From: a virus
Strand: one strand, 5' to 3'
IMG/VR virus record: IMGVR_UViG_3300023184_004167
Coordinates: 62,001 to 126,000 of that record
DNA length: 64,000 nt
This document shows, in pieces, positions 1 through 64,000 of the stretch. Positions within the stretch are counted from its first letter, which is position 1. Each line of letters starts with the position of its first letter. The position numbers and the translations under genes are program-made. The notes under the pieces were generated by a model. That model did no database searches. It worked only from the letters and a program-made list of their open reading frames with translations, and was not told where the DNA came from.

Positions 1-415
1 CTATATTAACAAGTGTATCAGTATAATTAACATAAGTCCCACCCGAATCATATAAATAAAATTGAGTGTATGAATATTCTGATGATGAAGTACCTGTTAC
101 AATTCCATTATTCTCCCCACAAGTTGTTGCTTGAACTCCATAAACATAACAACAAACACCATTAGAAATAGGGGCATTTACATAAATTTCATTGTTAAGG
201 GGTAGTGAGCTATCATTTATTCTTATTGCGTATGTACCTGCGTAGAGTCCACTTCTTGTTGAGGCGGTAACCTCAATATCTGTACCTAAATCCGGTGTAA
301 CCCATTGAATGTTATATGGTGCTGTCCCCCCATACGCCACAATATTGATTTCTCCAGACCCTGTCTGTGAACAATCACCACTTATTACTACTATTTGATA
401 CCCTAAGTCTGCCAT
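1..415 (-). CDS. SprB-like repeat virion/adhesin protein, C-terminally cut by window edge
   Basis: An open frame starts at the ATG at 415 and runs off the left edge, so only about the first 138 residues are seen. It begins MADLGYQIVVISGDC and contains a GG-TAPY-x-I-x-W pattern near residue 30, typical of the SprB-repeat/PKD-like beta-sandwich modules of Bacteroidetes surface adhesins. A Cys pair (VCCY) and a further Cys follow. It starts 3 bases after the stop of the 992-residue tail gene and so probably shares its transcript. A tail-fibre or baseplate-decoration role is inferred from position; the substrate is unknown. The SprB-like assignment rests on a single module. Confidence 0.6.
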   Translation of the reverse strand, partial: MADLGYQIVVISGDCSQTGSGEINIVAYGGTAPYNIQWVTPDLGTDIEVTASTRSGLYAGTYAIRINDSSLPLNNEIYVNAPISNGVCCYVYGVQATTCGENNGIVTGTSSSEYSYTQFYLYDSGGTYVNYTDTLVNI

Positions 416-418
416 ATT

Positions 419-3397
419 TTAACAAGTTACATTTATATTTATACCAACACTTAAGCTTAAATTTTGATTTAGATATAGTGTTTGAGTACCTAAATTTGTT
501 ATAGTTAATTGATTACCATTTATAAAATAAGTTAAATTAAATGGTATTATATTTTGTAAACTATTACTTAACGCTGTTATCCAATCCTGATTTGTAGGAA
601 CTGAATTATTTCCGTATCCTGTATAAAATAGTTGATGGATAAGTACCGTACTTCCAATTTTTAAATCAACATACCAACTAGAAGAAAGTGAACTAACCCC
701 AGCACAAGTTGCTTGTGTTTGCCCATTGGCGGATAACAAACTATTCAATGTATTAGATAATATTCCACTAAAATTAGTCACACCAATATTACCATTTAAC
801 CAAGGGAATACATTTATTTTAACTTTTTCATTATTTAAATTATAACTTGTAAGATTTGAAATAATATTACACTTATTAACAGCAACCGGAGCAAATTGAC
901 ATCCCCTAGTTCTTCTATACATAAATTTTTGTTTATGTAATATTGAATTTTCAAATTTAACCCCACCTTGCCATATTGTTGTTGCCGGAATCATTTGTTC
1001 CACTAATTTCAACCAAAAAGGCCCCATTCCATTCACATAATCAATTAATTTTTGATAAGTGTAATTGTTATTCGGTACACCAATTGTTTGATATTGTTCT
1101 ATATATTTCCACCAAAGAGATTGCAATGTTGGATAACCCCCCGTCTTACCATCCGTAATAAACTGGCGATTTCTAACATTAATCATATTTTGCCAAAATG
1201 TTTGAGAGAATTCAAAGAATGTTTTTTTCTTTGGTTCAGGATTGATAAAGGTTGAATCCACCCCACCAGGAACAGGATAATTAATACTTAACCCTGACTC
1301 AGGTATCGGATAATTATTTATTCTTGATTGTTCCCAAATTTCATATGCTAACCCCTGACCTGGATTTAAGAAAATATCAACATTCTTAACATTCAAAACC
1401 AATTTCTCATTATCAACATAATAATATGCATTATAATTTCCTTGACTTGATGTTCTTAACTTATCATCTGTTGATAACCAAGACTTATTATTATCAATAA
1501 CTTTTAATAACTTAAATCCGTCATTAATGTACGGAAAACTTCTATAAACATCTAAATATTCTTGTCCATAACTAAACGGAGTTAACTGAGTTTGTATATT
1601 AGTATTTTGTCCCTTATAAACATCTCCATTAATTACAAGTTGTTGTGGACTTCTATGTGATGGCGTTTGCTCATACCAACCAGCACCTTTTTGAAAGAAA
1701 TTTGATTCAGTATTCGGTGGTGATTGGGGATAACCTTGATTATCAATCGGATAATCAGATTCACTCACATTAACATAAGTATATGTCGGATTTGTTGTAA
1801 ATCCTGTAAATGTAATCCCTCTAAGTTTAAATGTATTCCCTGGCTGATACGCCGGAACTTCATCAACATATGTTCCACCTGAAATTTTTCCAAATTGTTT
1901 TTTAAAATTTTCAATACTTACAACTTGGTCAGCCAAATAAATATGTTCATTATATTCAACAAGAGATTCAGGGGCGCCTATTAAATTCAATAAAAATTCA
2001 ACAGACCTTCTAGTTCCTTTAGATTTAAAAATATACGCAGAGTTTAAAATTAAATTCCTATAAAAAGCGTAATTTAATTCTGTTTCTGTCTGAGCCCTTG
2101 CATACCCCGGATATGTTGGAGTATTTTTATTACCAAAAATAGATGATAAATAATCTTTATTGGTTATAGGAGAAAAATTTGAACCCCACCCTAATGTTTG
2201 TGATAAATCCGTTAATAATTCTGATGGTATATCATTTAAAGGGTTATAGTTTACAGAATTAGCAAATGCCAATCCATCAATGTATTGTTTAATTTGGTCA
2301 AAACTTCTTCCGTAGAGTTGAAACACTTTTTCAACTTTTCTACCCATTGTATCAAATTCTTTTAACGACCCAGATGTTAAAAATCTTGATATTAAATTTG
2401 TTTTAAATGAATCTAAATTTTCCGCAATCATTTGCAATTGAACCAAATAATCATCAAATAAAAATGACCTAATATCTAAATTCCACACACCATCTTTTGG
2501 AAATGTAACTTGTTGATAATTTGGATAGAATTGTCCATCAGCGTTTTGTGCCGGTACTTGAAAAGTTGCGGTATAAACTGGTTGAACTAACCTATTTAAT
2601 AAAAATTGTTCTATTTCATCAAAATTTTCAGCAAAAGTTTTATCAACAATGTAGTCATTTGGTCTTATTTGAAAATCATCAACACTTGTTGTTGCAGAAA
2701 CCCCAAACGGAGAACCTGAAATATAAAACGCAATATATCCACTATTTGATGTTTGTGCTGGTTGAAAAGATACCACCTTAAACTCAACACCTTTAATTAT
2801 TAAAGCATAATCTAAATAAGTTTGATATAAATTTCTATATACCGAAGTAACATCAAGACTAAGATTGGCATTCGTCACATCGCTAACCCAATAGTTAATA
2901 TTGAACGGATTATGTATCCTATCAACATTAATTTCTAAATATGTCTCATCATTTACTTGGTTATATGATATATTAGATGCAGTATTACCTATTGTAAAAT
3001 CAGGCATTGTATACTGAATATCTAAAGACGCAGGAAAATAATTTATAATTTTTGTTACAGAAACACTTAACCTTTTCGCCAAAGAACCATACATTGAAAA
3101 GTTTAGAACCTGAGTAATATCATAATTCGGATAAACCCTAAATTGTTCCGATACCCTATTGCTCTGTAAAACATTTTCAAGGTTTAAATCCGCCAAGTTT
3201 ACAGGTGCAGCAAAAGCTCCAACCCCAAACGTTCTATTAACTTTTTCTACAACCGATGTCGTAAACTCAAAATTACCTTGCGTAAGCCCTCCACCATCTA
3301 CGGTTTGCAGACCAACAATATTATCCGAGAAAGTTCCCGCACCACTGGCAGGTCTTGGGGGATAAAAATATTTTGTTTTATTAATTGTTATTGCCAT
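419..3397 (-). CDS. Large tail/baseplate protein with P2 gpI-like segment
   Basis: A 992-residue protein. Around residues 330-480 it has a helical stretch ending in KGTRRSVEFLLNLIGAP, which resembles the P2 gpI-type tail protein family of contractile phages, where it joins the baseplate wedge to fibres. The N-terminus (ITINKTKYFYPPRPASGAG) and the beta-rich C-terminus look like virion assembly modules. Its ATG overlaps the stop of the upstream 302-residue gene by one base (TAATG), indicating translational coupling. It is the next-to-last gene of a minus-strand run of structural genes starting at gp6. No enzymatic motif is visible. The gpI-like reading is moderately sure; the exact T4 counterpart is not. 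Confidence 0.6.
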   Translation of the reverse strand: MAITINKTKYFYPPRPASGAGTFSDNIVGLQTVDGGGLTQGNFEFTTSVVEKVNRTFGVGAFAAPVNLADLNLENVLQSNRVSEQFRVYPNYDITQVLNFSMYGSLAKRLSVSVTKIINYFPASLDIQYTMPDFTIGNTASNISYNQVNDETYLEINVDRIHNPFNINYWVSDVTNANLSLDVTSVYRNLYQTYLDYALIIKGVEFKVVSFQPAQTSNSGYIAFYISGSPFGVSATTSVDDFQIRPNDYIVDKTFAENFDEIEQFLLNRLVQPVYTATFQVPAQNADGQFYPNYQQVTFPKDGVWNLDIRSFLFDDYLVQLQMIAENLDSFKTNLISRFLTSGSLKEFDTMGRKVEKVFQLYGRSFDQIKQYIDGLAFANSVNYNPLNDIPSELLTDLSQTLGWGSNFSPITNKDYLSSIFGNKNTPTYPGYARAQTETELNYAFYRNLILNSAYIFKSKGTRRSVEFLLNLIGAPESLVEYNEHIYLADQVVSIENFKKQFGKISGGTYVDEVPAYQPGNTFKLRGITFTGFTTNPTYTYVNVSESDYPIDNQGYPQSPPNTESNFFQKGAGWYEQTPSHRSPQQLVINGDVYKGQNTNIQTQLTPFSYGQEYLDVYRSFPYINDGFKLLKVIDNNKSWLSTDDKLRTSSQGNYNAYYYVDNEKLVLNVKNVDIFLNPGQGLAYEIWEQSRINNYPIPESGLSINYPVPGGVDSTFINPEPKKKTFFEFSQTFWQNMINVRNRQFITDGKTGGYPTLQSLWWKYIEQYQTIGVPNNNYTYQKLIDYVNGMGPFWLKLVEQMIPATTIWQGGVKFENSILHKQKFMYRRTRGCQFAPVAVNKCNIISNLTSYNLNNEKVKINVFPWLNGNIGVTNFSGILSNTLNSLLSANGQTQATCAGVSSLSSSWYVDLKIGSTVLIHQLFYTGYGNNSVPTNQDWITALSNSLQNIIPFNLTYFINGNQLTITNLGTQTLYLNQNLSLSVGININVTC

Positions 3398-4305
3398 TAA
3401 GCGGTTATATTATTGAAACTTTTACTAAAGTCTATATTATTATTTCTATTTTGTCTTACTTCATACAACAATGAATTAAATTGGTCTCTAATCTCAAATA
3501 AATTGTATTGTCTGAATATATTGTTATTAGAATCGTAAATTGTGTATATACCATCATCAATTGATTTGGTTTGATTACCATAAAGAGCAATTGCCAATGT
3601 ATCAATGTCGTATTCAGCCATTTGTATGTCTAATGTAATTGGATTAAAGAATGTGTTTGTAATTATAATATTTTGGTCTGGTTGTCCAATAAATGGTGTT
3701 GCATTTGGTTTGTTTGTTGGTGAAGATGATGGAGATACTGTTAAAAACAATAAATTTGATATTCCATCAACATATCTATATCTTATTGATTTTTGTGTTG
3801 TATTTGTCTGATTAACAACAACAGGTTCACAAAAGAAACAAGATGTTATTATTCTAAAAAAATTTGGTATTTTACTTCCGTCAGTATTTAAATATTCAAT
3901 TCTAAATCCAACTAATCCTTGTGGTACAAATTTATTAATAAATTGTGTTGGTACATTAGATAAATCAACAATAATACCCTTAACATTAGGTAATGCACTT
4001 AAGACACCACAATCAGTAATTGATGTTCTTATTTGTGCAGGTCTTACATATAGAGTATAAAAACCTAACGCATTAAATGTGTTTGCCGGTAATGTTAAAT
4101 TATATAAACCACCTAAGATTTCAACACCTGTGTTTCCTCCTGTCTGAGCATTATTGAAATATGGTCTTAAAAGTGTTGATGCGTCTAACGCCTTTAACAC
4201 AAAATTATCTGTTACATCCCTAGATGGTGTGTAAACCATCGTTATCTCAATATCTTCAGGACTTACGTCCGCCGGTCTTACAGTGCCATAGGTACCAATA
4301 GCCAT
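3397..4305 (-). CDS. Structural protein of the baseplate cluster, unknown role
   Basis: A 302-residue protein with no motif I recognise. Composition is beta-rich and Asn/Thr/Ile-rich, like its neighbours, with one Cys cluster (SCFFCEP) near residue 157. It lies between the PKD-containing protein and the gpI-like protein and overlaps the latter by one base, so it probably belongs to the same distal tail assembly. A 63-base gap with a TATTTAT element precedes it, so it may begin a transcript. No signal peptide or membrane segment is apparent. Function is inferred only from context. Confidence 0.5.
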   Translation of the reverse strand: MAIGTYGTVRPADVSPEDIEITMVYTPSRDVTDNFVLKALDASTLLRPYFNNAQTGGNTGVEILGGLYNLTLPANTFNALGFYTLYVRPAQIRTSITDCGVLSALPNVKGIIVDLSNVPTQFINKFVPQGLVGFRIEYLNTDGSKIPNFFRIITSCFFCEPVVVNQTNTTQKSIRYRYVDGISNLLFLTVSPSSSPTNKPNATPFIGQPDQNIIITNTFFNPITLDIQMAEYDIDTLAIALYGNQTKSIDDGIYTIYDSNNNIFRQYNLFEIRDQFNSLLYEVRQNRNNNIDFSKSFNNITA

Positions 4306-4354
4306 TTTTTATGATTTTAGTCTTTTATTGTTTTATTTTAAATTTCTATATTTT

Positions 4355-4361
4355 ATAAATA
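4355..4361 (-). promoter_or_regulatory. TATTTAT promoter-like element
   Basis: TATTTAT on the coding strand, 50 bases upstream of the ATG at 4305, inside the only gap in this stretch of structural genes. Confidence 0.4.
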
Positions 4362-4368
4362 CTTTTTT

Positions 4369-5448
4369 TTACATTTTCTTCTCAACATTAAAGAAGCCAT
4401 ACCCATAATTTACTAAATCACCAACATTATCTACCTCACCCAATCTTTGTAATCTTTCATATGCACTATTTTTACCTCTCTCAACATAAACATCACTTTG
4501 AATTTGTGGTTGGTCAATAACATTAATTAACACCTCTTGTTTTATAATAGGTGTTGCTGTTATATTATCTGTAGTAAACCCTGACGAATCCATAAAAAAT
4601 AATGTAGTCCCATCAGAATAGTCATAATAATCAATGTTTTGTATGGTATATCCTGTGAAATTAGGGTTAATAGAATTTATTATACCATATATCTCCCTGT
4701 TTTTAAAAATAGGAACCCCTTGTACATATTTTTGAGAACCATATTGTTCCAAATCTTGAAGTCTAGATACAGTTTCCCCCGAAACAACATATGGTGTTGT
4801 AACATATGTTGATGATGTCTGAGTACTAACGGAATTCTCCGCATCTCCAGAAAATATATAATTATAACTTACGGGTGTTGCCGACCAATTACCTAAATTT
4901 GATATAAAATATGCAGTACCCTTCGGATTACTTATAGTCTCTAACTTATATGGTAAATTAATTTTTTTGTCTACTCTAACCATTCCCCAAGGATTTTTTT
5001 GTTCAAGGGTTATTGTATATTGTCCACTAGCGTTAGGATAGGTGTGTGTCAAATAATTGGGGGCATAAGTTGTTATTGGTTGCACCACACTTCCGTCCCC
5101 CCAATTAACAGTATATTGAGATAGTTCTAAAAACTTTTGAAATTCGTCAGAAGTATTATACACATTAACCGTATATGGTGTTGAAGTTGTTGATGAAAAT
5201 AAAAAATTTGTAACAACATCTTTTTGTTGAATTGCTCCATCAAACGGGTCATAATAACCCATATCATTAATTGTCTCCGTTATTAATATTGGAATAGTTA
5301 GTCCAGTTAAGAGTGAATACCCATTTGTTCCACCACTAATAACTTCAGTCATTGCTGAATACACACCAATACTTTGCCCGCTGTAAGTTATTGTTACTAA
5401 GTCTCGTTTAATTGTTTCAGGTGATATTACTATATTATAATAGTCCAT
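4369..5448 (-). CDS. PKD-domain virion protein
   Basis: A 359-residue protein. Residues about 112-150 match a PKD-type beta-sandwich: YTVNWGDGS followed by LTHTYPNASGQYTITL, the W-GDG and H-Y-G-Y-T signature. PKD domains mediate carbohydrate or protein contacts on secreted proteins and occur in phage tail proteins. The C-terminus (YERLQRLGEVDNVGDLVNYGYGFF) looks like an assembly tail. It follows the 269-residue gene by 2 bases, so the two are almost certainly co-expressed. A receptor-binding or baseplate-peripheral role is an inference. Confidence 0.6.
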   Translation of the reverse strand: MDYYNIVISPETIKRDLVTITYSGQSIGVYSAMTEVISGGTNGYSLLTGLTIPILITETINDMGYYDPFDGAIQQKDVVTNFLFSSTTSTPYTVNVYNTSDEFQKFLELSQYTVNWGDGSVVQPITTYAPNYLTHTYPNASGQYTITLEQKNPWGMVRVDKKINLPYKLETISNPKGTAYFISNLGNWSATPVSYNYIFSGDAENSVSTQTSSTYVTTPYVVSGETVSRLQDLEQYGSQKYVQGVPIFKNREIYGIINSINPNFTGYTIQNIDYYDYSDGTTLFFMDSSGFTTDNITATPIIKQEVLINVIDQPQIQSDVYVERGKNSAYERLQRLGEVDNVGDLVNYGYGFFNVEKKM

Positions 5449-5450
5449 TA

Positions 5451-6260
5451 TTATGGGTTTACGTATTCATACCAAGTTATGGGTGTTGTTGTTCCCACCC
5501 TAAGATTCAAACTTGTATTTGTAGGGTCAAATCTAAAAATACTATAGGTTTGATTGACATAATTAAACACAACTCTATAATAAAAATACTTAATAGAATC
5601 AAAATTATATGTTTCGCTTGGTGATAAAGAACCTTGTGATTCATTCATCATTTTTGTAAATTTCCCTGTTTTTGCATTAAAAAATTTAGCCGTCATATAA
5701 AATGTATTTATACTTAAAAAATCTAATTTTTTTAACCAATAGAAGAAAAATCCTTCCTTATCTCCAACATAATCTAAAGTAAATTTTGGTATTTTAATAT
5801 TAACAGGTGTAGTATTTAACATTGAGTTAACTTTATATCCCTGTTGTGTTGGTATTATTACTGTTATGTAGTTAGTTTGTTTTTTGTCATCAACTGTATC
5901 ATAAAAATCCAATTTAAAAAATGATTTTGTGAAATCATTACTAAAATAGTATATATCTTTTACTGTAAGTCCCTCAGGTAGATAACTATTATTCCAACTA
6001 TTTGGTGTGGTTAAAGAACCTCCTGAATAAAAATAAAATTCATAGTTTATCTCAGTTTTATTTGTTGTTGGTTCAACATCATGCGGAAATCTACTAACTT
6101 CAAAGTCATAACCTTCACCAATAACATCTTTAACAACCTCATCCTCATATTTGTCAATTGACTGGTCTTGCCCCGCAAAGTCCCATTTAATTTCAATTGG
6201 AATGGTTATTTGTTTATCTCCGGTACCATCCATCCTTATTATGTATTTACTCACATCCAT
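5451..6260 (-). CDS. Virion structural protein, unknown
   Basis: A 269-residue protein without a recognised family. It is rich in aromatic residues and alternating hydrophobics, suggesting beta structure, with no signal peptide or enzyme motif. It overlaps the upstream 566-residue gene by 14 bases and is followed 2 bases later by the PKD gene, placing it firmly in the baseplate/fibre operon. The start MDVSKYIIRMDG was chosen because it is the first ATG after the open frame begins inside the upstream gene. Confidence 0.5.
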   Translation of the reverse strand: MDVSKYIIRMDGTGDKQITIPIEIKWDFAGQDQSIDKYEDEVVKDVIGEGYDFEVSRFPHDVEPTTNKTEINYEFYFYSGGSLTTPNSWNNSYLPEGLTVKDIYYFSNDFTKSFFKLDFYDTVDDKKQTNYITVIIPTQQGYKVNSMLNTTPVNIKIPKFTLDYVGDKEGFFFYWLKKLDFLSINTFYMTAKFFNAKTGKFTKMMNESQGSLSPSETYNFDSIKYFYYRVVFNYVNQTYSIFRFDPTNTSLNLRVGTTTPITWYEYVNP

Positions 6261-7947
6261 CTATTTTTGGTTTTACTGGTACGTTTATTCCTGTTATATA
6301 ATTATTTGTGTTTATACCTTCAGGTGATAACCTAAATATTATATTTCCAAATGGATATTGTGCATTATTTAAATACGGATAATCAACTCCTCTACCAAGT
6401 TCATCAATAAACCCATAATCATAAATGTCTCTCCATCTAAATTCTTGGTCAGTTTCAGAAAAAAATGAATATGATGGTATATTATCAACATCATTAATAC
6501 TTCCTGTTTCAATATAGTCTGAATAAACTTTTAATGTTGTTGAATGATGTGGGCGATAATAATACCCATCACCATTTGTTGTTTGTCCTGTCGTTGTTTG
6601 AAAATTATCCTGATTAAATTTTATCTTATTATAATATGGCGAGATTACTCTTTCTACTTGCTCATAATCATTCCACTCACAAAAATCACCATCAATAACA
6701 TCTCCAAGATTTAAATTATTGTTATAATAAAATGTTTTGGTATTTCCGGTATCATTATAAGATGACACACTTATATTTGAGTTTGAATCAATATTATTAT
6801 CATCCCACCACGGATTATTTGTTTCTGTTATATTAAAAAACCAACCCTGTTTTAATCCCACATTATTCCCAAATGGTTTATTAAAATAACCTGAATACCC
6901 TTTATTAATAATTGTTAAAAATATTTCACTAATGGGTCTTTTTTGATTATCTAATAAAATACTTAAATCTAAATCTTTTTTGCTTGTTATTGTATAAGCA
7001 TTACTACTACTTTTTTGAGATATCCTTGTTAATCCATTGGGTGTTATAGAACTTAAAGTCAGTTGTTTACTCTCAAGAAATGCATTCTTTTGAAACCCTG
7101 TTTTTGTAATAATAATATCATCATTATTTGTTAATATCTTATGTTCTCTAATATAATATTTTGATGTTGATTCTAAGGGGTTTTCAAAGTTGGCAACCCT
7201 TTTGAACACCCCTGTTTTATTGTTTAAAAATGTAGTTCCTGTATACCCAATATCATAGACATTAAAAACAAAAATATCACTATCTAAGGTGTCATTACCT
7301 AATGAATAAACCTCAAAAATGTTAGTATTATTATAACTAAAAGAAAGTTTAACAGATTCGGAAACTTTTAATCCGTGAGGCATAACACACTCAAAAGAAA
7401 TTATTTTATCACCATTTGATGTACTTTTTTTAATAATAAATGGTATTCCAGTACTAGCCGTCCAAGTTAAATTATTATTATTTAAAGTATAACTTAGTTT
7501 TTTATTATAATCGTTACTATATGGATAACTAACATAATAACTCCAATTATAAGTGTAAGCACTTTTTGATTCATAAGTAATATGTTGGTCAACCACATTT
7601 GGTCTAAAAAAATCAAATTCAAAAAATTGGGGGTACCCATACCATACATTACTAAAAATTGATATTTCTGGGTTTACATAATATAGATTATATAAAAATG
7701 GTGTATAATTTGTTGTTCCAATATATGAATTACTATATAAATAACTTATTTCAAATGCCGGTCTGAATACTGAAGATGCTTGTCTTTCATCATTATAAAC
7801 TTGAGATAATCCTACCGTTCTAATTCTATCATATTCTGTTATTACCCTAGCCTCATTATTTAATGATATTGCGATTCTTTGGTCAACAGACGGAGCAGAC
7901 TTATACTCTAATTGGCTCGGTATTATTCTATAATCATATAGTTTCAA
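6247..7947 (-). CDS. Large virion structural protein, unknown
   Basis: A 566-residue Asn/Tyr/Ser-rich protein with no family I can name. The N-terminus (LYDYRIIPSQLEYKSAPS) reads like a phage assembly peptide; the rest looks like successive beta modules. It overlaps the 1811-residue gene upstream by 14 bases and the 269-residue gene downstream by 14 bases, an identical overlap on both sides that suggests coupled translation of a three-protein set. A distal tail or baseplate role is inferred from location. Confidence 0.5.
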   Translation of the reverse strand: MKLYDYRIIPSQLEYKSAPSVDQRIAISLNNEARVITEYDRIRTVGLSQVYNDERQASSVFRPAFEISYLYSNSYIGTTNYTPFLYNLYYVNPEISIFSNVWYGYPQFFEFDFFRPNVVDQHITYESKSAYTYNWSYYVSYPYSNDYNKKLSYTLNNNNLTWTASTGIPFIIKKSTSNGDKIISFECVMPHGLKVSESVKLSFSYNNTNIFEVYSLGNDTLDSDIFVFNVYDIGYTGTTFLNNKTGVFKRVANFENPLESTSKYYIREHKILTNNDDIIITKTGFQKNAFLESKQLTLSSITPNGLTRISQKSSSNAYTITSKKDLDLSILLDNQKRPISEIFLTIINKGYSGYFNKPFGNNVGLKQGWFFNITETNNPWWDDNNIDSNSNISVSSYNDTGNTKTFYYNNNLNLGDVIDGDFCEWNDYEQVERVISPYYNKIKFNQDNFQTTTGQTTNGDGYYYRPHHSTTLKVYSDYIETGSINDVDNIPSYSFFSETDQEFRWRDIYDYGFIDELGRGVDYPYLNNAQYPFGNIIFRLSPEGINTNNYITGINVPVKPKIDGCE

Positions 7948-10900
7948 TTCCTAAGTATTTTACATTAAATTTATCTAAAGCATTATTGCCTCTCACTAAT
8001 CCAAAATAAAAGAAGAATGGAGCGCCTACAGTAACATTAGTACTATTTAATAATGTTTGTCCTACCACTCTATCACCTTCAAAATCATACCCTGTTGCCG
8101 GTGGAACTGCGGGTTTAACATTAAAAATAAATCCTTTTTGAAATAACGGAATATTCACCTGTCCCATAAAATAATTAGAGGTAGGGTTAAGTCTATCTAA
8201 TGATTGGTATTTAAACTTTTGAATATCAGTTCCGCTTGTTCCCCATTCATTTTTTTCACCACCAAATATAGTACTTGTTCCTTGGTCAATATTCCACTTA
8301 TACATTGGGACATATTGAGTAAAAATTGGTAAGTTATCAAATATACCAGGATATGTTAAATCATTTCTTATAATCCTTCTGGGTGATACATAATCTCTTG
8401 TTTGTGTCTCAGATGAAAAGAATATTCCAATAGTCTTCTTACCAACATAAAATGTATTATTTCCTGTTGACCCAGTAGAATAATAATAAGTTTCAAAATC
8501 AAATTCATCCACACCTATTTCAGAATTAACCGAAATTGCTTGTGAATAGTCTCCATCAAATCTTGCATTTTTTCTTGAGAAGAACGTATTAACTGAAGCG
8601 TCTCCAGCACCAAATAATTGTGCTAAAAATGATGAACTTACTTGTCTTGATATTACAAATAAATTAAGAATATTTGAAATGTCTTTATATGTTGTTTGCG
8701 ACATTTTATCCATATTATATCCATAATAATTCTCAGAAAGTGTTAACTCATATGCAAATTCATCTCTTGGACCTAAATCCATAATTGTTGTTGGAAACAA
8801 AAGTTGTAATTTATTTCTATGGGTTGAATTGTTTGGTGTCATTCCAATAAATTTATTGGAAGAAGCATTATATGGACTTGACCTATAAAAAAAGTTGTTT
8901 GTTACTGGATGCAACATCACAACGTCTTTACAATATTTGTTAAATGGTTTATTTGTTCCTGGCGTAAATAATCTTTTGTTTTTTATTGGGAACGCATATA
9001 AAGTTCCATTAATCCAATTATTAACAAATGAATGTCCAAATAGTCCTCTACACGCAGCCAAATTAACTTTAAATCTTGATTTCCATTCACTTAATTGTTG
9101 GAAATCTCTTAATAATCTAAGAATTGGTTTGTCGACAAAAATATAACATCCGTTTCTAACAATACTTGGTTTATGATAACAATCATCTGCTGCAGGTTTT
9201 ACTCCGAATGATTCACCATAACCAGAATAACATTTTAAGGGAACAAGTCCTTCACAAGTAAATGTGCTCACAAATTGTCCTTCAAATTGACTTGGGTCAT
9301 CTTCTGCGTTATCACCACTTGTATAACCAACAGAGTATTCAGGATATGAAATACTTACGGTTCCATCATCACTATATGAAAAAACTGAAAATCCTGTATT
9401 CTGATGTAACATAAATGTATTATTTCCTTGTACATCATCCCTTGTTGTTGAGGTTGGAAGTCTATCCGTTCTCATAACAACTTTTTGAGTTCCTTGTATG
9501 AAAATTGTTGTTGTTCCTGTTGAATAGGCAGGAGAAAAATAAACAAAATCATTTTCTAAAATTCTATAATTTGTAATTAGATTATAAGGGTATACTCCGT
9601 TTATATGAGAATTATCAACATGAGGAGTCATATAAAAATAACTACCACCTTCAATATATTCATTATCATAATATCCTCTATGTTGTTTGTTATTTGCTCG
9701 GGCAGATAAGTCTAAATAATGAAAAGGACTATTTGACTGCTCATAAGCACCCGCATTAATTGTACTGAAATTATACACAAAATAACCAGGGGCTGCAAAA
9801 ACGTTATTTTGCCCATTTGCCGCAAGATAAAATTGTCCACCACCAACAGATATAGTTCTAATTTTAGTTGTATCTAATTTTGTGTTAGAATTTGTAGAGT
9901 CAACTTGAAAAGTTGCCCCTGTTGTTATTGTCATATCTAAAGATGAATAATTCGCAATTAAATTAGTAGTATATGAAGAAAATGTCTGAGGAACATTATA
10001 GATATATGAATCAAAAAATATTGGTCTATTAACGCTTAATGTTTGATTTGTTGTTATTTGATTATGTCTCGGTAGAACAAGTCCAGGTTGGATTGGTATA
10101 TTTAACTTATAATCACCACTAACAATCAGACTACCATAAGCCTTTCCAAATAATCTACTAACATCAATAGTCATAGGTTGTCTTGCCGAGTTGGGGTCAA
10201 CACCTCTAACTAAAAAGGCAACAACAAATTGTTTTTGGTCAGGCATAGTATATATTGGTCTGTACGTATTCCACGCAGTATTATACACAAATTGCAAACC
10301 ATATCGTAGAGCTTCAGTAAACATTGTCATAAAATTATCCGTAAATCTATACCTTAAAGAATTAAATTCTGTAACACCCGAGTTATTATATTGTCCTACA
10401 GGTACTACTGGATTTAAATTACAAAAATTACCATATGTTGTTGCGGTTATTACTTGAAAATATTCAATATCTGTTGGGAATTTTTGAATAACCCCTTGTC
10501 TGTATGCTTGAAGAGTAACTCCTGTTATTGTAATATTAATGTCATCTAATAAATCTGTTCCACCAATTTGAGTACCCAAAATCCTTATTGTATCATCCAC
10601 ACTATACCCATATCCCGCATTACTTAAGTTAACTGACGTTACAACCCCACCGACAACAACAATATTAAATGAAGCGTTTACACCCACACTTGTTGTTGTA
10701 CCAATAATATTAATATATGTACTATTAATTGCACCAGTTCCAAATGCCTCATATCCAAATGAAGTTATTTGTCCTTCTGTGTTAGGGATTAATATATCAT
10801 TAGTCGCACCACTTTGGTTTACAATATATTGTGTTGTTAACAATGTATTTCCACTAGAATCAAATGGGCTGGCATAACCAACAGTAATACTTGTTAATCC

Positions 10901-13369
10901 ATTACTTATAGGCGTTCCAACAACCGCATTTGTTCCAATAACTTCCCCGTCAACATTTTTATAATTTGTTGTTGTCGCACCAGTTAAATTAACATCTTTT
11001 GAAAATAAACCACCATTAAATGATATGATTGCTCCCGGTGTAAATGTTTCTGAGCATCCTTCATCAATTAAAAGTGCCATTACATTATCATTATGAAATT
11101 TTCCAGGATTTAATGACGGATTAATTGAAACTTTAATTTGATTCCATCCTCCCCCCACTAAATTATTAAAATATTTCCCTTTAGTATTAAATAAGTTTAA
11201 TCTTTCAGATAATGTTAAATCTTGTGAATGCCATTGATATGCTGACCCATTACAAGTACCCAATAATGAGGCTGGCGTTCTTTTCCAATATTTATTTGCA
11301 CCATTTCCCGCCAATAATTCCTCTATCACAGGATTTTCGTCTCCACATCTAGCAACTATTTGTTCACAAATAGTTGGTGACGTTACCAGCGCCATTGCAA
11401 TGAATGGGTCATCAGCACAATATTGTTCGTCAGTAATATTTGAGAACCCATTAGCACTCTGAGTGTCAATTGTACAAGATAATGATTGACTTTGTTGTGC
11501 CCTTATCGCAAACTGCATCGCCTCAGTCTGATTAGTATTTATTGTTTCACTTTTACAATTACACATCTCACAGTCAGGATATGTAATCATAGGTATTGCA
11601 ATCTTTTTAAAAGGGTCTCCAATTTTATTAAATAATTCTTTAAAACTTGGTGGTTTTTTACAATGGGGGTTTACACCAGGTATTGCATCAACAACCCTAC
11701 AAAGTATATATATTATCCATAAAATAGCCCCATAAACAATTGCAAATATTGCTTTAAACAACGGCCAAATAAACGCCAATATGTGAAGAATCGGTATTAT
11801 TTGATAAAAATTTATCATATTTAATACAAGGAAAAAATTCACAATGTTAAAAACTATATCAAAATTTCTTACTCCATCATTTGTTGGAAACTTATAATTG
11901 GTACTATCACAAGTAGTATCAGTAATTTGTTTTATACCGATAAATCTACCCCTATTTGTTCCCTTATGATATAAATCAATTAATTGGGATATTGTATAAA
12001 CTTTATTATAACTAAATTGATAAAATCTATCATCACAATCAATGGCACTTTGTATTATTTTTTTACCTATAGTTGTTCCTGTATTCCCATAATCCGCCCA
12101 GTCTAAACTAAACGCATATGACTTAATAAATTCTTCATAAAGTACTGGGTTTGTAAAACCTAATAATCTTGGGTCTGTATTTGAATTAACCCAACCATTT
12201 TCTCTAATATTTGGTACTAAAAAATATCCCCTTTTAATTGGTGCTCCCAAATCATTAGATTGTTTCCATTTAACTTTAAATCTATATTTTGATTTTGTTG
12301 GTATACCCACTTTTGGGTCGTTTGATATGATTTTTTCACCAAATTCATTCATTATCATATAATCCAAATTCATTGGTAAATCTACAAGCCAAGAACCATC
12401 AGTTTCAATTACATCATTTCCACCATCAAAATTATATTGTTCTAATATTGGTCTACCATTTGTATCTTGAAATATTGTTTGTCTAATACATAATATTTGA
12501 CCAGGCCCTGCAACCAAACTACACATATTACCCATTTCTGTTGGCGGTTTACAAAAAACCTTCATTGGTTTGGTATCTACCGAAGAAACAACTGAGCCCA
12601 TAAAAACCGCAGTTGGCTGAATGTCAATATTTGCATCATCCCTTAAATCAAAATCAACCCGATTTATTGCAATTTGACATATATTTGGGTCTCCCCATAA
12701 TGGAGAAATATCTATGGATTTACTTAAGGAAACTATTTGTGGTAATGAATTTAAATCACTTGAACTTTTAAATTGAGGCCCAGAAACTTGTTTTTCTGTT
12801 GCTCTACCCATTCTTATTAAATCTTGTGGAGATAAAGAAAACTCACCTATGTCAGATAAATCCAAATCCATAAAAACAAGATGAACCCCTAATGGAACTC
12901 CCATTATCATATAATCACCACTATCATTTGTTTTTACAGTAAATTTGTAATACTTGTCATATATCTCAATTGCTGTGGAATCTATTGTAGCATCTAATCT
13001 TGATGGGAATGTTCCTGTTGGAACGTGATTTGTGTATGATTTTTCATAAGGTAATAAATTGTACCTATATCCATCCTCATTCCTTATTTCAGGACTTGTA
13101 TATGGATATATTGCAGTAATATTTGGATTAAACTTATCTGTATCTGATATTGGTATAAAAATAGAAAGTTTCGCGTTTGGAATACCAAATCCATTGTTTG
13201 CGGTTATTCTTCCAATAACAACCCCATATTCAGAACAAGACTTTGTATATATCTCTTCTTGTTGTATTTTTAAAGATAAGATTTCAATAAAATTAAAATC
13301 TTGCTCTAATTCAATGTTAATTGTTTTATTAATTCCAATCTCTGTCCTTATTCTTTGTGAAGTTCCCAT
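7934..13369 (-). CDS. Giant baseplate/tail protein with internal hydrophobic block
   Basis: An 1811-residue protein directly downstream of gp6. Residues about 48-170 resemble a carboxypeptidase-regulatory/transthyretin-like beta-sandwich (GRITANNGFGIPNAKLSIF and later TNDSGDYMIMGVPLG). Residues about 503-563 form a very hydrophobic block with three possible membrane spans, followed by C570 and a C-x2-C-x-C cluster (C600, C603, C605). Later, near residues 890-960, is a repeat module (GYGYSVDDTIRILGTQ) also found in the 406-residue fibre protein. The C-terminal half is beta-rich and resembles virion protein. A TATTTAT element lies 15 bases upstream. A role in baseplate structure and perhaps in envelope penetration is inferred, not shown. 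Confidence 0.6.
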   Translation of the reverse strand: MGTSQRIRTEIGINKTINIELEQDFNFIEILSLKIQQEEIYTKSCSEYGVVIGRITANNGFGIPNAKLSIFIPISDTDKFNPNITAIYPYTSPEIRNEDGYRYNLLPYEKSYTNHVPTGTFPSRLDATIDSTAIEIYDKYYKFTVKTNDSGDYMIMGVPLGVHLVFMDLDLSDIGEFSLSPQDLIRMGRATEKQVSGPQFKSSSDLNSLPQIVSLSKSIDISPLWGDPNICQIAINRVDFDLRDDANIDIQPTAVFMGSVVSSVDTKPMKVFCKPPTEMGNMCSLVAGPGQILCIRQTIFQDTNGRPILEQYNFDGGNDVIETDGSWLVDLPMNLDYMIMNEFGEKIISNDPKVGIPTKSKYRFKVKWKQSNDLGAPIKRGYFLVPNIRENGWVNSNTDPRLLGFTNPVLYEEFIKSYAFSLDWADYGNTGTTIGKKIIQSAIDCDDRFYQFSYNKVYTISQLIDLYHKGTNRGRFIGIKQITDTTCDSTNYKFPTNDGVRNFDIVFNIVNFFLVLNMINFYQIIPILHILAFIWPLFKAIFAIVYGAILWIIYILCRVVDAIPGVNPHCKKPPSFKELFNKIGDPFKKIAIPMITYPDCEMCNCKSETINTNQTEAMQFAIRAQQSQSLSCTIDTQSANGFSNITDEQYCADDPFIAMALVTSPTICEQIVARCGDENPVIEELLAGNGANKYWKRTPASLLGTCNGSAYQWHSQDLTLSERLNLFNTKGKYFNNLVGGGWNQIKVSINPSLNPGKFHNDNVMALLIDEGCSETFTPGAIISFNGGLFSKDVNLTGATTTNYKNVDGEVIGTNAVVGTPISNGLTSITVGYASPFDSSGNTLLTTQYIVNQSGATNDILIPNTEGQITSFGYEAFGTGAINSTYINIIGTTTSVGVNASFNIVVVGGVVTSVNLSNAGYGYSVDDTIRILGTQIGGTDLLDDINITITGVTLQAYRQGVIQKFPTDIEYFQVITATTYGNFCNLNPVVPVGQYNNSGVTEFNSLRYRFTDNFMTMFTEALRYGLQFVYNTAWNTYRPIYTMPDQKQFVVAFLVRGVDPNSARQPMTIDVSRLFGKAYGSLIVSGDYKLNIPIQPGLVLPRHNQITTNQTLSVNRPIFFDSYIYNVPQTFSSYTTNLIANYSSLDMTITTGATFQVDSTNSNTKLDTTKIRTISVGGGQFYLAANGQNNVFAAPGYFVYNFSTINAGAYEQSNSPFHYLDLSARANNKQHRGYYDNEYIEGGSYFYMTPHVDNSHINGVYPYNLITNYRILENDFVYFSPAYSTGTTTIFIQGTQKVVMRTDRLPTSTTRDDVQGNNTFMLHQNTGFSVFSYSDDGTVSISYPEYSVGYTSGDNAEDDPSQFEGQFVSTFTCEGLVPLKCYSGYGESFGVKPAADDCYHKPSIVRNGCYIFVDKPILRLLRDFQQLSEWKSRFKVNLAACRGLFGHSFVNNWINGTLYAFPIKNKRLFTPGTNKPFNKYCKDVVMLHPVTNNFFYRSSPYNASSNKFIGMTPNNSTHRNKLQLLFPTTIMDLGPRDEFAYELTLSENYYGYNMDKMSQTTYKDISNILNLFVISRQVSSSFLAQLFGAGDASVNTFFSRKNARFDGDYSQAISVNSEIGVDEFDFETYYYSTGSTGNNTFYVGKKTIGIFFSSETQTRDYVSPRRIIRNDLTYPGIFDNLPIFTQYVPMYKWNIDQGTSTIFGGEKNEWGTSGTDIQKFKYQSLDRLNPTSNYFMGQVNIPLFQKGFIFNVKPAVPPATGYDFEGDRVVGQTLLNSTNVTVGAPFFFYFGLVRGNNALDKFNVKYLGIETI

Positions 13370-13378
13370 TAATCCTTT

Positions 13379-13450
13379 ATTGAATAAATAGTTTAGGGCG
13401 AATTTTTCCTAACCCACCAAATTAAAAATAAGCGTAGAATTGAATAAATA
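13379..13450. repeat. 12-base direct repeat pair, 60 bases apart
   Basis: The plus-strand sequence attgaataaata occurs at 13379-13390 and again at 13439-13450, bracketing the gap between gp6 and the 1811-residue gene. Each copy contains the TATTTAT element on the minus strand, so this may be a tandem promoter. The gap holds no gene. Confidence 0.5.
13384..13390 (-). promoter_or_regulatory. TATTTAT promoter-like element, part of a direct repeat
   Basis: TATTTAT 15 bases upstream of the ATG of the 1811-residue gene. It lies in the 12-base sequence attgaataaata (plus strand, 13379-13390), repeated exactly at 13439-13450 just after the stop of gp6. Confidence 0.4.
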
Positions 13451-13456
13451 AATCAG

Positions 13457-15295
13457 TTATGAAAATGTAACAGATTGGAAATTCTTAACAGACACTTTAA
13501 TATCCTTACCAGGATATCTTATTTGATACACTTGAACAGGTTCTGCAAACAATGTATCATCAACAGGTTGTATTTGTTTTGTCTCTGGGTCTGAGTATTG
13601 CATTGATGTTTGAGATGAAGAATATTGTCCTCCAACATTATTAAATACATCTATTCCTGTGACAGTAATTACACCATTTTGATTTTGTATTGTACTTTTT
13701 AATTCTGAAAGATATACATTTTGTCCAAGTTGTCTGTTTAACGGGTCAAAATAATTTGAAACATTATTTATAATATCTGATATAATTTGTCCTGAATTTT
13801 GTGTCGCTTGTAGTACAACAGAAACATTAATAGATAAATCAATAACTTGAGCAGTCATTACAGATATATAATCATTCATCATTCTATAGTTTGATAAATA
13901 ATTTGCGATATTTTGTTTTAATGTGTTAGATACAATACTTGTTAACTTTCCTGATGTATCATAAGACAATATTTGAATATCAATTTTATTATTATTTTCG
14001 GTTATTGCTACTTTGGCTGGTGCCCCGAATTGAGCTGGCATATTTCTTAATAATGCCTCATAATCTTGAATGGTAACCGCTCTTTTTTGTGCTGCGAAAT
14101 TAAATGAAACAAAGTTTCTAACTTCTTCAGTTGTTGGTGCGTTTGAACCACCAATTGCTGCCGTTACATTATTACATCTTAAAGATGCAACCACAGACGT
14201 ATTTGTTGTCTCTGATGGGCCATTAACAAAAAATGACACAGTACCTATTTGATTAATGACATTAACACCCAAGTTTGTCGCTAATCCACCACCAACTCTA
14301 TATTGAATAAACAATGTTGAGTTAGGTGTCAAAGTTGAACCCAATGAAAAGTTATTAAAATAATTTTGTAAATCTAATGTTGAGCCAATTGTTGTAAACT
14401 GATTCAAAGCATCTTGAGAAGATTTTGAACCTCCACCAAAAACCATCTTCTTGAACCCTTCTGGCGTAAATTCTGACATAAATCTAGTTCCTGTCTGAAG
14501 ATATGTACCAACTTTAATTCCAGGTTGGTCAGATACTTTAGTTGGGTCTTCAACAAAAATTCTATCTTCCGCCAATGCATCAACTTCATACCATCTATTC
14601 GCCAAACCTAAAAATTCAGCACTTGTAGGAACATTTGTAAAATCTGTTCCGTTTTTAAGTAAAACACTTGTTATACCAAGTACATTTTTTTCAGGTAAAA
14701 AAAGTTCAAAGAAAGGTCTCACATCATTTGGTGTAATAACTTTTTTAAAAATTTTTGTAATACCATTAACAACAAGTTCTCTCTTTGTTATTGTATAATT
14801 AATTAAAACACCATTTGTATTAAAATTAGGTATTTTTAATCTATTAAGAGCCCCTTGAGAATTATATGGTGATGCAAAATCAATGTCATATGCATTTTCA
14901 AAAACTTGTCCCACCCCATTAACTTGTGAACCTCTTAATAAAGTACCCAAATATCTTTCATCTTCTTTATCACCATAAGCTGGTACTGTAACTGAAAAAT
15001 CAACAAGTGAAACTGATGGACGTAATCCCGGAATCTTTAATCCGTATGTTCTGGCAATGTTATATATTGAAGACCTTTGTTGTGCGTATTGTAATACGGT
15101 TTCTTGGATACTTCTATCAATATGATAATGTAAGTTATCCGCAACAGCGGCATTTAAATCTAAAAAAACTGAAAATACAGATGCATCATTAAAATCCTGA
15201 ATTAAATCAGGGTAATATGTTCTAACATAATTAAGAAGTTCTAATCTAATCCCTTCATAATCTCTTACCGTATAAGATATTTTTCCGTTTGCCAT
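13457..15295 (-). CDS. Baseplate wedge protein, gp6/J-like
   Basis: A 612-residue protein matching the baseplate J / T4 gp6 family, the ring-forming wedge component of contractile tails. The N-terminus carries the family pattern: YTVRDYEGIRLELLNYVRTYYPD, then DLNAAVADNLHYHIDRSIQET and YGLKIPGLRPS. The C-terminal half holds the J-type alpha/beta section (AITENNNKIDIQILSYD) and YLSNYRMMNDYISV. Length is close to T4 gp6 (660 residues). It starts 6 bases after gp25 ends, the classic gp25-gp6 pairing of contractile machines. Confidence is high for family and moderate for exact T4 equivalence. Confidence 0.85.
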   Translation of the reverse strand: MANGKISYTVRDYEGIRLELLNYVRTYYPDLIQDFNDASVFSVFLDLNAAVADNLHYHIDRSIQETVLQYAQQRSSIYNIARTYGLKIPGLRPSVSLVDFSVTVPAYGDKEDERYLGTLLRGSQVNGVGQVFENAYDIDFASPYNSQGALNRLKIPNFNTNGVLINYTITKRELVVNGITKIFKKVITPNDVRPFFELFLPEKNVLGITSVLLKNGTDFTNVPTSAEFLGLANRWYEVDALAEDRIFVEDPTKVSDQPGIKVGTYLQTGTRFMSEFTPEGFKKMVFGGGSKSSQDALNQFTTIGSTLDLQNYFNNFSLGSTLTPNSTLFIQYRVGGGLATNLGVNVINQIGTVSFFVNGPSETTNTSVVASLRCNNVTAAIGGSNAPTTEEVRNFVSFNFAAQKRAVTIQDYEALLRNMPAQFGAPAKVAITENNNKIDIQILSYDTSGKLTSIVSNTLKQNIANYLSNYRMMNDYISVMTAQVIDLSINVSVVLQATQNSGQIISDIINNVSNYFDPLNRQLGQNVYLSELKSTIQNQNGVITVTGIDVFNNVGGQYSSSQTSMQYSDPETKQIQPVDDTLFAEPVQVYQIRYPGKDIKVSVKNFQSVTFS

Positions 15296-15301
15296 TTAAT
15301 A

Positions 15302-15769
15302 TTAAATATTAATAATTACAAAATCACTCTGAGCAAAAGTTGCACTATCCGTAGAGTAATCAATTTTAATTTTAGCAGTATAGTCTGCGGTTCCTTTACC
15401 TGGAACACGAAAGATATATGGAACATCATCGCTAATCGCATTACTTGGAACTGAAGGAGATTCATCTTCTATACTTGCAGGTTCAATAGTAATGTTATTA
15501 ACAAGTAAATTTGGCATAAAATTGTTAATCGCGTCCCTAATATCAGACTCAATCGCATTAAATGTTAACCCATCAAAAGGTTCAAAGATAAATTCATAAA
15601 GTCTTGTTCCAAAAGTTGGTAAATAATATCTAGAACCTTTCCTTGTTAATAACAAATGAATTAAATCAGCTCTAATCTCATCTTTTTGATATTGAGTTAA
15701 TTGTAAATAATCACCTGTTCTAGAATCTCTGAACGGAAAATTTATACCATATGTAATTCCATCTGCCAT
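15302..15769 (-). CDS. Baseplate wedge protein, gp25-like
   Basis: A 155-residue protein of the GPW/gp25 family, the short wedge protein that contacts gp6 and triggers sheath contraction. Diagnostic segments are LLTRKGSRYYLPTFGTRLYEFIFEP and AIESDIRDAINNFMPNL, with the conserved Arg-Gly/Tyr-Gly loop and a C-terminal beta-strand pair. T4 gp25 is 132 residues; here an extra acidic and Ser/Pro-rich insert (ESPSVPSNAISDD) lies before the last strands. It is followed at once by gp6. A TATTTAT element sits only 5 bases before the ATG. Confidence 0.88.
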   Translation of the reverse strand: MADGITYGINFPFRDSRTGDYLQLTQYQKDEIRADLIHLLLTRKGSRYYLPTFGTRLYEFIFEPFDGLTFNAIESDIRDAINNFMPNLLVNNITIEPASIEDESPSVPSNAISDDVPYIFRVPGKGTADYTAKIKIDYSTDSATFAQSDFVIINI

Positions 15770-15774
15770 ATGTA

Positions 15775-15781
15775 ATAAATA
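15775..15781 (-). promoter_or_regulatory. TATTTAT element abutting the gp25 start
   Basis: TATTTAT ends 5 bases before the ATG at 15769. If it is a promoter, the gp25 transcript would be almost leaderless. Confidence 0.35.
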
Positions 15782-15789
15782 TACTTACA

Positions 15790-15981
15790 TTATTTTTTTA
15801 TTAAAGTAGTATTTCTTTTTTGTCCTTTTGGTTCATAAGGACAATGTCTACAATTATTTCCACAACAATATCCTCTATCAATATGATATTGTTCTGTAAA
15901 GACTAATCTTGTCCCATCCATATAATAATGAGAAGGGAGAAGTTTATTATACTTCTCCCCTTCTTTATTTAATTCTTCCAT
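15790..15981 (-). CDS. DUF5522-type Cys-rich small protein
   Basis: A 63-residue protein. Its core is LVFTEQYHIDRGYCCGNNCRHCPYEP, the signature of DUF5522, a short family seen mainly in Bacteroidetes: a His followed by CC-x3-C-x2-C, suggesting a small metal or Fe-S site. Function of the family is unknown. It is packed between ribonucleotide reductase (3-base gap) and gp25, so it is co-transcribed with both, and a link to nucleotide metabolism is possible but unproven. It is one of the best clues to the host phylum. Confidence 0.8.
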   Translation of the reverse strand: MEELNKEGEKYNKLLPSHYYMDGTRLVFTEQYHIDRGYCCGNNCRHCPYEPKGQKRNTTLIKK

Positions 15982-15984
15982 AAA

Positions 15985-17838
15985 TTATACTATTTCACAT
16001 AATCCTCCACCACAGGCAACAGAGTCATTTAATACTGTATCATCATCCATTTCAATAATTTTAGATAAATCAACATCTTTTAATGTTTCCATTAATTTTT
16101 CATATTCATCTTTACTACAATCAGTGAAAGGTGCTTGAATATAACTACCTCCATCATAGTTTAAAACAGATAATCCATTATAATGAATTTGATTTTGCCA
16201 CATCCATTCACCTACTGCCGGCCATTCGTGTTCTCTAATTGAGATGGTTGCTGACACATTATGTGAATTACTTCCACTTCTATGTCCAGGCTTAATCCAT
16301 TCCATATGAACTTTTTTAACCCTTTCCAATAATTGGATTGGTGATTCATTTCTTAAGATTGAACCTTCTGGTGCTTTTTGTGGAATACCTATTATTGCTG
16401 TGTCGTGTGGTCTAAAATAATCATCTTCAATAAGTTCAGGATGATTATTTTTTAAATGTGTATAAATAGCTTCATTCTTTCCAACTCTAACTCTTCTGAT
16501 ATAATAATCATTATGCCAAGCATGAATACCTGATGATGTTCCAAGTGTTAATGACGTTGTTCCCGCAGGTTTAACGGTTGTTGTTCTTGCCGCTTTATTA
16601 ATTCCTAACAAATTTGCAACTCTTTCATTCTCTTCTTTAACAACTTTAGCAGCGGCTTTCATATCTAAACCTAGTACTGCACCTGAACCAATTCCTGTCA
16701 TTGAAATACCAATTAAGGCATCTTTTTCAGTTGTTCTTTGCCATATTGGCCTTAAATAATGAAAATTTGTATATCCCGCTTGAAGTGTTCCAACAAATGT
16801 CGCAGCTTTAACTCTTGATTCATAATCTTCTTGATTAATAACATTTGATACATTTATTTCCGTTAGATTACAAAATTGGAACGGACGAAGTGCAATTTCA
16901 CAACAAGGATTTGTTCCCCAATCTTTATCATTTGTTAAATAAATTCCAGGTTCACCAGCACCACTTGCCTCAATTCTTTTCCACAACTCCATAAAATATT
17001 CTTTTGTAAGTTTGTGTCTTAATAAAGCTGCTGAGTTGTTTGCTCTTCCTCTTTGTGGATTTGTTTCCCACCAAGCACCTGTCTTACAACTAATCATTTC
17101 ATCATCTGTTGCTGAGAACAAGGAAATAAGTGCCGCTCTACGAATTCCTCCTGCAAGGACAGCGTCAGCAATATGACAAACCATATCGTGAACTTCAATT
17201 GGTCTTAATTTATCACCATCTTGTTTAGAATCTAATATACCCTCAAGTTTAATTATACACTCTTTAAGTGGTTGAGGGCCTGGCGCCTTCCCACCTGATG
17301 TTACCAGTCTTGCCCCTTTTGGTCTGATATCTGAATAATCAAATTCAATCTTTGAACCTCCGAAGAAGTATGACTTAACTAATGTTTTAACAGCGTCTGC
17401 CCATCCTTCAATTGAATCCGCAACCAACCATCTTCTACTTCTTTCATTTGGTTTTCTAATTTCAGGTAATTCTTCTACGTGATGTTTTTGAACTGAATAT
17501 CCTACACCTGTTCCACCTAATAATAAGAACATAATTTCTGAGAATACTCTCCAATCATCAACAGGAGCGTATGCGCAGTTATAAATTCTATTTGGTGAAA
17601 TTTCAATTGGTTTTCCTGCAAATTGCATTGAACGCATTGATGGTAATACTTGTTTATTATAGACAAACTGATAGTTGTCTCTTATTTCTTGTTCTAGATG
17701 GGGATATGATTTAATGTGCATCTCCATATTTCTTGTTACTAGTTCGTACCAAGTTTCTCTTCTCTTTAAATCGGGGACATACTTCGCGTATTTCATATAT
17801 ACGGTGATTTCGCTAAGTATTCTGTTTGAAATTTCCAT
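15985..17838 (-). CDS. nrdJ: Adenosylcobalamin-dependent ribonucleoside-triphosphate reductase (class II, monomeric)
   Basis: A 617-residue enzyme that reduces ribonucleotides to deoxyribonucleotides using coenzyme B12, supplying phage DNA synthesis. By pattern with Lactobacillus leichmannii RTPR: C88 (NCAY) matches the first redox Cys; C312-C-E314 and C323 (PCCEIAL, FCNL) match C408/E410/C419, with the same 11-residue spacing; C609 and C614 (CGGGLC) match the C-terminal shuttle pair C731/C736. The substrate loop TTTVKPAGTTS is present. It is shorter than the roughly 740-residue prototype. The residue between C312 and E314 is Cys where Gly is usual. The leader is 128 bases, with a hairpin and TATTTAT but no cobalamin riboswitch. 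Confidence 0.92.
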   Translation of the reverse strand: MEISNRILSEITVYMKYAKYVPDLKRRETWYELVTRNMEMHIKSYPHLEQEIRDNYQFVYNKQVLPSMRSMQFAGKPIEISPNRIYNCAYAPVDDWRVFSEIMFLLLGGTGVGYSVQKHHVEELPEIRKPNERSRRWLVADSIEGWADAVKTLVKSYFFGGSKIEFDYSDIRPKGARLVTSGGKAPGPQPLKECIIKLEGILDSKQDGDKLRPIEVHDMVCHIADAVLAGGIRRAALISLFSATDDEMISCKTGAWWETNPQRGRANNSAALLRHKLTKEYFMELWKRIEASGAGEPGIYLTNDKDWGTNPCCEIALRPFQFCNLTEINVSNVINQEDYESRVKAATFVGTLQAGYTNFHYLRPIWQRTTEKDALIGISMTGIGSGAVLGLDMKAAAKVVKEENERVANLLGINKAARTTTVKPAGTTSLTLGTSSGIHAWHNDYYIRRVRVGKNEAIYTHLKNNHPELIEDDYFRPHDTAIIGIPQKAPEGSILRNESPIQLLERVKKVHMEWIKPGHRSGSNSHNVSATISIREHEWPAVGEWMWQNQIHYNGLSVLNYDGGSYIQAPFTDCSKDEYEKLMETLKDVDLSKIIEMDDDTVLNDSVACGGGLCEIV

Positions 17839-17882
17839 TTTTAGTGTTTTTTGTTTTTATAAAAAATTCGGTGATTTTTATT

Positions 17883-17889
17883 ATAAATA
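17883..17889 (-). promoter_or_regulatory. TATTTAT promoter-like element of nrdJ
   Basis: TATTTAT 45 bases upstream of the nrdJ ATG, directly after the 3' arm of the hairpin at 17893-17911, a terminator-then-promoter arrangement. Confidence 0.5.
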
Positions 17890-17892
17890 TAA

Positions 17893-17911
17893 GGTTGCTA
17901 TTAAAGCAACC
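17893..17911 (-). terminator. Hairpin, possible terminator after the helicase gene
   Basis: Seven-base perfect stem (GGTTGCT / AGCAACC) with a 5-base loop, 56 bases past the helicase stop. On the minus strand it is followed by TTATATTTATAAT, a poor U-tract, so termination may be partial. Confidence 0.45.
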
Positions 17912-17966
17912 CATATTTTAGATAAAAAATAATAAGTTTTTTCAGGAAAAAGTAGATATTTAATGT

Positions 17967-19349
17967 CTAATTAATTTGTCCACCCTGCTCTCTTTGTTTC
18001 CTTTTGTCTAAGAGTTCTTTAACTCTATCTTTCTTTCTTTCCTCTTGTTGTCCTTCAAATCCTAAGAAAGTTACAGATGATTCTGTGTCTATTTCAAGTA
18101 ATTCATTATTGAATTTACAATTCTCAAATATAACCCCATCTTTACCCAATCTTGACTTTGTTATTGCAATTGTTGCCAAGTTCATTTCCTTCTGTTGTAA
18201 ACTTTTTGCTATTGATATGATTACGTGTCCAACTTGTGCTTTCTTTATTGAACCACCCATTTGGTCTGTCGTAACAACTTCAGATGAGATTGAACTTCTA
18301 TTACCTTGTGTTGCAGTCCATCCAACTAAATTAAGTTCGTGACACATCGCCTCAAATCCTCTCATAACTGAGCCTTCAGCTTTCCACTCATCTTTACTTG
18401 TTGATTCAGGTGTTACACAATCAATATAATCTAACATAACTAAATCAATCTTATTACCATCGGCAATCATTTTCCTAACCATATTCTTAATTTGAGACAT
18501 AGTATATGTGTCAGATGCAAGTTTTTGTAAAACTAATTTGTTAGACATTGAGTTTTTAATTTCCTCAACTTTAGACATAACAGTTTCTCTGTGTAGATTA
18601 AGATTGTCTGGTTCAATTCCCGTCCAAAGGGTAAAGTGTTTTCTTTGAACAATTTTTGGATTGTCCTCAAAAAAGACTTGAAGAACATTATAACCAAGAT
18701 TAAATGCTGTGTTTGCGATTTTGGTTAAGATAGTTGTCTTACCAACCCCCGTGGGAGCTAATATAACACCTATCTCACCCTTCGCCAGTCCGCCCTTAAG
18801 TAATTTATCAATTCCTGGAATACCCATTGGTATTGGGTGTCTATAGTCATCATTTAACACATCCTCTAAACCTGAGAAGATATCAGTGATTCCTGTTTGG
18901 TGTTCACCAACTTGTAAAGCCTCCCTTACCAATCCCTCAACTTTATCATAAGATTCAAAATCTCCGTCTGTAATGATTTTTTGGGCCTTTTCCATTGCCT
19001 TCTGTAATTCTTGTTGTTTACAGAATTTCAACGCTTTTTCTTGAACAAACATGCTTCCTTCAAACGGAGCATCTTTTACTTGCTTTAAGGTATCCAAAAC
19101 AATCTTTAAAACTAATTCTTGAGTAATCTCTGACTTGATTAGTTGTTCCAAAGTATCAAAAGATGGTGTTGATTCATACTTTTTATAATACTCTTTGGTT
19201 AACTGGATTATGATTTTGAAATATTTATTATCAAAATAATTTGAGTCAAGAACATCCATTATTGTGGTTGAAAATGGTTTGTCAATAACAAGTTGATTTA
19301 TCAACTGTATCTGAAATGTGTTCCCTAAATAATCAAAATTTTTCTTCAT
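17967..19349 (-). CDS. Replicative DNA helicase, DnaB/T4 gp41-like
   Basis: A 460-residue ring helicase that unwinds the fork ahead of the phage polymerase. An N-terminal helical domain (about 1-150) is followed by a RecA-type ATPase core. Walker A is APTGVGKTT (residues 198-206), preceded by the DnaB-typical GIPGIDKLLKGGL. Walker B is IDLVMLDYID (301-310). The later segment GWTATQGNRSS is the sensor region, and SIAKSLQQ/TIAITKSRLGKDG is the arginine-finger side. The acidic/basic C-terminus ends KQREQGGQIN. Length matches T4 gp41 (475). A TATTTAT element lies 23 bases upstream, and a 149-residue protein of unknown function precedes it. Confidence 0.9.
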   Translation of the reverse strand: MKKNFDYLGNTFQIQLINQLVIDKPFSTTIMDVLDSNYFDNKYFKIIIQLTKEYYKKYESTPSFDTLEQLIKSEITQELVLKIVLDTLKQVKDAPFEGSMFVQEKALKFCKQQELQKAMEKAQKIITDGDFESYDKVEGLVREALQVGEHQTGITDIFSGLEDVLNDDYRHPIPMGIPGIDKLLKGGLAKGEIGVILAPTGVGKTTILTKIANTAFNLGYNVLQVFFEDNPKIVQRKHFTLWTGIEPDNLNLHRETVMSKVEEIKNSMSNKLVLQKLASDTYTMSQIKNMVRKMIADGNKIDLVMLDYIDCVTPESTSKDEWKAEGSVMRGFEAMCHELNLVGWTATQGNRSSISSEVVTTDQMGGSIKKAQVGHVIISIAKSLQQKEMNLATIAITKSRLGKDGVIFENCKFNNELLEIDTESSVTFLGFEGQQEERKKDRVKELLDKRKQREQGGQIN

Positions 19350-19371
19350 AATGTATGTTTCCCCTTTATTG

Positions 19372-19378
19372 ATAAATA
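19372..19378 (-). promoter_or_regulatory. TATTTAT promoter-like element of the helicase gene
   Basis: TATTTAT followed by CAATAAAGGGG, 23 bases before the ATG; the context is close to that before the 1811-residue gene (TATTTAT-TCAATAAAGG). Confidence 0.5.
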
Positions 19379-19382
19379 TCTT

Positions 19383-19832
19383 TTAAGCCAACTGATAATC
19401 CAAATATTCATAAGATAATCTATTATCTGAAAAGATGTCAGTCAATCCTCTCAAGATTTCTTTTAAAAACGGTCTTACGTCAACCGTATAACGAACTTTC
19501 GGTGGAAACATTTTTCCGTTAAAAATTCTATGACAAATTGTCTGTTCTCCTAACTTCACATAGAGGTTAAAATTCTCAGCGTCTTCGGTGTAAGAAGTAC
19601 TCATAACCGCAGGGTCGTGAGATATTGCATCTTTGTTATCCATCATATAGATAACCGTCTTCATTTTCAAGTCATAGGTTAAACTATCCTTGATGCTCTT
19701 CATAAACTCGTAGAGTTCATATGAGTTTTTTGCTTTGGGATTAAAACCCCTCACATTAAAGAATCTCTGAACAATGATGTTATCATTCAATGTCAAAAGA
19801 AACTCCATCTTTGTGCTGTCTTGCTCTTTCAT
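19383..19832 (-). CDS. Replication-cluster protein, unknown
   Basis: A 149-residue protein with no family I can identify. It has a mixed alpha/beta pattern with phrases FLLTLNDNIIVQRFFNVRGFNP and YVKLGEQTICHRIFNGKMFPPK, which look like two related halves (a strand, then 'I-R-F-N-x-x-x-F-x-P-K'), suggesting an internal duplication. It sits 3 bases after the exonuclease and just before the gp41-like helicase, so a replication accessory role (for example helicase loading) is a context guess only. Confidence 0.5.
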   Translation of the reverse strand: MKEQDSTKMEFLLTLNDNIIVQRFFNVRGFNPKAKNSYELYEFMKSIKDSLTYDLKMKTVIYMMDNKDAISHDPAVMSTSYTEDAENFNLYVKLGEQTICHRIFNGKMFPPKVRYTVDVRPFLKEILRGLTDIFSDNRLSYEYLDYQLA

Positions 19833-19835
19833 ATT

Positions 19836-20840
19836 TTAGTTTTTGTTGATTATTCTTTTTTCTTTCCTTGTTAATTTCAGAAATGGTTTCAGGAAGTTAA
19901 CCCAAGCATTGTCGTCTTTCGGCAAATACTTGAACAATCCGTCATCCATCATCATTTTCATTAGATTTTTATATCCCCTATCAGTGGGGTCAATTGTATC
20001 TCTATACATCTGTTCCACAAGTTCTTTTCCTTCGTCAGTTATTAATGGGTTAGATAAGTCTACAATCTTAAGGTTTGTATTATAAAACTCTTCTCCAAGT
20101 ATAGACAATTTTGATTTGCCTGTCAAAATATTTTCAATAACTTTTGGAACTTTCTTTTCTTGTCCGATAAGTCTCGCATTATCCAGTATTTCGGCAATAG
20201 TACAAGATTTAGTTTGCATTTGGGGGAATAATTTAACCAAGGTTTTTTCACCAAGTCCCTCAATACCTGAAATATTATCTGATTTGTCTCCTGTGAATAC
20301 TTTACAAAGTAATACATTTTCGTGGGGTATATCAACTTTATTGATAGATATTTTATCACCCAATTTATAATATTCTTTTTTAATTGGTGAATATATCTGA
20401 ACTTTTTCTGATATAAGTTGGGTTAAATCTTTATCAGATGATAAAATAATAATCTCTTCATTTATCGCTATTTTACAATAATGAGCTATGACATCATCTG
20501 CTTCGGTTTTATCAACCTCAACTTGTCTGACAAACACTTCCTCCAAATATTGTTTAACCCTCTGTTTTTGGGTTAAATATGACTCGTAGGACTCTTCATC
20601 CATTCCTTTCCTTCTGTTCGCTTTGTAATTTGGATATAATTGTTTTCTTACGGATGAATTTGAGTCTCCATCCCAACATATAATAACTTTATCGCTATTA
20701 TGTTCCTCAAGGAATCTACGAAGTGTATTAATGAAGTGATATATCGCACCAATGTTATTACCATCATAGTGCATTCCCTTAACCCCTGTATATCCTATTT
20801 TGTATAAATTTTCTCCGTCTACGAGTAAAGTTTTACTCAC
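19836..20840 (-). CDS. 5'-3' exonuclease / RNase H, FEN family
   Basis: A 334-residue FEN-type nuclease expected to remove RNA primers or flaps, like T4 Rnh (305 residues). Acidic metal-binding positions are visible in order: LLVDGEN (D7), ICWDGDSNS, VDKTEADDVIAHY, LSSDKDLTQL, and the helix-hairpin-helix region VFTGDKSDNISGIEGLGEKT. The arch region KQLYPNYKANRR is also typical. It starts just downstream of the terminator of the secreted-protein gene and leads the exonuclease, unknown-protein and helicase series. No exact TATTTAT is present; a degenerate TATTTTAT lies 21 bases upstream. Confidence 0.9.
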   Translation of the reverse strand: MSKTLLVDGENLYKIGYTGVKGMHYDGNNIGAIYHFINTLRRFLEEHNSDKVIICWDGDSNSSVRKQLYPNYKANRRKGMDEESYESYLTQKQRVKQYLEEVFVRQVEVDKTEADDVIAHYCKIAINEEIIILSSDKDLTQLISEKVQIYSPIKKEYYKLGDKISINKVDIPHENVLLCKVFTGDKSDNISGIEGLGEKTLVKLFPQMQTKSCTIAEILDNARLIGQEKKVPKVIENILTGKSKLSILGEEFYNTNLKIVDLSNPLITDEGKELVEQMYRDTIDPTDRGYKNLMKMMMDDGLFKYLPKDDNAWVNFLKPFLKLTRKEKRIINKN

Positions 20841-20910
20841 TTTGTATTATTGATTGGTGATAAAATATTGTTCCTTAGTTAAGTATAGTTGTAATGGGGT
20901 TATAAGTCAA

Positions 20911-20939
20911 ATAAAAAACCCCTCTTTTAGGGAGGGGTT
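20911..20939 (-). terminator. Rho-independent terminator
   Basis: Perfect 8-base stem AACCCCTC / GAGGGGTT (20917-20924 with 20932-20939), 7-base loop, followed on the minus strand by a run of T. It lies about 20 bases past the stop of the secreted 156-residue gene. Confidence 0.85.
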
Positions 20940-20958
20940 AATCAAATCTTTTAAAATC

Positions 20959-21429
20959 TTACAAGATATACGACACACATAATGATAAATTGTTGTTTGA
21001 GTTATCAAACTGATACCAATTTATGTATTGCATATTTACAGAAAAATGTCCTTTCTCTGTTCCTACATAAGAAGTCCACATTATTCTTCTAGACACGGGA
21101 GATTCTTTATTAAAGTAAGCAACACCAGAACTAGCACCAATATAACTTGTGTTGCTAATAAAACATCTTGCACCTAACAATATCGGCACATTAGTGAAAC
21201 TAACGTCTGTATCAGTTTTAAACCTAAGATATCCTGTGTTTAGTGTTAATTTAACATTTTTTGAGTATTTGTAATTAACCTCAAAAAGAGATGAACCAAC
21301 ATCAACCTTTGTAGTTTGATAAACATTTACCGGAATTGGTGTAACGATACCGACTTTGTAATTAAAATTCTTTTGGGCGTAACTATTAAGAGTAACAAAC
21401 GCCAACAATAACAATAACATTTTTTTCAT
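20959..21429 (-). CDS. Secreted small beta-barrel-like outer-membrane protein
   Basis: A 156-residue protein with a clear signal peptide (MKKMLLLLLAFVTLNSYAQ, cleavage expected after Ala-Gln), typical of Bacteroidetes. The mature part alternates polar and hydrophobic residues with Gly/Tyr/Asn turns (VNYKYSKNVKLTLNTGYLRF, GHFSVNMQYINWYQF), like a small outer-membrane beta-barrel. No lipobox is present. It is a single-gene unit: TATTTAT 20 bases upstream and a strong terminator 20 bases downstream, inside a replication block. A surface role such as receptor masking or superinfection exclusion is possible; nothing in the sequence proves it. Confidence 0.7.
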   Translation of the reverse strand: MKKMLLLLLAFVTLNSYAQKNFNYKVGIVTPIPVNVYQTTKVDVGSSLFEVNYKYSKNVKLTLNTGYLRFKTDTDVSFTNVPILLGARCFISNTSYIGASSGVAYFNKESPVSRRIMWTSYVGTEKGHFSVNMQYINWYQFDNSNNNLSLCVSYIL

Positions 21430-21448
21430 AATTTATATATTTTTTTTA

Positions 21449-21455
21449 ATAAATA
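21449..21455 (-). promoter_or_regulatory. TATTTAT promoter-like element
   Basis: TATTTAT 20 bases upstream of the secreted-protein ATG and 15 bases past the uvsX stop; gives the single-gene unit its own start signal. Confidence 0.5.
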
Positions 21456-21469
21456 TCCAAGTTTTTAAT

Positions 21470-22465
21470 TTATTCGGTTATTTCTACTTCTTCTGTTTCA
21501 TCCAGTTTGATTTCACCATCACCGGATAATATTGCGTTCCAATATTGAGAATAATCTTTTTTATATTTTTCCAAATCTTCTTTGGTATCTTGAATATACC
21601 CATTATGAACTGCAATTATCTTACCGTCCTTATAACCAAGTCCGTTTACATGGTTTTTAAGAATAGAAACTTTAGTTCTGATTGCATAAGATACTGTTCT
21701 ACCATTCTTAGTTGCTGTAATATGATTAATACCCGCATTCTTTTGATTACCAAATAAGAATACTAAAGATGATGCCAACCATAATGCTTCACCACCCTTT
21801 GCTTTGATTGTTGGTTGTCCAAATGGATTGTCAGGTAATTCAACCCAAGGCTGATTAACAACAACCATTGAATTATAATAAGGGTAATCTTCTTTTTTTG
21901 ATTTTGATATTCTTGAATGAATCCCCATACCAATCTTATCCGCCAATGCCGATGCGTTATGCATCTTTCCACCCTTACCTTCAAATGTCATTTTACAAGG
22001 AATACTTCCCACACTATCCCATAAGAATAATAAGTTATATGGTACTTCACCCTTTTCTTGAGCATCTAATATTTGATTAATAAAATCTGTTGCCTGCTCA
22101 ATATAATCAAAGGAATCATTAAAGATAAAATCACCATCCCATTCTCCATCCGCATTTTTGGTTGCTTGCAAACCTAACTCAACAGCATGGTCCCAACTCC
22201 ATTTTTTTTCTGTTATGATAAATACAGGTAGGTGTCCCTTCTTTTGAGCATCCGCCGCAGCCAATATCATTGCAGTTGTCTTACTACTATTACTATGTCC
22301 CAAAAACATACTAATACCCCCCATTACAGGGCCTGGTATTCCACATCCATTAAAGAACGCTTCACCACAATTATAATAGTCTGTTTCTTTATATTTTGTT
22401 TTGGTTGAGAACTTGTCTTTTATTCCCCCCATTCCTCCATTGTCTTTTTTCTTAATTCCTGCCAT
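21470..22465 (-). CDS. uvsX: RecA-like recombinase, UvsX
   Basis: A 331-residue strand-exchange ATPase of the UvsX branch, used in recombination-dependent replication and repair. Walker A is GHSNSSKTT (residues 56-64), with Ser in place of the second Gly, as tolerated in UvsX (T4 has Phe there). Walker B region is LLFLWDSVGSIP. MVVVNQPW and the C-terminal acidic tail (KLDETEEVEITE) fit the family. Length is below T4 UvsX (391). It lies downstream of gp32 but is separated from it by a strong terminator, and no TATTTAT is visible upstream, so expression may rely on read-through or on a different promoter class. Confidence 0.88.
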   Translation of the reverse strand: MAGIKKKDNGGMGGIKDKFSTKTKYKETDYYNCGEAFFNGCGIPGPVMGGISMFLGHSNSSKTTAMILAAADAQKKGHLPVFIITEKKWSWDHAVELGLQATKNADGEWDGDFIFNDSFDYIEQATDFINQILDAQEKGEVPYNLLFLWDSVGSIPCKMTFEGKGGKMHNASALADKIGMGIHSRISKSKKEDYPYYNSMVVVNQPWVELPDNPFGQPTIKAKGGEALWLASSLVFLFGNQKNAGINHITATKNGRTVSYAIRTKVSILKNHVNGLGYKDGKIIAVHNGYIQDTKEDLEKYKKDYSQYWNAILSGDGEIKLDETEEVEITE

Positions 22466-22478
22466 AAGTTTGTATATT

Positions 22479-22510
22479 AAAAAGGGTGGGGTAATTTTGT
22501 CCCCACCCTT
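22479..22510 (-). terminator. Rho-independent terminator after the SSB gene
   Basis: Perfect 10-base GC-rich stem AAGGGTGGGG / CCCCACCCTT with a 9-base loop, then TTTAATATA on the minus strand. Located 16 bases past the gp32-like stop and 14 bases before the uvsX start. Confidence 0.85.
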
Positions 22511-22525
22511 ATCAGTTTAATTTAT

Positions 22526-23377
22526 TTAGAATGGTAATTCCGTATCGGGTTCATCATTCGCTTGTGGGTCAACATAATTTTTAGATTTTGAACTACCACC
22601 CATAGAGGTTGTAGATTCTTCATCATCACCATAAGCGTATCCACCTTTTTCGCTATCCCATTTCGGTGTCTTTCCTTGTGCAATTGCCTCAAGATATTCC
22701 ACAGGTTTTTTAGCGTAAACATCATTCCAAGTTAATGGGTCGTTAATCCACTCTTTAGCTTGTTCAGCGTCTGTGTGAACTGGAGCTGGGTCATCATACA
22801 TAACAGTTGATACTGTAGTATATTCTTTACCTTTTGGTGTTTTTGATTTAGTTAACTCTATAATCAAATCACGTCCTTTTTCAGGGTCGGTAATATCACC
22901 TTTGTTTCTCCAAATCGGAATGATTTTATCAAGGATACCATCATTTTTGTAGTTGTGTTTAAATCTCCAAAATTTTGGGCCGTCTTCTTCTTTGTCTCTG
23001 TCAATAACCTTAACAATGTAGAATTTGCGAGATTTGTATTGCTTTGCCAATTCTTTGTCAGATTCTTTTCCTGTTGACATAAGTTCTTCATAAACTTCAT
23101 TCAATGGAGAACGCTCATTTGCGTTTTTAGCTGGGTCGTAGAATTTTTGCCATTGTCCACCAACTTGGATTTCGTGATACCAAGCCTCTTTAAATGGTGA
23201 AGAACCATCTGGCGTAGGTAGGATTCTAATTCTTCTTTGTCCTGATTTTTCTTTATCACTTAATAAAAGTGCAAAATACTTCTTCATTCTTTCGTCTTGC
23301 GACATCTTGTTTTGGGCTCCGCCCGTTCCTTGCGAGGATTTTTCATACTGTGCCAATACGGCGTCTAATGCATTCAT
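22526..23377 (-). CDS. Single-stranded DNA-binding protein, T4 gp32-like
   Basis: A 283-residue protein resembling gp32 family SSBs of T4-like phages. The core has RRIRILPTPDGSSPFKEAWYHEIQ, FYIVKVIDRDKEEDGPKFWRFKHNYKND and FDLIIEL-type strands of an OB fold. The C-terminus is Ser/Gly-rich, then acidic, ending DEPDTELPF, like the partner-binding acidic tip of SSBs. The Cys/His zinc site of T4 gp32 is not visible. It has its own TATTTAT 27 bases upstream and a strong terminator, fitting a highly expressed single-gene unit. Confidence 0.85.
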   Translation of the reverse strand: MNALDAVLAQYEKSSQGTGGAQNKMSQDERMKKYFALLLSDKEKSGQRRIRILPTPDGSSPFKEAWYHEIQVGGQWQKFYDPAKNANERSPLNEVYEELMSTGKESDKELAKQYKSRKFYIVKVIDRDKEEDGPKFWRFKHNYKNDGILDKIIPIWRNKGDITDPEKGRDLIIELTKSKTPKGKEYTTVSTVMYDDPAPVHTDAEQAKEWINDPLTWNDVYAKKPVEYLEAIAQGKTPKWDSEKGGYAYGDDEESTTSMGGSSKSKNYVDPQANDEPDTELPF

Positions 23378-23403
23378 AAAAATTTATTTTTAATTGTTTA
23401 TAC

Positions 23404-23410
23404 ATAAATA
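23404..23410 (-). promoter_or_regulatory. TATTTAT promoter-like element of the SSB gene
   Basis: TATTTAT followed by GTATAAAC, 27 bases upstream of the SSB ATG and 28 bases past the U-tract of the preceding terminator. Confidence 0.5.
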
Positions 23411-23437
23411 TAGTCATTAATTACCCTTATGTCAAAT

Positions 23438-23466
23438 AAAAAAGGTATCACTTTTTGTGATACCTT
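23438..23466 (-). terminator. Rho-independent terminator
   Basis: Perfect 10-base stem AAGGTATCAC / GTGATACCTT (23442-23451 with 23457-23466), 5-base loop, then TTTTATTT on the minus strand. Ends the unit of the Pro-rich 220-residue protein. Confidence 0.85.
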
Positions 23467-23489
23467 CATATATTATTATTTATAATTTG

Positions 23490-24152
23490 TTATTTTCTGT
23501 AGTCTTCTTCTTCATCTTCTCCTGAATTTGGAAGAAAAGTATCTTTAATTTCACTATCCGAAATATCTGTAACATCATCTGTTGTTAACACATAATCATT
23601 CTTTCCTGTTTTTTCCATATCACCTTTTTTATCCTCAAAAAAGTCAGATAACTTTTGATTAAATGGATATGAATCATATGTTCTTAACTCTAATTTTTCT
23701 TGTGGAGTTTTTTCTCTATATTTTTCAATCTTATTCTCCAATGAATTAAGTTTATTAACTATTACATCCATTTCAGATAATTTAGATTCAAGATTTGTAA
23801 GTTGTGAAAACAAATTGTTAAAATAGTCATCTTGTTTCTTTTCAATGTTTTCTTGAGATTTAACTAAATCTGTAACATCTAATTCTTCTGAGTCTCCTTT
23901 TCCTTCCTCAGATTTACCTTTTTCATCAATCTTTTCAACATCCTCATCTGCATCAACATCAATTGGTTGTGGTTCTGCCCCAGGTGCTGGTGGTGGGGGT
24001 GCTCCTGCCGCTGCGTCTGCAGGTGGTGGTGGAACATCTCCTCCCGGTGCAGGTGGTGGGGGCGGTGGTGGTGGAGCGTCTTGCTCCATTATGTATTTAT
24101 TTATACTCTTATATCTTTCTATTTCATTTAAGATTTTTCTATCTATTGACAT
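23490..24152 (-). CDS. Pro-rich, acidic, coiled-coil phage protein
   Basis: A 220-residue protein of unknown function. Residues 1-24 are helical (LNEIERYKSINKYIMEQ), then come about 40 residues of Pro/Ala/Gly with runs of up to eight Pro, an acidic linker (DADEDVEKIDEKGKSEEGKGD), and a predicted coiled coil (LFSQLTNLESKLSEMDVIVNKLNSLENKIEKY in register). It ends in an acidic tail (GEDEEEDYRK). It follows the 74-residue gene by 2 bases and is closed by a terminator. The shape suggests a flexible scaffold or virion linker; the sequence does not decide this. Confidence 0.6.
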   Translation of the reverse strand: MSIDRKILNEIERYKSINKYIMEQDAPPPPPPPPAPGGDVPPPPADAAAGAPPPPAPGAEPQPIDVDADEDVEKIDEKGKSEEGKGDSEELDVTDLVKSQENIEKKQDDYFNNLFSQLTNLESKLSEMDVIVNKLNSLENKIEKYREKTPQEKLELRTYDSYPFNQKLSDFFEDKKGDMEKTGKNDYVLTTDDVTDISDSEIKDTFLPNSGEDEEEDYRK

Positions 24153-24154
24153 TG

Positions 24155-24379
24155 TTAATCATTTAATAATTGTTTTATACCTCTTACAGTTTCTACTTTA
24201 ATTTTTCTATTTGCGGTTGATTGATGTCCGGCTCTTTCAATCAATCCGTCCTTTTCTCTTACAACATAACAGTCTCCTGTTTCCAAATCACAAACTTCTT
24301 TTGTTCCGTCACCATTACTTTGTTCAGAGTATTTACCCTGTTTACCTAAATAATTGTTTAATTTTGATGTTAAGTCCAT
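24155..24379 (-). CDS. Small phage protein, unknown
   Basis: A 74-residue protein with a charged C-terminus (RKIKVETVRGIKQLLND) and a short Cys-containing hairpin (EVCDLETGDCYVV), where the two Cys are 6 residues apart. No family recognised. It leads a two-gene unit with the Pro-rich protein and has TATTTAT 15 bases upstream, followed by a second A/T-rich block. Probably real because of start, spacing and frame continuity. Confidence 0.55.
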   Translation of the reverse strand: MDLTSKLNNYLGKQGKYSEQSNGDGTKEVCDLETGDCYVVREKDGLIERAGHQSTANRKIKVETVRGIKQLLND

Positions 24380-24393
24380 AATATAATTTATTA

Positions 24394-24400
24394 ATAAATA
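24394..24400 (-). promoter_or_regulatory. TATTTAT promoter-like element
   Basis: TATTTAT-TAATAAAT 15 bases upstream of the ATG at 24379, in the 42-base gap after the giant hub gene. Confidence 0.45.
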
Positions 24401-24421
24401 TCATCAATTGTTGAATATTAC

Positions 24422-27400
24422 TTATATTATAACATTGCTTGTTATAATTGTAGTTTTTTGTTGTCTTGTTGTATCTGGTTGTCCGTTTTGTAAAATAGGG
24501 TCAGCGTATACAGTATATATAAATGAATAAGTTCCAGGTGATACCTGTGCTCGTAGTGAACAAGAATCTAACGCATCTTGATATGGTGTCATAAACCATT
24601 TTTGGTCACTTATTTTTGATGTTAATGCTCCTCCATCTCCACCACAAGGAGAATTTGACGCCAAATTAAATCTTATTGACACAATCTTCCATAAACCAAC
24701 ATTGGTTGATATGGTGACAACAATTCTATTGTCATTACCATTAGATGTTATTCTTTCAATTGTGAATATATTTGTAGTTGGTGGTAAAACTATCGGTAAT
24801 GGTGATGGTGTTGGTGTTGGTGTCATTTTTGCATTATTACTACCATATAATAATGCATTAAAATTACTAATAATTATTCCATTTTTTTCAGCATTTTTTA
24901 ACCCGTCATCTAACCTAGATAACACAAAAATAGGTATTTTATCTGTTGCTAAATAATTTGACACAGGTATAATTTGATTATCATCTTCCCATTCACACAT
25001 ATAAAACTGACCAATACCAATATTTGAACTAATTTTAGTAACCAATGGGGTTAATCTTGAAACCATAAAACCAATAAATGTGTCTATATCTTTAAAACTA
25101 GCAATAGGTAATGATTGAGTACCATTTTGAATTTCTGAATTTACACAAGAATAATATTTTGAAAAAAAAGTTGGGTATGTTGTTTTATATTTATTATCAA
25201 CTAATGTTATCATTGCAAGGTTATTATTAAACCCTCGAAACACATTATCTTTAAATGTTCTTATATAACATAGAGCATATATAATTGCTTGTAAATTAGA
25301 ATCAGTTGTTGCTTTTTTAATTTTATTCGCCAAATCTTTTTGATTTATAACAGATTCTGTTGCCCCACTTGATTCAAACTTCGCATCTATATAAATTTGA
25401 TTAACTTTTGTAGTACAACTATTCTCCGCCGCCTTAGTATTATTAGCGTTAATGGTTGCGTTAGTTGAATTACTTAAATTATTATTAACCACATTAGTTT
25501 TTTCTTCTCCGCCATTTAGTACCGCTTTTTCAAGCTTTGTTAATAAATTTTTATTTATACTTTGTAAAAAAGTATCAATCGCGGGTAAATCAAACACCCC
25601 TTGTCTTGTACCATTAAATGTTGTTTGAAATTGTCCCGGTGAAATTACGTGACTTACATCAGTAATAAGATAAGGCCCATTAAACATTGGTACGTGTCTT
25701 AAATTAAAATACATTGTTGGTTGTATCATTGCATTACCTAAACTAATAACCTGACATCCATAACTTCTTTGAGCATAATAATTATATAAACTAACATTTT
25801 GTGTCGCTGTTTCCCTTCCACTCGCCTGATTAATCATATTCATCAAGGTTGATGTTGATTCTGCAGTTCCCTGACCATTCTCTTGACTCACATTAAAAGA
25901 AGAAAACACATTTTGATTTCTAATTCCAATATCAACAGTAAAACCAACACATTTGTTAGATTTTGCATAATCTTTTTTTCCTTTTGGGTCTTCACTTAGT
26001 GGGTTTCCTGAATTTTTTTCTAATTGTATCCCATCACTTCTAAATAAAAAGTTTTTGCTTTCGGGTAAATCCACATAAGATGCCGGTCTACCAACAAAAA
26101 AACAAACCATTTTAGGACCAGCGTTTGTATAATCAACAGTTGTAAATGTTCCCCACATATTATTAGCAAAATCTGAAGAACCTCCACCAGGTATTGGTGA
26201 CTCTACCCCATCTTTAACTTGATAGTTATAAAAATTAACATACGCAGGCAAATTCATAATTGTGAAGTTGTTATGAATAAGTAATCCACCAATGAATGTA
26301 TAAACACTTGTTGTTAAATTTAAATTCTTTTCATTTAACAGGTCTTTTAATGTAAAAATATCTAATAATAAAGTATCTCCAATATTTCTTGACGCTCTAT
26401 CTAAAAATAATATGTCTTCAAAAAAAGTTTTACTTTTATAATCACCTCCAGCAATCCATTTATCATTTAACGCTTTGAACGCCTCATATAAATCAACTTT
26501 TGATTGTTGACCATCAACTTTGCTATCAATTACTTTTTCAGGAACTTCTTGATAATTGGGTAATTGATTTTTTACCGCAGTAAGAATACCCTCTAAAGTG
26601 TCATTTTGTAATTTATTACAAACACCCAAATATGTATTCAATGCTGTATTAAATTGTGTTGATGTAAGTGTCGGTGTTTCTAATTTTTGTGTTGCATACA
26701 TTTTAATTAGAGGTGATAATGATATAATATTATCTTGAGTAAATTTAATATTATTATCAATAAAGAAATCGGTAATATATGACCCAGTATTTTTATATTG
26801 TAATTCAGGTATTGTTGAGAACCCAACAGATAATTCTAATTGTTTCCATTCATTAGGATAATTAGCCATTGATTGGGTTAATGTAGTTGTTCCGTTTACT
26901 GAAGGTAAACTTCCTTGAGAATATGGTTCAAAAATTTTGGGTGTTGCCAAACCCCCTGAATTAACTAATTGTGCCGTTTGTTGTAAAGCTAAACCAATAT
27001 TTGCCGTGCTTTTAAATGTTGAATGTGATAAAAAGGAGTCAAAAATAAACCTATTATAATTTGAAGGATTACCATATTTAAAAATTACATCATATTGTAA
27101 AAACTTCAAAAGTACTGAAGAGAAATTATCTAACTGATTGTTAATTGATGATAAGAAATATGTCTCATTGGTTACACCTTGTTGTGGTGCATTAATTACC
27201 ATTAAATTTTTAAACAACATTTGGAAATTTTTAAATACAATTGTATTATCTCCTGTTGATTGTCCGTAATTTAATTTTGTTGCTGGTGTTGCGGTAACAT
27301 TGTCTTCAGATTTTGAGAAGTTTAAAAACTCAATTTCAAAGGTATCCAATATCTCTTTTTCAAAAACTGAAAATAACTCTTCAATTTTTGTATACTTATT

Positions 27401-30400
27401 TTGATTTGATAATTTATATGGTGATAAATTTTCTCCTGTTCCAATTATTTCATTTAAATAAGATTCTGTGTCAGGTTTTACTATTTGTGTGTCATCAAAA
27501 TAACCATAGTTAGGTGCCGCCCAAAGTGTTCTCATTGAACCATTATAAACTGATGTATTTCCCGTTATTGAATAACCAGGAAGAACTGATTGAGCGGTTG
27601 TTAATGGTGGCACTGATGTAAATGTTACCAATGAATCAACAACTTGATTTTGTGAGCCCCCAAAAGAAGGGACAGTATAATACCCTGTATTACTTGGATT
27701 TGGTATTAAAACCGACCAAGTAACATATCTTAATGGAACATTATTTTGACTTATGTTTAAATTTGATTGTGTAAAGTTATATAACTTTACCCCCCCATTA
27801 ATTGTGTTTTGTATCTCTGCATCACTATATGTAGAATACAAATCAATCCCATTAAAAAAGTAATTAAAATCATTTATTAGTTTTGGATAAAACCCTGATT
27901 GTACATTAATCCCCGCAGAACTACTTGATTCAAGTTGAATTGTATTTCCCGTTTGTCCATTAAAATCTAAAGTATATATTTTACTTGGGTTGTTTGTTAT
28001 TGGGTCAAAACTTTTTTTATAATCAACACTTTTCCAAATTTTTGTTAAAAAGTCAGGGTTACCAGATTTTGATTGTTTGTATCTATACCAAATAGAACCT
28101 ATCTTTAAAATCCAAGCGTATGGTAATTTATGTATTGCACCAAATTTCTTCAAAGATGCAAACATATAATCAAGTTGATTTAACCCTGTTGATTCTGTTT
28201 TATATCTTTCCCTTAATGACATTAAAGGTAATGAGTTTATAAAAAGATATGCCGCTTCAACAAATGGTAATTCATTTTTATTTTTCATTTTAGCAACACC
28301 CTCAGAAATTGCATTTACAAAAAATGGTGTATTAAGAATAGAAGTTGTTGTTCTTATTGGTAATTTGCCCGACAACGCATTAAAAATTGTTGTTGTTTTA
28401 TTATTTGGGACATCAAAATAACAATATCCTTCCGTAGGTAAAAAAGACTTAGGAAATCTATTATAATAAAAATTAATTAGAAACCCAGATTGATTAGTTG
28501 ACGAATATGCCTGACTTAATGATAACGGGTTTTGTATATTATTATAAGAGAAATTAGTTACAGGTCTGGTTTGAGTATAGTTATTTAACTCAGTAAAATT
28601 AGAAATAATATCCCTTTGTTTATATATCTTTAACACTTTTGTTGTGTTATATGGATTACCAACACTAACATTATTATCAATAAGATTTGCTGTCGCCCAC
28701 GTAGAATTTGTAAACGGATATAAATCAGTTATGTTTGGTTCGTTTGTTTGTGTTGATTTAACAATGCTTTCCAACTTTGTGCTGTCAACATTTGTTGCCG
28801 GTTCTTTACCAATATCATCAACATTTAATATTGCAAAAGATTTTTTTGTATAACTTTCAATATATGATGTAACAAAAATGTCTTTAATGAAATCTATATA
28901 TGATTGTCCTGAACCATTATTTGATATTTCCTTTAAAAAAGTAACATAGTTAGCTGCAGTATATTTTAAATTCTTTAATTTAGTATTTAAATACGGATTA
29001 CTAACACCCAAAGATGTTAAAAGGTTTTTAGATTCTACCCTAATAATTAATTTAATTAACTCATTATACTCAGCATCACCATTTTTAAATCTACTTAAAT
29101 TATCATATCTAGAAGTCATAAATTGTCTTTCCCATATCTCATAAAAAAACTTAACTTCTTCTTTATTACTATAAGCAATATCCGATTGTGGAAATTCTAT
29201 TGCATTTATATTAATGAAATCTGTGAATTGTTGTATATTTGTATCATCTGATGAATTTGGTTCGGTATATTTTTGAGTTAACCCTTTAATGTATTCCTCA
29301 ATAAATTCTACCTCTGGCCATTTATCATACAAATAACCTTTTGTTAAATTAACAACTGTCGGGTCTCCAATATATTTTAATTGGTATTTTCCTTTTTTAT
29401 CATCCCCAAGTTGTTCAAAAAAGAATTGAGGCCAAGGATAAACAGGTGTTTGTAAAACACTAGTATTTGATGCGTTTTCTATTACATTTGGGACAACCAT
29501 CTTGGTGTCAGAACCTTGAACTGAAGACGGGTTATTTAATATTGCATTCTTTCTAACTATATCATATTTTACATCCCACGCCTTTGTATGTGTATCATCC
29601 AATAATCTAATAAACCCTTCTGCAGAAGCCATAATAACACCAACAATATTTCTAACGGTAGGAACAAATCCTATTCCTGTTTTTGAATCCCTTATTTTAT
29701 CGGCCAGTTGAGCAGAAAGTTTTGCCTCAGTTTCAGACAATACTTTACCTGCCTGAGCAACCATTGTTTGAACAATTTCATTAAATCTATTTGTTCCATC
29801 AAAAATATAAAAATATGGTTTTAAAAAAACCAAAACATTTGACGGATTGTCTTTATTAACAAATGGTGTTGGTCCACCAATTGTACCAAGAGCAGTTTTA
29901 AAACTACCTAAAGTTGCTGGTGTAAAAAGTTTAGTATATGATAATATTAATTCGTTAATCTGATTTAATGTTGGTTGAATTATTTGAGTTTGTTCTGCGG
30001 TTGTCCTTTCCCAATCAATATCCGCACTTGTTGTAATACCAGTCATATTAGTAACCGATATACCATTTGTTATTTTTGATGGTCCGTCTTTTCCTAATGT
30101 TGGGTTGCTGTCTAAAACCTCATTATAATCTTTTATAATACCTTCCAACGCAGTTTCTGCTGTAGGTTTTTCTGTGTCCAAAAACTCATTTTTATATGCG
30201 TAATACCTTTTTCCTGTATTTTTTTCAATAAATGGTTTTGGATTTAAATATTTCACAAACCAAGAATCAGAATCACCAATTACCTTTCCATACAACGCTT
30301 TTAATTTTTCTATATATGTTCTAATATTTGTTAATGGCTCAACATCACTTTTTGGAAAACTATCTATAATATTTTTTTCAAAGTTATCCAACTTTTTCAT

Positions 30401-31402
30401 TAGTTGTTGTAATGTAAGTTCTGGAAAATCTTTATCTATTAATCCCTTACTTTTATACTCACTATAAACTTCACGAATCTTTTGATACCCTCTTTCTGAA
30501 TACATTTGTTGCACAACCGCAGTTTTACTATTTGATGCGTTTGGTATATTTGCAGATTGTTGAGATGCCGCTGCCTGTTGACTGTCTGACGGCGCTTGAG
30601 AAGTATTTGAATTTGATATGTCAAATCTTGATGAAAACATATGGGGTGCCGCCAATAAATGACCCATAGAAATTTCATTCAAGATGTTAAACTTATAACC
30701 TTTTAGATTTAAAGTAATCTGATAATTACCACTCATTGAATTAAAACTCGCACTGAACTTTTCTAAATTGAGTTGATATCTTACCGCCTGTCCATAATAT
30801 CCTTTAATTGTTAAATAAAATGGGGGATATGGTAAATGAAAGAAAGCCGCATATGGAGAATTTTCTCCTAATTGAAATAATGCCCTCCCTTGAACATCTT
30901 CAAGTAATATTGTTACTGTTGGAATAAATGACCCAGATGTTTTAATATTAATACTTGTTATCCCTAATAAACCATTATCAATAGTTCCTTCTTTTCCGTC
31001 TGTAAGTGCTGTTAATTTTGTATACCCCTTATCCCCATTTGATGCTGGTATGTATTCAGATTGTGTTTGATTTGTACCCTTACCTTTTATTGAATTCTCA
31101 CCAGTTAATTCGTCATAATAATTTGTTGTGAGATAACCATCTTTTGTTGGATTAAGAAAATTAATTTTACCTATGGATACAGTTCTAATACTATCTGGAG
31201 AACTTCCAACCGCTAACTTTGTTCTAGGTAATAATTCCGCCTCAAGATTAGCAAACATAATTAAATTTTCATGGTCTACCAATCTCTCGGATATATTACC
31301 TTGACTATCTATAGTTTTGTTTGGGTCAACAATTATTATATTGTTATAATCAAACTCAGTATATACTTTTCCGCTTTTGTCTCCTTGGATGTTACCTACC
31401 AT
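24422..31402 (-). CDS. Giant baseplate hub protein
   Basis: A 2326-residue protein, the longest in the window. The N-terminal 270 residues (TVTILLEDVQGRALFQLGEN, PPFYLTIKGYYGQ, FNSMSGNYQITLNLKGYKF) look like a phage hub beta-domain. Near residues 1870-1935, YFNLRHVPMFNGPYLITDVSH followed by SPGQFQTTFNGTRQG resembles the end of gpD/gp27-type hub proteins, which form the trimeric centre of the baseplate. Then come a Cys-containing helical domain, a short Thr-Pro linker (TPTPTPSPLP) and a C-terminal beta-sandwich. No lysozyme motif is visible. It overlaps the gp53-like gene by 11 bases. T4 gp27 is 391 residues, so this is greatly enlarged. Confidence 0.6.
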   Translation of the reverse strand: MVGNIQGDKSGKVYTEFDYNNIIIVDPNKTIDSQGNISERLVDHENLIMFANLEAELLPRTKLAVGSSPDSIRTVSIGKINFLNPTKDGYLTTNYYDELTGENSIKGKGTNQTQSEYIPASNGDKGYTKLTALTDGKEGTIDNGLLGITSINIKTSGSFIPTVTILLEDVQGRALFQLGENSPYAAFFHLPYPPFYLTIKGYYGQAVRYQLNLEKFSASFNSMSGNYQITLNLKGYKFNILNEISMGHLLAAPHMFSSRFDISNSNTSQAPSDSQQAAASQQSANIPNASNSKTAVVQQMYSERGYQKIREVYSEYKSKGLIDKDFPELTLQQLMKKLDNFEKNIIDSFPKSDVEPLTNIRTYIEKLKALYGKVIGDSDSWFVKYLNPKPFIEKNTGKRYYAYKNEFLDTEKPTAETALEGIIKDYNEVLDSNPTLGKDGPSKITNGISVTNMTGITTSADIDWERTTAEQTQIIQPTLNQINELILSYTKLFTPATLGSFKTALGTIGGPTPFVNKDNPSNVLVFLKPYFYIFDGTNRFNEIVQTMVAQAGKVLSETEAKLSAQLADKIRDSKTGIGFVPTVRNIVGVIMASAEGFIRLLDDTHTKAWDVKYDIVRKNAILNNPSSVQGSDTKMVVPNVIENASNTSVLQTPVYPWPQFFFEQLGDDKKGKYQLKYIGDPTVVNLTKGYLYDKWPEVEFIEEYIKGLTQKYTEPNSSDDTNIQQFTDFININAIEFPQSDIAYSNKEEVKFFYEIWERQFMTSRYDNLSRFKNGDAEYNELIKLIIRVESKNLLTSLGVSNPYLNTKLKNLKYTAANYVTFLKEISNNGSGQSYIDFIKDIFVTSYIESYTKKSFAILNVDDIGKEPATNVDSTKLESIVKSTQTNEPNITDLYPFTNSTWATANLIDNNVSVGNPYNTTKVLKIYKQRDIISNFTELNNYTQTRPVTNFSYNNIQNPLSLSQAYSSTNQSGFLINFYYNRFPKSFLPTEGYCYFDVPNNKTTTIFNALSGKLPIRTTTSILNTPFFVNAISEGVAKMKNKNELPFVEAAYLFINSLPLMSLRERYKTESTGLNQLDYMFASLKKFGAIHKLPYAWILKIGSIWYRYKQSKSGNPDFLTKIWKSVDYKKSFDPITNNPSKIYTLDFNGQTGNTIQLESSSSAGINVQSGFYPKLINDFNYFFNGIDLYSTYSDAEIQNTINGGVKLYNFTQSNLNISQNNVPLRYVTWSVLIPNPSNTGYYTVPSFGGSQNQVVDSLVTFTSVPPLTTAQSVLPGYSITGNTSVYNGSMRTLWAAPNYGYFDDTQIVKPDTESYLNEIIGTGENLSPYKLSNQNKYTKIEELFSVFEKEILDTFEIEFLNFSKSEDNVTATPATKLNYGQSTGDNTIVFKNFQMLFKNLMVINAPQQGVTNETYFLSSINNQLDNFSSVLLKFLQYDVIFKYGNPSNYNRFIFDSFLSHSTFKSTANIGLALQQTAQLVNSGGLATPKIFEPYSQGSLPSVNGTTTLTQSMANYPNEWKQLELSVGFSTIPELQYKNTGSYITDFFIDNNIKFTQDNIISLSPLIKMYATQKLETPTLTSTQFNTALNTYLGVCNKLQNDTLEGILTAVKNQLPNYQEVPEKVIDSKVDGQQSKVDLYEAFKALNDKWIAGGDYKSKTFFEDILFLDRASRNIGDTLLLDIFTLKDLLNEKNLNLTTSVYTFIGGLLIHNNFTIMNLPAYVNFYNYQVKDGVESPIPGGGSSDFANNMWGTFTTVDYTNAGPKMVCFFVGRPASYVDLPESKNFLFRSDGIQLEKNSGNPLSEDPKGKKDYAKSNKCVGFTVDIGIRNQNVFSSFNVSQENGQGTAESTSTLMNMINQASGRETATQNVSLYNYYAQRSYGCQVISLGNAMIQPTMYFNLRHVPMFNGPYLITDVSHVISPGQFQTTFNGTRQGVFDLPAIDTFLQSINKNLLTKLEKAVLNGGEEKTNVVNNNLSNSTNATINANNTKAAENSCTTKVNQIYIDAKFESSGATESVINQKDLANKIKKATTDSNLQAIIYALCYIRTFKDNVFRGFNNNLAMITLVDNKYKTTYPTFFSKYYSCVNSEIQNGTQSLPIASFKDIDTFIGFMVSRLTPLVTKISSNIGIGQFYMCEWEDDNQIIPVSNYLATDKIPIFVLSRLDDGLKNAEKNGIIISNFNALLYGSNNAKMTPTPTPSPLPIVLPPTTNIFTIERITSNGNDNRIVVTISTNVGLWKIVSIRFNLASNSPCGGDGGALTSKISDQKWFMTPYQDALDSCSLRAQVSPGTYSFIYTVYADPILQNGQPDTTRQQKTTIITSNVII

Positions 31403-31715
31403 AGTAATAAAAATGATTATTTAATGCTCCTTTATAGTCTTGTAAAGAAGGTAGTAAAGGGAATGGGATAATCAACATAGCCCCGTCAGGAATATAATTC
31501 TCAAGTCCTCCGTATTGTGGGTTTGCTTGTAATATTAACCAACCAAAGAATGGCGTTCCGTAAGATTCTTGTGAAATTTTATCTAACCTACTTTTTCCTA
31601 CCTTATAAATGTATACTTTATCTGTTGTTTTTTGAGGTACTTGCACAAAAGGAACAACGGTTTGTTGCCCATTTATTAAAAAAGTACTATATCTATTATA
31701 ATATTGTAGTGCCAT
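31392..31715 (-). CDS. LysM-like baseplate protein (gp53 / tail protein X type)
   Basis: A 107-residue protein with a LysM-like core: DKISQESYGTPFFGWLILQANPQ, then IPDGAMLIIPFPL, the 'D-x-I-x-x-x-x-YG-x-x-W-x-x-I-x-x-x-N-P....I-x-x-G-x-x-L-x-I-P' pattern. Such modules occur in T4 gp53 (baseplate wedge) and in P2 gpX/tail protein X, which link the hub to the tube or wedge. Its ATG overlaps the stop of the 1678-residue gene by one base and its end overlaps the hub gene by 11 bases, consistent with coordinated hub assembly. Confidence 0.72.
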   Translation of the reverse strand: MALQYYNRYSTFLINGQQTVVPFVQVPQKTTDKVYIYKVGKSRLDKISQESYGTPFFGWLILQANPQYGGLENYIPDGAMLIIPFPLLPSLQDYKGALNNHFYYYGR

Positions 31716-34700
31716 TAGTTTAATTTTACTTTACATACAAGAATACCACTACTTGTTTGGTTTGACCAATCAGAAAAACTAGGGTATTGGTTAGTTGAAT
31801 TTCCTAACGCCTTTATTAATTCTTCTCTTCTTTTTTTAAATGGTGATTCACTTTGTCTATCAACATTTGTGTTATAAGTAAATTCATATTTTTTTATTTT
31901 TGCACCAGTAAATGGTGTAAAAATTAAATAATTTTTTAATTGGTTTTTTTCCATTTCAGTAAAAAAACTTTGTGTTATTGCATTTTCATTAACAAATAAT
32001 GTTTTTGCCGATGGGCTTTGTGTTGCATCTATTTTCCAATACGCATCAAATTGTGTTCCAATATCACTATCCCCACCCGCAAATAAAGACGGATTACTTA
32101 ATAAGTTTCCAATAATTTGTTGTTTAAATGTTGTATACTTTACATCATCAATAACATCTTGATTTAAGATAAAATAGCTTCTTTGAAAAGAAACATCTTT
32201 AAATTTTATTTCTCTTGAAAAAGGTACAAATACTTTATCTTCAGGAATTTTTTCAAATCCATAAACTAATACTCCATTATAATCTGTTGCTAAATGTTTA
32301 AATGTAATTTTTGTTTGGATTACTGTATTAAATTGTGTTATTGCACTAGCAATTTTAATTGAGTCTCCAGTAAGTTCCCGCAATGTGTCAGGATAAGTTG
32401 TGTCATTAACTTTAGTTGTTGGTAACGTAACATAAAGTTTAACAAAAGAATTTTTTTGTTGTAATCCATCAGTTCCTGAAACATTTTGTTGTCCAAAAGT
32501 TATTGCATTGTTTTTTGCAATATTTGTTATAAGATTTTGTTCTTGTATTACTAAGTCTTGTGTTAATTTAGTTAATGCACTCTGATAATTTGATTTCTTA
32601 GCTTTTATATAAGTTTTATAATTATCTTTAATTGTTTTTATTGCTTTTGATGTAAAATTTTTAGGATGTAGAGTAGTTCCTTTTATAAACTGAATAAATC
32701 CTTCTGTATCACTATCAATATCATTTATAAAATCATTAAAAATTTTATCCACACTTTGTTCAACATTTTTGGGTTTTCCGAAAAGTTTTGTTTTATCAGA
32801 TTTAGTATATAGAAACGCTCCATCAGTATAATTTCTTTCTTTATTCCATACTTGTCTAACAGCATTATTATACTGACTAACAACTTCTTTATTCTTATTA
32901 AAAATAGTTGTAAAATAGTTTTGTGTAGATAATAAGAAACCATTCATATACCCTTGATAATTTATAAATCCTGTTTCCCCTGATTGGGTTGTTGTTGCGG
33001 ATGTAATAACACCAATTGTTTGCCCATTTGATTGCCCATTATTATTTTGAACTTGGTTAACTGTTGGTGGTGGTACTTGTATATTAAAATAATCTAAAAA
33101 TTCTTTATCTAAAACTTTGTAACTAGTATCTGTAACATCCGCCCTATCGTCATACATCTCAGTATTAGCATAATAGTTAAATGTTAACGCATTCTGTAAT
33201 TTATCAACCGCTCCTGATAATCCCTGTCCTCCAACAAATTTAAACGACATTGTTATATTCGCAATCATAGGTTGAATACCAATTCCTTCAGGATTAATAT
33301 CTAAATTTTCATATGTTAGACCCAAACTATCAGGTATTATTTTGGTATGGAAAAAATCTCCGACACGTAAAATTAAGACAGGAGGTGTTCCAAACGCAGT
33401 ATTTGTTGCGTTATTATATTGTAAAGCACCATTTTTTTGAGTCACCGGTATTGTGTCACCAGGTCTTAAACATTGTTGTAAAAAAGTTAATCTTGAGTTT
33501 AGTCCTTCGGGTGTTGTTGAGTGAAAAGCGGGGTTAAAGAACTTTAATTTTTCTCTTAAATTGTCATACACCATCGGTGTCTCTTCTTTAATAGTTTCAA
33601 AATAATCACACTCAGATAGAAGTGAACGTAAAACTCTTTTTGTTATATTATCTCTTATTACTGTCTTTGTTACTTCTTCAGGTACTTGTGTAGTTTCTGT
33701 ATAATTTTCAGGTACATCAACATCTTGAGTTACTTTAGTACTTGCTTTTCCTTCAACGGTTGTTTTAGTATCTGGCGCAGATAGGGTACTAGTATCAATC
33801 TTTAATAAATAAGCCCTTCTACAAGCCATTGCCTTTGTTGTGTAAATATCGTGAGAACCAACAGCTCCTGTTTCTCCATTCTCATCACTACAAGAGTAAG
33901 AATTACTTGATTGCCATTGTCCTCCTGTATATTGTTGTACTTGTGCTCGGTCTATCTCCCCTTTGGGGACCTGGTTAAATAGTAATTTGTTATTTTTTAC
34001 GTGATTTTTAGTGTGAACATTTTCAGTAAAATAGGTTATTAATGAACCAATTCTTCTTTTAGATAACTCAACATTATATGTTTGTGACGCCGGAGCAGAA
34101 CAACTTGACGCTATTGTTAAACTAATTGTACCTTTATTTTCAGAATTAGATAATAATTTATCAATTTCTATCGCCAATTTATCCATATCTTGATAATTCG
34201 GTGTAATTACATTATTAAAGAAAGTATTTGATTCACTATTATGTGCAACATATCCTGCAACATTACTTGGTGCTGTATATCTAGCATATTCTATTGTATA
34301 GTTTTGAGTGTTGTTTCCTGGTTTTGGATAATCATTTCCAAAATAAACTCCTTTATTATTAAAGTCGTCAAGTGTTTTTATTGGTGTTTTGGTAGATGTA
34401 AAGGTATTGGGGGTTGCGTCTTCACCAGTTGTTACACTTTGTTTTACATATCTCATTCTTTCTGTTGAGACATCTCTATTCTGAATTTCTTTTTGTATTT
34501 CAAATAAATCATTTGGATTTACTGTATAGTATTTTTTTGCCAAATCATATAAATCATACTTTCTACATCCCGCAAAGAAAGATTCTAAGATACTATCAAT
34601 TCTAACTTTGTTAGTTTCATTTGCCAAAACTTTATTAACAATAAGATTTAAAACAGATGGATGGTCAACAACAATTTTCCAAGTTAAACTTCCCGTTCTA

Positions 34701-36751
34701 CTTGTATTGTTATAAGTATAAACAGGTTCAGGTCTTCCTAAAAAATCAGTGCTTTTCCAATTAGCACTTGATGTTTCATTAAAGGTTAACCCATATGGTG
34801 GAAACCACATAACTCTACCCCCATTTGGACCTCTTTCACATACAGGTAAATCAGTTACAGTATAACCAGGTCTATTTGATGTTCTCCAAGCCAAATTTTC
34901 TATTGAGAACATATACTTTTTAGCATACTCCCCATTTACCCCTCCCATCACTAAATTAGTTGAATCTTGTCCTCCCTCTCTTTTATTGGGATACATATTC
35001 AAATTATATGTCTTATCTAAAACGGAATAACTAAATCTTCTTCCTTCCGTTGTCATCCCATCAGTTTTTTGTAAATCATTGTATTGGAGATATGGTGTAT
35101 CTTTTGCAAAAACTCTGCAATATTCAGCCCCTTTCTCTTGTCCTATATCACCGACATAGGTTAATACTCTAGAACCCTTTGTAAGTTCTCTATAACCATC
35201 GTGAAACACTTTGCTGACTTGGTCAATAGCATTACCCACATGCTGTAATCTTTTACCTCCTTGAGGTTGACTATTGATTAATCTTTGTGTGTCATCTAAT
35301 ATTGAACCTGTCTTAAACGCAATGTTTGTAGATTCTGTTGGAGCGTATGATGATTCTTTAAAATCTGAATCTTCTTTTACAATCTCCCCACCTACACCTA
35401 CTTTTTTACCTGCATTGTTTTTATACTTTGGTGAAACCCAAGTAAGTCCTCCCTCAACGCCGCCACCATCACTATATGTTGGACCGTTAGCGGCTAATCT
35501 AATCTCTTTACTAGGTCCCTCATATAATTGAGCCAATTCAACCGGACCAAATACAGGTGATTGAATTTCTTTACCAAACTCATTTACAGGTAATGATTTA
35601 CTTGGTGAGAATATTCTTGAAGGTTCTGAAGTTGTTGAACCAATATAATAATTACTATTATTAGTTTGGGTTCCAACAATTGCTCCCGCCAATCTATCAA
35701 ATATGTTTCTATCGTACCCCGGTTTATATCTATTATAATCAAGATTACCAAATAATCTTGATTTTTGTCCAGCACCTGTATTGTTTAAAAATAATTGTGA
35801 ACCATTTTTACCCGTTCCTAAAAGTGTTGATAAAATTTGTCCTACTGCTGTCTGTCCCGCAGTATTATTATAAGCATTTTGTAATTGTTGTATTGTTGTT
35901 GGTTGTCCAGGATTAATACTTGCATCAAAGTATGAACCCGGTATTGGTGATACGGGTATTGTACTTCCCGCTAATCTTAACGCAAAGTCAGCGGCAGCAA
36001 TAATAGGATTAGAAGGTACGGTAATTTGATAGTTAGGTTGAATTAAAGGTATTTGTCCTGTAACCAATCCTAACACATCTGTTCCACTATTTGCATTTAA
36101 TATATTTGCCCTTCCTACTGTTTGTCTTCTTATTTCTCTAGCAATCCTTTCTTGAAACTCAACTCTTAAAACTTTGGCACCTAACCGAGCAATAAACGAA
36201 TCTTGACTTAAAAGTCCATTACTACCTCCTGGGTTGGGAGATAAAAGAATCGCAGCCGGACTATAAAAAGATGCAACAAAAGTTGTTGGATAAGGTTGAG
36301 CGTTTCCTGTTCTTCCTTGATTTATCTGTAATATTTCTAAACTTGAGAAATTTACCGCTGAATCTATAACACTATTTCCCGCACCATTACCATAAGCATT
36401 AAGTATTTTCCAATGTGGTGCTTCTTGATATGCTTCTTGTATTAAATTGGCGTCTTGTACACCATATTCCCCTTCATTTGAGTTTGTGTTTTGTAATGTA
36501 TTTGGGTCTCTTACTTGTTCATATCCTCCATCAGCACCATATTGGTTTAATGGATATAATCTATTTGCAAATGTTGGTTGGTCAATTAAGTCATCAGGAC
36601 TATCTATTACGCTATAATTAGATTGAATTATTTCAAAATTAATTGGGGGCGTCGCCCTATTTGGTGACTTAGCATAAGGTGCCAAGTTCCTAACCATTAG
36701 TCTATTTCTAAAAGTTTCTGTTGAAGGGAAGTCTAACGGACTATTAGCCAT
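31715..36751 (-). CDS. Large baseplate/tail protein with OmpA-like segment
   Basis: A 1678-residue structural protein between tape measure and LysM-like protein. Around residues 650-750, FLGRPEPVYTYNNTSRTGSLTWKIVVDHPSVLN resembles the tail-tube initiator or baseplate proteins of T4-like phages. Around residues 870-930, ISLTIASSCSAPASQTYN followed by LSKRRIGSLITYF fits the OmpA-type peptidoglycan-binding fold (beta-strand, then the 'N-x-x-LS-x-x-R' helix). The N-terminus (LDFPSTETFRNRLMVRNLAPY) looks like an assembly peptide. TATTTAT lies 16 bases upstream. Assignment to a specific T4 gene (48 or 54) is unsafe. Confidence 0.6.
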   Translation of the reverse strand: MANSPLDFPSTETFRNRLMVRNLAPYAKSPNRATPPINFEIIQSNYSVIDSPDDLIDQPTFANRLYPLNQYGADGGYEQVRDPNTLQNTNSNEGEYGVQDANLIQEAYQEAPHWKILNAYGNGAGNSVIDSAVNFSSLEILQINQGRTGNAQPYPTTFVASFYSPAAILLSPNPGGSNGLLSQDSFIARLGAKVLRVEFQERIAREIRRQTVGRANILNANSGTDVLGLVTGQIPLIQPNYQITVPSNPIIAAADFALRLAGSTIPVSPIPGSYFDASINPGQPTTIQQLQNAYNNTAGQTAVGQILSTLLGTGKNGSQLFLNNTGAGQKSRLFGNLDYNRYKPGYDRNIFDRLAGAIVGTQTNNSNYYIGSTTSEPSRIFSPSKSLPVNEFGKEIQSPVFGPVELAQLYEGPSKEIRLAANGPTYSDGGGVEGGLTWVSPKYKNNAGKKVGVGGEIVKEDSDFKESSYAPTESTNIAFKTGSILDDTQRLINSQPQGGKRLQHVGNAIDQVSKVFHDGYRELTKGSRVLTYVGDIGQEKGAEYCRVFAKDTPYLQYNDLQKTDGMTTEGRRFSYSVLDKTYNLNMYPNKREGGQDSTNLVMGGVNGEYAKKYMFSIENLAWRTSNRPGYTVTDLPVCERGPNGGRVMWFPPYGLTFNETSSANWKSTDFLGRPEPVYTYNNTSRTGSLTWKIVVDHPSVLNLIVNKVLANETNKVRIDSILESFFAGCRKYDLYDLAKKYYTVNPNDLFEIQKEIQNRDVSTERMRYVKQSVTTGEDATPNTFTSTKTPIKTLDDFNNKGVYFGNDYPKPGNNTQNYTIEYARYTAPSNVAGYVAHNSESNTFFNNVITPNYQDMDKLAIEIDKLLSNSENKGTISLTIASSCSAPASQTYNVELSKRRIGSLITYFTENVHTKNHVKNNKLLFNQVPKGEIDRAQVQQYTGGQWQSSNSYSCSDENGETGAVGSHDIYTTKAMACRRAYLLKIDTSTLSAPDTKTTVEGKASTKVTQDVDVPENYTETTQVPEEVTKTVIRDNITKRVLRSLLSECDYFETIKEETPMVYDNLREKLKFFNPAFHSTTPEGLNSRLTFLQQCLRPGDTIPVTQKNGALQYNNATNTAFGTPPVLILRVGDFFHTKIIPDSLGLTYENLDINPEGIGIQPMIANITMSFKFVGGQGLSGAVDKLQNALTFNYYANTEMYDDRADVTDTSYKVLDKEFLDYFNIQVPPPTVNQVQNNNGQSNGQTIGVITSATTTQSGETGFINYQGYMNGFLLSTQNYFTTIFNKNKEVVSQYNNAVRQVWNKERNYTDGAFLYTKSDKTKLFGKPKNVEQSVDKIFNDFINDIDSDTEGFIQFIKGTTLHPKNFTSKAIKTIKDNYKTYIKAKKSNYQSALTKLTQDLVIQEQNLITNIAKNNAITFGQQNVSGTDGLQQKNSFVKLYVTLPTTKVNDTTYPDTLRELTGDSIKIASAITQFNTVIQTKITFKHLATDYNGVLVYGFEKIPEDKVFVPFSREIKFKDVSFQRSYFILNQDVIDDVKYTTFKQQIIGNLLSNPSLFAGGDSDIGTQFDAYWKIDATQSPSAKTLFVNENAITQSFFTEMEKNQLKNYLIFTPFTGAKIKKYEFTYNTNVDRQSESPFKKRREELIKALGNSTNQYPSFSDWSNQTSSGILVCKVKLN

Positions 36752-36766
36752 TTAATCTATTTTAAT

Positions 36767-36773
36767 ATAAATA
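36767..36773 (-). promoter_or_regulatory. TATTTAT promoter-like element
   Basis: CCTATTTATATTAAAATAG, 16 bases upstream of the ATG of the 1678-residue gene, just past the tape measure stop. Confidence 0.45.
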
Positions 36774-36808
36774 GGTTGTTCTATTTTTTTTATTCTTATT
36801 GTGGTATT

Positions 36809-38530
36809 TTACCACCCCGCTTTTTTAAGATTTTGTCTTTGGTTTGCATCTAAATTTAAGAATGTTTCATAAACTTTTGATTTAAAATCTGAACTATTTA
36901 ACCAATTTTCAAAATCTTGTTTGTTTGTTCCTGGAGGGGCATCTACCTTAAAAGTTACAACCCCTCCAAAATCAACTTTTTGAGTTAACCCTTTACTACT
37001 TGCAGATAGTGTTCCTGAAGGTAGTTTTGATTTAACTCTAGTTTCATCATAAATTAATTTTTTTGCCCTTTCTTCTATTTTAGCGGCAACTGTTTCAAAT
37101 CCACCTGTAGCATTATTTTTCAAATTAGTGATTTGAAGTTTTATATTTTCTATTGCTGCTTGCGATTCGGGTCCACTCATATCTCCTTTATTATTTATAA
37201 ATTCTTTTAATAAAGTTGATAAATTATCAACACTTTTTGTCACTTCAGGTCTAATGTCAGAACTCTTAGGAACCGCATTATATATATCATTCATTGATTG
37301 TGTACTAAACTCTCTAATATTTTCACTAAGTTTTTTTACTTGGTCAGCACTAACAACACCATATTCAAGTCCACTTCTCATTGATACAAGTGTAGACACA
37401 ATTTGTTTCTGAGCATCTAATTGTTCTGTTGCCAATTCTTCCATTGTTAACTCGCCTTTCTCTTTTTGTTGTTTAATAAGCAAATTAACCTGTTCTTGAG
37501 TTAAATCAGAAAGTTTCTTTGTCTCAATTTTACCATCTTCATCTTTAATATTAACTTCATATTCACCTTGTGTATTCATTTTGGAAATACTACCAAGAAG
37601 TTGTTTATCTTCTTCACTTTGAAAATTAATACTTGGTTTTAATTCACCTAACGCTTTATCTAAATTTGCAACAGCCAACGCTGATTTTGCTAGATTGTCA
37701 TAACTCATATTTGTTTGTTTAGCCAATTCCCTCATTTGCAGAATCCCCATAGGGCTAATTTTAAAACTCTTTGTCTTCTCATCAAACTCAGTATATTGTT
37801 TTGTCATCCGAGCCAAACTCTCTTGTAATCCTTTCGGGTCATTCAAAGACATATTCATCAACTGAAATGGGTCATTTAATTCCCCTGATGCAACCCCCAT
37901 TCTTTGAAACGCTGATGCCATAGCCACCGCAGCATCTGGGTCTAAAACTTTGTCGGCAAACCTCTGAGTTTCACTCATATCAAATTTTAAAATTGATGCG
38001 TTTGCCGCCATTTTTGTTAACCCTTGAACTCCTCCCTCAAAATTAAATTGATTCATCAAAGACATATTTCTAACAACATCCCCCATTACTTGTTTAGAAT
38101 TTAATCCCAAATTTTGGACATAATTAATCGCGTGTTCCATTTGTGGTCCAATTTGAGAAAATTGAACTCCTACATCTTGAAACCCTTTTACAAGACTATT
38201 AGTACTTAAATCAAGAACTTTATTTATAGAGTATAATTTTGCTGCGTCTTCTTGACTGGCGATAACATTTCTTTGAGTTGCTTCTGATACATCTTTTAAT
38301 ACATTAAAAGCATCATTAGTTGTTCCGCCTAATTTTTCAATCGCTGGTATGGTATCCGCAATAGCATTTTGTATTTCTTGTATTCTTTGTCTATTCTGAG
38401 TAAATACATTATTTAAAGCTGTTGCGTTTCCTGTCATTTCTCTATATGCGTGCTCAAAGTCAGGCATAAGTTCTTTAAACTTATCTAAAAATTTTTGTAA
38501 TACGCTTGTTTCATCATCTGCTGGTGCCAT
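36809..38530 (-). CDS. Tail tape measure protein
   Basis: A 573-residue, largely helical protein that sets tail length and occupies the tube lumen. Long amphipathic stretches (ATALNNVFTQNRQRIQEIQNA, DVSEATQRNVIASQEDAAKL) and repeated Met/Ala/Gln helices are typical of tape measures. It follows the tube, gp26-like and frameshift-ORF genes, the standard position for this protein. Its length is near T4 gp29 (590 residues); at the usual 0.15 nm per residue this implies a tail of about 85 nm. A terminator and then TATTTAT lie immediately upstream. Confidence 0.8.
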   Translation of the reverse strand: MAPADDETSVLQKFLDKFKELMPDFEHAYREMTGNATALNNVFTQNRQRIQEIQNAIADTIPAIEKLGGTTNDAFNVLKDVSEATQRNVIASQEDAAKLYSINKVLDLSTNSLVKGFQDVGVQFSQIGPQMEHAINYVQNLGLNSKQVMGDVVRNMSLMNQFNFEGGVQGLTKMAANASILKFDMSETQRFADKVLDPDAAVAMASAFQRMGVASGELNDPFQLMNMSLNDPKGLQESLARMTKQYTEFDEKTKSFKISPMGILQMRELAKQTNMSYDNLAKSALAVANLDKALGELKPSINFQSEEDKQLLGSISKMNTQGEYEVNIKDEDGKIETKKLSDLTQEQVNLLIKQQKEKGELTMEELATEQLDAQKQIVSTLVSMRSGLEYGVVSADQVKKLSENIREFSTQSMNDIYNAVPKSSDIRPEVTKSVDNLSTLLKEFINNKGDMSGPESQAAIENIKLQITNLKNNATGGFETVAAKIEERAKKLIYDETRVKSKLPSGTLSASSKGLTQKVDFGGVVTFKVDAPPGTNKQDFENWLNSSDFKSKVYETFLNLDANQRQNLKKAGW

Positions 38531-38546
38531 ATAATTTTGTTTTATT

Positions 38547-38553
38547 ATAAATA
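38547..38553 (-). promoter_or_regulatory. TATTTAT promoter-like element of the tape measure gene
   Basis: TATTTAT 17 bases upstream of the tape measure ATG, beginning 3 bases after the 3' arm of the hairpin at 38557-38580. Confidence 0.5.
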
Positions 38554-38580
38554 GAACAAGGACTAAAAAATTAGTCCTTG
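38551..38580 (-). terminator. Terminator overlapping the end of the frameshift ORF
   Basis: Perfect 10-base stem CAAGGACTAA / TTAGTCCTTG with a 4-base loop, then TTCTATTT on the minus strand. The upstream arm contains the TAA stop of the frameshift ORF. Confidence 0.7.
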
Positions 38581-38756
38581 CTATTACTTTCTACCCATTT
38601 ATCTAAAAGATATCTCCGAATAAAAATCGGCATCCTTTCAAAATCAGAGTAAGTTATTTTTAATAATGTGTTTAAATAATAAAATTCATCAATTTGAGAT
38701 TTTCTATAATTAGAAGAAAGGGCGAAAAAAGTCCACCCCAAATCCGACGTTAATTG
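38571..38756 (-). CDS. Frameshift extension ORF of a tail assembly chaperone (no ATG)
   Basis: An open frame of about 60 codons between an in-frame TGA (38757-38759) and TAA (38571-38573), overlapping the 3' end of the gp26-like gene in the +1 frame. It reads WTFFALSSNYRKSQIDEFYY, then LLKITYSDFERMPIFIRRYLLDKW, a protein-like sequence with no ATG; only a TTG is available. A T6 run (38725-38730, codons TTT TTT followed by C) lies in the overlap, where a +1 slip from TTT to TTC would join the frames and give a 291-residue product. Its position between tube and tape measure is where tail chaperone G/GT pairs are made by frameshifting. Translation is inferred, not shown. Confidence 0.65.
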   Translation of the reverse strand, partial: QLTSDLGWTFFALSSNYRKSQIDEFYYLNTLLKITYSDFERMPIFIRRYLLDKWVESNSKD

Positions 38757-39447
38757 TCAGTTTCTCTCCTGATGGGGCTGTAATTTTTTTTGTTAAATCA
38801 AGTCTAGGTTCGTTTTCGTTCATAAACTTTCTAATATATTTAGAATCTGCAATCGGTAATTGCTCAACAAATTTTGCAATCTCGCCCATATCAATAGTTC
38901 CATTAACCTCAACAATTTCTTTTTGTAGTCTCATTGTAACTTTTGGCGGAACTCTACCCAAAGGATATGATTCAATTGTTTTATTTATTAATACTGTATC
39001 ACCATTTGTTAATGGTTTTAATTTTATTGTTGTATTACTTTTTGGTAAAAGTACCGTAAATGTTCCGTCTGGGTTTGGGTCAATTCCTTTTATTAAAGGT
39101 AATTGGTCCAATAAAACATCAACTTTAAATTCTTTCTTTGTTACCGGGTCTATTGCTGTAACAGTAATTTCAGGCCCGAATGAAGTATTTCTTAAAAAGA
39201 TTAAGATTGCTTCAATATCTCCCTCTAACATATCCTCCACTTTAAAGTCGGGTTCATATATTTTTGCCCTTAATAAATTTGTTGCAATGTCTCCCCCACC
39301 TAATAAGATATTCTCATCCATTGCAGTTAAATAACCAACTTTAATTGATTGTTTTTTATTTTTATAAAACACACCCCCAGATGGTAAAGGTACCACATCG
39401 TGGGGAAGAGTTAAATTTTGTTGTCCGTATTGTCTTGATTCGTCCAT
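38710..39447 (-). CDS. T4 gp26-like baseplate family protein, likely tail assembly chaperone
   Basis: A 245-residue protein resembling the T4 baseplate (gp26) family of T4-like phages: LPHDVVPLPSGGVFYKNKK, then LTAMDENILLGGGDIATNLL and DIEAILIFLRNTSFGPE. The family N-terminus 'LPS-G-x-Y' and 'T-x-x-DE-x-L' is clear. Residues 1-241 could be joined by frameshifting to the downstream ORF. It lies between tube and tape measure. A hairpin that ends the tube transcript lies in its leader; a TATTTAT copy at 39568-39574 is 121 bases upstream, so its own promoter is uncertain. Confidence 0.75.
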   Translation of the reverse strand: MDESRQYGQQNLTLPHDVVPLPSGGVFYKNKKQSIKVGYLTAMDENILLGGGDIATNLLRAKIYEPDFKVEDMLEGDIEAILIFLRNTSFGPEITVTAIDPVTKKEFKVDVLLDQLPLIKGIDPNPDGTFTVLLPKSNTTIKLKPLTNGDTVLINKTIESYPLGRVPPKVTMRLQKEIVEVNGTIDMGEIAKFVEQLPIADSKYIRKFMNENEPRLDLTKKITAPSGEKLTINVGFGVDFFRPFF

Positions 39448-39520
39448 AATTTTATTTTATAGATTAAATGTAAGTAAGATTAATGGTTTATAAAGATATT
39501 TTTTTATAACCTATTAGAAA

Positions 39521-39553
39521 TAAAAATTCCCGTATATAAAATATACAGGAATT
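39521..39553 (-). terminator. Terminator after the tail tube gene
   Basis: Thirteen-position stem with one mismatch (39525-39537 with 41-53 of the same block), 3-base loop, followed on the minus strand by TTTTATTT. Starts 33 bases past the tube stop. Confidence 0.7.
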
Positions 39554-39567
39554 CATTAATATCGTCA

Positions 39568-39574
39568 ATAAATA
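39568..39574 (-). promoter_or_regulatory. TATTTAT copy between the tube stop and its terminator
   Basis: TATTTAT-TGACGAT, 12 bases past the tube stop but before the hairpin at 39521-39553. If active, its transcript to the gp26-like gene would have to pass the hairpin, so function is doubtful. Confidence 0.25.
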
Positions 39575-39585
39575 GATAATCTTTA

Positions 39586-40074
39586 TTAGTAAACCAATAC
39601 ACATCTATCCATTCTTAAAGTTGCTGTGATTGTTGCCAAAGCATCTGATTTGTAATCCAAAGTATTGAAGTTCACATCAGTTAAGAATGTACCATACAAT
39701 ATCCACTTTTCAACAACTACACCCGTTGGGTCCAACATCTCCAAGTCAATATCTTTTTTATATCCTGCAGCATAACCCATTCTACCTGTAACAGATTCTG
39801 CGTGTAAACGAACCCACTCCATAAGAGCTTGTGCAGCTGAAGGCCCAATTGGGTCTCTAAAGGTCACGTTAATTGTTTGCCAGTTAAATCTACCTGCAAC
39901 CCACGTTGATGTATTTAAGAATTGAATCTCAGTTGCAGCAATTGATATGTGAGGTCTAGATGAACTCTCAATAAACCACTCATTGATACCTAAACTTGAA
40001 GGAAACCTTAAAATGAATCGGTTCTGTCTTTTCGGTTCATAAGGTATGGGCATTTTCATTAATAAATCAGCCAT
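39586..40074 (-). CDS. Tail tube protein, T4 gp19-like
   Basis: A 162-residue protein that polymerises into the inner tail tube. It has the tube-family N-terminus (PIPYEPKRQNRFILRFPSSLG), the mid-strand VAGRFNWQTINVTFRDPIGPSAAQALMEWVRLH, and the end strand DALATITATLRMDRCVLVY. Its length equals that of T4 gp19 (163). It lies two genes downstream of the sheath, with its own TATTTAT 35 bases upstream and a terminator downstream, as expected for a high-copy protein. Confidence 0.92.
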   Translation of the reverse strand: MADLLMKMPIPYEPKRQNRFILRFPSSLGINEWFIESSSRPHISIAATEIQFLNTSTWVAGRFNWQTINVTFRDPIGPSAAQALMEWVRLHAESVTGRMGYAAGYKKDIDLEMLDPTGVVVEKWILYGTFLTDVNFNTLDYKSDALATITATLRMDRCVLVY

Positions 40075-40108
40075 ATTATATTGTATTTAATTTTTTTGTT
40101 TATTGATA

Positions 40109-40115
40109 ATAAATA
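40109..40115 (-). promoter_or_regulatory. TATTTAT promoter-like element of the tube gene
   Basis: GTACTATTTATTATCAATAAAC, 35 bases upstream of the tube ATG. Confidence 0.5.
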
Positions 40116-40176
40116 GTACCTTTTTTAAAAAATTTATCTATTTACTTTTGTTTTAATTTTTTTTATCCTTTATATA

Positions 40177-40195
40177 TCCAGTTCCAGTATCCAGT
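40177..40195. repeat. Three short TCCAGT repeats in the gap before the tube gene
   Basis: TCCAGT at 40177-40182, 40183-40188 and 40190-40195 on the plus strand, in an otherwise A/T-only gap downstream of the HAD gene. Function unknown. Confidence 0.4.
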
Positions 40196-40230
40196 ATTAA
40201 TAATTCTTAATATATCTTAATAATAATTAA

Positions 40231-41061
40231 TTATTTATATTCTTTTTTAATACCTCCAGCTGTAGAATAAGTCTTAACTATATTATCCGGCTTGTTCTCA
40301 AAATGTTTCTTCATCGCTTCAACATTTCTAATATCATCATCAGAAAACCCTATTTTAGGCATTTTAGGAATAAATTTATTTCCCAAATCTTTTTTGATAT
40401 ATGCCTTTTTATTTAACAACGCTGACATCGCCCTAATATAAGATACAAATTCATCCATCGCCATAACCTTTGCTTGTTCAGGATTTTCAGCCCCTTTAAC
40501 ATCACCAAATGAAACGGGGTGGTATCTGTTAAGTTCTAAATAAGATTTAATTAAATCATTATCACTCATCTCACCCTCATCAGAAAAAGTTCTAAACTTC
40601 CTTAAGTTTTTAATCAATTGGTCTTTATCTATACCATTAAAATTTGAAATGATGTAGTTGTACACCCCTTGTTTTAAAGTCTCAGGATTGTGTCCCCTAG
40701 CCGTTACAATTGCAAATATTGAACCATTATTAATAGATTCTCTAAAATCATCAAATGCTGGTCCGGGAATTGCTCTCATTGCATCAACTAAAAATTGTTT
40801 ATCCCCCTCTACTCTAAAATTCCTAAAAGGATTTTCTGCATAACCTACAATAGTTTCCCCGTTATATTTAAAATCTTTTTTTCCAATGTCGTGTCTATGT
40901 TCCGCAAAATCCTCTGTTCCCATACCTACTTCATCCCCTTCACTATTTTTTAATATTATCTTTGTTGGCATTGAAACAATATTGTCATCCCAATCAAATG
41001 CATAATATTTCATATCTGGAGTACTTTCCTCATTAAAACCTTCTAAAATAAATCTTTTCAT
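40231..41061 (-). CDS. HAD-family phosphatase
   Basis: A protein of 276 residues from the chosen start (MKRFILEGFNEES). HAD motif I is YAFDWDDNIV (nucleophile D23 and D25), motif II is FAIVTARGHN, and the late acidic motif is SFGDVKGAENPEQAK. This is the phosphohydrolase fold used by phage nucleotidases and end-repair 3'-phosphatases; no kinase Walker motif is present. An ATG further upstream at 41100 would place the start in the stem of the sheath terminator (41071-41098), so 41061 is preferred. It sits between sheath and tube. Substrate unknown. Confidence 0.72.
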   Translation of the reverse strand: MKRFILEGFNEESTPDMKYYAFDWDDNIVSMPTKIILKNSEGDEVGMGTEDFAEHRHDIGKKDFKYNGETIVGYAENPFRNFRVEGDKQFLVDAMRAIPGPAFDDFRESINNGSIFAIVTARGHNPETLKQGVYNYIISNFNGIDKDQLIKNLRKFRTFSDEGEMSDNDLIKSYLELNRYHPVSFGDVKGAENPEQAKVMAMDEFVSYIRAMSALLNKKAYIKKDLGNKFIPKMPKIGFSDDDIRNVEAMKKHFENKPDNIVKTYSTAGGIKKEYK

Positions 41062-41065
41062 AAGT

Positions 41066-41098
41066 ACAAAGATAGGGGATATTTTACAACCCCCTATC
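41066..41098 (-). terminator. Terminator after the sheath gene
   Basis: Perfect 8-base stem GATAGGGG / CCCCTATC with a 12-base loop, 15 bases past the sheath stop, then TTTGTACTT on the minus strand. It overlaps the leader of the HAD gene, which may therefore be expressed weakly. Confidence 0.65.
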
Positions 41099-41112
41099 AT
41101 ATTTTAAATTTA

Positions 41113-44100
41113 TTATATATTCTCAAAAGACGCACCTGTTGGTGTTATCAAGAATTCAATATTGATAAACTCAAGTGCTCTTGTTGGCTTAAGATAAATT
41201 TTACCATTTAAAGTGTTTCTATCCAAATCTTCAGGTGAAGATGATACAGTCACACGGAAATCATACAAACCTCTATCTCTTCTAATTGCGTCTAATATTG
41301 GGTTAACACTATCCAAGAATTGTTGTCTAACTATTTGGTCGTTTTGTTCAAACAATAATCTAACAGCAACTGCGGATATTAATTTACGAGCCTGTAATAA
41401 CAATCTTCTAACATTTAATCTGTTAAGAGCTGAATCAGAAATTTGTAAAGTTTTATTACCCCATATTACTGTACCAACATCAGAGAAGGTTGCAATTGGG
41501 TTAATTCTACCTTGATACAAAGTATCTCTATCTTCTTGTGTTAATTTAAATCTTGCCTTAACTGAATTAACCAAACCTCTTGTATAACCCGCAGATGCGA
41601 ACCAAGGGAAAGCAATATTATCAGTCAATGCTAAATTTCTACAAACTTCACCTGTTGGTGGAAGATATATCTGTGTATTATTAACAGTATCTCTAACAAG
41701 AATCCAAGGGTAGTAAGTTGCAGTATAGTTAGAATCAATACCTGTTTGGTCTAAATTATCTACAGCTTCTTGTGGTAAAATATTATTTATTGAATCACCA
41801 CCATCAGGGGTATACATATCATAATCAGGTATTGCTGCGATATAAATAGAATCGGCTCTTTCATATTGAACCATATTAATTGCTGCTTCAGCCAAACTGT
41901 CGTGATTTACTATATCAATACTACCTGTTGCGAATATGTTAATATTTGTTGCTTCAGGATTTGCAAAGGTTTCAATACCTAACAAATATGCGTAAAAATC
42001 GGTGTTTGCGTAATCAACAGTATTTTGATTAACAACAATTGGTTTGAACATACCATCACCTGTTGCTGTTGGATATCTTGTATCAGGTGCCGCTCCATCT
42101 AAATAACCTAATCCACCAAGACGGAATCTTTGTTCATTAGTTCTAAATTCTCTATAAACATCCCATCCGTCAAAACCACCAGCAAAACATACTGTGAATT
42201 TTCTTGAATAGATAAAGTAATAAGGATTTGCTTGAGTTGATGGTTCACTATGGAAAGATGCAACACCACAATCAAATGCGGTTTCACCACTTGTATCATA
42301 TGAATTTGATATTGTAATAACAGTTGCTCCTGAATCCATATGGAAACCTCTTGTTTGATAATTCCAACTATCAGAGTCTGTAGCAGTTTCCCAACCAATT
42401 GTAGGATTTTGTTTACCTTTATATTGTAAGAATGAATCATCAACACCAAGTTTACTTGAGAAACCTAAATAAGTTCTTCTAATGACATCACCATTTGATG
42501 TAACAACATTTACACCACCTGAAGTACTTCCAAATGGAGGATTAAATACTGTTTCTCCTGGTATATTATAATGTGTTTTATAAATTGCTATTGGTGATGG
42601 ATTACTAGTATTAGAATAAACTCTTTGTGTATATCCGTGAAAACCACAAGGTAATGCATCAGCAGGATAATTGTCAGCCATTTCAACCATAATATATTTA
42701 GAAATTAAAGCGAACTCACCATTTGCAGTACCAATTTTTTTAGCAATAAAACTATTAGAATTAATATCTAAATTACAATTTGTAAATTTCTCAATTACCA
42801 CAGGATTAGTATCAGTATCATAAAAACTTCTTACTAATACATCAAAAGTTTGATTATTAAAAGAGATTCCCGCAATTGACACCTTAACTTCTGTATTTGC
42901 TGCGGTACCATCAGATATTGAAATAAATCTAAATAAATTAAAAACTTCAGTACCCCTTAGTTCAGAAACTAAGAAAGGTGTCATTGGTGTTGTATATTTT
43001 TCTAAATTCCAAGCAATTGATTGAGTACTTCTACTTCTTGCGTCAGGTAATGCAATTAAAGTACAATCTAAACCACGAATATATCCTTTATTATAAAGAT
43101 AATCCAAAGCACCTGCATAAATTTCTTCAACAAAAATAGGAACTTGAGTTCTTGATTTACCAAAATTATCCATTCCAAGTACTTTAGTTATAAACTTACT
43201 ACTTGATGCCAATAATGATGTCTCAAATGAGAATGTATTATTATCTTTAGTATAACCCGATAATAAGAATGTCGCAAAAGGACTTGATTGAACATATGAG
43301 TATTGGTCAGTACAAACCATTTGTAAATCATCTCCAATCCAATTACCAAAACTATCAACTCTACCAGGAACTTCATATTCAGGACCATGCTGTGTTGAAC
43401 TATATTCAGATATACCTCTTGAACGAAGAGTTGCAACAATTAAATTATTAATCCCCTCATATGCAGTACCTGAAAAAGTATAAGTATTACCTGTTATTGT
43501 TATTTGAAATGATGTTGATGTTGATGTACCCGTTGATAAATTTGTAACATTATAATTAAAAGAATATCCAGGATAAACAACTCCCGTTGTTAAATGAAAA
43601 TTAGAATAAAACCAAGAATCATTAGAACCTGCGGTTAAATCATTTGCATGCAAGTCTAAATCATCACAACCAAATACATTACTTAATATTGTATATTGTG
43701 ATGCCAAAACATTATAATCGGACTGAGGAATTGCACCATAAAAAATTGCGGTTGTTCCTGTTGTACTTGGTGTTAATGCGTATGATGTTAATACATTTAA
43801 AGTGTCAGCAGAATATGTAGAGACTGAACCATTTGCCAATCTATATTGAGTGTTATAATTAGATGAAACTTCAATTGGTAATGCACCACTTATAAGTTGA
43901 ATTGTATTTAAGGAAGTATCTCCTGTAAAAGTCGCTGTCCAAGGTGCTGTTGGTACTGAAGAATCAATACCTATTGTTGTACCATCAACATTAGCCGTTA
44001 CCCTCAAACTCCAAGAAGGACCCGCATCATATCCTGATAAACCAAGAATTCTTGTTACGAATAATTGATTAGATTGTTGAAGGTATGATTTAGCAATATA

Positions 44101-44343
44101 TGCCGCTTCATACTTAGGGATTTGAGTTCCAATAAATTTTGTTGGTTCTGTTCCGCCAAAAAACGCTTGGAATTCGTCATAATTTGTTATGAAGATTGGT
44201 TCAAATGCAGGACCCCTTAAGGTTTCACCTACCAGACCTAATGTTGTAACACCGACACTTTGAGCGACGAATGATAAATCCGTCTCTGAAGTATACACCC
44301 CGGGTGATACGAATACTTTTTGATTTACTTGAGTTGTTGCCAT
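41113..44343 (-). CDS. Tail sheath protein, T4 gp18-like
   Basis: A 1076-residue contractile sheath subunit. The N-terminus is diagnostic: VFVSPGVYTSETDLSF, then VGVTTLGLVGETLRGPAFEP and YDEFQAFFG. The C-terminus carries the sheath core (NGKIYLKPTRALEFINIEFLITPTG) and the preceding LDSVNPILDAIRRDRGLYDF, which forms the inter-subunit handshake. It is much longer than T4 gp18 (659), with the extra length in the middle, which on sheath structures forms surface-exposed protease-resistant domains. TATTTAT lies 35 bases upstream. Confidence 0.93.
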   Translation of the reverse strand: MATTQVNQKVFVSPGVYTSETDLSFVAQSVGVTTLGLVGETLRGPAFEPIFITNYDEFQAFFGGTEPTKFIGTQIPKYEAAYIAKSYLQQSNQLFVTRILGLSGYDAGPSWSLRVTANVDGTTIGIDSSVPTAPWTATFTGDTSLNTIQLISGALPIEVSSNYNTQYRLANGSVSTYSADTLNVLTSYALTPSTTGTTAIFYGAIPQSDYNVLASQYTILSNVFGCDDLDLHANDLTAGSNDSWFYSNFHLTTGVVYPGYSFNYNVTNLSTGTSTSTSFQITITGNTYTFSGTAYEGINNLIVATLRSRGISEYSSTQHGPEYEVPGRVDSFGNWIGDDLQMVCTDQYSYVQSSPFATFLLSGYTKDNNTFSFETSLLASSSKFITKVLGMDNFGKSRTQVPIFVEEIYAGALDYLYNKGYIRGLDCTLIALPDARSRSTQSIAWNLEKYTTPMTPFLVSELRGTEVFNLFRFISISDGTAANTEVKVSIAGISFNNQTFDVLVRSFYDTDTNPVVIEKFTNCNLDINSNSFIAKKIGTANGEFALISKYIMVEMADNYPADALPCGFHGYTQRVYSNTSNPSPIAIYKTHYNIPGETVFNPPFGSTSGGVNVVTSNGDVIRRTYLGFSSKLGVDDSFLQYKGKQNPTIGWETATDSDSWNYQTRGFHMDSGATVITISNSYDTSGETAFDCGVASFHSEPSTQANPYYFIYSRKFTVCFAGGFDGWDVYREFRTNEQRFRLGGLGYLDGAAPDTRYPTATGDGMFKPIVVNQNTVDYANTDFYAYLLGIETFANPEATNINIFATGSIDIVNHDSLAEAAINMVQYERADSIYIAAIPDYDMYTPDGGDSINNILPQEAVDNLDQTGIDSNYTATYYPWILVRDTVNNTQIYLPPTGEVCRNLALTDNIAFPWFASAGYTRGLVNSVKARFKLTQEDRDTLYQGRINPIATFSDVGTVIWGNKTLQISDSALNRLNVRRLLLQARKLISAVAVRLLFEQNDQIVRQQFLDSVNPILDAIRRDRGLYDFRVTVSSSPEDLDRNTLNGKIYLKPTRALEFINIEFLITPTGASFENI

Positions 44344-44377
44344 TATTATGTTGTTCTATTAATGATTTATTTTATAG

Positions 44378-44384
44378 ATAAATA
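44378..44384 (-). promoter_or_regulatory. TATTTAT promoter-like element of the sheath gene
   Basis: GAATATTTATCTATAAAATAA, 35 bases upstream of the sheath ATG. It faces away from the plus-strand copy at 44422-44428, making the gap a divergent promoter region. Confidence 0.5.
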
Positions 44385-44421
44385 TTCATAACTAATGGAA
44401 AAAACTTTACTTTTATAAAAC

Positions 44422-44428
44422 TATTTAT
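44422..44428 (+). promoter_or_regulatory. TATTTAT promoter-like element of the RHH gene
   Basis: CTATTTATATATAG, 36 bases upstream of the ribbon-helix-helix ATG. A second TATTTAT (44459-44465) overlaps the start codon itself. Confidence 0.4.
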
Positions 44429-44463
44429 ATATAGTATGAAAAAATTCTGCTTATTTTCTATTT

Positions 44464-44631
44464 ATGTCACAAAACGATAACAAGGATATAAAAAATATTA
44501 AGATATCTGTAGAGTCTCACGCAATATTAAAAAAATATTGTGATAAGAGAGGTATTAAAATTTATAAGTTTTTAGAGAACTTAATAATTGAAAAATGTAA
44601 AGAAAAAAAAGATATCTACGGGGAAGATTAA
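44464..44631 (+). CDS. Small ribbon-helix-helix DNA-binding protein
   Basis: A 55-residue protein: MSQNDNKDIKNIKISVESHA, then LKKYCDKRGIKIYKFLENLI. The pattern is a short beta-strand (IKISVE) followed by two helices with a G-I-K-I turn, as in Arc/CopG/MetJ-type repressors that bind operators as dimers. It lies alone on the plus strand in a divergent arrangement with the sheath gene. Its TAA shares TTAA with the stop of the convergent 346-residue gene. It probably regulates phage transcription, possibly its own divergent region; no operator has been proven. Confidence 0.72.
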   Translation: MSQNDNKDIKNIKISVESHAILKKYCDKRGIKIYKFLENLIIEKCKEKKDIYGED

Positions 44632-45668
44632 ACTAATGCGTTTCCAAATTTTAAAATAGATTCTAATGTGTTGTCATTTTTAATAATATCTATTTGTAAT
44701 AAGTCATTGGTATTAATTGGTATTGCCTGAATATCTGTACCATAATAGTCCCCATTAATATAAACATCATAAGAACTAATATTTTTAGAATAATCTACAT
44801 TCATATTGATAGTGTAGTCCATATTTTTACTAAAAGAAGTCACACCAACAGCAAACGGAAAAGTTAATTCAAATAAATTTGCATTTTCAGGTTTTTTATC
44901 AGCCCTTCTTTTTCTTGTGGTTGTATCAAGTTCAAATACTTGCATTACCCTTGATATTGCGGGTTTAACTTGGAATTCTTCTTCATCTATCAGATAACCA
45001 AGCATTGTAAAATCATAGTTCTGTATATAATATTTTCTTTTATCAATATCCATAACAGACTCATCTGATATATTTGTTGAGATAATTGGAACATATTGTC
45101 CTTTAATGAAGGTATATGCTTGTCTTGAAGAAAATTTTTGTAGAACAACTTTGTTAAACAAATTAAGTTCTCTCATTCTATTACAAACTATTTTAACATT
45201 ATAAACAATATCTACAGGTACGGGTTGTGGTATAGTATAAATGTCCATACCTTGTTGATTACCATTCCAAGTTGGTACTTGAGCAAAGTAAAATTGTTTT
45301 CTATTTGGTATGGTATACATTAATGCCGGATTAGTTCCGTATTTTACTTCAGGTTGTCTTACAACAGTAATGAATGGGGGTTTTGCATTTAAATCATTAT
45401 CAACAAAGTTCCAAGTTTCAGTAAATTGAGCCCAATTTTGTGTTGTTAATATAATATCAACCATTGGAACAATTTTACCTTCAGATACAATAGATAAATC
45501 ATTTTTAACAAAATCTAACATACCTCTATCTAAATCAGCGTGTAAAACCGACTTTGGTAGATAAGTCCCATCCTTTGTTATAAATTCCGCCAATTCTTGT
45601 CTACGGGCAGATAATTCCTTATCAGGAACCAAAGGAAGAGTTTTTTTAATTTGTTTAGGAAATGCCAT
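44628..45668 (-). CDS. Tail completion / sheath-stabiliser-type protein (gp15-like by position)
   Basis: A 346-residue protein. The central segment (PMVDIILTTQNWAQFTETWNF, then VDIVYNVKIVCNRMRELNLFN and FSSRQAYTFIKGQYVPI) looks like the beta-rich tail terminator proteins that cap the tube and sheath in myophages. Its position just before the sheath and after the neck genes is that of T4 gp15. It starts with a 1-base TAATG overlap with the 140-residue gene and converges with the RHH gene. T4 gp15 is 272 residues. The assignment rests mainly on synteny. Confidence 0.45.
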   Translation of the reverse strand: MAFPKQIKKTLPLVPDKELSARRQELAEFITKDGTYLPKSVLHADLDRGMLDFVKNDLSIVSEGKIVPMVDIILTTQNWAQFTETWNFVDNDLNAKPPFITVVRQPEVKYGTNPALMYTIPNRKQFYFAQVPTWNGNQQGMDIYTIPQPVPVDIVYNVKIVCNRMRELNLFNKVVLQKFSSRQAYTFIKGQYVPIISTNISDESVMDIDKRKYYIQNYDFTMLGYLIDEEEFQVKPAISRVMQVFELDTTTRKRRADKKPENANLFELTFPFAVGVTSFSKNMDYTINMNVDYSKNISSYDVYINGDYYGTDIQAIPINTNDLLQIDIIKNDNTLESILKFGNALV

Positions 45669-46090
45669 TATTTTTGAATTACAAACAATTTATTTTTTGA
45701 ATTTATCATATCAACCTCTTTCGCCTTAAAAACAGGTTCCTCCGTTTCTTTATAAACAAAACTATTATGTTTATATGGGTTATACGTAACAACATCTACC
45801 ATTGCTTCTTCAGGCATTTCATCACAAGGATATTGACAATAATCAATCAAATCACCAATTACAAATGCATGAACATTTTTAGATTTTTCATCTCTAACTC
45901 TTTCATTTCCTCTTTGTCTAACTCTAAATTCAACATTTTTTAATTTTAAATAGTCGGCGTGTAAGATTACTAAACCATTTTTTTGAACTGAGAATGTGTG
46001 TTTGTGTAAGTTATAGTATACCATAACCCTGTCTCCCAAAATTGAGTCAACCAACATTTTTTTCTGTGTTTCTGTTATTATTATTCTCAT
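45668..46090 (-). CDS. Conserved phage protein, neck/tail cluster
   Basis: A 140-residue protein. The core reads VMVYYNLHKHTFSVQKNGLV, then VEFRVRQRGNERVRDEKSKNVHAFVIG, a pattern I recognise from small proteins of marine T4-like and other phages without assigned function. The basic, aromatic composition could suit a nucleic-acid or capsid partner. It overlaps both neighbours (4 bases upstream, 1 base downstream), so its level is tied to the neck proteins. Confidence 0.5.
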   Translation of the reverse strand: MRIIITETQKKMLVDSILGDRVMVYYNLHKHTFSVQKNGLVILHADYLKLKNVEFRVRQRGNERVRDEKSKNVHAFVIGDLIDYCQYPCDEMPEEAMVDVVTYNPYKHNSFVYKETEEPVFKAKEVDMINSKNKLFVIQK

Positions 46091-46599
46091 ATTCCTTTAA
46101 AATCATTTTGACTAACGGGTGTTGCAACTATTGTTCTATAAAATGGTCTAATTCCTCCGTATGTGTGTTTATTATCTGAAACAACCCTACCATCATCGGA
46201 AACACTATAATATCTCACCTTATTTTCAGTTTCATAATACCCTATATAATCACCAAATAGTATGTCCACTTGTAAATCATCCAAAGTTTTTTGATAAATA
46301 GAGAAATTCATATTACCCGGTTCTTCTTGTCTCAATTTTGAACTACCTAATTTTTGATTGGTGGGGGCAACAATTTTAACCAAACCTTTTAATTCAACAG
46401 GGGGTAAAAACTTTTGTCCATCTTCAACAACCTCACCATAAACATCATCCGTTTTCGTTTTGTATCTATCAACTCTATATAGGACAACAGTAAAGTTCAT
46501 ATCACCTTCAAGCCATTCTTGACCCATACTGATATCTAAAGCATAATCTTCTCCACCAAAAAATCTACCCAACCTTGTTATCGGAACTAATTTTTGCAT
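46087..46599 (-). CDS. Neck / head-tail joining protein (gp14-like by position)
   Basis: A 170-residue protein, beta-rich: VLYRVDRYKTKTDDVYGEVV, then NFSIYQKTLDDLQVDILFGDYIGY and a GGIRPFYRTI end. Such short beta proteins with a tyrosine-rich end occur as head-completion or connector proteins. T4 gp14 is 256 residues. It leads the three-gene neck/tail unit, and TATTTAT is only 4 bases from its ATG. The plus-strand SNF2 gene starts 51 bases away in the opposite direction. Confidence 0.45.
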   Translation of the reverse strand: MQKLVPITRLGRFFGGEDYALDISMGQEWLEGDMNFTVVLYRVDRYKTKTDDVYGEVVEDGQKFLPPVELKGLVKIVAPTNQKLGSSKLRQEEPGNMNFSIYQKTLDDLQVDILFGDYIGYYETENKVRYYSVSDDGRVVSDNKHTYGGIRPFYRTIVATPVSQNDFKGI

Positions 46600-46603
46600 A
46601 TTG

Positions 46604-46610
46604 ATAAATA
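46604..46610 (-). promoter_or_regulatory. TATTTAT element abutting the neck gene start
   Basis: TATTTAT-CAAT-ATG: 4 bases from the start codon at 46599, the same near-leaderless spacing as at 48416 and 61833. Confidence 0.4.
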
Positions 46611-46650
46611 TATAAATTATAACTATATTTAAGATAATTTTTATTCATTA

Positions 46651-48402
46651 ATGGAAATAAGCTTAGAATCAAAGGCATTAACTATTCTTGAAACTTACGA
46701 AGGGTCAAACAATCATATATTGGAACTTAAAAGAAAGTCCCAAATTAACAGAAAATTCTACCCAACAAGAAGTCAATCGGAGTATATTATATCTAACCAT
46801 ACTAAACAACCAAAAGTTGCCAAGAAATGGGCAGTTCTTGATGCATACTTCGCTCAGAAGTTTGCTGATGATAAATTATATCCCATTGTTCCTGAAAAAG
46901 TTTATGTTGAAAAGATATTGGCGGAAAAAGAAAAGGCTTATCATATTTGGGGTAAGATGTTTGAAAAAGAAGAACTTCACGAATTTTGGTTACCAAAGGC
47001 CTCAATCATTAAAGACAATACAGTAAAGAATGTTGTTATTAACTATGAAAAATATTCCAATCGTCCCCCACTTGAACATCAAAAAGAAGCAATCCAAAAA
47101 TTAGTTGAAAACAAAAGATTTATCCTTGCTGATGACATGGGATTGGGTAAGACAACTTCCACAATTATTGCGGCGTTAGAGGCTGGTGCAAAAAAAATAT
47201 TAATAATCTGTCCGGCGACCCTTAAAATAAATTGGAAGAGAGAAATTGAAAACTATTCCAACAAAGATGTTTTTATTGCGGAAAGTAAAACCTTTTCAAC
47301 TGAGCATGATTTTGTGATAATAAACTATGATATAATAAAAAATTTCCACGATGTTAAAAATAAAGAAAATTCCGAAATTCTTAAGTCCAATTTTGATTTG
47401 GTTATTGTTGACGAAGCGCACTATATTAAAAATGCTCAAGCTCAGCGAACAAAATTAATAAATGATTTTGTTAAAGATATTGATAGGTTGTGGTTATTAA
47501 CGGGAACTCCGATGACATCTCGCCCCATTGATTATTATAATCTTTTAAGTTTGGTTGATTCACCATCAGCAAAAAATTGGATGGCTTATGTTATTAGATA
47601 TTGTGCTGGGTATCAATTTAAGGTTGGACCTAGAAAAATATGGAATGTAATGGGAGCCTCTAACTTGGAGGAACTAAGGGATAGAACATCAGGGACAATA
47701 TTAAGAAGACTTAAAGAAGATGTATTAGATTTACCCGATAAAATTATTACCCCCGTTTATTTGAGATTAAAATCAAAATTATATGAGGAATTAATGGGTG
47801 ATTATTATAATTGGTATGAAAAAAACCCTGATGAATCAAAATCACTTACTGTTCAGTTTTCAAAACTTACTAAAGTTAGACAAGTTATTGCAGATGAAAA
47901 AATTTTACATACCATTGAACTTGCTGAAAATATTATAGAACAAGATAAAAAAGTTATCATATTTTGTAATTTTACCGATTCATTAAATAAAATTGTTGAA
48001 CACTTTGGTAAATCAGCCGTTAAACTTGATGGTTCAATGTCAAAACCAGAAAGACAAAGGAGTGTTGATGAGTTTCAAGATAACCCAAAGGTAAAAGTAT
48101 TTGTTGGGAATATTAGGGCGGCCGGAGTAGGTATTACCTTAACAGCCGCTGAAGCGGTGATAATGAATGACTTATCTTTTCTTCCCTCAGACCACGCTCA
48201 ATCCGAAGACAGGGCATATAGATATGGACAAAAAAATAATGTATTAGTTTACTACCCTATTTTTGAGAATAGTGTAGAGGGGGTTATATATGATATTATC
48301 AATGCAAAGAAACAAGTTATTGCAACAGTAATGGGGGATAATCAAAATATTGCTGACGCAGCAGAAGAAATTTTACAAAAAATAAACAATTTAAGAAATT
48401 AA
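46651..48402 (+). CDS. SNF2-family DNA helicase/translocase
   Basis: A 583-residue superfamily 2 ATPase. Motif I is DDMGLGKTT (161-169), motif II is VDEAH (253-257), motif III is LLTGTPM, and the C-terminal lobe has VIIFCNFTDSLNKIV and a QSEDRAYRYGQKN motif VI. The RLKEDVLDLP linker is characteristic of SMARCAL1/HARP-like SNF2 proteins, which anneal or remodel forks. A role like that of T4 UvsW or Dda in recombination is plausible. It is the first long gene of the plus-strand island and is followed 24 bases later by the neck gene gp13. Confidence 0.88.
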   Translation: MEISLESKALTILETYEGSNNHILELKRKSQINRKFYPTRSQSEYIISNHTKQPKVAKKWAVLDAYFAQKFADDKLYPIVPEKVYVEKILAEKEKAYHIWGKMFEKEELHEFWLPKASIIKDNTVKNVVINYEKYSNRPPLEHQKEAIQKLVENKRFILADDMGLGKTTSTIIAALEAGAKKILIICPATLKINWKREIENYSNKDVFIAESKTFSTEHDFVIINYDIIKNFHDVKNKENSEILKSNFDLVIVDEAHYIKNAQAQRTKLINDFVKDIDRLWLLTGTPMTSRPIDYYNLLSLVDSPSAKNWMAYVIRYCAGYQFKVGPRKIWNVMGASNLEELRDRTSGTILRRLKEDVLDLPDKIITPVYLRLKSKLYEELMGDYYNWYEKNPDESKSLTVQFSKLTKVRQVIADEKILHTIELAENIIEQDKKVIIFCNFTDSLNKIVEHFGKSAVKLDGSMSKPERQRSVDEFQDNPKVKVFVGNIRAAGVGITLTAAEAVIMNDLSFLPSDHAQSEDRAYRYGQKNNVLVYYPIFENSVEGVIYDIINAKKQVIATVMGDNQNIADAAEEILQKINNLRN

Positions 48403-48415
48403 TCTTTTTTGTAAA

Positions 48416-48422
48416 TATTTAT
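48416..48422 (+). promoter_or_regulatory. TATTTAT element abutting the gp13-like start
   Basis: TATTTAT-TAAT-ATG on the plus strand, 4 bases before the start at 48427. It shows that the motif follows gene direction and not strand. Confidence 0.45.
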
Positions 48423-48426
48423 TAAT

Positions 48427-49545
48427 ATGTCAGTAATCCAAGAACCCGAAAGGTCAAAAATTTATACCCGAATTAAACACCTATTAGGTGCTCCTATTAG
48501 AAGTGTTGAAATTGAAGATGAAATGATGGATTCTTTAATGGAACTATCAATTCAAGATTATGAACAATATATTCAAGATTGGTTGATTGAAACCAATTGG
48601 ACTAACTTAGTCAATCTTGATATGAGTAAACAATCTGTCGCGAACGCCTTAATTACAAGGACGTTTGACTTTGAAAAACAATTTCAATTTGCATACTCTA
48701 AAATTGTGGGACTCCAAGCCGTTGGGCCTTGGACTCTTAAAAAAGATTTCATCACATTAGAAAAAAATGTTCAAACATATGAAATTCCTGCGGGAAGAGA
48801 AATTAATGAACTACTTTGGTTTGCTAATAACACCTCTTCATTATTTGGGCCATTCGGTATGATGGGTGGCGGATTTGACGGAGCAGGACTTGGCGCGAAT
48901 CAAACGGGTTATGCTCAATTTGGTTCTCAAGGTTCTTTCTTTATGATGTCAGGGTTTGATTATTTGGTGAGAGCACAAGAAGCAAATATTCTTAATAGAA
49001 TTTTAGGTGGTAGTTTAACATATAGGGTAACAGCATCACTTGATGGTAAAAAATTAATTCACCTTATGAATACACCTGGTGGTAGATTTAACTGGTCAAC
49101 ATATAGTTCATATGTTGGTAGTAAAGTTTGGTATTGGTATTATGAGGTTGACGGAGCAGATAGAGATAGTTGTTTGAGATTAAATCCCGATATTATTAGA
49201 TTACCTTCAGATGTTCCATTAGATGCGTTATCTTGGCAAGATTTGAATGAACCCGCTCAACAATGGGTTAGAAGGTGGTTTACAGCATATGTTAAGGAAA
49301 CTTTAGGAAGAGTTAGAGGAAAATATAGTGGTAATTTAAAGACACCCGACTCCGAAATTCAATTGGAATACCAAAGTTTACAAACTGAAGGTAAAGATGA
49401 AAAATTAAAACTTCTTGAAGAATTACAATTAAGATTAGAAAGACTCCGTCCTGAAAAGCAAATGGAGAAAGAAGCATTAATTGCTGAAAATTTAAATAAA
49501 CAACTTAAGTTTAGAGCGTTCCAAAGACAAATATATGTAATTTAA
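48427..49545 (+). CDS. Head completion / neck protein, gp13-like
   Basis: A 372-residue protein. The C-terminal third has the gp13-like pattern of T4-type phages: DALSWQDLNEPAQQWVRRWFTAYVKETLGRVRGKYSGNL, followed by an amphipathic helix ending KFRAFQRQIYV. The N-terminal part (RSKIYTRIKHLLGAPIRSVEI, then SIQDYEQYIQDWL) is helical, and the middle carries a Gly-rich loop. gp13 closes the filled head and docks the tail. T4 gp13 is 309 residues. It is separated from the rest of the neck genes by a strand switch. Confidence 0.7.
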   Translation: MSVIQEPERSKIYTRIKHLLGAPIRSVEIEDEMMDSLMELSIQDYEQYIQDWLIETNWTNLVNLDMSKQSVANALITRTFDFEKQFQFAYSKIVGLQAVGPWTLKKDFITLEKNVQTYEIPAGREINELLWFANNTSSLFGPFGMMGGGFDGAGLGANQTGYAQFGSQGSFFMMSGFDYLVRAQEANILNRILGGSLTYRVTASLDGKKLIHLMNTPGGRFNWSTYSSYVGSKVWYWYYEVDGADRDSCLRLNPDIIRLPSDVPLDALSWQDLNEPAQQWVRRWFTAYVKETLGRVRGKYSGNLKTPDSEIQLEYQSLQTEGKDEKLKLLEELQLRLERLRPEKQMEKEALIAENLNKQLKFRAFQRQIYVI

Positions 49546-49579
49546 TTTACTAATTAAATTATATTAATATAATACATAT

Positions 49580-49915
49580 ATGCCAATCATTAAATCAATA
49601 CCCATACAGAGAAGAATCAATGGGTTAGTTGTTAATACATCCGAAGTATCCATTGTTTCTGAAAGAGAATATAAAACAATGGGTGAAGAATGTATTATTG
49701 TTAAAGGTTTATTTGAGGCCACAATATATTTAGATTCTTCAACAACAGAACACATTGTAATCAAAGCATTAATCCAAACAATTATTAAACCACTTGTTGG
49801 TAAAATTGATGAACAATATGATGAAATCTTTGCTGACAAAGGTTCTTGTATTGAATTCAGATTCTGTGAAGGAAACTGGTATATTTTAAGTTCTGATGGA
49901 TTGAAATCCTCTTAA
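49580..49915 (+). CDS. Small structural-type protein, unknown
   Basis: A 111-residue protein of unknown family. The C-terminus (EFRFCEGNWYILSSDGLKSS) resembles the terminal phrase of several phage virion proteins. It has no signal peptide. It follows gp13 by 34 bases and ends in a convergent TTAA overlap with the DNA polymerase gene. A long opposite-strand frame exists here, but frame continuity, spacing and the C-terminal phrase favour the plus-strand reading. Confidence 0.55.
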   Translation: MPIIKSIPIQRRINGLVVNTSEVSIVSEREYKTMGEECIIVKGLFEATIYLDSSTTEHIVIKALIQTIIKPLVGKIDEQYDEIFADKGSCIEFRFCEGNWYILSSDGLKSS

Positions 49916-52614
49916 ACTTTATCTTCCCACCCTTCTTCAGCAAACTCATAGATATAGTTAGGTTCAATACCTCTTCTTTCCCAAAACTTTAATTCGGCTT
50001 CAGTAATAGTTAATAAGTCCTCAACACTATCTTGGTCTTGTGGTTCAAATGGAATACCATTAATTAATTCACATTGTGATGTTGTAAATATCCCTCTTTG
50101 TTCTGGGTCTGTAACCAATAAACTATCTCTAACTTCTTGGTTAAATACAATTAACAACGGCTCAATTTTTTTGTTAAAAGTTGATATTGCTCTTGGAACA
50201 TTATATTCACCAGTTAATTCAGGATTCTTTTCAATATCTGCCGGATTTAATAAATAACAATTTATCTGAACTCCGTCACCTTTCTTTTGAACATCTCCGT
50301 GTGATGCCTTAATACCATTATTAACATAAGTTATAACATCACCAAGATTAACATTTAAATTATTTTGAATTGATAATTCCATGTGTGCCATTCTACTCAT
50401 ACTATTACCTGCCTTAGTTTTAGTTGATAATCTCTTCTTATAGTCATCAAGACTTAACTTAACTTTAGCTCTTTGGGCAATCTTACTTAATGGAATTTGT
50501 TTATCAAATATCTTTTGTAGGTATTCATAGTAATGTTCAACAAACTCTTTACCCTTACCTTCTAATAATAATTTAATTGCTTTATCCAAGTATTCTTCAA
50601 TATAAAGGGGGAGTTTTTTACTCTTAATGGAATTACCTGTAAGTTTAATCTTACCATTTGATTCCATAACCGCATAGTTTTTTCTTGATAAGTTAATACA
50701 ACTATCCCAAGTACCATCACAATCTAATGCCATCTCACCTCTTTGGAATATGTCATTGAATTCGGCAACATCCGCATAATAACCCGTGTATTCTTTACCC
50801 TCCTTAACTTTCCAATTTAAACCTTTACCGACATACTTCCTTATTTCAACACCATCCGGTATTGAGAAGTTCATACCATCCGTATCGCACACAAGTGGGG
50901 TATATCCCTTCTTTGTGAAAAATCTTAACATCTGACGTAGGTATTGTCTACCAGTACAAGTTATCTGTTCACCCATATACATATCACCCCAAGCAAACAC
51001 CTGTGGTGCTGATAATGCTCCGAACATGGAATTTATAAATATTTTAATCGGAAGTTGCTTGTTTGAATAAGATGCAGATTTTGATGGGTCTGACTCATAA
51101 TGTTCCTCGGCAAGTTGTTTGTATTTAATACGGGTATCACGGAAATACTTTAACATCCCTTTCATTGCACCCGTTACATCGCAAGTTGGGAACACATCGT
51201 GAACCAATTGTATTGACGGATAAAGAGAACTAAAATCCAATTTCAATACATTCTTTGAGAACCCCACCATTAATAATCTTGATAGTCCACCCACAAAGTC
51301 TGTCTTACTTTCTTTTGCCGGAATCGCCAACTTATGTTTATAACTCCAAGCCAACATTAACATCTTCCATAAGGTTGCGGTTCCCATTGTTGAAACCCTC
51401 TCATATGTTGTTGGAATCATTGCCGCAAGCAAGAATGAACCCTGATTAAATTCTTGGTCAACAAGTAATGTTTCATCCAAATCATCTTCAAGATATAACT
51501 CAACCAATCTATCTCCCGTTACTTTCTTATAAACACCAGGAAACTTAACATCCAAGTCTTGGTAGTCAGCAGATTTCTTATATTTTCCGTTTGTTGTGTT
51601 TAACCAATATTCTTCTTTATTAAGAAATAATTTACCAATGTCGGTATGTTCAATATAAACCCTATCCGCGGCTTCAGCCTTAATGTATTTTGTAATATAT
51701 TTCAAACCAGCACTCTTAATACTTGAATTGATTGCCTGTGCTCTACGAACAGAATGGATAATATCAATCACATTATAACCCCATATTTGTGTCTGTTGAA
51801 ACTCTTCCACCTCATTGGCAAGTTTTAACATACTACTCTTTTGATTTATAGAATGGTCAGGATGGAGGGAACGACAAATCTTTTTAATAGATAACCCAAG
51901 AATCTTACATCTTTCAAATATCCAAAACCAATCAAAGTTTGCAGAATTATAACCACCAATTATACTTGGTTTGAGTTCATCAATAACCCTAAAGAATTCT
52001 ATGATTGCACCCCTTTCTTGAGTTTCATCAATACATTCAATAACTCTATTATATCCTTTATTGGTTTTAATCCCAATCATAAATATTCTACCCTGAGATG
52101 GTTCTAATGATGTTGTCTCCAAATCAAATACAAGTCTGGTTACTTCATTGTAATTCTCATATCCCTTGAATAGTCGTTTTTCTCTTGAAATAAGGTATTG
52201 CTCAACGGGGGGTAGTATCTGTATCTTATCTTTTGCTTTGTCTCCCCAGGGGTCTAATTGTCCGTCTCTGAAGAATTGTATCAATTCCCTATATCCTTTT
52301 AAAGATTTAACCATAAATGTTAAACCTTTTTCTAATCTTTCATTACCATTTGTTTCTAATTTTTCTATGACAATACCATATTTGGACATCGCCTCTTTCT
52401 GCAAAGCCTTGGAGTTTTGATAGAAATTTAAATTACGTAAATCACCCACCCAAGCAAATGGGGTAAAGGTGTCTTTTCTTATTTCTTTTCCTTTTCCGGG
52501 GATTTCTTTAATCTTATAGATGGAGTTGCTCGCGTAGTCATACTCTATTGCAGTTATAAATTCTTCTGGGTCTCCTCCGTGTAAGAAGGACTCAATTTCT
52601 TGGTTGTCAATCAT
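49912..52614 (-). CDS. DNA polymerase, family B (T4 gp43-like)
   Basis: A 900-residue replicative polymerase with proofreading, the same length as T4 gp43 (898). Exonuclease motifs: FDLETTSLEP (D164, E166), the NSANFDWFW region (N223, D228), and YLEDDLDETLL. Polymerase motif A is LKLDFSSLYPS (D460), motif B is KQLPIKIFINSMFGAL (K519 to about 534), motif C is CDTDGMNF (D577, D579), with Gly where Ser is usual. The pair of catalytic Asp is intact. TATTTAT lies 64 bases upstream, with a perfect palindrome in the leader. Confidence 0.93.
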   Translation of the reverse strand: MIDNQEIESFLHGGDPEEFITAIEYDYASNSIYKIKEIPGKGKEIRKDTFTPFAWVGDLRNLNFYQNSKALQKEAMSKYGIVIEKLETNGNERLEKGLTFMVKSLKGYRELIQFFRDGQLDPWGDKAKDKIQILPPVEQYLISREKRLFKGYENYNEVTRLVFDLETTSLEPSQGRIFMIGIKTNKGYNRVIECIDETQERGAIIEFFRVIDELKPSIIGGYNSANFDWFWIFERCKILGLSIKKICRSLHPDHSINQKSSMLKLANEVEEFQQTQIWGYNVIDIIHSVRRAQAINSSIKSAGLKYITKYIKAEAADRVYIEHTDIGKLFLNKEEYWLNTTNGKYKKSADYQDLDVKFPGVYKKVTGDRLVELYLEDDLDETLLVDQEFNQGSFLLAAMIPTTYERVSTMGTATLWKMLMLAWSYKHKLAIPAKESKTDFVGGLSRLLMVGFSKNVLKLDFSSLYPSIQLVHDVFPTCDVTGAMKGMLKYFRDTRIKYKQLAEEHYESDPSKSASYSNKQLPIKIFINSMFGALSAPQVFAWGDMYMGEQITCTGRQYLRQMLRFFTKKGYTPLVCDTDGMNFSIPDGVEIRKYVGKGLNWKVKEGKEYTGYYADVAEFNDIFQRGEMALDCDGTWDSCINLSRKNYAVMESNGKIKLTGNSIKSKKLPLYIEEYLDKAIKLLLEGKGKEFVEHYYEYLQKIFDKQIPLSKIAQRAKVKLSLDDYKKRLSTKTKAGNSMSRMAHMELSIQNNLNVNLGDVITYVNNGIKASHGDVQKKGDGVQINCYLLNPADIEKNPELTGEYNVPRAISTFNKKIEPLLIVFNQEVRDSLLVTDPEQRGIFTTSQCELINGIPFEPQDQDSVEDLLTITEAELKFWERRGIEPNYIYEFAEEGWEDKV

Positions 52615-52641
52615 ATTTTAATTAAGAGTGGGATATTAGCT

Positions 52642-52657
52642 TTCACAACATTGTGAA
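52642..52657. promoter_or_regulatory. Perfect palindrome in the DNA polymerase leader
   Basis: TTCACAA-CA-TTGTGAA (52642-52657), 28 bases upstream of the polymerase ATG and 20 bases downstream of the TATTTAT element. It could be an operator for a dimeric protein or an RNA hairpin with a 6-base loop, recalling autogenous control of T4 gp43; neither is shown. Confidence 0.4.
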
Positions 52658-52677
52658 GTTTGCCTTACTCATTACCT

Positions 52678-52684
52678 ATAAATA
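52678..52684 (-). promoter_or_regulatory. TATTTAT promoter-like element of the polymerase gene
   Basis: TTATATTTATAGG, 64 bases upstream of the polymerase ATG, the longest leader of the set; it contains the palindrome at 52642-52657. Confidence 0.4.
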
Positions 52685-52717
52685 TAATTAACTAAACTTG
52701 ATTAGTCAAAATCAATT

Positions 52718-53056
52718 TTATTTTTTAAAAAATTTACTTATATCTAAACTTTTTAAATATTCTTCTTTTTTACTTACTCTATTATTCATTATAGATTGCA
52801 ATTTTGGTGATATATTTTTTCTTGGTTTCATTGCAGATAGCAGAGCCCTTTCTTCATCAGACATTGGTTTACCTTTTTGCGGATTAATAATTTCCTTTAA
52901 TTGTTCTGGTAAAAACACACCATTTAATGCCGTTTTAGCTGTTTCACACTCTAAGTATGTCATTTCAAACGCATCTTTAATATCATCAACCCACGTTTCA
53001 GTTTCAACTGATTTAAGGTATTTATTATCTGTTGTTCTTTTTATTATCTTTATCAT
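52718..53056 (-). CDS. Small phage protein, unknown
   Basis: A 112-residue, charged, mostly helical protein (KIIKRTTDNKYLKSVETE, then YLECETAKTALNGVF, and a KK-rich tail ending DISKFFKK). No family recognised. The beginning, with MIKIIKRTTDNKY, resembles small non-virion proteins scattered through phage genomes. It lies between the fibre gene and the polymerase. A 125-residue plus-strand frame covers the same bases but is hydrophobic and codon-poor, as antisense shadows are. Confidence 0.5.
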   Translation of the reverse strand: MIKIIKRTTDNKYLKSVETETWVDDIKDAFEMTYLECETAKTALNGVFLPEQLKEIINPQKGKPMSDEERALLSAMKPRKNISPKLQSIMNNRVSKKEEYLKSLDISKFFKK

Positions 53057-53076
53057 AATTTTATTTTTTTATTGAT

Positions 53077-54297
53077 TTAAAGGTCACTATAAACTAAAAA
53101 TGTTAATTCACCCGTACAAAATAAGTTTTTGATATCTTTTGACATTCTCATTATAATACCGCCTGGCCCACCCTCAGAGAATGATATATCATACATTTTG
53201 CTTTGTGGGTCATTATTTAACAATGTTATTAATTCAGACATGTTATTAACAGTAGATGTGTTGTCAGCATAAATACTTGTTAAATAACTACCATTACAAA
53301 ATAACGCCAAGCTCACATAATTAAAAGGAAAAGAATCATCAAGTGCCCCATATATATCAAGATATTCTTTTTTAAATTGTATTTGAATAGGTGTAAAGTA
53401 TAGTAAGTTATCTAAATACGCAGGGCCTGGACCTGCACACACATCAGTGACAGTTAAATATAAAGAATCATTAGGTAAATAATCATAACCAACACCAATT
53501 GTTAAAAGTGGTGAAAAAGGACAACCAAAAAAATCAAAAGGATATACCGATTGAGCATTTGTATATATGTCATTTCTTGGAAATTCATTAAAGTATGTAA
53601 AAGGAATGTCAGAACGATACCCAATATAATAACCAACATCATCATGAATCCAATCAATATCAAACCCTAGTGAATTTTCTAAAACACGGGAAACAATATC
53701 ACCACCTGACACTAATTGAGAACCTTCCCCCCAATACGATGGTACATCACCAGTTGCAATAAACACACATCCCGTTTCAGTGGGTGTTAAATCAGTAACA
53801 GTAATTGTTATATTATTTTCAGGAGTACTACCACTAAGTTCAGTTCCTAATATTGTTATTGTGTCTCCCACAACATAATCAACTCCACTAGTTACAACAC
53901 TAATTGAAATATATGTCGTTCCGCACCAATAAACATCAAAAGATGCCCCACTACCCAAACCACTTGTTGTTCCTGTAACACCAGTAAATGCTGCGTAACC
54001 TACCCCTGGGGCGGTCCCAACATAATCAAAATTAAGAGTTCCCCCACTTATAATATCAGCAACATTATAAAAATTATCATCGCTCACATAATTTGTAATA
54101 GTATATGTTTCACCAATTATTAATTGACCACCAAAGTCATCTATACTAGTTCCTGTAATTGAACCTGTTTGACTTAATAACGCTTTATAAGTACCTACAC
54201 TATTTGTTGAACCCGTAACAATTATATTTCCATTAATTGTCAAATCACCCGTTATGGTTTGTCCTGTTAAATTATTTACAATGTATTTTGTTCCCAT
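53077..54297 (-). CDS. Fibre-like virion protein with shared repeat modules
   Basis: A 406-residue protein with a fibre-type N-terminus (VNNLTGQTITGDLTINGNIIV), a phrase common in trimeric tail fibres. Residues about 60-90 and 175-195 (GETYTITNYVSDDNFYNVADI, GCVFIATGDVPSYW) recur in the 1207-residue beta-solenoid protein; residues about 118-170 (SGVDYVVGDTITILGTEL) recur in the 1811-residue baseplate protein. TATTTAT lies 14 bases upstream. No enzymatic motif. Likely a tail fibre or baseplate decoration. Confidence 0.62.
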   Translation of the reverse strand: MGTKYIVNNLTGQTITGDLTINGNIIVTGSTNSVGTYKALLSQTGSITGTSIDDFGGQLIIGETYTITNYVSDDNFYNVADIISGGTLNFDYVGTAPGVGYAAFTGVTGTTSGLGSGASFDVYWCGTTYISISVVTSGVDYVVGDTITILGTELSGSTPENNITITVTDLTPTETGCVFIATGDVPSYWGEGSQLVSGGDIVSRVLENSLGFDIDWIHDDVGYYIGYRSDIPFTYFNEFPRNDIYTNAQSVYPFDFFGCPFSPLLTIGVGYDYLPNDSLYLTVTDVCAGPGPAYLDNLLYFTPIQIQFKKEYLDIYGALDDSFPFNYVSLALFCNGSYLTSIYADNTSTVNNMSELITLLNNDPQSKMYDISFSEGGPGGIIMRMSKDIKNLFCTGELTFLVYSDL

Positions 54298-54310
54298 TTT
54301 TCTTTATTTA

Positions 54311-54317
54311 ATAAATA
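54311..54317 (-). promoter_or_regulatory. TATTTAT promoter-like element
   Basis: AAATATTTATTAAATAAAG, 14 bases upstream of the 406-residue fibre gene. Confidence 0.45.
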
Positions 54318-54319
54318 TT

Positions 54320-54955
54320 TTATTTTTGAAAGTATTTCTCAATTCTTTTACTTAATCTAACCCTTGGGTCATTTATATCTCTACCCACATCTTCATATTT
54401 TAATACAAACCCAAAACTTAAAAAAACTCTTCTTGAGTTAAATTCATTTGTCCAATGTTTGTATAAGGAAGCCTCAAATCCGTATAAATCAGTTTCTTCT
54501 ATCTTAATTGTATCATCACCTAAAAATAAATTATAATCTTCCGACAAAACACTAATGTTACATTTATAATTAACATATCCATCAAGAGATGCATCATAAT
54601 GTGGGTTAATTTTTCCCCCTTTATTCATATCAACCGCCTGAAGAAAAATATTATCTTTTGGAAAATTAAATTCTTCTGATATTCTATCAACTATAATATG
54701 AATAAAGTCCGGTAAAGGTTCTTTAGATACATTAGATATTGATTGGAATTTTGTAATATAATTTGTTAATGTTGTATTTGAAATATCAAAAATACAAGAT
54801 TTACCTTTTAATACTTTGGATAATTCTGTAAGATGATAATTACTATCATCACCTATATGGTTAACAGAATCCAACCAATTTACTATTTGGTTTGCCTCAT
54901 CTTTTGAGATGAATTTTTTTTTTATCTTATAAGTTTCCAAGTCCGTATTTACCAA
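54320..54955 (-). CDS. 2-oxoglutarate/Fe(II)-dependent oxygenase-like protein
   Basis: A 211-residue protein. Iron ligands are visible: H119-x-D121 (INPHYDASLDGY) and distal H167 (SLYKHWTNEF), followed by R175/R176 (FNSRRVFLSFGF) for 2-oxoglutarate, in the double-stranded beta-helix order. This resembles prolyl-hydroxylase/AlkB-like enzymes that phages carry to modify nucleic acids or proteins. It overlaps the 88-residue gene by 29 bases and stands between fibre genes, so a virion or host-surface protein substrate is conceivable; DNA repair is the alternative. Confidence 0.72.
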   Translation of the reverse strand: MVNTDLETYKIKKKFISKDEANQIVNWLDSVNHIGDDSNYHLTELSKVLKGKSCIFDISNTTLTNYITKFQSISNVSKEPLPDFIHIIVDRISEEFNFPKDNIFLQAVDMNKGGKINPHYDASLDGYVNYKCNISVLSEDYNLFLGDDTIKIEETDLYGFEASLYKHWTNEFNSRRVFLSFGFVLKYEDVGRDINDPRVRLSKRIEKYFQK

Positions 54956-55193
54956 TTTTTTTAAGGTTATGTTTTGTCAAAAATTCACTTGGGTTCATTG
55001 CCTCAATTATAACAAACTCGGCAGAATCCATAAGTCTTTTGGCCTTTTCTTCGGTAACTGCCATAACACAAAATTTATGTGTTGCGGGTAATTCTCCTGT
55101 TGATGACAAATCTATGTTCAAGATATTGTCATTTTTCATTTTTTCTCTTACTTGTGAAACTTTAGATTCTTCACATAATATACAAATTCTCAT
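54927..55193 (-). CDS. Small protein upstream of the oxygenase, unknown
   Basis: An 88-residue protein: MRICILCEESKVSQVREKMK, then LPATHKFCVMAVTEEKAKRLM, ending in a basic helix. It has a ferredoxin-like or ACT-like beta-alpha-beta look, but no family is certain. It overlaps the oxygenase by 29 bases, so the two are translated together. Confidence 0.5.
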   Translation of the reverse strand: MRICILCEESKVSQVREKMKNDNILNIDLSSTGELPATHKFCVMAVTEEKAKRLMDSAEFVIIEAMNPSEFLTKHNLKKIGKYGLGNL

Positions 55194-55219
55194 AATTATT
55201 ATTTTTTATTTTAATTTAT

Positions 55220-56296
55220 TTAGTCAATTGGTAATCCTAACTTATAATCTGATGTTATATCGCTCCACCCAATACCAAATTGGTATTTCATAACCTTATC
55301 AACAACAACATATGATTCATATTGTGTTGTACCAGTACTAACATCACTATTAATAAAAATACCACTTAAAAAATACACATCATTTTCAGTATTTGCTTCG
55401 GTTGCTGCAGGTAAATTATCAATGATATAATCATATGCAGAATCTCTAATAGTTTCTGTTGCAAATATCATTTGTTGGTTATAAATTTGTTCAGCATTAC
55501 CTGTAAATCCTGTCAATATAGTTCTAACTGGCTCCGCCCATAAAATATCTGTTAATTTCCAAAAAGAATAATTACCATTATCAAATGGTGGATTACTTTG
55601 ACTTGGAGCATCAGTTAATACATTTACAACTTGGTTAATCGCGCCCCAAATAGCACCACAAGTGTTATCAGTTAAACTATCTGATTTACCTCTTCTTAAC
55701 ATTCTACCTGAACGACCATCTTCAGTAACACCAATGTGTGGCATACTTGTCACAAAAAGTGTCCCTGTATTTGTAACATGACTTGCAAATGCGCCAAGAC
55801 CAACACTACCAACAAATGGATAACCAGCCAAACCACCCGATTGAAATGGCCCAAGAAATGAGTTTATACTATTTGGCCATTCACCGATGTTATTAGGTAC
55901 TTTTGATGCATCAACATCATCTGAACAAATACCTTCAGCTAAAATAATATCTGTTGATGGTATACCTTCATTTGTGATATATGATGTTGTATATGTTCCC
56001 CACACTTCAGATAGTACTGCATCCGAAAATGGATATGTTACATCATCAACAGTAATACCTCTTACAGTTAGTGTGTATGCATCCTGCCCATCTAATGGAG
56101 CTGGTACTTCTATTTCATATGTTCTATCATATTCCGCAACCGATAAATCATAGATACCGTAAGGATAATCACTAATGTTATTAAAAGGTATCATTTGAGT
56201 ACCTAAAGAAGTTGAACCACCTGTTGTTGGATAAAAAGTTACATCGGCGGTGGCACCTGATAAATTTGTACTTGTTATTCTAATTCCTTGTATCAT
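55220..56296 (-). CDS. Virion-type beta domain joined to LCIB-like carbonic-anhydrase-fold domain
   Basis: A 358-residue protein. Residues 1-70 (IQGIRITSTNLSGATADVTF, then MIPFNNISDYPYGIYDLSV) look like a phage virion beta-sandwich. Residues about 118-335 match the LCIB/LCIC (limiting-CO2-inducible, beta-carbonic-anhydrase-fold) family: GICSDDV (C124, D126), PFVGSVGLGAFASHV, MPHIGVTEDGRSG (H187), and TDNTCGAIWGA (C213). These supply the Cys-His-Cys zinc set. The Arg of the beta-CA C-x-D-x-R motif is replaced (Val128), so activity is uncertain. It lies between the oxygenase and the solenoid gene. I know no LCIB-like virion protein. Confidence 0.7.
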   Translation of the reverse strand: MIQGIRITSTNLSGATADVTFYPTTGGSTSLGTQMIPFNNISDYPYGIYDLSVAEYDRTYEIEVPAPLDGQDAYTLTVRGITVDDVTYPFSDAVLSEVWGTYTTSYITNEGIPSTDIILAEGICSDDVDASKVPNNIGEWPNSINSFLGPFQSGGLAGYPFVGSVGLGAFASHVTNTGTLFVTSMPHIGVTEDGRSGRMLRRGKSDSLTDNTCGAIWGAINQVVNVLTDAPSQSNPPFDNGNYSFWKLTDILWAEPVRTILTGFTGNAEQIYNQQMIFATETIRDSAYDYIIDNLPAATEANTENDVYFLSGIFINSDVSTGTTQYESYVVVDKVMKYQFGIGWSDITSDYKLGLPID

Positions 56297-56327
56297 TTTT
56301 TTTTATTTTTTATTTTTTATTTATTTA

Positions 56328-59300
56328 TTATAATACTAATCCAAAATTTAAATCATTTTCAGGTATGTCTAAAGTTGTAATATCATTACAAGGTGCTTCA
56401 GTTAATGTTTCTATTGTTAACACATCTAATTCATCATAATACGACAATCTATTATCAAGATTTCTATTTTTAAAGATGTTAACCGTTGTTGGTTCGTATA
56501 ACACACCTGTGGTTAAACAAGTATCGCCAACTATGGTATCAACAATATTCCATTGGAAATAATTATCAACAATATTAAGGTTAAAATTATTACTAATTCT
56601 ATTATTATAAAAATGTTCTCCTATTGTATTGGCAATAAAATTATCACCTATAATATTTTTTTGACTTGAGACAGCACCATATCCAAAACTATTACCTATG
56701 GTGTTTCCAGAAAATATATCACCAATATAATTACTTTCAAATTCATTACCAATAGTGTTATACTGAAATCCTATTCCAACAGTATTTGCGCCAAATGAAT
56801 TACCGATAATATTAAAACCAAATGATTCTCCAATAGTATTAAGACTGAAATCGGCACCAACCGAATTTTCTACAAACAAATTACTTATTTTATTACTTAT
56901 AAAATTACCTAAGAAGTCGTTTCCAGTTGTTATGTTGCCAAACGTATTAAATATTGTCTGGCCAGATATTTGATTAGCTGTGAATCCAAGACCTACATTG
57001 TTAAATGCAAATGGTTCTAAAATAAGATTACCTTTAAAACCATAAGATATGTTATTACCCTCAAAATAGTTTAGTATTTGGTTTTCATAACATAAATCAC
57101 CTATTATGTTTTCTATGGTTTCACCTGAAAATTCATTACTATAAAAATTATTACCTATTGTATTACCTGTGAAAAGGATAATAATGGTGTTTTCATAAGT
57201 TTCGTAACCAAACTTATTTCCTTGTACGTTCCCAACTATTGTATTATTGTAAAACGTAAATCCGATAGTATTTCCATCAAATGAACCATCTATAGTGTTA
57301 TCGTGAAAATCTCCTTTCCAATCATTTCCTGTTACAGTACCGCCTGAAAAAATATTACCATATGTATTTAAACCTATTTTATTTCCCTCCGTAAACCCTA
57401 TAATAATATTACCATAAAATCCTGACTCAAATGTATTTTTATCTAAATCATCACCTATTGTATTATTATAAAAATCACTCACCCAAGTATTTCCTAAAAC
57501 CTCACCTAAAAAATCATTACCATGTGTTTCTGACCCAATATTATTGCCGTAAGTAAAACCTGAAAATTGATTTGCATAAACAAAAGAGTCAACATTATTT
57601 AATGAAAATTGTTGACGAATATAATTTCCTTTGAATTGATTAATAATTGTGTTGTTTTCAAAATAACTACCATTATATTGTTGTGTATAAATTGAATTCC
57701 ATTGTGTTCCTTCAGGTGAAACATTTTGATTCCACCCCCCTTCCAAAACCTGATTATAAATTCCACCATTGTTTCCTCTTACCATTTCAAGACGGCTAAG
57801 GATAATAAAATCGGTTTTGTCTTCGTAATTTAATTTTGTAAAATAAACGGTTGGTTCATATGTTGGATACACTTTTGTTCTTTCATATGAAAAACCTCCA
57901 CCATTACTACCTTGTGTCCATTGATTAAATTTAACGGCGTGATACTCATTATAAACAGTTAATTCAGTTACTGTTATTCCACACCAACTACTTGGTGTAG
58001 TTCCTGTTGCGATAAAAATACATCCAACTTCATTGATTGTACCATCTATTACATCAGCGACATTACTAAAATCACTACCGCCAAACGCTACGTTTGTTAT
58101 TTCATATGTCTCACCAACCACCAAATAACCAAAACTTTGTGTTGTGCCTGAATCACGATAGAAATTCATTATAAGTTCTTTACCTAAAATAATATTTCCT
58201 AAATTTTGATTTCCATCGTCACCGTATAATGAATTAAAAAATGTGTTATAAGTTCTTCCTGTTAAATTTTCAATAGTTGTATTATCCCAATTAAAATATT
58301 GAGTATCACCTAAAGTATTATTTTCAAATCGGTTACCAATTTGGTTATTGTTAAATGTATAAGAAATACTATTACTATAAAAATACTCACCGATTTGATT
58401 GTCGTGAAAATAATCTCCAATTAAATCATTATTATTAAATCCATTACCAATGTGATTACCATAAAAATCATAACCTATATTATAGTTACCATTAAAGCCG
58501 TTTCCTATCACATTTTTATAAAAATTACCATTAGCGATATTATCGTTAAATTGATTACCAATTTGATTATTTTGGAAATTTTGTCTAATGATATTATATT
58601 CAAAATTATTTCCTATTCTATTTCTATAAAAATTAAAATCACCCAAATTACCATTGTCACCGATAGTATTGTCATTAAAATATAAACCAATTTGATTCTC
58701 ATAAAAGTCAGAATAAACAGTATTATTATTAAAATTATTACCAATTTGGTTACCATAAAAGTTTCTATAAATTTCATTATTCTCAAAGTACTGTTCAATT
58801 GTATTTTCATACATATAACCTTTAATAATGTTATTATTAAAATATTCTCCAATACTATTACTATAAAAACCATTATTATAAATCACATTATTATAAAATC
58901 TACCCGCAATTGTATTTCTTGAAAACCAATATGTTCCTGTATTGTTATAAGACCTATCTCCTATTGTGTTTGAATAAGTTCTATTACCATAAAACACATT
59001 ATTTGCTAATAAAAATCCTGAAGTACTTCCGATTTCATCAAGATAAAATTTAGAATAATCTCCAACATAGTTATGTATAGCACTTCCATCTAAGTTAAAA
59101 GTCAGATAATCATTGTAGTCCCCTTCATTTTTTTGTCCAATATAAACTTCTTTATATTCGTTAATATCACCTGTTGGTGTTGTTTTGTAAAGAGGAATAA
59201 GTCCGCCAGTAAAGTTTATTTGACTTCCAAATGATGAGTCAACTATTACATATATTAAAGTATTTGTGCTAGCGCTATAAACCTTAACACCCACCATATA

Positions 59301-59951
59301 ACCTTGATACTCAAAAAATAATATGTCCCCAATTTGAGCGTCAGCAAAAAATGATGTTCCGTTACCCAACATTATACCAGTTCCACTATCATAACTGTCT
59401 AAATATCCTACTAATTGAACACCTTTATCATATGACCTAAATCTATTAAAAAATATGGTTCTGTGGTCATAATCGGTTCTATTGTTATATTCATCAATTC
59501 TTTCAGAAATTCTACCATATGCAACACCTTGAGTTATTTCAGTTGCACTAAAAGTCCAATCATATTGGATTCTATCATTTGGATATGCTTGTTGATATGC
59601 GGTTGAACTAATTGTACTAAGACTTGTTGCAAAAACAATAATAGGTTCAACATTAGATTGATTATATTGTATTGCATCACTTCCTTTTGGATTACCATTT
59701 ACGTAATATTCAGGAACATCATAACAAGTTTGAAAATCTGTTATGATATAATAAGCACCCACATTTAATGTACCACCATTAATATTATTTACAAGTTCAG
59801 AATATGTTGTTTCAATAAGTCCGCCAACACTTCCTGTAATGGCAGAAAAGTCAATATGATATGTAGCTCCGTTTAATTCTACGGGTATTAAAGTATCGGG
59901 TGTTGGTATTTCCAGATAAGTTAATTCTCCTATGGTTTTTCCTGTTAACAT
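56328..59951 (-). CDS. Tail spike/fibre with 9-residue beta-solenoid repeats
   Basis: A 1207-residue protein. Two long blocks, about residues 317-550 and 760-1140, repeat F-x-x-N-x-I-G-x-x, with hydrophobic residues alternating every 4 and 5 positions (for example FYGNQIGNNFNNNTVYSDFYEN). This differs from the 5-residue pentapeptide repeat and suggests a narrow right-handed solenoid with Asn ladders. Between the blocks lies a module shared with the 406-residue fibre (GETYEITNVAFGGSDF, GCIFIATGTTPSSWC). A non-repeat head of 300 residues probably attaches it to the tail. TATTTAT lies 19 bases upstream. A host-surface binding or cleaving role is inferred. Confidence 0.68.
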   Translation of the reverse strand: MLTGKTIGELTYLEIPTPDTLIPVELNGATYHIDFSAITGSVGGLIETTYSELVNNINGGTLNVGAYYIITDFQTCYDVPEYYVNGNPKGSDAIQYNQSNVEPIIVFATSLSTISSTAYQQAYPNDRIQYDWTFSATEITQGVAYGRISERIDEYNNRTDYDHRTIFFNRFRSYDKGVQLVGYLDSYDSGTGIMLGNGTSFFADAQIGDILFFEYQGYMVGVKVYSASTNTLIYVIVDSSFGSQINFTGGLIPLYKTTPTGDINEYKEVYIGQKNEGDYNDYLTFNLDGSAIHNYVGDYSKFYLDEIGSTSGFLLANNVFYGNRTYSNTIGDRSYNNTGTYWFSRNTIAGRFYNNVIYNNGFYSNSIGEYFNNNIIKGYMYENTIEQYFENNEIYRNFYGNQIGNNFNNNTVYSDFYENQIGLYFNDNTIGDNGNLGDFNFYRNRIGNNFEYNIIRQNFQNNQIGNQFNDNIANGNFYKNVIGNGFNGNYNIGYDFYGNHIGNGFNNNDLIGDYFHDNQIGEYFYSNSISYTFNNNQIGNRFENNTLGDTQYFNWDNTTIENLTGRTYNTFFNSLYGDDGNQNLGNIILGKELIMNFYRDSGTTQSFGYLVVGETYEITNVAFGGSDFSNVADVIDGTINEVGCIFIATGTTPSSWCGITVTELTVYNEYHAVKFNQWTQGSNGGGFSYERTKVYPTYEPTVYFTKLNYEDKTDFIILSRLEMVRGNNGGIYNQVLEGGWNQNVSPEGTQWNSIYTQQYNGSYFENNTIINQFKGNYIRQQFSLNNVDSFVYANQFSGFTYGNNIGSETHGNDFLGEVLGNTWVSDFYNNTIGDDLDKNTFESGFYGNIIIGFTEGNKIGLNTYGNIFSGGTVTGNDWKGDFHDNTIDGSFDGNTIGFTFYNNTIVGNVQGNKFGYETYENTIIILFTGNTIGNNFYSNEFSGETIENIIGDLCYENQILNYFEGNNISYGFKGNLILEPFAFNNVGLGFTANQISGQTIFNTFGNITTGNDFLGNFISNKISNLFVENSVGADFSLNTIGESFGFNIIGNSFGANTVGIGFQYNTIGNEFESNYIGDIFSGNTIGNSFGYGAVSSQKNIIGDNFIANTIGEHFYNNRISNNFNLNIVDNYFQWNIVDTIVGDTCLTTGVLYEPTTVNIFKNRNLDNRLSYYDELDVLTIETLTEAPCNDITTLDIPENDLNFGLVL
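56532..57674 (-). repeat. Second block of 9-residue coding repeats
   Basis: Encodes about residues 760-1140 of the solenoid protein, with F-x-x-N-x-I-G-x-x units; more divergent than the first block (N-x-x-x-G substitutions). Confidence 0.6.
58302..59003 (-). repeat. First block of 9-residue coding repeats
   Basis: Encodes about residues 317-550 of the solenoid protein, the more regular block. Shadow frames on both strands arise from the repeated AAT/ATT codons. Confidence 0.65.
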
Positions 59952-59969
59952 AATTTTTCTATTTTATTT

Positions 59970-59976
59970 ATAAATA
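59970..59976 (-). promoter_or_regulatory. TATTTAT promoter-like element
   Basis: GATATTTATAAATAAAATAG, 19 bases upstream of the solenoid gene; here TATAAATA (the T4 late -10 octamer) overlaps the motif. Confidence 0.45.
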
Positions 59977-59995
59977 TCTTTTATTGTTTTATTAT

Positions 59996-61828
59996 TTAAA
60001 AATTGTTTTCTACCGCCAAGCATATTTCACCACTTTCGGATATTAATCTCGCCATATTTGTAAATGAAATATAGGCATGTCCATTAACTCCCCAAGTTTG
60101 ACCCCAACTATTTTTAATTCTAAATTGTTGTTTAACTATATCAACACCATTTATTACATAAGCATGACCCCCAGCCAAATAACCACCAATACTTATAACA
60201 CCATTTACAGGGTAGAACATATTGTAATACCAATTTGTGCCAACAACCACTGGACCAATATTTAATACTGTGATAATTAATGTATTAACATCAAACGCCC
60301 AATAATATGAGGTTATTTTACTGACACTTTTTAAGTATTTTGCCGCTCCTCTAACTGATGTTCCGTCATAGTTTTCTCCCGGCCATTCATCCACTTTTTG
60401 TGCTTCACGATAAATTAAATCAGGGGGTACAACAGGTTGAATACCACTATGAACTACAGGGCCATCTGAAATCCAATGAGACCAAGCATATCCAACACAC
60501 ATCGGAGTATTTAATTGATTTCCCCACCATACATTATCACCCCAATATTTTGATGTTAATGGTTTGGTAGGTGTAATACTCGGTGTTGGTGTCTTTGTGT
60601 GGGTCGGAGTTGTTGGTAATTTTGTTGGTGTATGACTTGGAGTTATGGGTAATTTTGTTTTTGTGGGTGTTGGACTAACAGAAGGTTTACTTTTAATTCT
60701 AACTAACCAATCATAAAAATTGGATATTAAGTAATTATTATCCCTATCATCTTTAACGTGATTTCTACCTAACTGAAATGGTGAACCCATCATCAATGGA
60801 GTTGGGTTAATAAACATTAAATATATTCCATCATCAACCCTAATATAATCACCATTATTTGTTAGTATTGCGTCAGTTATAACTTGCTCTGTCTCAGTTG
60901 GTGTTGGAGTAGGTGTTGGAGTTTTTGTTTGAGTTGGAGTTGGATTTGGTGTAGGCGGGGGAAATGGGTCAATAAATTTTAAATATATTCCGTCACCAAC
61001 CTGAATATAATCACCATCATTTGTTAGTATCGCGTCTATAATATTTTCTTCGGTTTGAGTAGGTGTTGGTGTAGGTGTTGGGGTAGTAGTTGGCGTTTCA
61101 GTATTAGTTGGAGTGGGTGTTGGTGTTACAAAGAATGATTGCTCTGTTATATCAAAAATATTTGAAAGATAACTTGGGCTAATTGATAAATTAGAGAAAG
61201 TACCAATATCTTTTAAATTGTTAAAGTCGTCAGAAAATAAATAAACATTTGTTTCCCCATATTTGGTTCCTGACATTATTGTTACACCTGTTGAAACAAC
61301 TATTGGAGGCCCAGAATAAACTTGATATGTGTTTGTAAAACTTAATGTAATGTCTGTCGGAACACTTTTGTTAGAGTCTAAAGTATATAAAATATTGATA
61401 GAACCAGAACTAATATATGCAGATAATCTTAATAGTATCCTTGTATTGTCAGGACAACAATTATCCGTTGAAACAAAAGTTTCTTGTATATTAATGAATA
61501 ATTGCTCTTTTAAGGGTAAAATGAGATTTCCCTCATTATTTTGAATAAAGAACTCGGCTTTATATTTTCCGGGTTTGTCAGTATTTCTCGCAGAGAATTT
61601 GTAATAAATGTAGTATTCAGGACTAGAACCATCAGGTAGTATTAAAGGAACAATACTACACGGAGCAAACGCAATCTTTGGAATCCCCGTATTTACATCC
61701 ACCATTGAAAAGTATATGGTAGATGTTTCCAAACTTTCCATTAGAGATTGAAAGTCACTCCTTCCATCACGAATAACCAACATCTTTAATACGGGCAGAT
61801 TCGCACCACTTTTGATAAAAAATTCCAT
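59996..61828 (-). CDS. Papain-like cysteine protease on a Thr-Pro-linked virion protein
   Basis: A 610-residue protein. Residues 1-230 are a beta-rich head; 236-260, 290-314 and 386-425 are Thr-Pro linkers; between the first two and again at 316-342 lies a duplicated module (AILTNDGDYIQVGDGIYL / AILTNNGDYIRVDDGIYL). Residues about 428-610 are a C1 papain-like domain: Q438 with C444 six residues later (NQLNTPMCVGYAW), H555 (GGHAYVINGVD) and N573 (IKNSWGQTWGVNGHAYI), all in canonical order. No signal peptide or pro-domain is seen. Located in the fibre region, it probably displays a protease on the particle; the substrate is unknown. Confidence 0.85.
   Translation of the reverse strand: MEFFIKSGANLPVLKMLVIRDGRSDFQSLMESLETSTIYFSMVDVNTGIPKIAFAPCSIVPLILPDGSSPEYYIYYKFSARNTDKPGKYKAEFFIQNNEGNLILPLKEQLFINIQETFVSTDNCCPDNTRILLRLSAYISSGSINILYTLDSNKSVPTDITLSFTNTYQVYSGPPIVVSTGVTIMSGTKYGETNVYLFSDDFNNLKDIGTFSNLSISPSYLSNIFDITEQSFFVTPTPTPTNTETPTTTPTPTPTPTQTEENIIDAILTNDGDYIQVGDGIYLKFIDPFPPPTPNPTPTQTKTPTPTPTPTETEQVITDAILTNNGDYIRVDDGIYLMFINPTPLMMGSPFQLGRNHVKDDRDNNYLISNFYDWLVRIKSKPSVSPTPTKTKLPITPSHTPTKLPTTPTHTKTPTPSITPTKPLTSKYWGDNVWWGNQLNTPMCVGYAWSHWISDGPVVHSGIQPVVPPDLIYREAQKVDEWPGENYDGTSVRGAAKYLKSVSKITSYYWAFDVNTLIITVLNIGPVVVGTNWYYNMFYPVNGVISIGGYLAGGHAYVINGVDIVKQQFRIKNSWGQTWGVNGHAYISFTNMARLISESGEICLAVENNF
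60554..61123 (-). repeat. Three Thr-Pro-rich coding repeats
   Basis: Low-complexity segments at 61049-61123, 60887-60961 and 60554-60673 encode (Thr-Pro)n linkers that separate the duplicated module and the protease domain. Confidence 0.7.
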
Positions 61829-61832
61829 AACA

Positions 61833-61839
61833 ATAAATA
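61833..61839 (-). promoter_or_regulatory. TATTTAT element abutting the protease gene start
   Basis: TATTTAT-TGTT-ATG, 4 bases before the start at 61828; near-leaderless spacing. Confidence 0.4.
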
Positions 61840-61844
61840 TACTG

Positions 61845-63518
61845 TTATGATTCTTTTCTTAAGTTACCAGCATAGTGGTCAAATCTATCATGCTCAACAG
61901 GTGTTAATAATAATAAACCACCATTTAATTCACCTTTTTTAGTTAATTGGTACATATGAGACATCCAAGTATTCTCAAAAGGTCTAGCCCAAGTGGTGTT
62001 TAAAAACATTTTTTTATTACCAACACGACTAATTAATTGAGTCCAATTACAATAATAAATCTCACCATCAACATATGGCAACCCATTATGAGTCTTAATG
62101 TTATTAAATTTGGTTTTTGGAGAATTGGGGTCTAATCCTTGTACAGGTAATTTATTTTTTTCTGGCCAAAACTCTTCTCTAACAGATTGGGGTACATTAT
62201 ACCAACTCCATTGAGTACCATTATCACCATAAAATTCACTATAATTAAATTTTATAAAATCAAAATTTTCTTTTTTAATAACTTGTAAAGTATTTGAATA
62301 TAAATTTGGTGAGAATCTATTAAACCCATTTCTACAGGTTTCTAATGGTTTATTTTGAAAGAACATATCATCTTCAGAGAAGATATAATAATCTAAATTA
62401 GTATCCTCAAAATGCTCCGCTATCCATTGTCTTCCACCGCATATCCCTAAATTGTCTTTTTTAATGTGTTCAAACCCGTGTTCTTCACATAATTTTGAAT
62501 ACGCATCAAATGTTGATTCATCAGTTGAATTATCTAATAAAAACTTTGTGGTTTTTAAAATAAAATCTTTATCATATTCTAACATTGATTGTATTAAAGT
62601 TTGAAATTGTTTTGGACTATTAAATGTTAAAACATATAAACCAACCTTATTAGTATCCAATGTATTTTCAATTGAAATCTTACCTTCTGATTTAACTTTT
62701 AATGTGTCATTTTTTAAATCTTCAAAAAATTTACCCATTAACCCATTCCCGTCTATTTCAAAATAATTTATTAAATCAGAATGTTTATAACACATAATAC
62801 TAAAAAGTGATTCTTCAGTACCCATATATCCTTCATCTAATGTTGATTTTAACATTCCATAATAAATTGAATTCATACTTGAAATAGATTCTTTTGGCCC
62901 ACCAAAAAATCCTCCTCTTGCCACCTTATTAACAGTTTCTCCAGCAATTGAATTTAATTTGTTATATTCAAACCCGTGTATTTCATTTTCAGCACCATAT
63001 GGAAAGCAAACAAAAGAGAATTTAGAAATATATTTAGATAATTTATCTAATACTTTATCATGTGTAAAATATCCTTGATGTACAGTATTTGTTAATCCTG
63101 CATCAATCCAAAACATATATTCAGAATTAAATCTATCAAATATTTTTGCGTCGTGTAACAAAAACATTTTTGACATAACCAAAGGATTATACATTTCAAG
63201 TTTTGCCTGAGTAGAATCTTTGAGCCAACCTGATAAGTTAAACCATTCAGGATTCGTTCTTATTTTTTGAATTTTATCATAGTATTCATTATTTTGAAAC
63301 CAATCAGATTTTCTTAAAATGAATTGAGTATTTTCTGAATTTCTATGTTCTTTAACAAAAGATTCAAGCTCCTCATCCCCAAATATTATCATATTTTCAT
63401 CAACTTGTAAAAGTTGTTTGAATTTATCCAAATATTGGTCAAAAGAACGACTCCATCCTTCTGTTAAATTTCCTCTACCAAGGTTCCATAAACCTGTTAC
63501 TAATGTTATTTTACTCAT
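61845..63518 (-). CDS. Two-domain glycosyltransferase-like protein
   Basis: A 557-residue protein. The N-terminal half (ITLVTGLWNLGRGN, then YMFWIDAGLTNTVHQGYF and ARGGFFGGPKES) resembles the HtrL/YibB-like sugar-transferase group. The C-terminal half (GLYVLTFNSPKQFQTLI, LLDNSTD, DNLGICGGRQW, DYYIFSEDDMFF) is a GT-A fold with DxD-like SEDD and the G-G-R loop. It probably glycosylates a phage or host surface protein or glycan. It overlaps the next gene upstream by 8 bases; that gene shares the GG-FGG motif. Confidence 0.7.
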   Translation of the reverse strand: MSKITLVTGLWNLGRGNLTEGWSRSFDQYLDKFKQLLQVDENMIIFGDEELESFVKEHRNSENTQFILRKSDWFQNNEYYDKIQKIRTNPEWFNLSGWLKDSTQAKLEMYNPLVMSKMFLLHDAKIFDRFNSEYMFWIDAGLTNTVHQGYFTHDKVLDKLSKYISKFSFVCFPYGAENEIHGFEYNKLNSIAGETVNKVARGGFFGGPKESISSMNSIYYGMLKSTLDEGYMGTEESLFSIMCYKHSDLINYFEIDGNGLMGKFFEDLKNDTLKVKSEGKISIENTLDTNKVGLYVLTFNSPKQFQTLIQSMLEYDKDFILKTTKFLLDNSTDESTFDAYSKLCEEHGFEHIKKDNLGICGGRQWIAEHFEDTNLDYYIFSEDDMFFQNKPLETCRNGFNRFSPNLYSNTLQVIKKENFDFIKFNYSEFYGDNGTQWSWYNVPQSVREEFWPEKNKLPVQGLDPNSPKTKFNNIKTHNGLPYVDGEIYYCNWTQLISRVGNKKMFLNTTWARPFENTWMSHMYQLTKKGELNGGLLLLTPVEHDRFDHYAGNLRKES

Positions 63519-64000
63519 AAATTCCGTTTAATTCTTCTAAAATTTTATAAAAACTTTTATTAATTTTAAGGTGTTCTGACATTTCTATTCCAGAAATTCT
63601 TTCATTTTCGTGCCACCAAGTATCAAATTTATATATTTTAAACATGTCTTCGTGATTTCTAAACATTAATGTCATAATATCTTCTTCGTGATATAATCTA
63701 CCATCTTCTTCAGTAACTTGATGCACATATTTTTTAAATAATTCTACTATATTATTCCATAATTCTTTTTTTCCTCCAAACAAACCACCAATAATATGAT
63801 AACTTCTATCGTGATTAAAAAAATGTTTTGGATTTACTGTTCCTGACCAATAATTTCTATCATTTTCTTTACCTATTATCGTGAATTTATCTTCAGTGTT
63901 TACTACTAAATTATTTAAAAAATTATTATTAAATAATGAACTTTCATAATACCCACGATTATGGGGACCACCAGGGGTTAAGTATTTATTTGGAATTAAA
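63511..64000 (-). CDS. HtrL/YibB-like glycosyltransferase fragment, N-terminus beyond the window
   Basis: An open frame runs off the right edge; its last 163 residues are seen. It contains YHIIGGLFGGKKELWNNIV, HEEDIMTLMFRNHEDMF and FDTWWHENERI, similar to the GG-x-FGG section of the neighbouring glycosyltransferase and to the HtrL/YibB-type family. The apparent start at 63783 is only a TTG inside a longer frame: the reading frame is continuous to base 64000. It probably works with the 557-residue protein, which it overlaps by 8 bases. Confidence 0.62.
   Translation of the reverse strand, partial: LIPNKYLTPGGPHNRGYYESSLFNNNFLNNLVVNTEDKFTIIGKENDRNYWSGTVNPKHFFNHDRSYHIIGGLFGGKKELWNNIVELFKKYVHQVTEEDGRLYHEEDIMTLMFRNHEDMFKIYKFDTWWHENERISGIEMSEHLKINKSFYKILEELNGIYE

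What the first reader, a model, noticed from the sequence alone, without database searches (positions are those of the whole stretch)
38571..38770. Probable programmed frameshift producing a tail assembly chaperone
Between tube/gp26-like protein and tape measure, a 60-codon frame with no ATG overlaps the gp26-like gene in the +1 frame. A T6 run gives TTT TTT C, where a slip from TTT to TTC (both read by the same tRNA-Phe) joins the frames at residue 241 and makes a 291-residue protein. Position and design match G/GT chaperones, but the +1 (or -2) direction is less usual than -1.
Basis: partly seen in the sequence, partly recalled or inferred. Interest (0 to 1): 0.72.

Follow-up and report, generated by a model that had tools for sequence, protein, structure and literature searches.

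The report
Phage tail chaperone with forward frameshift
This virus of bacteria very probably makes a short and a long form of a tail-building helper protein from one gene by letting some ribosomes skip one base forward at a run of T, a known trick that here runs in the less usual direction and is kept in nearly two hundred related sequences.

Summary
On the minus strand of a 138-kb phage contig, a T4 gp26-like gene (38710-39447) is followed by a 50-codon frame (38571-38723) with no ATG. Reading TTT-C as one step joins the two at residue 241 into a 291-residue protein. All 80 relatives with 65-79% identity in the upstream gene (31 sequences below 97% identity, window included) keep the second frame and the site. 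The second frame is under purifying selection (pN/pS 0.20, against 0.86 and 1.56 in the other frames). Synonymous variation in the whole gene is lowest exactly at the site. Internal starts, a -2 slip and T-run transcript slippage are not conserved across the family. Across the wider gp26/gp51 family, 182 of 182 +1 loci have TTT followed by C or T, and 88 of 88 -1 loci (cyanophages, KVP40 and others) have T-TTT-TTY. The same Phe-Phe motif is therefore used in opposite directions. T4 encodes the two forms as genes 26 and 51. The TTT-CGC +1 motif has been proposed for halovirus tail chaperones, so this is a new variant of a known kind. No protein evidence exists.

The parts
38710..39447 (-). TAC-N: short tail assembly chaperone, T4 gp26-like, 245 aa, ends VDFFRPFF-stop
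   Evidence: PF12322 T4_baseplate above curated cutoff; phrog_150 baseplate hub E 2.7e-14; AlphaFold model pLDDT 86.5 matching SP-15, Vibrio VH7D and Aeromonas phage 25 gp26 models
38725..38730 (-). Slip codons TTT TTT; the second TTT (38725-38727) is the inferred P-site codon that re-pairs with TTC
   Evidence: TTT at the second codon in 81/81 loci of the group; synonymous minimum of the gene
38724..38724 (-). The C skipped in the +1 shift, first base of the rare A-site codon CGC (38722-38724)
   Evidence: CGC is 5 of 19,825 codons in the window; reading TTTC as one step opens the fusion
38571..38723 (-). TAC-C: +1-frame extension, 50 codons plus TAA
   Evidence: Conserved in 80/80 relatives (one cut by contig end); pN/pS 0.20; profile similarity to the extensions of Firmicute phages and of the Flavobacterium-phage group, and through cyanophages to the T4 gp51 C-terminus
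38571..39447 (-). TAC-NC: predicted 291-aa frameshift fusion
36809..38530 (-). Candidate tape measure protein, 573 aa (by position and size only)
   Evidence: Directly downstream in the relatives checked; no family or profile match
39586..40074 (-). Tail tube protein (gp19-like)
   Evidence: phrog_4542 E 7.5e-28
41113..44343 (-). Tail sheath protein, 1076 aa
   Evidence: phrog_23 E 4.4e-58

Best explanation
This is a T4-type tail assembly chaperone cassette expressed by +1 programmed ribosomal frameshifting. Most ribosomes read TAC-N to its own stop. A minority, with tRNA-Phe (anticodon GAA) on UUU in the P site and a rare codon (CGC, CGU or CUC) waiting in the A site, slip forward one base onto UUC. 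They then read the 50-codon TAC-C and make TAC-NC. By analogy with lambda gpG/gpGT, TAC-N would coat the tape measure protein and the few TAC-NC molecules would recruit tail tube subunits. Shown here from sequence: both frames, their conservation, selection on the second frame and the invariant site. Inferred: the shift itself, its rarity, its mechanism and the chaperone roles.
For: Single in-frame TTTC gives the 291-aa fusion. 80/80 relatives keep the frame and the site. Selection on the +1 frame is strong. The synonymous minimum of the gene is at the site. 182/182 +1 loci have TTT|Y, including TTC TTT CGC/CGT/TGG and TTT CTA variants that isolate TTT|Y as the common element. The A-site codon CGC is very rare and no phage tRNA for it was found on the contig, only one tRNA-Met. 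One TAC-N and one TAC-C copy are found on the contig, so there is no sign of a separate gp51-like gene. The family is gp26/gp51 by profile and fold. A halovirus precedent uses the same TTT-CGC site (PMC7230728; sequence checked). The lambda model is as reviewed in PMC5009743.
Against: No peptide, reporter or ribosome-profiling data. No downstream RNA structure was found and no upstream stimulator was established, so the efficiency is unknown. 26 of 31 distinct relatives have an ATG nine codons upstream in the +1 frame, so internal initiation cannot be excluded in those. The tape measure identity is positional only. Much of the nucleotide invariance at the site follows from double coding and is not by itself proof of a slip signal.
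Confidence: 0.93

Rival explanations
1. TAC-C is a separate small protein started at an internal ATG or TTG in the +1 frame, with no fusion.
For: 26/31 distinct relatives have an ATG nine codons upstream in that frame and the window has a TTG at 38741. Two distant relatives (L097, L103) seem to encode the C-domain as its own ORF just after the stop.
Against: Four distinct relatives (L004, L006, L024, L037) have a +1-frame stop immediately before the slip site and no ATG/GTG/TTG before the conserved domain, yet keep the full extension. The same holds in most of the L088-L096 group. T4 gp51 carries the C-domain as one continuous protein.
Confidence: 0.04
2. The frames are joined by -2 ribosomal slippage or by RNA polymerase slippage on the T run.
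For: T6 is present in most of the group, and T-run slippage is a known way to join frames.
Against: L003 and Streptococcus phage GXN1 have TTC TTT CG, and the Flavobacterium-phage group includes AGC/ACN TTT CTT and TTT CTA: no long T run, and in the TTC TTT variants a -2 slip would put tRNA-Phe on TCT.
Confidence: 0.02
3. The second frame is a decayed or chance ORF, or the join is an assembly error.
For: None beyond the short length.
Against: 80 contigs agree, and selection is confined to the +1 frame.
Confidence: 0.01

Closest known systems
T4 gp26 / gp51 hub assembly chaperones (T4-like TACs; Vladimirov, Gautam and Davidson 2022, Virology 566:9, not held here, known through PMC10885494 and PMC12846349)
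   Same: TAC-N belongs to the same family (PF12322) and ends with the same Phe-Phe motif (T4 gp26 KEFFELL)
   Different: T4 encodes the short and long forms as two genes; here one gene with a +1 shift makes both. The signals cited from that paper are poly-T -1 sites.
KVP40 and cyanophage gp26 plus the small ORF annotated as hub assembly catalyst
   Same: Same family, same adjacent C-domain ORF, same Phe-Phe motif and U6C string
   Different: Phase of the string is T TTT TTC and the C-domain is in the -1 frame
HF1-group and HSTV-2 haloviruses (archaeal myoviruses; PMC7230728, PMC5009743)
   Same: Tail assembly chaperone pair, +1 shift, TTT-CGC motif near the first stop
   Different: TAC-N is shorter (156 aa) and shows no evident sequence kinship by eye (no formal comparison run); archaeal hosts
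UUU_CGN +1 sites of eukaryotic viruses (influenza A PA-X, amalgaviruses)
   Same: UUU followed by a CGN codon, +1, no stimulatory structure evident
   Different: Unrelated genes and eukaryotic ribosomes; the wider phage family also uses CUU, CUA, CUC, CAC and UGG after UUU
Lambda G/GT
   Same: Two forms of a tail chaperone from one gene, encoded upstream of the tape measure gene
   Different: -1 shift; no sequence kinship tested

Membership tests
Frameshifting tail assembly chaperone (G/GT, TAC-N/TAC-NC) | Gene pair between tail tube and tape measure genes | tested here: met
   Tube by PHROGs; tape measure only by position and size
Frameshifting tail assembly chaperone (G/GT, TAC-N/TAC-NC) | Downstream frame overlaps, lacks its own conserved start and is conserved | tested here: met
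Frameshifting tail assembly chaperone (G/GT, TAC-N/TAC-NC) | Conserved slip site in the overlap | tested here: met
Frameshifting tail assembly chaperone (G/GT, TAC-N/TAC-NC) | Fusion made as a minor product | not testable with these tools
   needs proteomics or a reporter
Frameshifting tail assembly chaperone (G/GT, TAC-N/TAC-NC) | Binds tape measure and tube, absent from virion | not testable with these tools
   needs biochemistry and virion proteomics
T4 gp26/gp51 chaperone family | PF12322 / phrog_150 profile match of TAC-N | tested here: met
T4 gp26/gp51 chaperone family | Fold match to gp26-like proteins | tested here: met
   (BFVD predicted structures); no PDB match
T4 gp26/gp51 chaperone family | C-domain kinship to the gp51 C-terminus | tested here: inconclusive
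   Direct comparison P 0.1; linked through the Flavobacterium-phage and cyanophage groups, P 6e-5 for cyanophage to T4
T4 gp26/gp51 chaperone family | Two separate genes as in T4 itself | tested here: not met
   One TAC-N and one TAC-C copy on the contig; the contig may be incomplete. This is a feature of the T4 group, not of the whole family (KVP40 and cyanophages lack it too).
UUU_CGN +1 frameshift sites | UUU in P site followed by CGN, rare A-site codon, no structure needed | tested here: met
UUU_CGN +1 frameshift sites | Shift demonstrated | not testable with these tools
   needs a reporter or mass spectrometry

The most novel reading that the evidence does not exclude
A conserved Phe-Phe motif at the end of the T4-type chaperone serves as a two-way frameshift pivot. 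In one set of lineages the U6C string sits in phase UUU UUU C (or just UUU Y) and ribosomes shift +1. In another set it sits as U UUU UUC and they shift -1. The direction has switched at least once in evolution. This would make the +1 class a large bacterial-phage set of UUU_Y frameshift sites, of a type described so far for eukaryotic viruses and haloviruses.
Probability: 0.7. Interest if true: 0.6.

Novelty: new variant of a known kind. Interest (0 to 1): 0.5.

Why it matters
[quoted passage not shown] A family of 182 loci in which UUU followed by a pyrimidine is the common element, set beside a -1 branch of the same gene with the mirrored phase, offers natural variants for testing what sets direction and efficiency. 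It also matters for annotation: the long form of a tail assembly protein is not annotated in the records examined, for example Flavobacterium phage immuto, Microcystis phage Mel-JY01 and Bacillus phage SP-15.

Tried and rejected
Downstream RNA structure: four relatives folded, z-scores between -0.31 and 0.63, nothing. An upstream Shine-Dalgarno-like stimulator was considered because a GGG codon four codons upstream is invariant in 31/31. It is not claimed, because a GGA fourteen codons upstream is equally invariant and the 7-codon windows there have ratios of about 0.6-0.8. Structure of the fused protein: the prediction tool does not accept the four-letter reading, so only TAC-N was modelled. 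PDB fold match: none. Related prophages in bacterial genomes to name a host: none found. Family hits for TAC-C alone: none convincing. Nucleotide search in the phage collection: no match. Paper searches for a described +1 case in T4-like tail chaperones found none.

Full report
Observation. On the minus strand the gp26-like ORF 38710-39447 ends ...GTG GAC TTT TTT CGC CCT TTC TTC TAA, and a frame shifted by +1 runs on to a TAA at 38571-38573. It has no ATG upstream of the shift, only a TTG at 38741. Reading TTTC as one Phe gives a single open protein of 291 residues with the junction at F241; this is the only in-frame TTTC in the gene. The window belongs to a 138,365-base virus contig.

What the genes are. 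The upstream ORF matches PF12322 (T4_baseplate, 37.7 bits against a cutoff of 24.5) and phrog_150. Its AlphaFold model (pLDDT 86.5) matches models of SP-15, Vibrio phage VH7D and Aeromonas phage 25 gp26-type proteins, with no PDB match. Profile comparison links it to KVP40 gp26 (P 1.9e-10) and, with KVP40 included, to T4 gp26 (P 2e-5). The tail tube gene lies upstream. A 573-aa ORF lies downstream; it is taken as the tape measure from position and size only. T4 gp26 and gp51 are listed as hub assembly chaperones (PMC3004832). Papers citing Vladimirov et al. 2022 describe T4-like tail assembly chaperones with short and long forms, made by frameshifting in some groups and by separate genes in others (PMC10885494 and PMC12846349).

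Conservation. A protein search of viral contigs returned 80 relatives at 65-79% identity. All keep the +1 frame open to the same end, apart from L067, which is cut by its contig end. All carry TTT at the slip codon followed by C: TTT TTT CGT 38, TTT TTT CGC 32, TTT TTT CTC 10, TTC TTT CGC 1, window included. In 31 sequences that differ by more than 3%, the region beyond the overlap has pN/pS 0.203 in the +1 frame against 0.858 and 1.558 in the other frames, with stops in 0/31 against 31/31 and 31/31. Synonymous variation across the gene is lowest in 7-codon windows centred one to three codons after the slip codon, at 0.03-0.11 of expectation. Because every third position of one frame is a constrained position of the other in the overlap, this minimum shows double coding and does not by itself prove a slip signal.

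Mechanism. In relatives L004, L006 and L024 the +1 frame has a stop just before the site, so the shift must happen within TTT TTT CGY CCT TTC TTC before the stop. Only TTT to TTC (or the first TTT to TTT) re-pairs without a mismatch. TTC TTT CGC (L003), TTC TTT CGT (Streptococcus phage GXN1), TTC TTT TGG (14 loci) and TTT CTA (L124, L146) remove the T run, which disfavours transcript slippage and -2 slippage, and leave TTT|Y as the common element. The A-site codon CGC is 5 of 19,825 codons in the window. The contig carries one tRNA gene (Met) and none for Arg. No RNA structure was found downstream.

Internal initiation. 26 of 31 distinct relatives have an ATG nine codons upstream in the +1 frame or close to it. 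Four (L004, L006, L024, L037) have no usual start codon before the conserved domain, and the window has only a TTG. Internal initiation is therefore not a conserved way to make the domain, though it cannot be excluded as an extra product in some.

The wider family. A Flavobacterium-phage-centred group (immuto type), the L088 group and the Firmicute phages SP-15, LIS04 and GXN1 are all +1. Cyanophages, KVP40, Atu_ph07 and a jumbo-phage group are all -1. TTT followed by C or T is present in 182/182 +1 loci and T TTT TTY in 88/88 -1 loci. These counts include near-identical contigs and are not independent events. Two loci (L097, L103) do neither and seem to encode the C-domain as a separate ORF just after the stop. 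On a TAC-N tree the -1 label needs two changes, of which well-supported branches force one; deep branches are weak and some are long. The window's +1 group lies in a 32-row clade (support 98/97) that holds 30 +1 loci and the two separate-ORF loci.

What is known. The reviewed lambda model has gpG coat the tape measure and gpGT recruit tube subunits, and states that such frameshifting is widespread except in T4 (PMC5009743). A +1 shift was inferred for HSTV-2 (same review). HF1-group haloviruses were proposed to use TTT-CGC (PMC7230728); I confirmed that site and frame in the HF1 sequence. The kind and the motif are therefore precedented. What I did not find described in the papers available is the +1 class in the gp26/gp51 family and the mirrored +1/-1 use of one Phe-Phe motif. 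The most relevant paper (Vladimirov et al. 2022) was not held, so prior description cannot be excluded.

Noticed in passing
L097 about 3209 and L103 about 3209: In these two distant relatives the +1 fusion frame is closed and the C-domain appears as its own ORF starting a few bases after the chaperone stop, which suggests loss of frameshifting in favour of separate initiation or another mechanism.
   Followed up: partly
L277 (Halophage HF1), TAC-N stop: AAG TTT CGC AGA TAG at the end of the first chaperone gene, with an open +1 frame beyond: the same slip site in an archaeal virus without evident sequence kinship.
   Followed up: partly
window 40231-41100, minus strand: 289-aa ORF between sheath and tube genes with only one weak PHROG match (phrog_31726, E 0.0013); an extra gene in the middle of the tail module.
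   Followed up: no
window 41113-44343, minus strand: Tail sheath of 1076 aa; the best sheath profile stretch is only the C-terminal part (residues 782-1074), so the N-terminal part is a long extra region.
   Followed up: no
window 24422-31402 and 31715-36751, minus strand: Two very long ORFs (2326 and 1678 aa) downstream of the tape measure candidate without any PHROG match.
   Followed up: no
window 61845-63518, minus strand: 557-aa protein with an HtrL_YibB domain (Pfam E 8.8e-18) and a weak match to a phage glucosyltransferase family.
   Followed up: no
window 38737-38739, minus strand: GGG Gly codon four codons before the slip codon is invariant in 31/31 distinct relatives although GGG is a minority Gly codon; possible upstream stimulator, not established.
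   Followed up: partly

What the first reader, a model, noticed from the sequence alone, without database searches (positions are those of the whole stretch)
59996..61828. Papain-family protease tethered by Thr-Pro linkers to a phage particle protein
Full C1 triad with oxyanion Gln (Q438, C444, H555, N573) in canonical spacing, no signal peptide or pro-domain, attached via three (TP)n linkers and a duplicated module to a beta-rich head in the fibre cluster. A virion-displayed protease could cut host surface proteins or S-layer, or mature other fibres.
Basis: partly seen in the sequence, partly recalled or inferred. Interest (0 to 1): 0.72.

Follow-up and report, generated by a model that had tools for sequence, protein, structure and literature searches.

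The report
Papain-type protease on phage stalk protein
A phage known only from sequence carries a papain-like protein-cutting enzyme at the end of a flexible stalk protein, in a spot where related phages carry sugar-binding or repeat domains or nothing, which suggests, but does not prove, that the virus particle uses it to cut proteins on the host surface.

Summary
The ORF at 61828..59996 (-) encodes 610 aa with Q438, C444, H555 and N573, three Thr-Pro linkers and a duplicated 22-aa module. Residues 419-607 match PHROG 16701 'peptidase' (2.6e-49). The predicted fold of 345-610 is papain-like, closest to xylellain (Z 20.1, 202 aligned).

(1) A conserved N-terminal strap (LGR..D.RD..YLI, residues 353-368) belongs to the peptidase; a Thr-Pro linker separates strap from core. 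(2) The protease is mobile: 35 viral relatives are C-terminal on a different large 'QNINQY' protein (18, plus one truncated), fused to a small ORF (2) or free-standing (14); none has this head. (3) The head is normally a stand-alone 125-aa protein in this locus (79 of 79); relatives extend it with a LamG-like (L037) or DUF285 tip (L044).

So the protease sits in a swappable tip position of a Thr-Pro stalk gene. Display on the particle and cutting of host surface proteins is the best reading (about 0.5), unproven; free-standing relatives, and a C1 enzyme not listed among XacN1's particle enzymes, are the main arguments against.

The parts
59996..61828 (-). whole gene, 610 aa: head, beta domain, TP linkers, protease
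61451..61828 (-). residues 1-126, head; normally a stand-alone 125-aa protein in the same locus of related phages
61127..61450 (-). residues 127-234, second predicted beta-sandwich (Ig/Calx-beta-like arrangement, Z at most 6.6); related segment in L002
61049..61126 (-). Thr-Pro linker 1, residues about 235-260
60971..61036 (-). module copy 1, residues 265-286 (DAILTN..GIYL.FI)
60887..60961 (-). Thr-Pro linker 2, residues about 290-314
60809..60874 (-). module copy 2, residues 319-340; close to where DNA similarity switches from L037 to L002/L003
60725..60772 (-). conserved N-terminal strap of the peptidase, residues 353-368 (LGR..D.RD..YLI)
60548..60676 (-). Thr-Pro linker 3, residues 385-427, between strap and core
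59999..60547 (-). papain-type (C1A, xylellain-like) catalytic core, residues 428-610; Q438, C444, H555, N573
56328..59951 (-). next gene: 1207-aa protein with NN.IG.xF repeats, conserved next to the protease half in L002/L003 and next to the LamG version in L037
61845..63518 (-). preceding gene: HtrL_YibB-type protein, found in 77 of 79 head loci

Best explanation
The gene encodes a stalk protein: a small beta-rich head that most likely docks to the tail or baseplate, a second beta domain, flexible Thr-Pro linkers, and a C-terminal papain-type cysteine peptidase of the short xylellain type. The protease occupies a tip position that relatives fill with a LamG-like lectin domain or a DUF285 repeat domain, or leave empty. 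I infer that it is displayed on the particle and cuts proteins in the host's outer layer, matrix or surface appendages during adsorption, a protein-cutting counterpart of polysaccharide-depolymerase spikes. The strap, kept although a long linker now separates it from the core, probably docks back on the core and helps folding or masks the active site. Shown here (by sequence, prediction and comparison): fold, catalytic set, selection, strap conservation, domain swapping and locus. Inferred: particle location, active enzyme, host target, role of the strap.
For: Protease identity. Catalytic residues kept; dN/dS 0.05-0.15. Same head and locus with other C-terminal tips: L037 (Laminin_G_3 E=0.0017, below cut-off; PHROG virion structural protein 2.1e-7) and L044 (DUF285 2.2e-51). 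Head-only gene in related phages: 79 of 79 loci also hold DNA polymerase, 77 of 79 the HtrL_YibB-type gene. DNA chimera: 82-87% to L002/L003 in pieces from about 54.5 to 60.8 kb (74% in one short piece), about 80% to L037 from 60.97 to 64.0 kb. The protease core nests among QNINQY-fused cores (96/85). Strap kept in free-standing phage and cellular relatives. Other TP proteins in the same genome.
Against: No particle proteomics; the head matches no Pfam or PHROG family and its model is weak. The head + protease combination is seen once. 14 of 35 relatives are free-standing and two are fused to a small ORF of unknown role, so the enzyme can work without a stalk. The C1 peptidase of XacN1 is not among the enzymes the paper lists as found in particles. 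No signal peptide is evident, so nothing beyond particle attachment or lysis would take it outside. An exposed catalytic Cys is prone to oxidation (general knowledge).
Confidence: 0.5

Rival explanations
1. Maturation protease: it acts in the infected cell and trims fibre or TP-linked proteins (itself included) during assembly; the stalk brings it to its substrates.
For: Found within fibre-like clusters, including a free-standing copy in L020 next to structural-looking genes and a stand-alone head gene. TP linkers are flexible and could be cut. Jumbo-phage peptidases that track virion type are thought to process viral proteins (PMC7824862, passage).
Against: Syntenic genes with LamG or DUF285 tips have no protease, and 7 of 15 QNINQY proteins end without one (2 more run off the contig), so the fibres do not seem to need it. 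No cleavage site was identified.
Confidence: 0.17
2. Host-attack or lysis-stage protease: it digests host proteins inside or at the end of infection, and the fusion is a chance or storage arrangement.
For: Many relatives are free-standing; L028 lies near endolysin-like genes on the other strand; Streptomyces phage Wakanda has it two genes after terminase; XacN1's C1 enzyme is not listed as found in particles.
Against: Of the 21 fused copies among the 35 relatives, 19 (one truncated) are C-terminal on large modular proteins, and in the window it was joined to a head whose other extensions look like binding domains.
Confidence: 0.2
3. Inactive binding domain: the papain fold is used as an adhesin without catalysis.
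For: It stands where other loci have lectin-like or repeat domains.
Against: Q, C and H invariant, N nearly so in 23 rows; strong purifying selection.
Confidence: 0.06

Closest known systems
Xylellain (PDB 3ois) and short bacterial C1A peptidases
   Same: best fold match (Z 20.1, rmsd 3.5, 202 aligned, 21% identity), best profile match (2.3e-17), short form with N-terminal strap region
   Different: phage domain lacks a stretch that xylellain has in the middle, is a C-terminal module of a multidomain protein, and has a Thr-Pro linker between strap and core
C1 family peptidases of Caudoviricetes (PHROG 16701; XacN1 ORF382, Stenotrophomonas RAS14/CM1, Streptomyces Wakanda/BillNye)
   Same: same catalytic domain, 34-42% identity for these; acquisition of xylellain-type C1A by Myo- and Siphoviridae is in print (PMC10380794, passage)
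   Different: the three whose sequence and surroundings I examined (XacN1, RAS14, Wakanda) are free-standing proteins of about 220-240 aa, not fused to a stalk
Modular phage receptor-binding proteins and depolymerase spikes
   Same: conserved N-terminal part with swappable C-terminal module
   Different: the module here is a peptidase; no trimeric spike architecture was shown; the cited example cuts exopolysaccharide (PMC8262889, abstract in the search listing only)
Tail-associated NlpC/P60 enzymes
   Same: papain-like fold, sometimes tail-associated (PMC7824862, passage)
   Different: those cut peptidoglycan peptides; this domain matches C1A cathepsin-type enzymes

Membership tests
Peptidase family C1A (papain) | oxyanion Gln, then Cys, His, Asn in this order | tested here: met
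   Q438, C444, H555, N573; conserved in 23 rows except N to Q in two
Peptidase family C1A (papain) | curated profile score over cut-off | tested here: met
   PF00112 22.0 bits, cut-off 20.7
Peptidase family C1A (papain) | papain fold | tested here: met
   AF2 core pLDDT mostly 88-98; Z 20.1 to 3ois, 16-17 to cathepsins and falcipain
Peptidase family C1A (papain) | peptidase activity | not testable with these tools
   needs purified protein
Xylellain-type short C1A | closest structural relative is xylellain, no long pro-domain | tested here: met
   short strap only, motif of 16 residues
Xylellain-type short C1A | N-terminal segment that covers the active site (recalled for xylellain) | tested here: inconclusive
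   strap conserved and modelled with block pLDDT about 69-84; its position over the cleft was not measured
Phage receptor-binding / fibre protein | conserved N-terminal anchor with variable C-terminal tip | tested here: met
   window, L037, L044 share the head and differ at the C-terminus
Phage receptor-binding / fibre protein | present in the particle | not testable with these tools
   no close isolate found; head has no match in 50,697 phage records
BppU-like N-terminal baseplate domain | recognisable family or fold match | tested here: inconclusive
   no Pfam or PHROG match to the head; fold matches generic, Z at most 6.6; likeness is recalled only

The most novel reading that the evidence does not exclude
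The phage particle carries a papain-like protease as an exchangeable tip: a protein-cutting analogue of depolymerase spikes that opens protein layers or removes protein receptors, with a strap tethered through a Thr-Pro linker that masks the active-site Cys until contact.
Probability: 0.35. Interest if true: 0.75.

Novelty: new variant of a known kind. Interest (0 to 1): 0.52.

Why it matters
Surface enzymes on phage particles are known mostly as polysaccharide or peptidoglycan degraders (general knowledge). A true protease in an adhesin slot would mean that phages also open protein layers or strip protein receptors, and the natural set of empty, LamG, DUF285 and protease versions of one gene is a ready-made comparison for what the tip does.

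Tried and rejected
Chance motif: rejected. Pseudoenzyme: made unlikely by conservation and dN/dS. Naming the head: no Pfam match (E up to 1, other heads) and no Pfam or PHROG hit over residues 1-126; no phage-record match; structure matches are weak (Z at most 6.6; BFVD best 5.7e-7 to an uncharacterised phage protein), so a recalled likeness to BppU-type domains stays a lead. NCBIfam: nothing for the window protein. PHROG scan of L026 and L020 neighbours and of the window's 112-aa ORF: nothing, so I do not claim that L026's C1 lies in a named baseplate operon. QNINQY protein in the window's own record: no match, none in phage records. The idea in print: searches gave no paper on a papain-type protease on a phage fibre, in the listings or in the passages read; the library lacks most subscription papers. 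First tree lost 8 of 32 rows to my motif rule; the second has all 32. In one search my pattern misread L004 as N to Q; the alignment shows NSWG.

Full report
What is there. The window is positions 62001-126000 of a 138,365-base virus record. The ORF at 61828..59996 on the minus strand gives 610 residues. The C-terminal part matches Pfam Peptidase_C1 just above its cut-off (22.0 against 20.7 bits) and PHROG 16701 'peptidase' strongly (2.6e-49, residues 419-607). An AF2 model of residues 345-610 built on 23 aligned rows has core blocks mostly at pLDDT 88-98 (the weaker ones 76-83); Foldseek's best PDB match is xylellain, 3ois (2.1e-9), and VIA-align gives Z 20.1, rmsd 3.5 over 202 residues, ahead of falcipain and cathepsins at 16-17. 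A profile of the family finds 3ois at 2.3e-17. This is a C1A-type peptidase.

Conservation. Q, C and H are invariant in 23 aligned sequences and N is at least 90%; N is Q in L027 and L033. dN/dS between the window core and L002, L003, L004, L005 and L021 is 0.09-0.15 by NG86 and about 0.05 by YN00 for L002 and L003; YN00 failed for the other three. The domain is maintained like an enzyme, though activity is not shown.

The strap. The relatives aligned carry, ahead of the core, a short motif of the form LGR..D.RD..yLI, which degenerates in the most distant one (L036); a related segment stands in cellular relatives such as L050 and L051. In free-standing enzymes it opens the protein. In the window it is residues 353-368, and a Thr-Pro linker (residues 385-427) lies between it and the core; L002, L003, L004 and L018 have a linker at the same place. 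So 'no pro-domain' is only partly right. Xylellain's N-terminal segment is recalled to cover the active site; that paper was seen only as a citation. Whether the strap covers the cleft here was not measured.

Where the protease goes. Of 35 viral loci, the protease is C-terminal on a large protein beginning QNINQY or similar in 18, on a truncated copy of such a protein in one (L025), fused to a homologue of the window's 112-aa ORF in two (L005, L008), and free-standing in 14. None of the 35 has the window's head. Of 15 QNINQY loci found by their N-terminus, six carry the protease, seven end without it and two run off the contig (L059 is the same contig as L006, and L062, L063 and L073 look like near copies). 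In a 32-row tree the window core nests with L002, L003 and L004, all QNINQY fusions (96/85). Phage records with a match: 51; three were looked at in context and are free-standing.

The head. The first scan with the head found two relatives, a later one three and, with five sequences in the profile, 521 before the cut to 80. In the 79 loci read from that last scan (the eightieth, L042, is the contig of L037) the head is a stand-alone protein of 125 or 126 residues in every case; all 79 also hold the DNA polymerase gene and 77 of 79 the HtrL_YibB-type gene that precedes the head in the window. Counting also the window, L037, L038, L044 and L020, three of 84 heads are extended. These are the closest 80, so the true share of extended heads is not known. 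The extended ones are the window (protease), L037 (LamG-like: Laminin_G_3 E=0.0017, below cut-off; PHROG virion structural protein 2.1e-7) and L044 (DUF285, 2.2e-51). By eye L037 has three copies of the DAILTN-type module (sequence); the window has two.

How the gene arose. DNA similarity to L002 and L003 is 82-87% in most pieces from 54.5 to 60.79 kb, taking in the carbonic-anhydrase-like gene, the 1207-aa gene and the protease half; similarity to L037 is about 80% from 60.97 to 64.0 kb (head half and HtrL_YibB-type gene) and again in the 1207-aa gene. The switch falls at the second module and linker 2. This is what a tip swap through repeated linker DNA would leave (inference).

Is it on the particle? 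Indirect signs say yes: the swappable tips, the Thr-Pro linkers shared with other proteins of the genome in fibre-like clusters, a DUF285 protein of the same build upstream, and a glycine-rich protein matching PHROG 'tail fiber assembly' (3.3e-12). Against: the head has no family match and a weak model (mean pLDDT 68), no close isolate was found, free-standing copies exist, and in XacN1 the text lists chitinase, lipase and an M23 peptidase as found in particles but not the C1 peptidase ORF382 (PMC5852040, passages). Absence from a list is weak evidence.

What it most likely does. I rate display on the particle with cutting of host surface proteins at about 0.5, a cytoplasmic or lysis role at 0.2, fibre maturation at 0.17, a non-catalytic adhesin at 0.06.

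Novelty. Xylellain-type C1A enzymes in tailed phages are in print (PMC10380794, passage), as are modular phage tips (PMC8262889, abstract in listing). I found no paper on a papain-type protease in such a tip slot (listings and passages only). New variant of a known kind.

Noticed in passing
window 55220-56296 (-): 358-aa protein with an LCIB-type beta carbonic anhydrase domain (PF18599, 2.2e-29) in the same cluster; relatives also in L002 and L003 and in 4 of 79 head loci. A search for such a phage enzyme in print gave nothing clear in the listing.
   Followed up: partly
L074-L152 (head gene); window 61451-61828: A 125-aa uncharacterised beta-rich protein beside an HtrL_YibB-type gene and DNA polymerase, with 521 or more viral relatives and no Pfam match.
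   Followed up: partly
L057 and L058, 5758-6444: C1-like proteins of two Solirubrobacter genomes in which the GPVV..GGH-type part stands before the Cys part, looking like a circular permutation or shuffling.
   Followed up: no
L027 and L033: Catalytic Asn replaced by Gln (QSWG) with the rest of the site kept.
   Followed up: no
L049 846-9497 (own genome, next to the window): Row of proteins that by eye look like glycosyltransferases and methyltransferases beside the stalk genes; they might decorate Thr-Pro linkers (idea only).
   Followed up: no
L049 9579-11096 (-): 505-aa protein with another head, Thr-Pro linkers and DUF285 tip (4.7e-45) in the same genome.
   Followed up: partly
BFVD entry A0A6J5R7S5: A phage protein named peptidase S8/S53 matched the head model weakly (E 0.0093, 114 columns); possibly a different protease on a similar head.
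   Followed up: no
window 54320-54955 (-): 211-aa protein that looks like a 2OG-Fe(II) oxygenase by eye; not tested.
   Followed up: no
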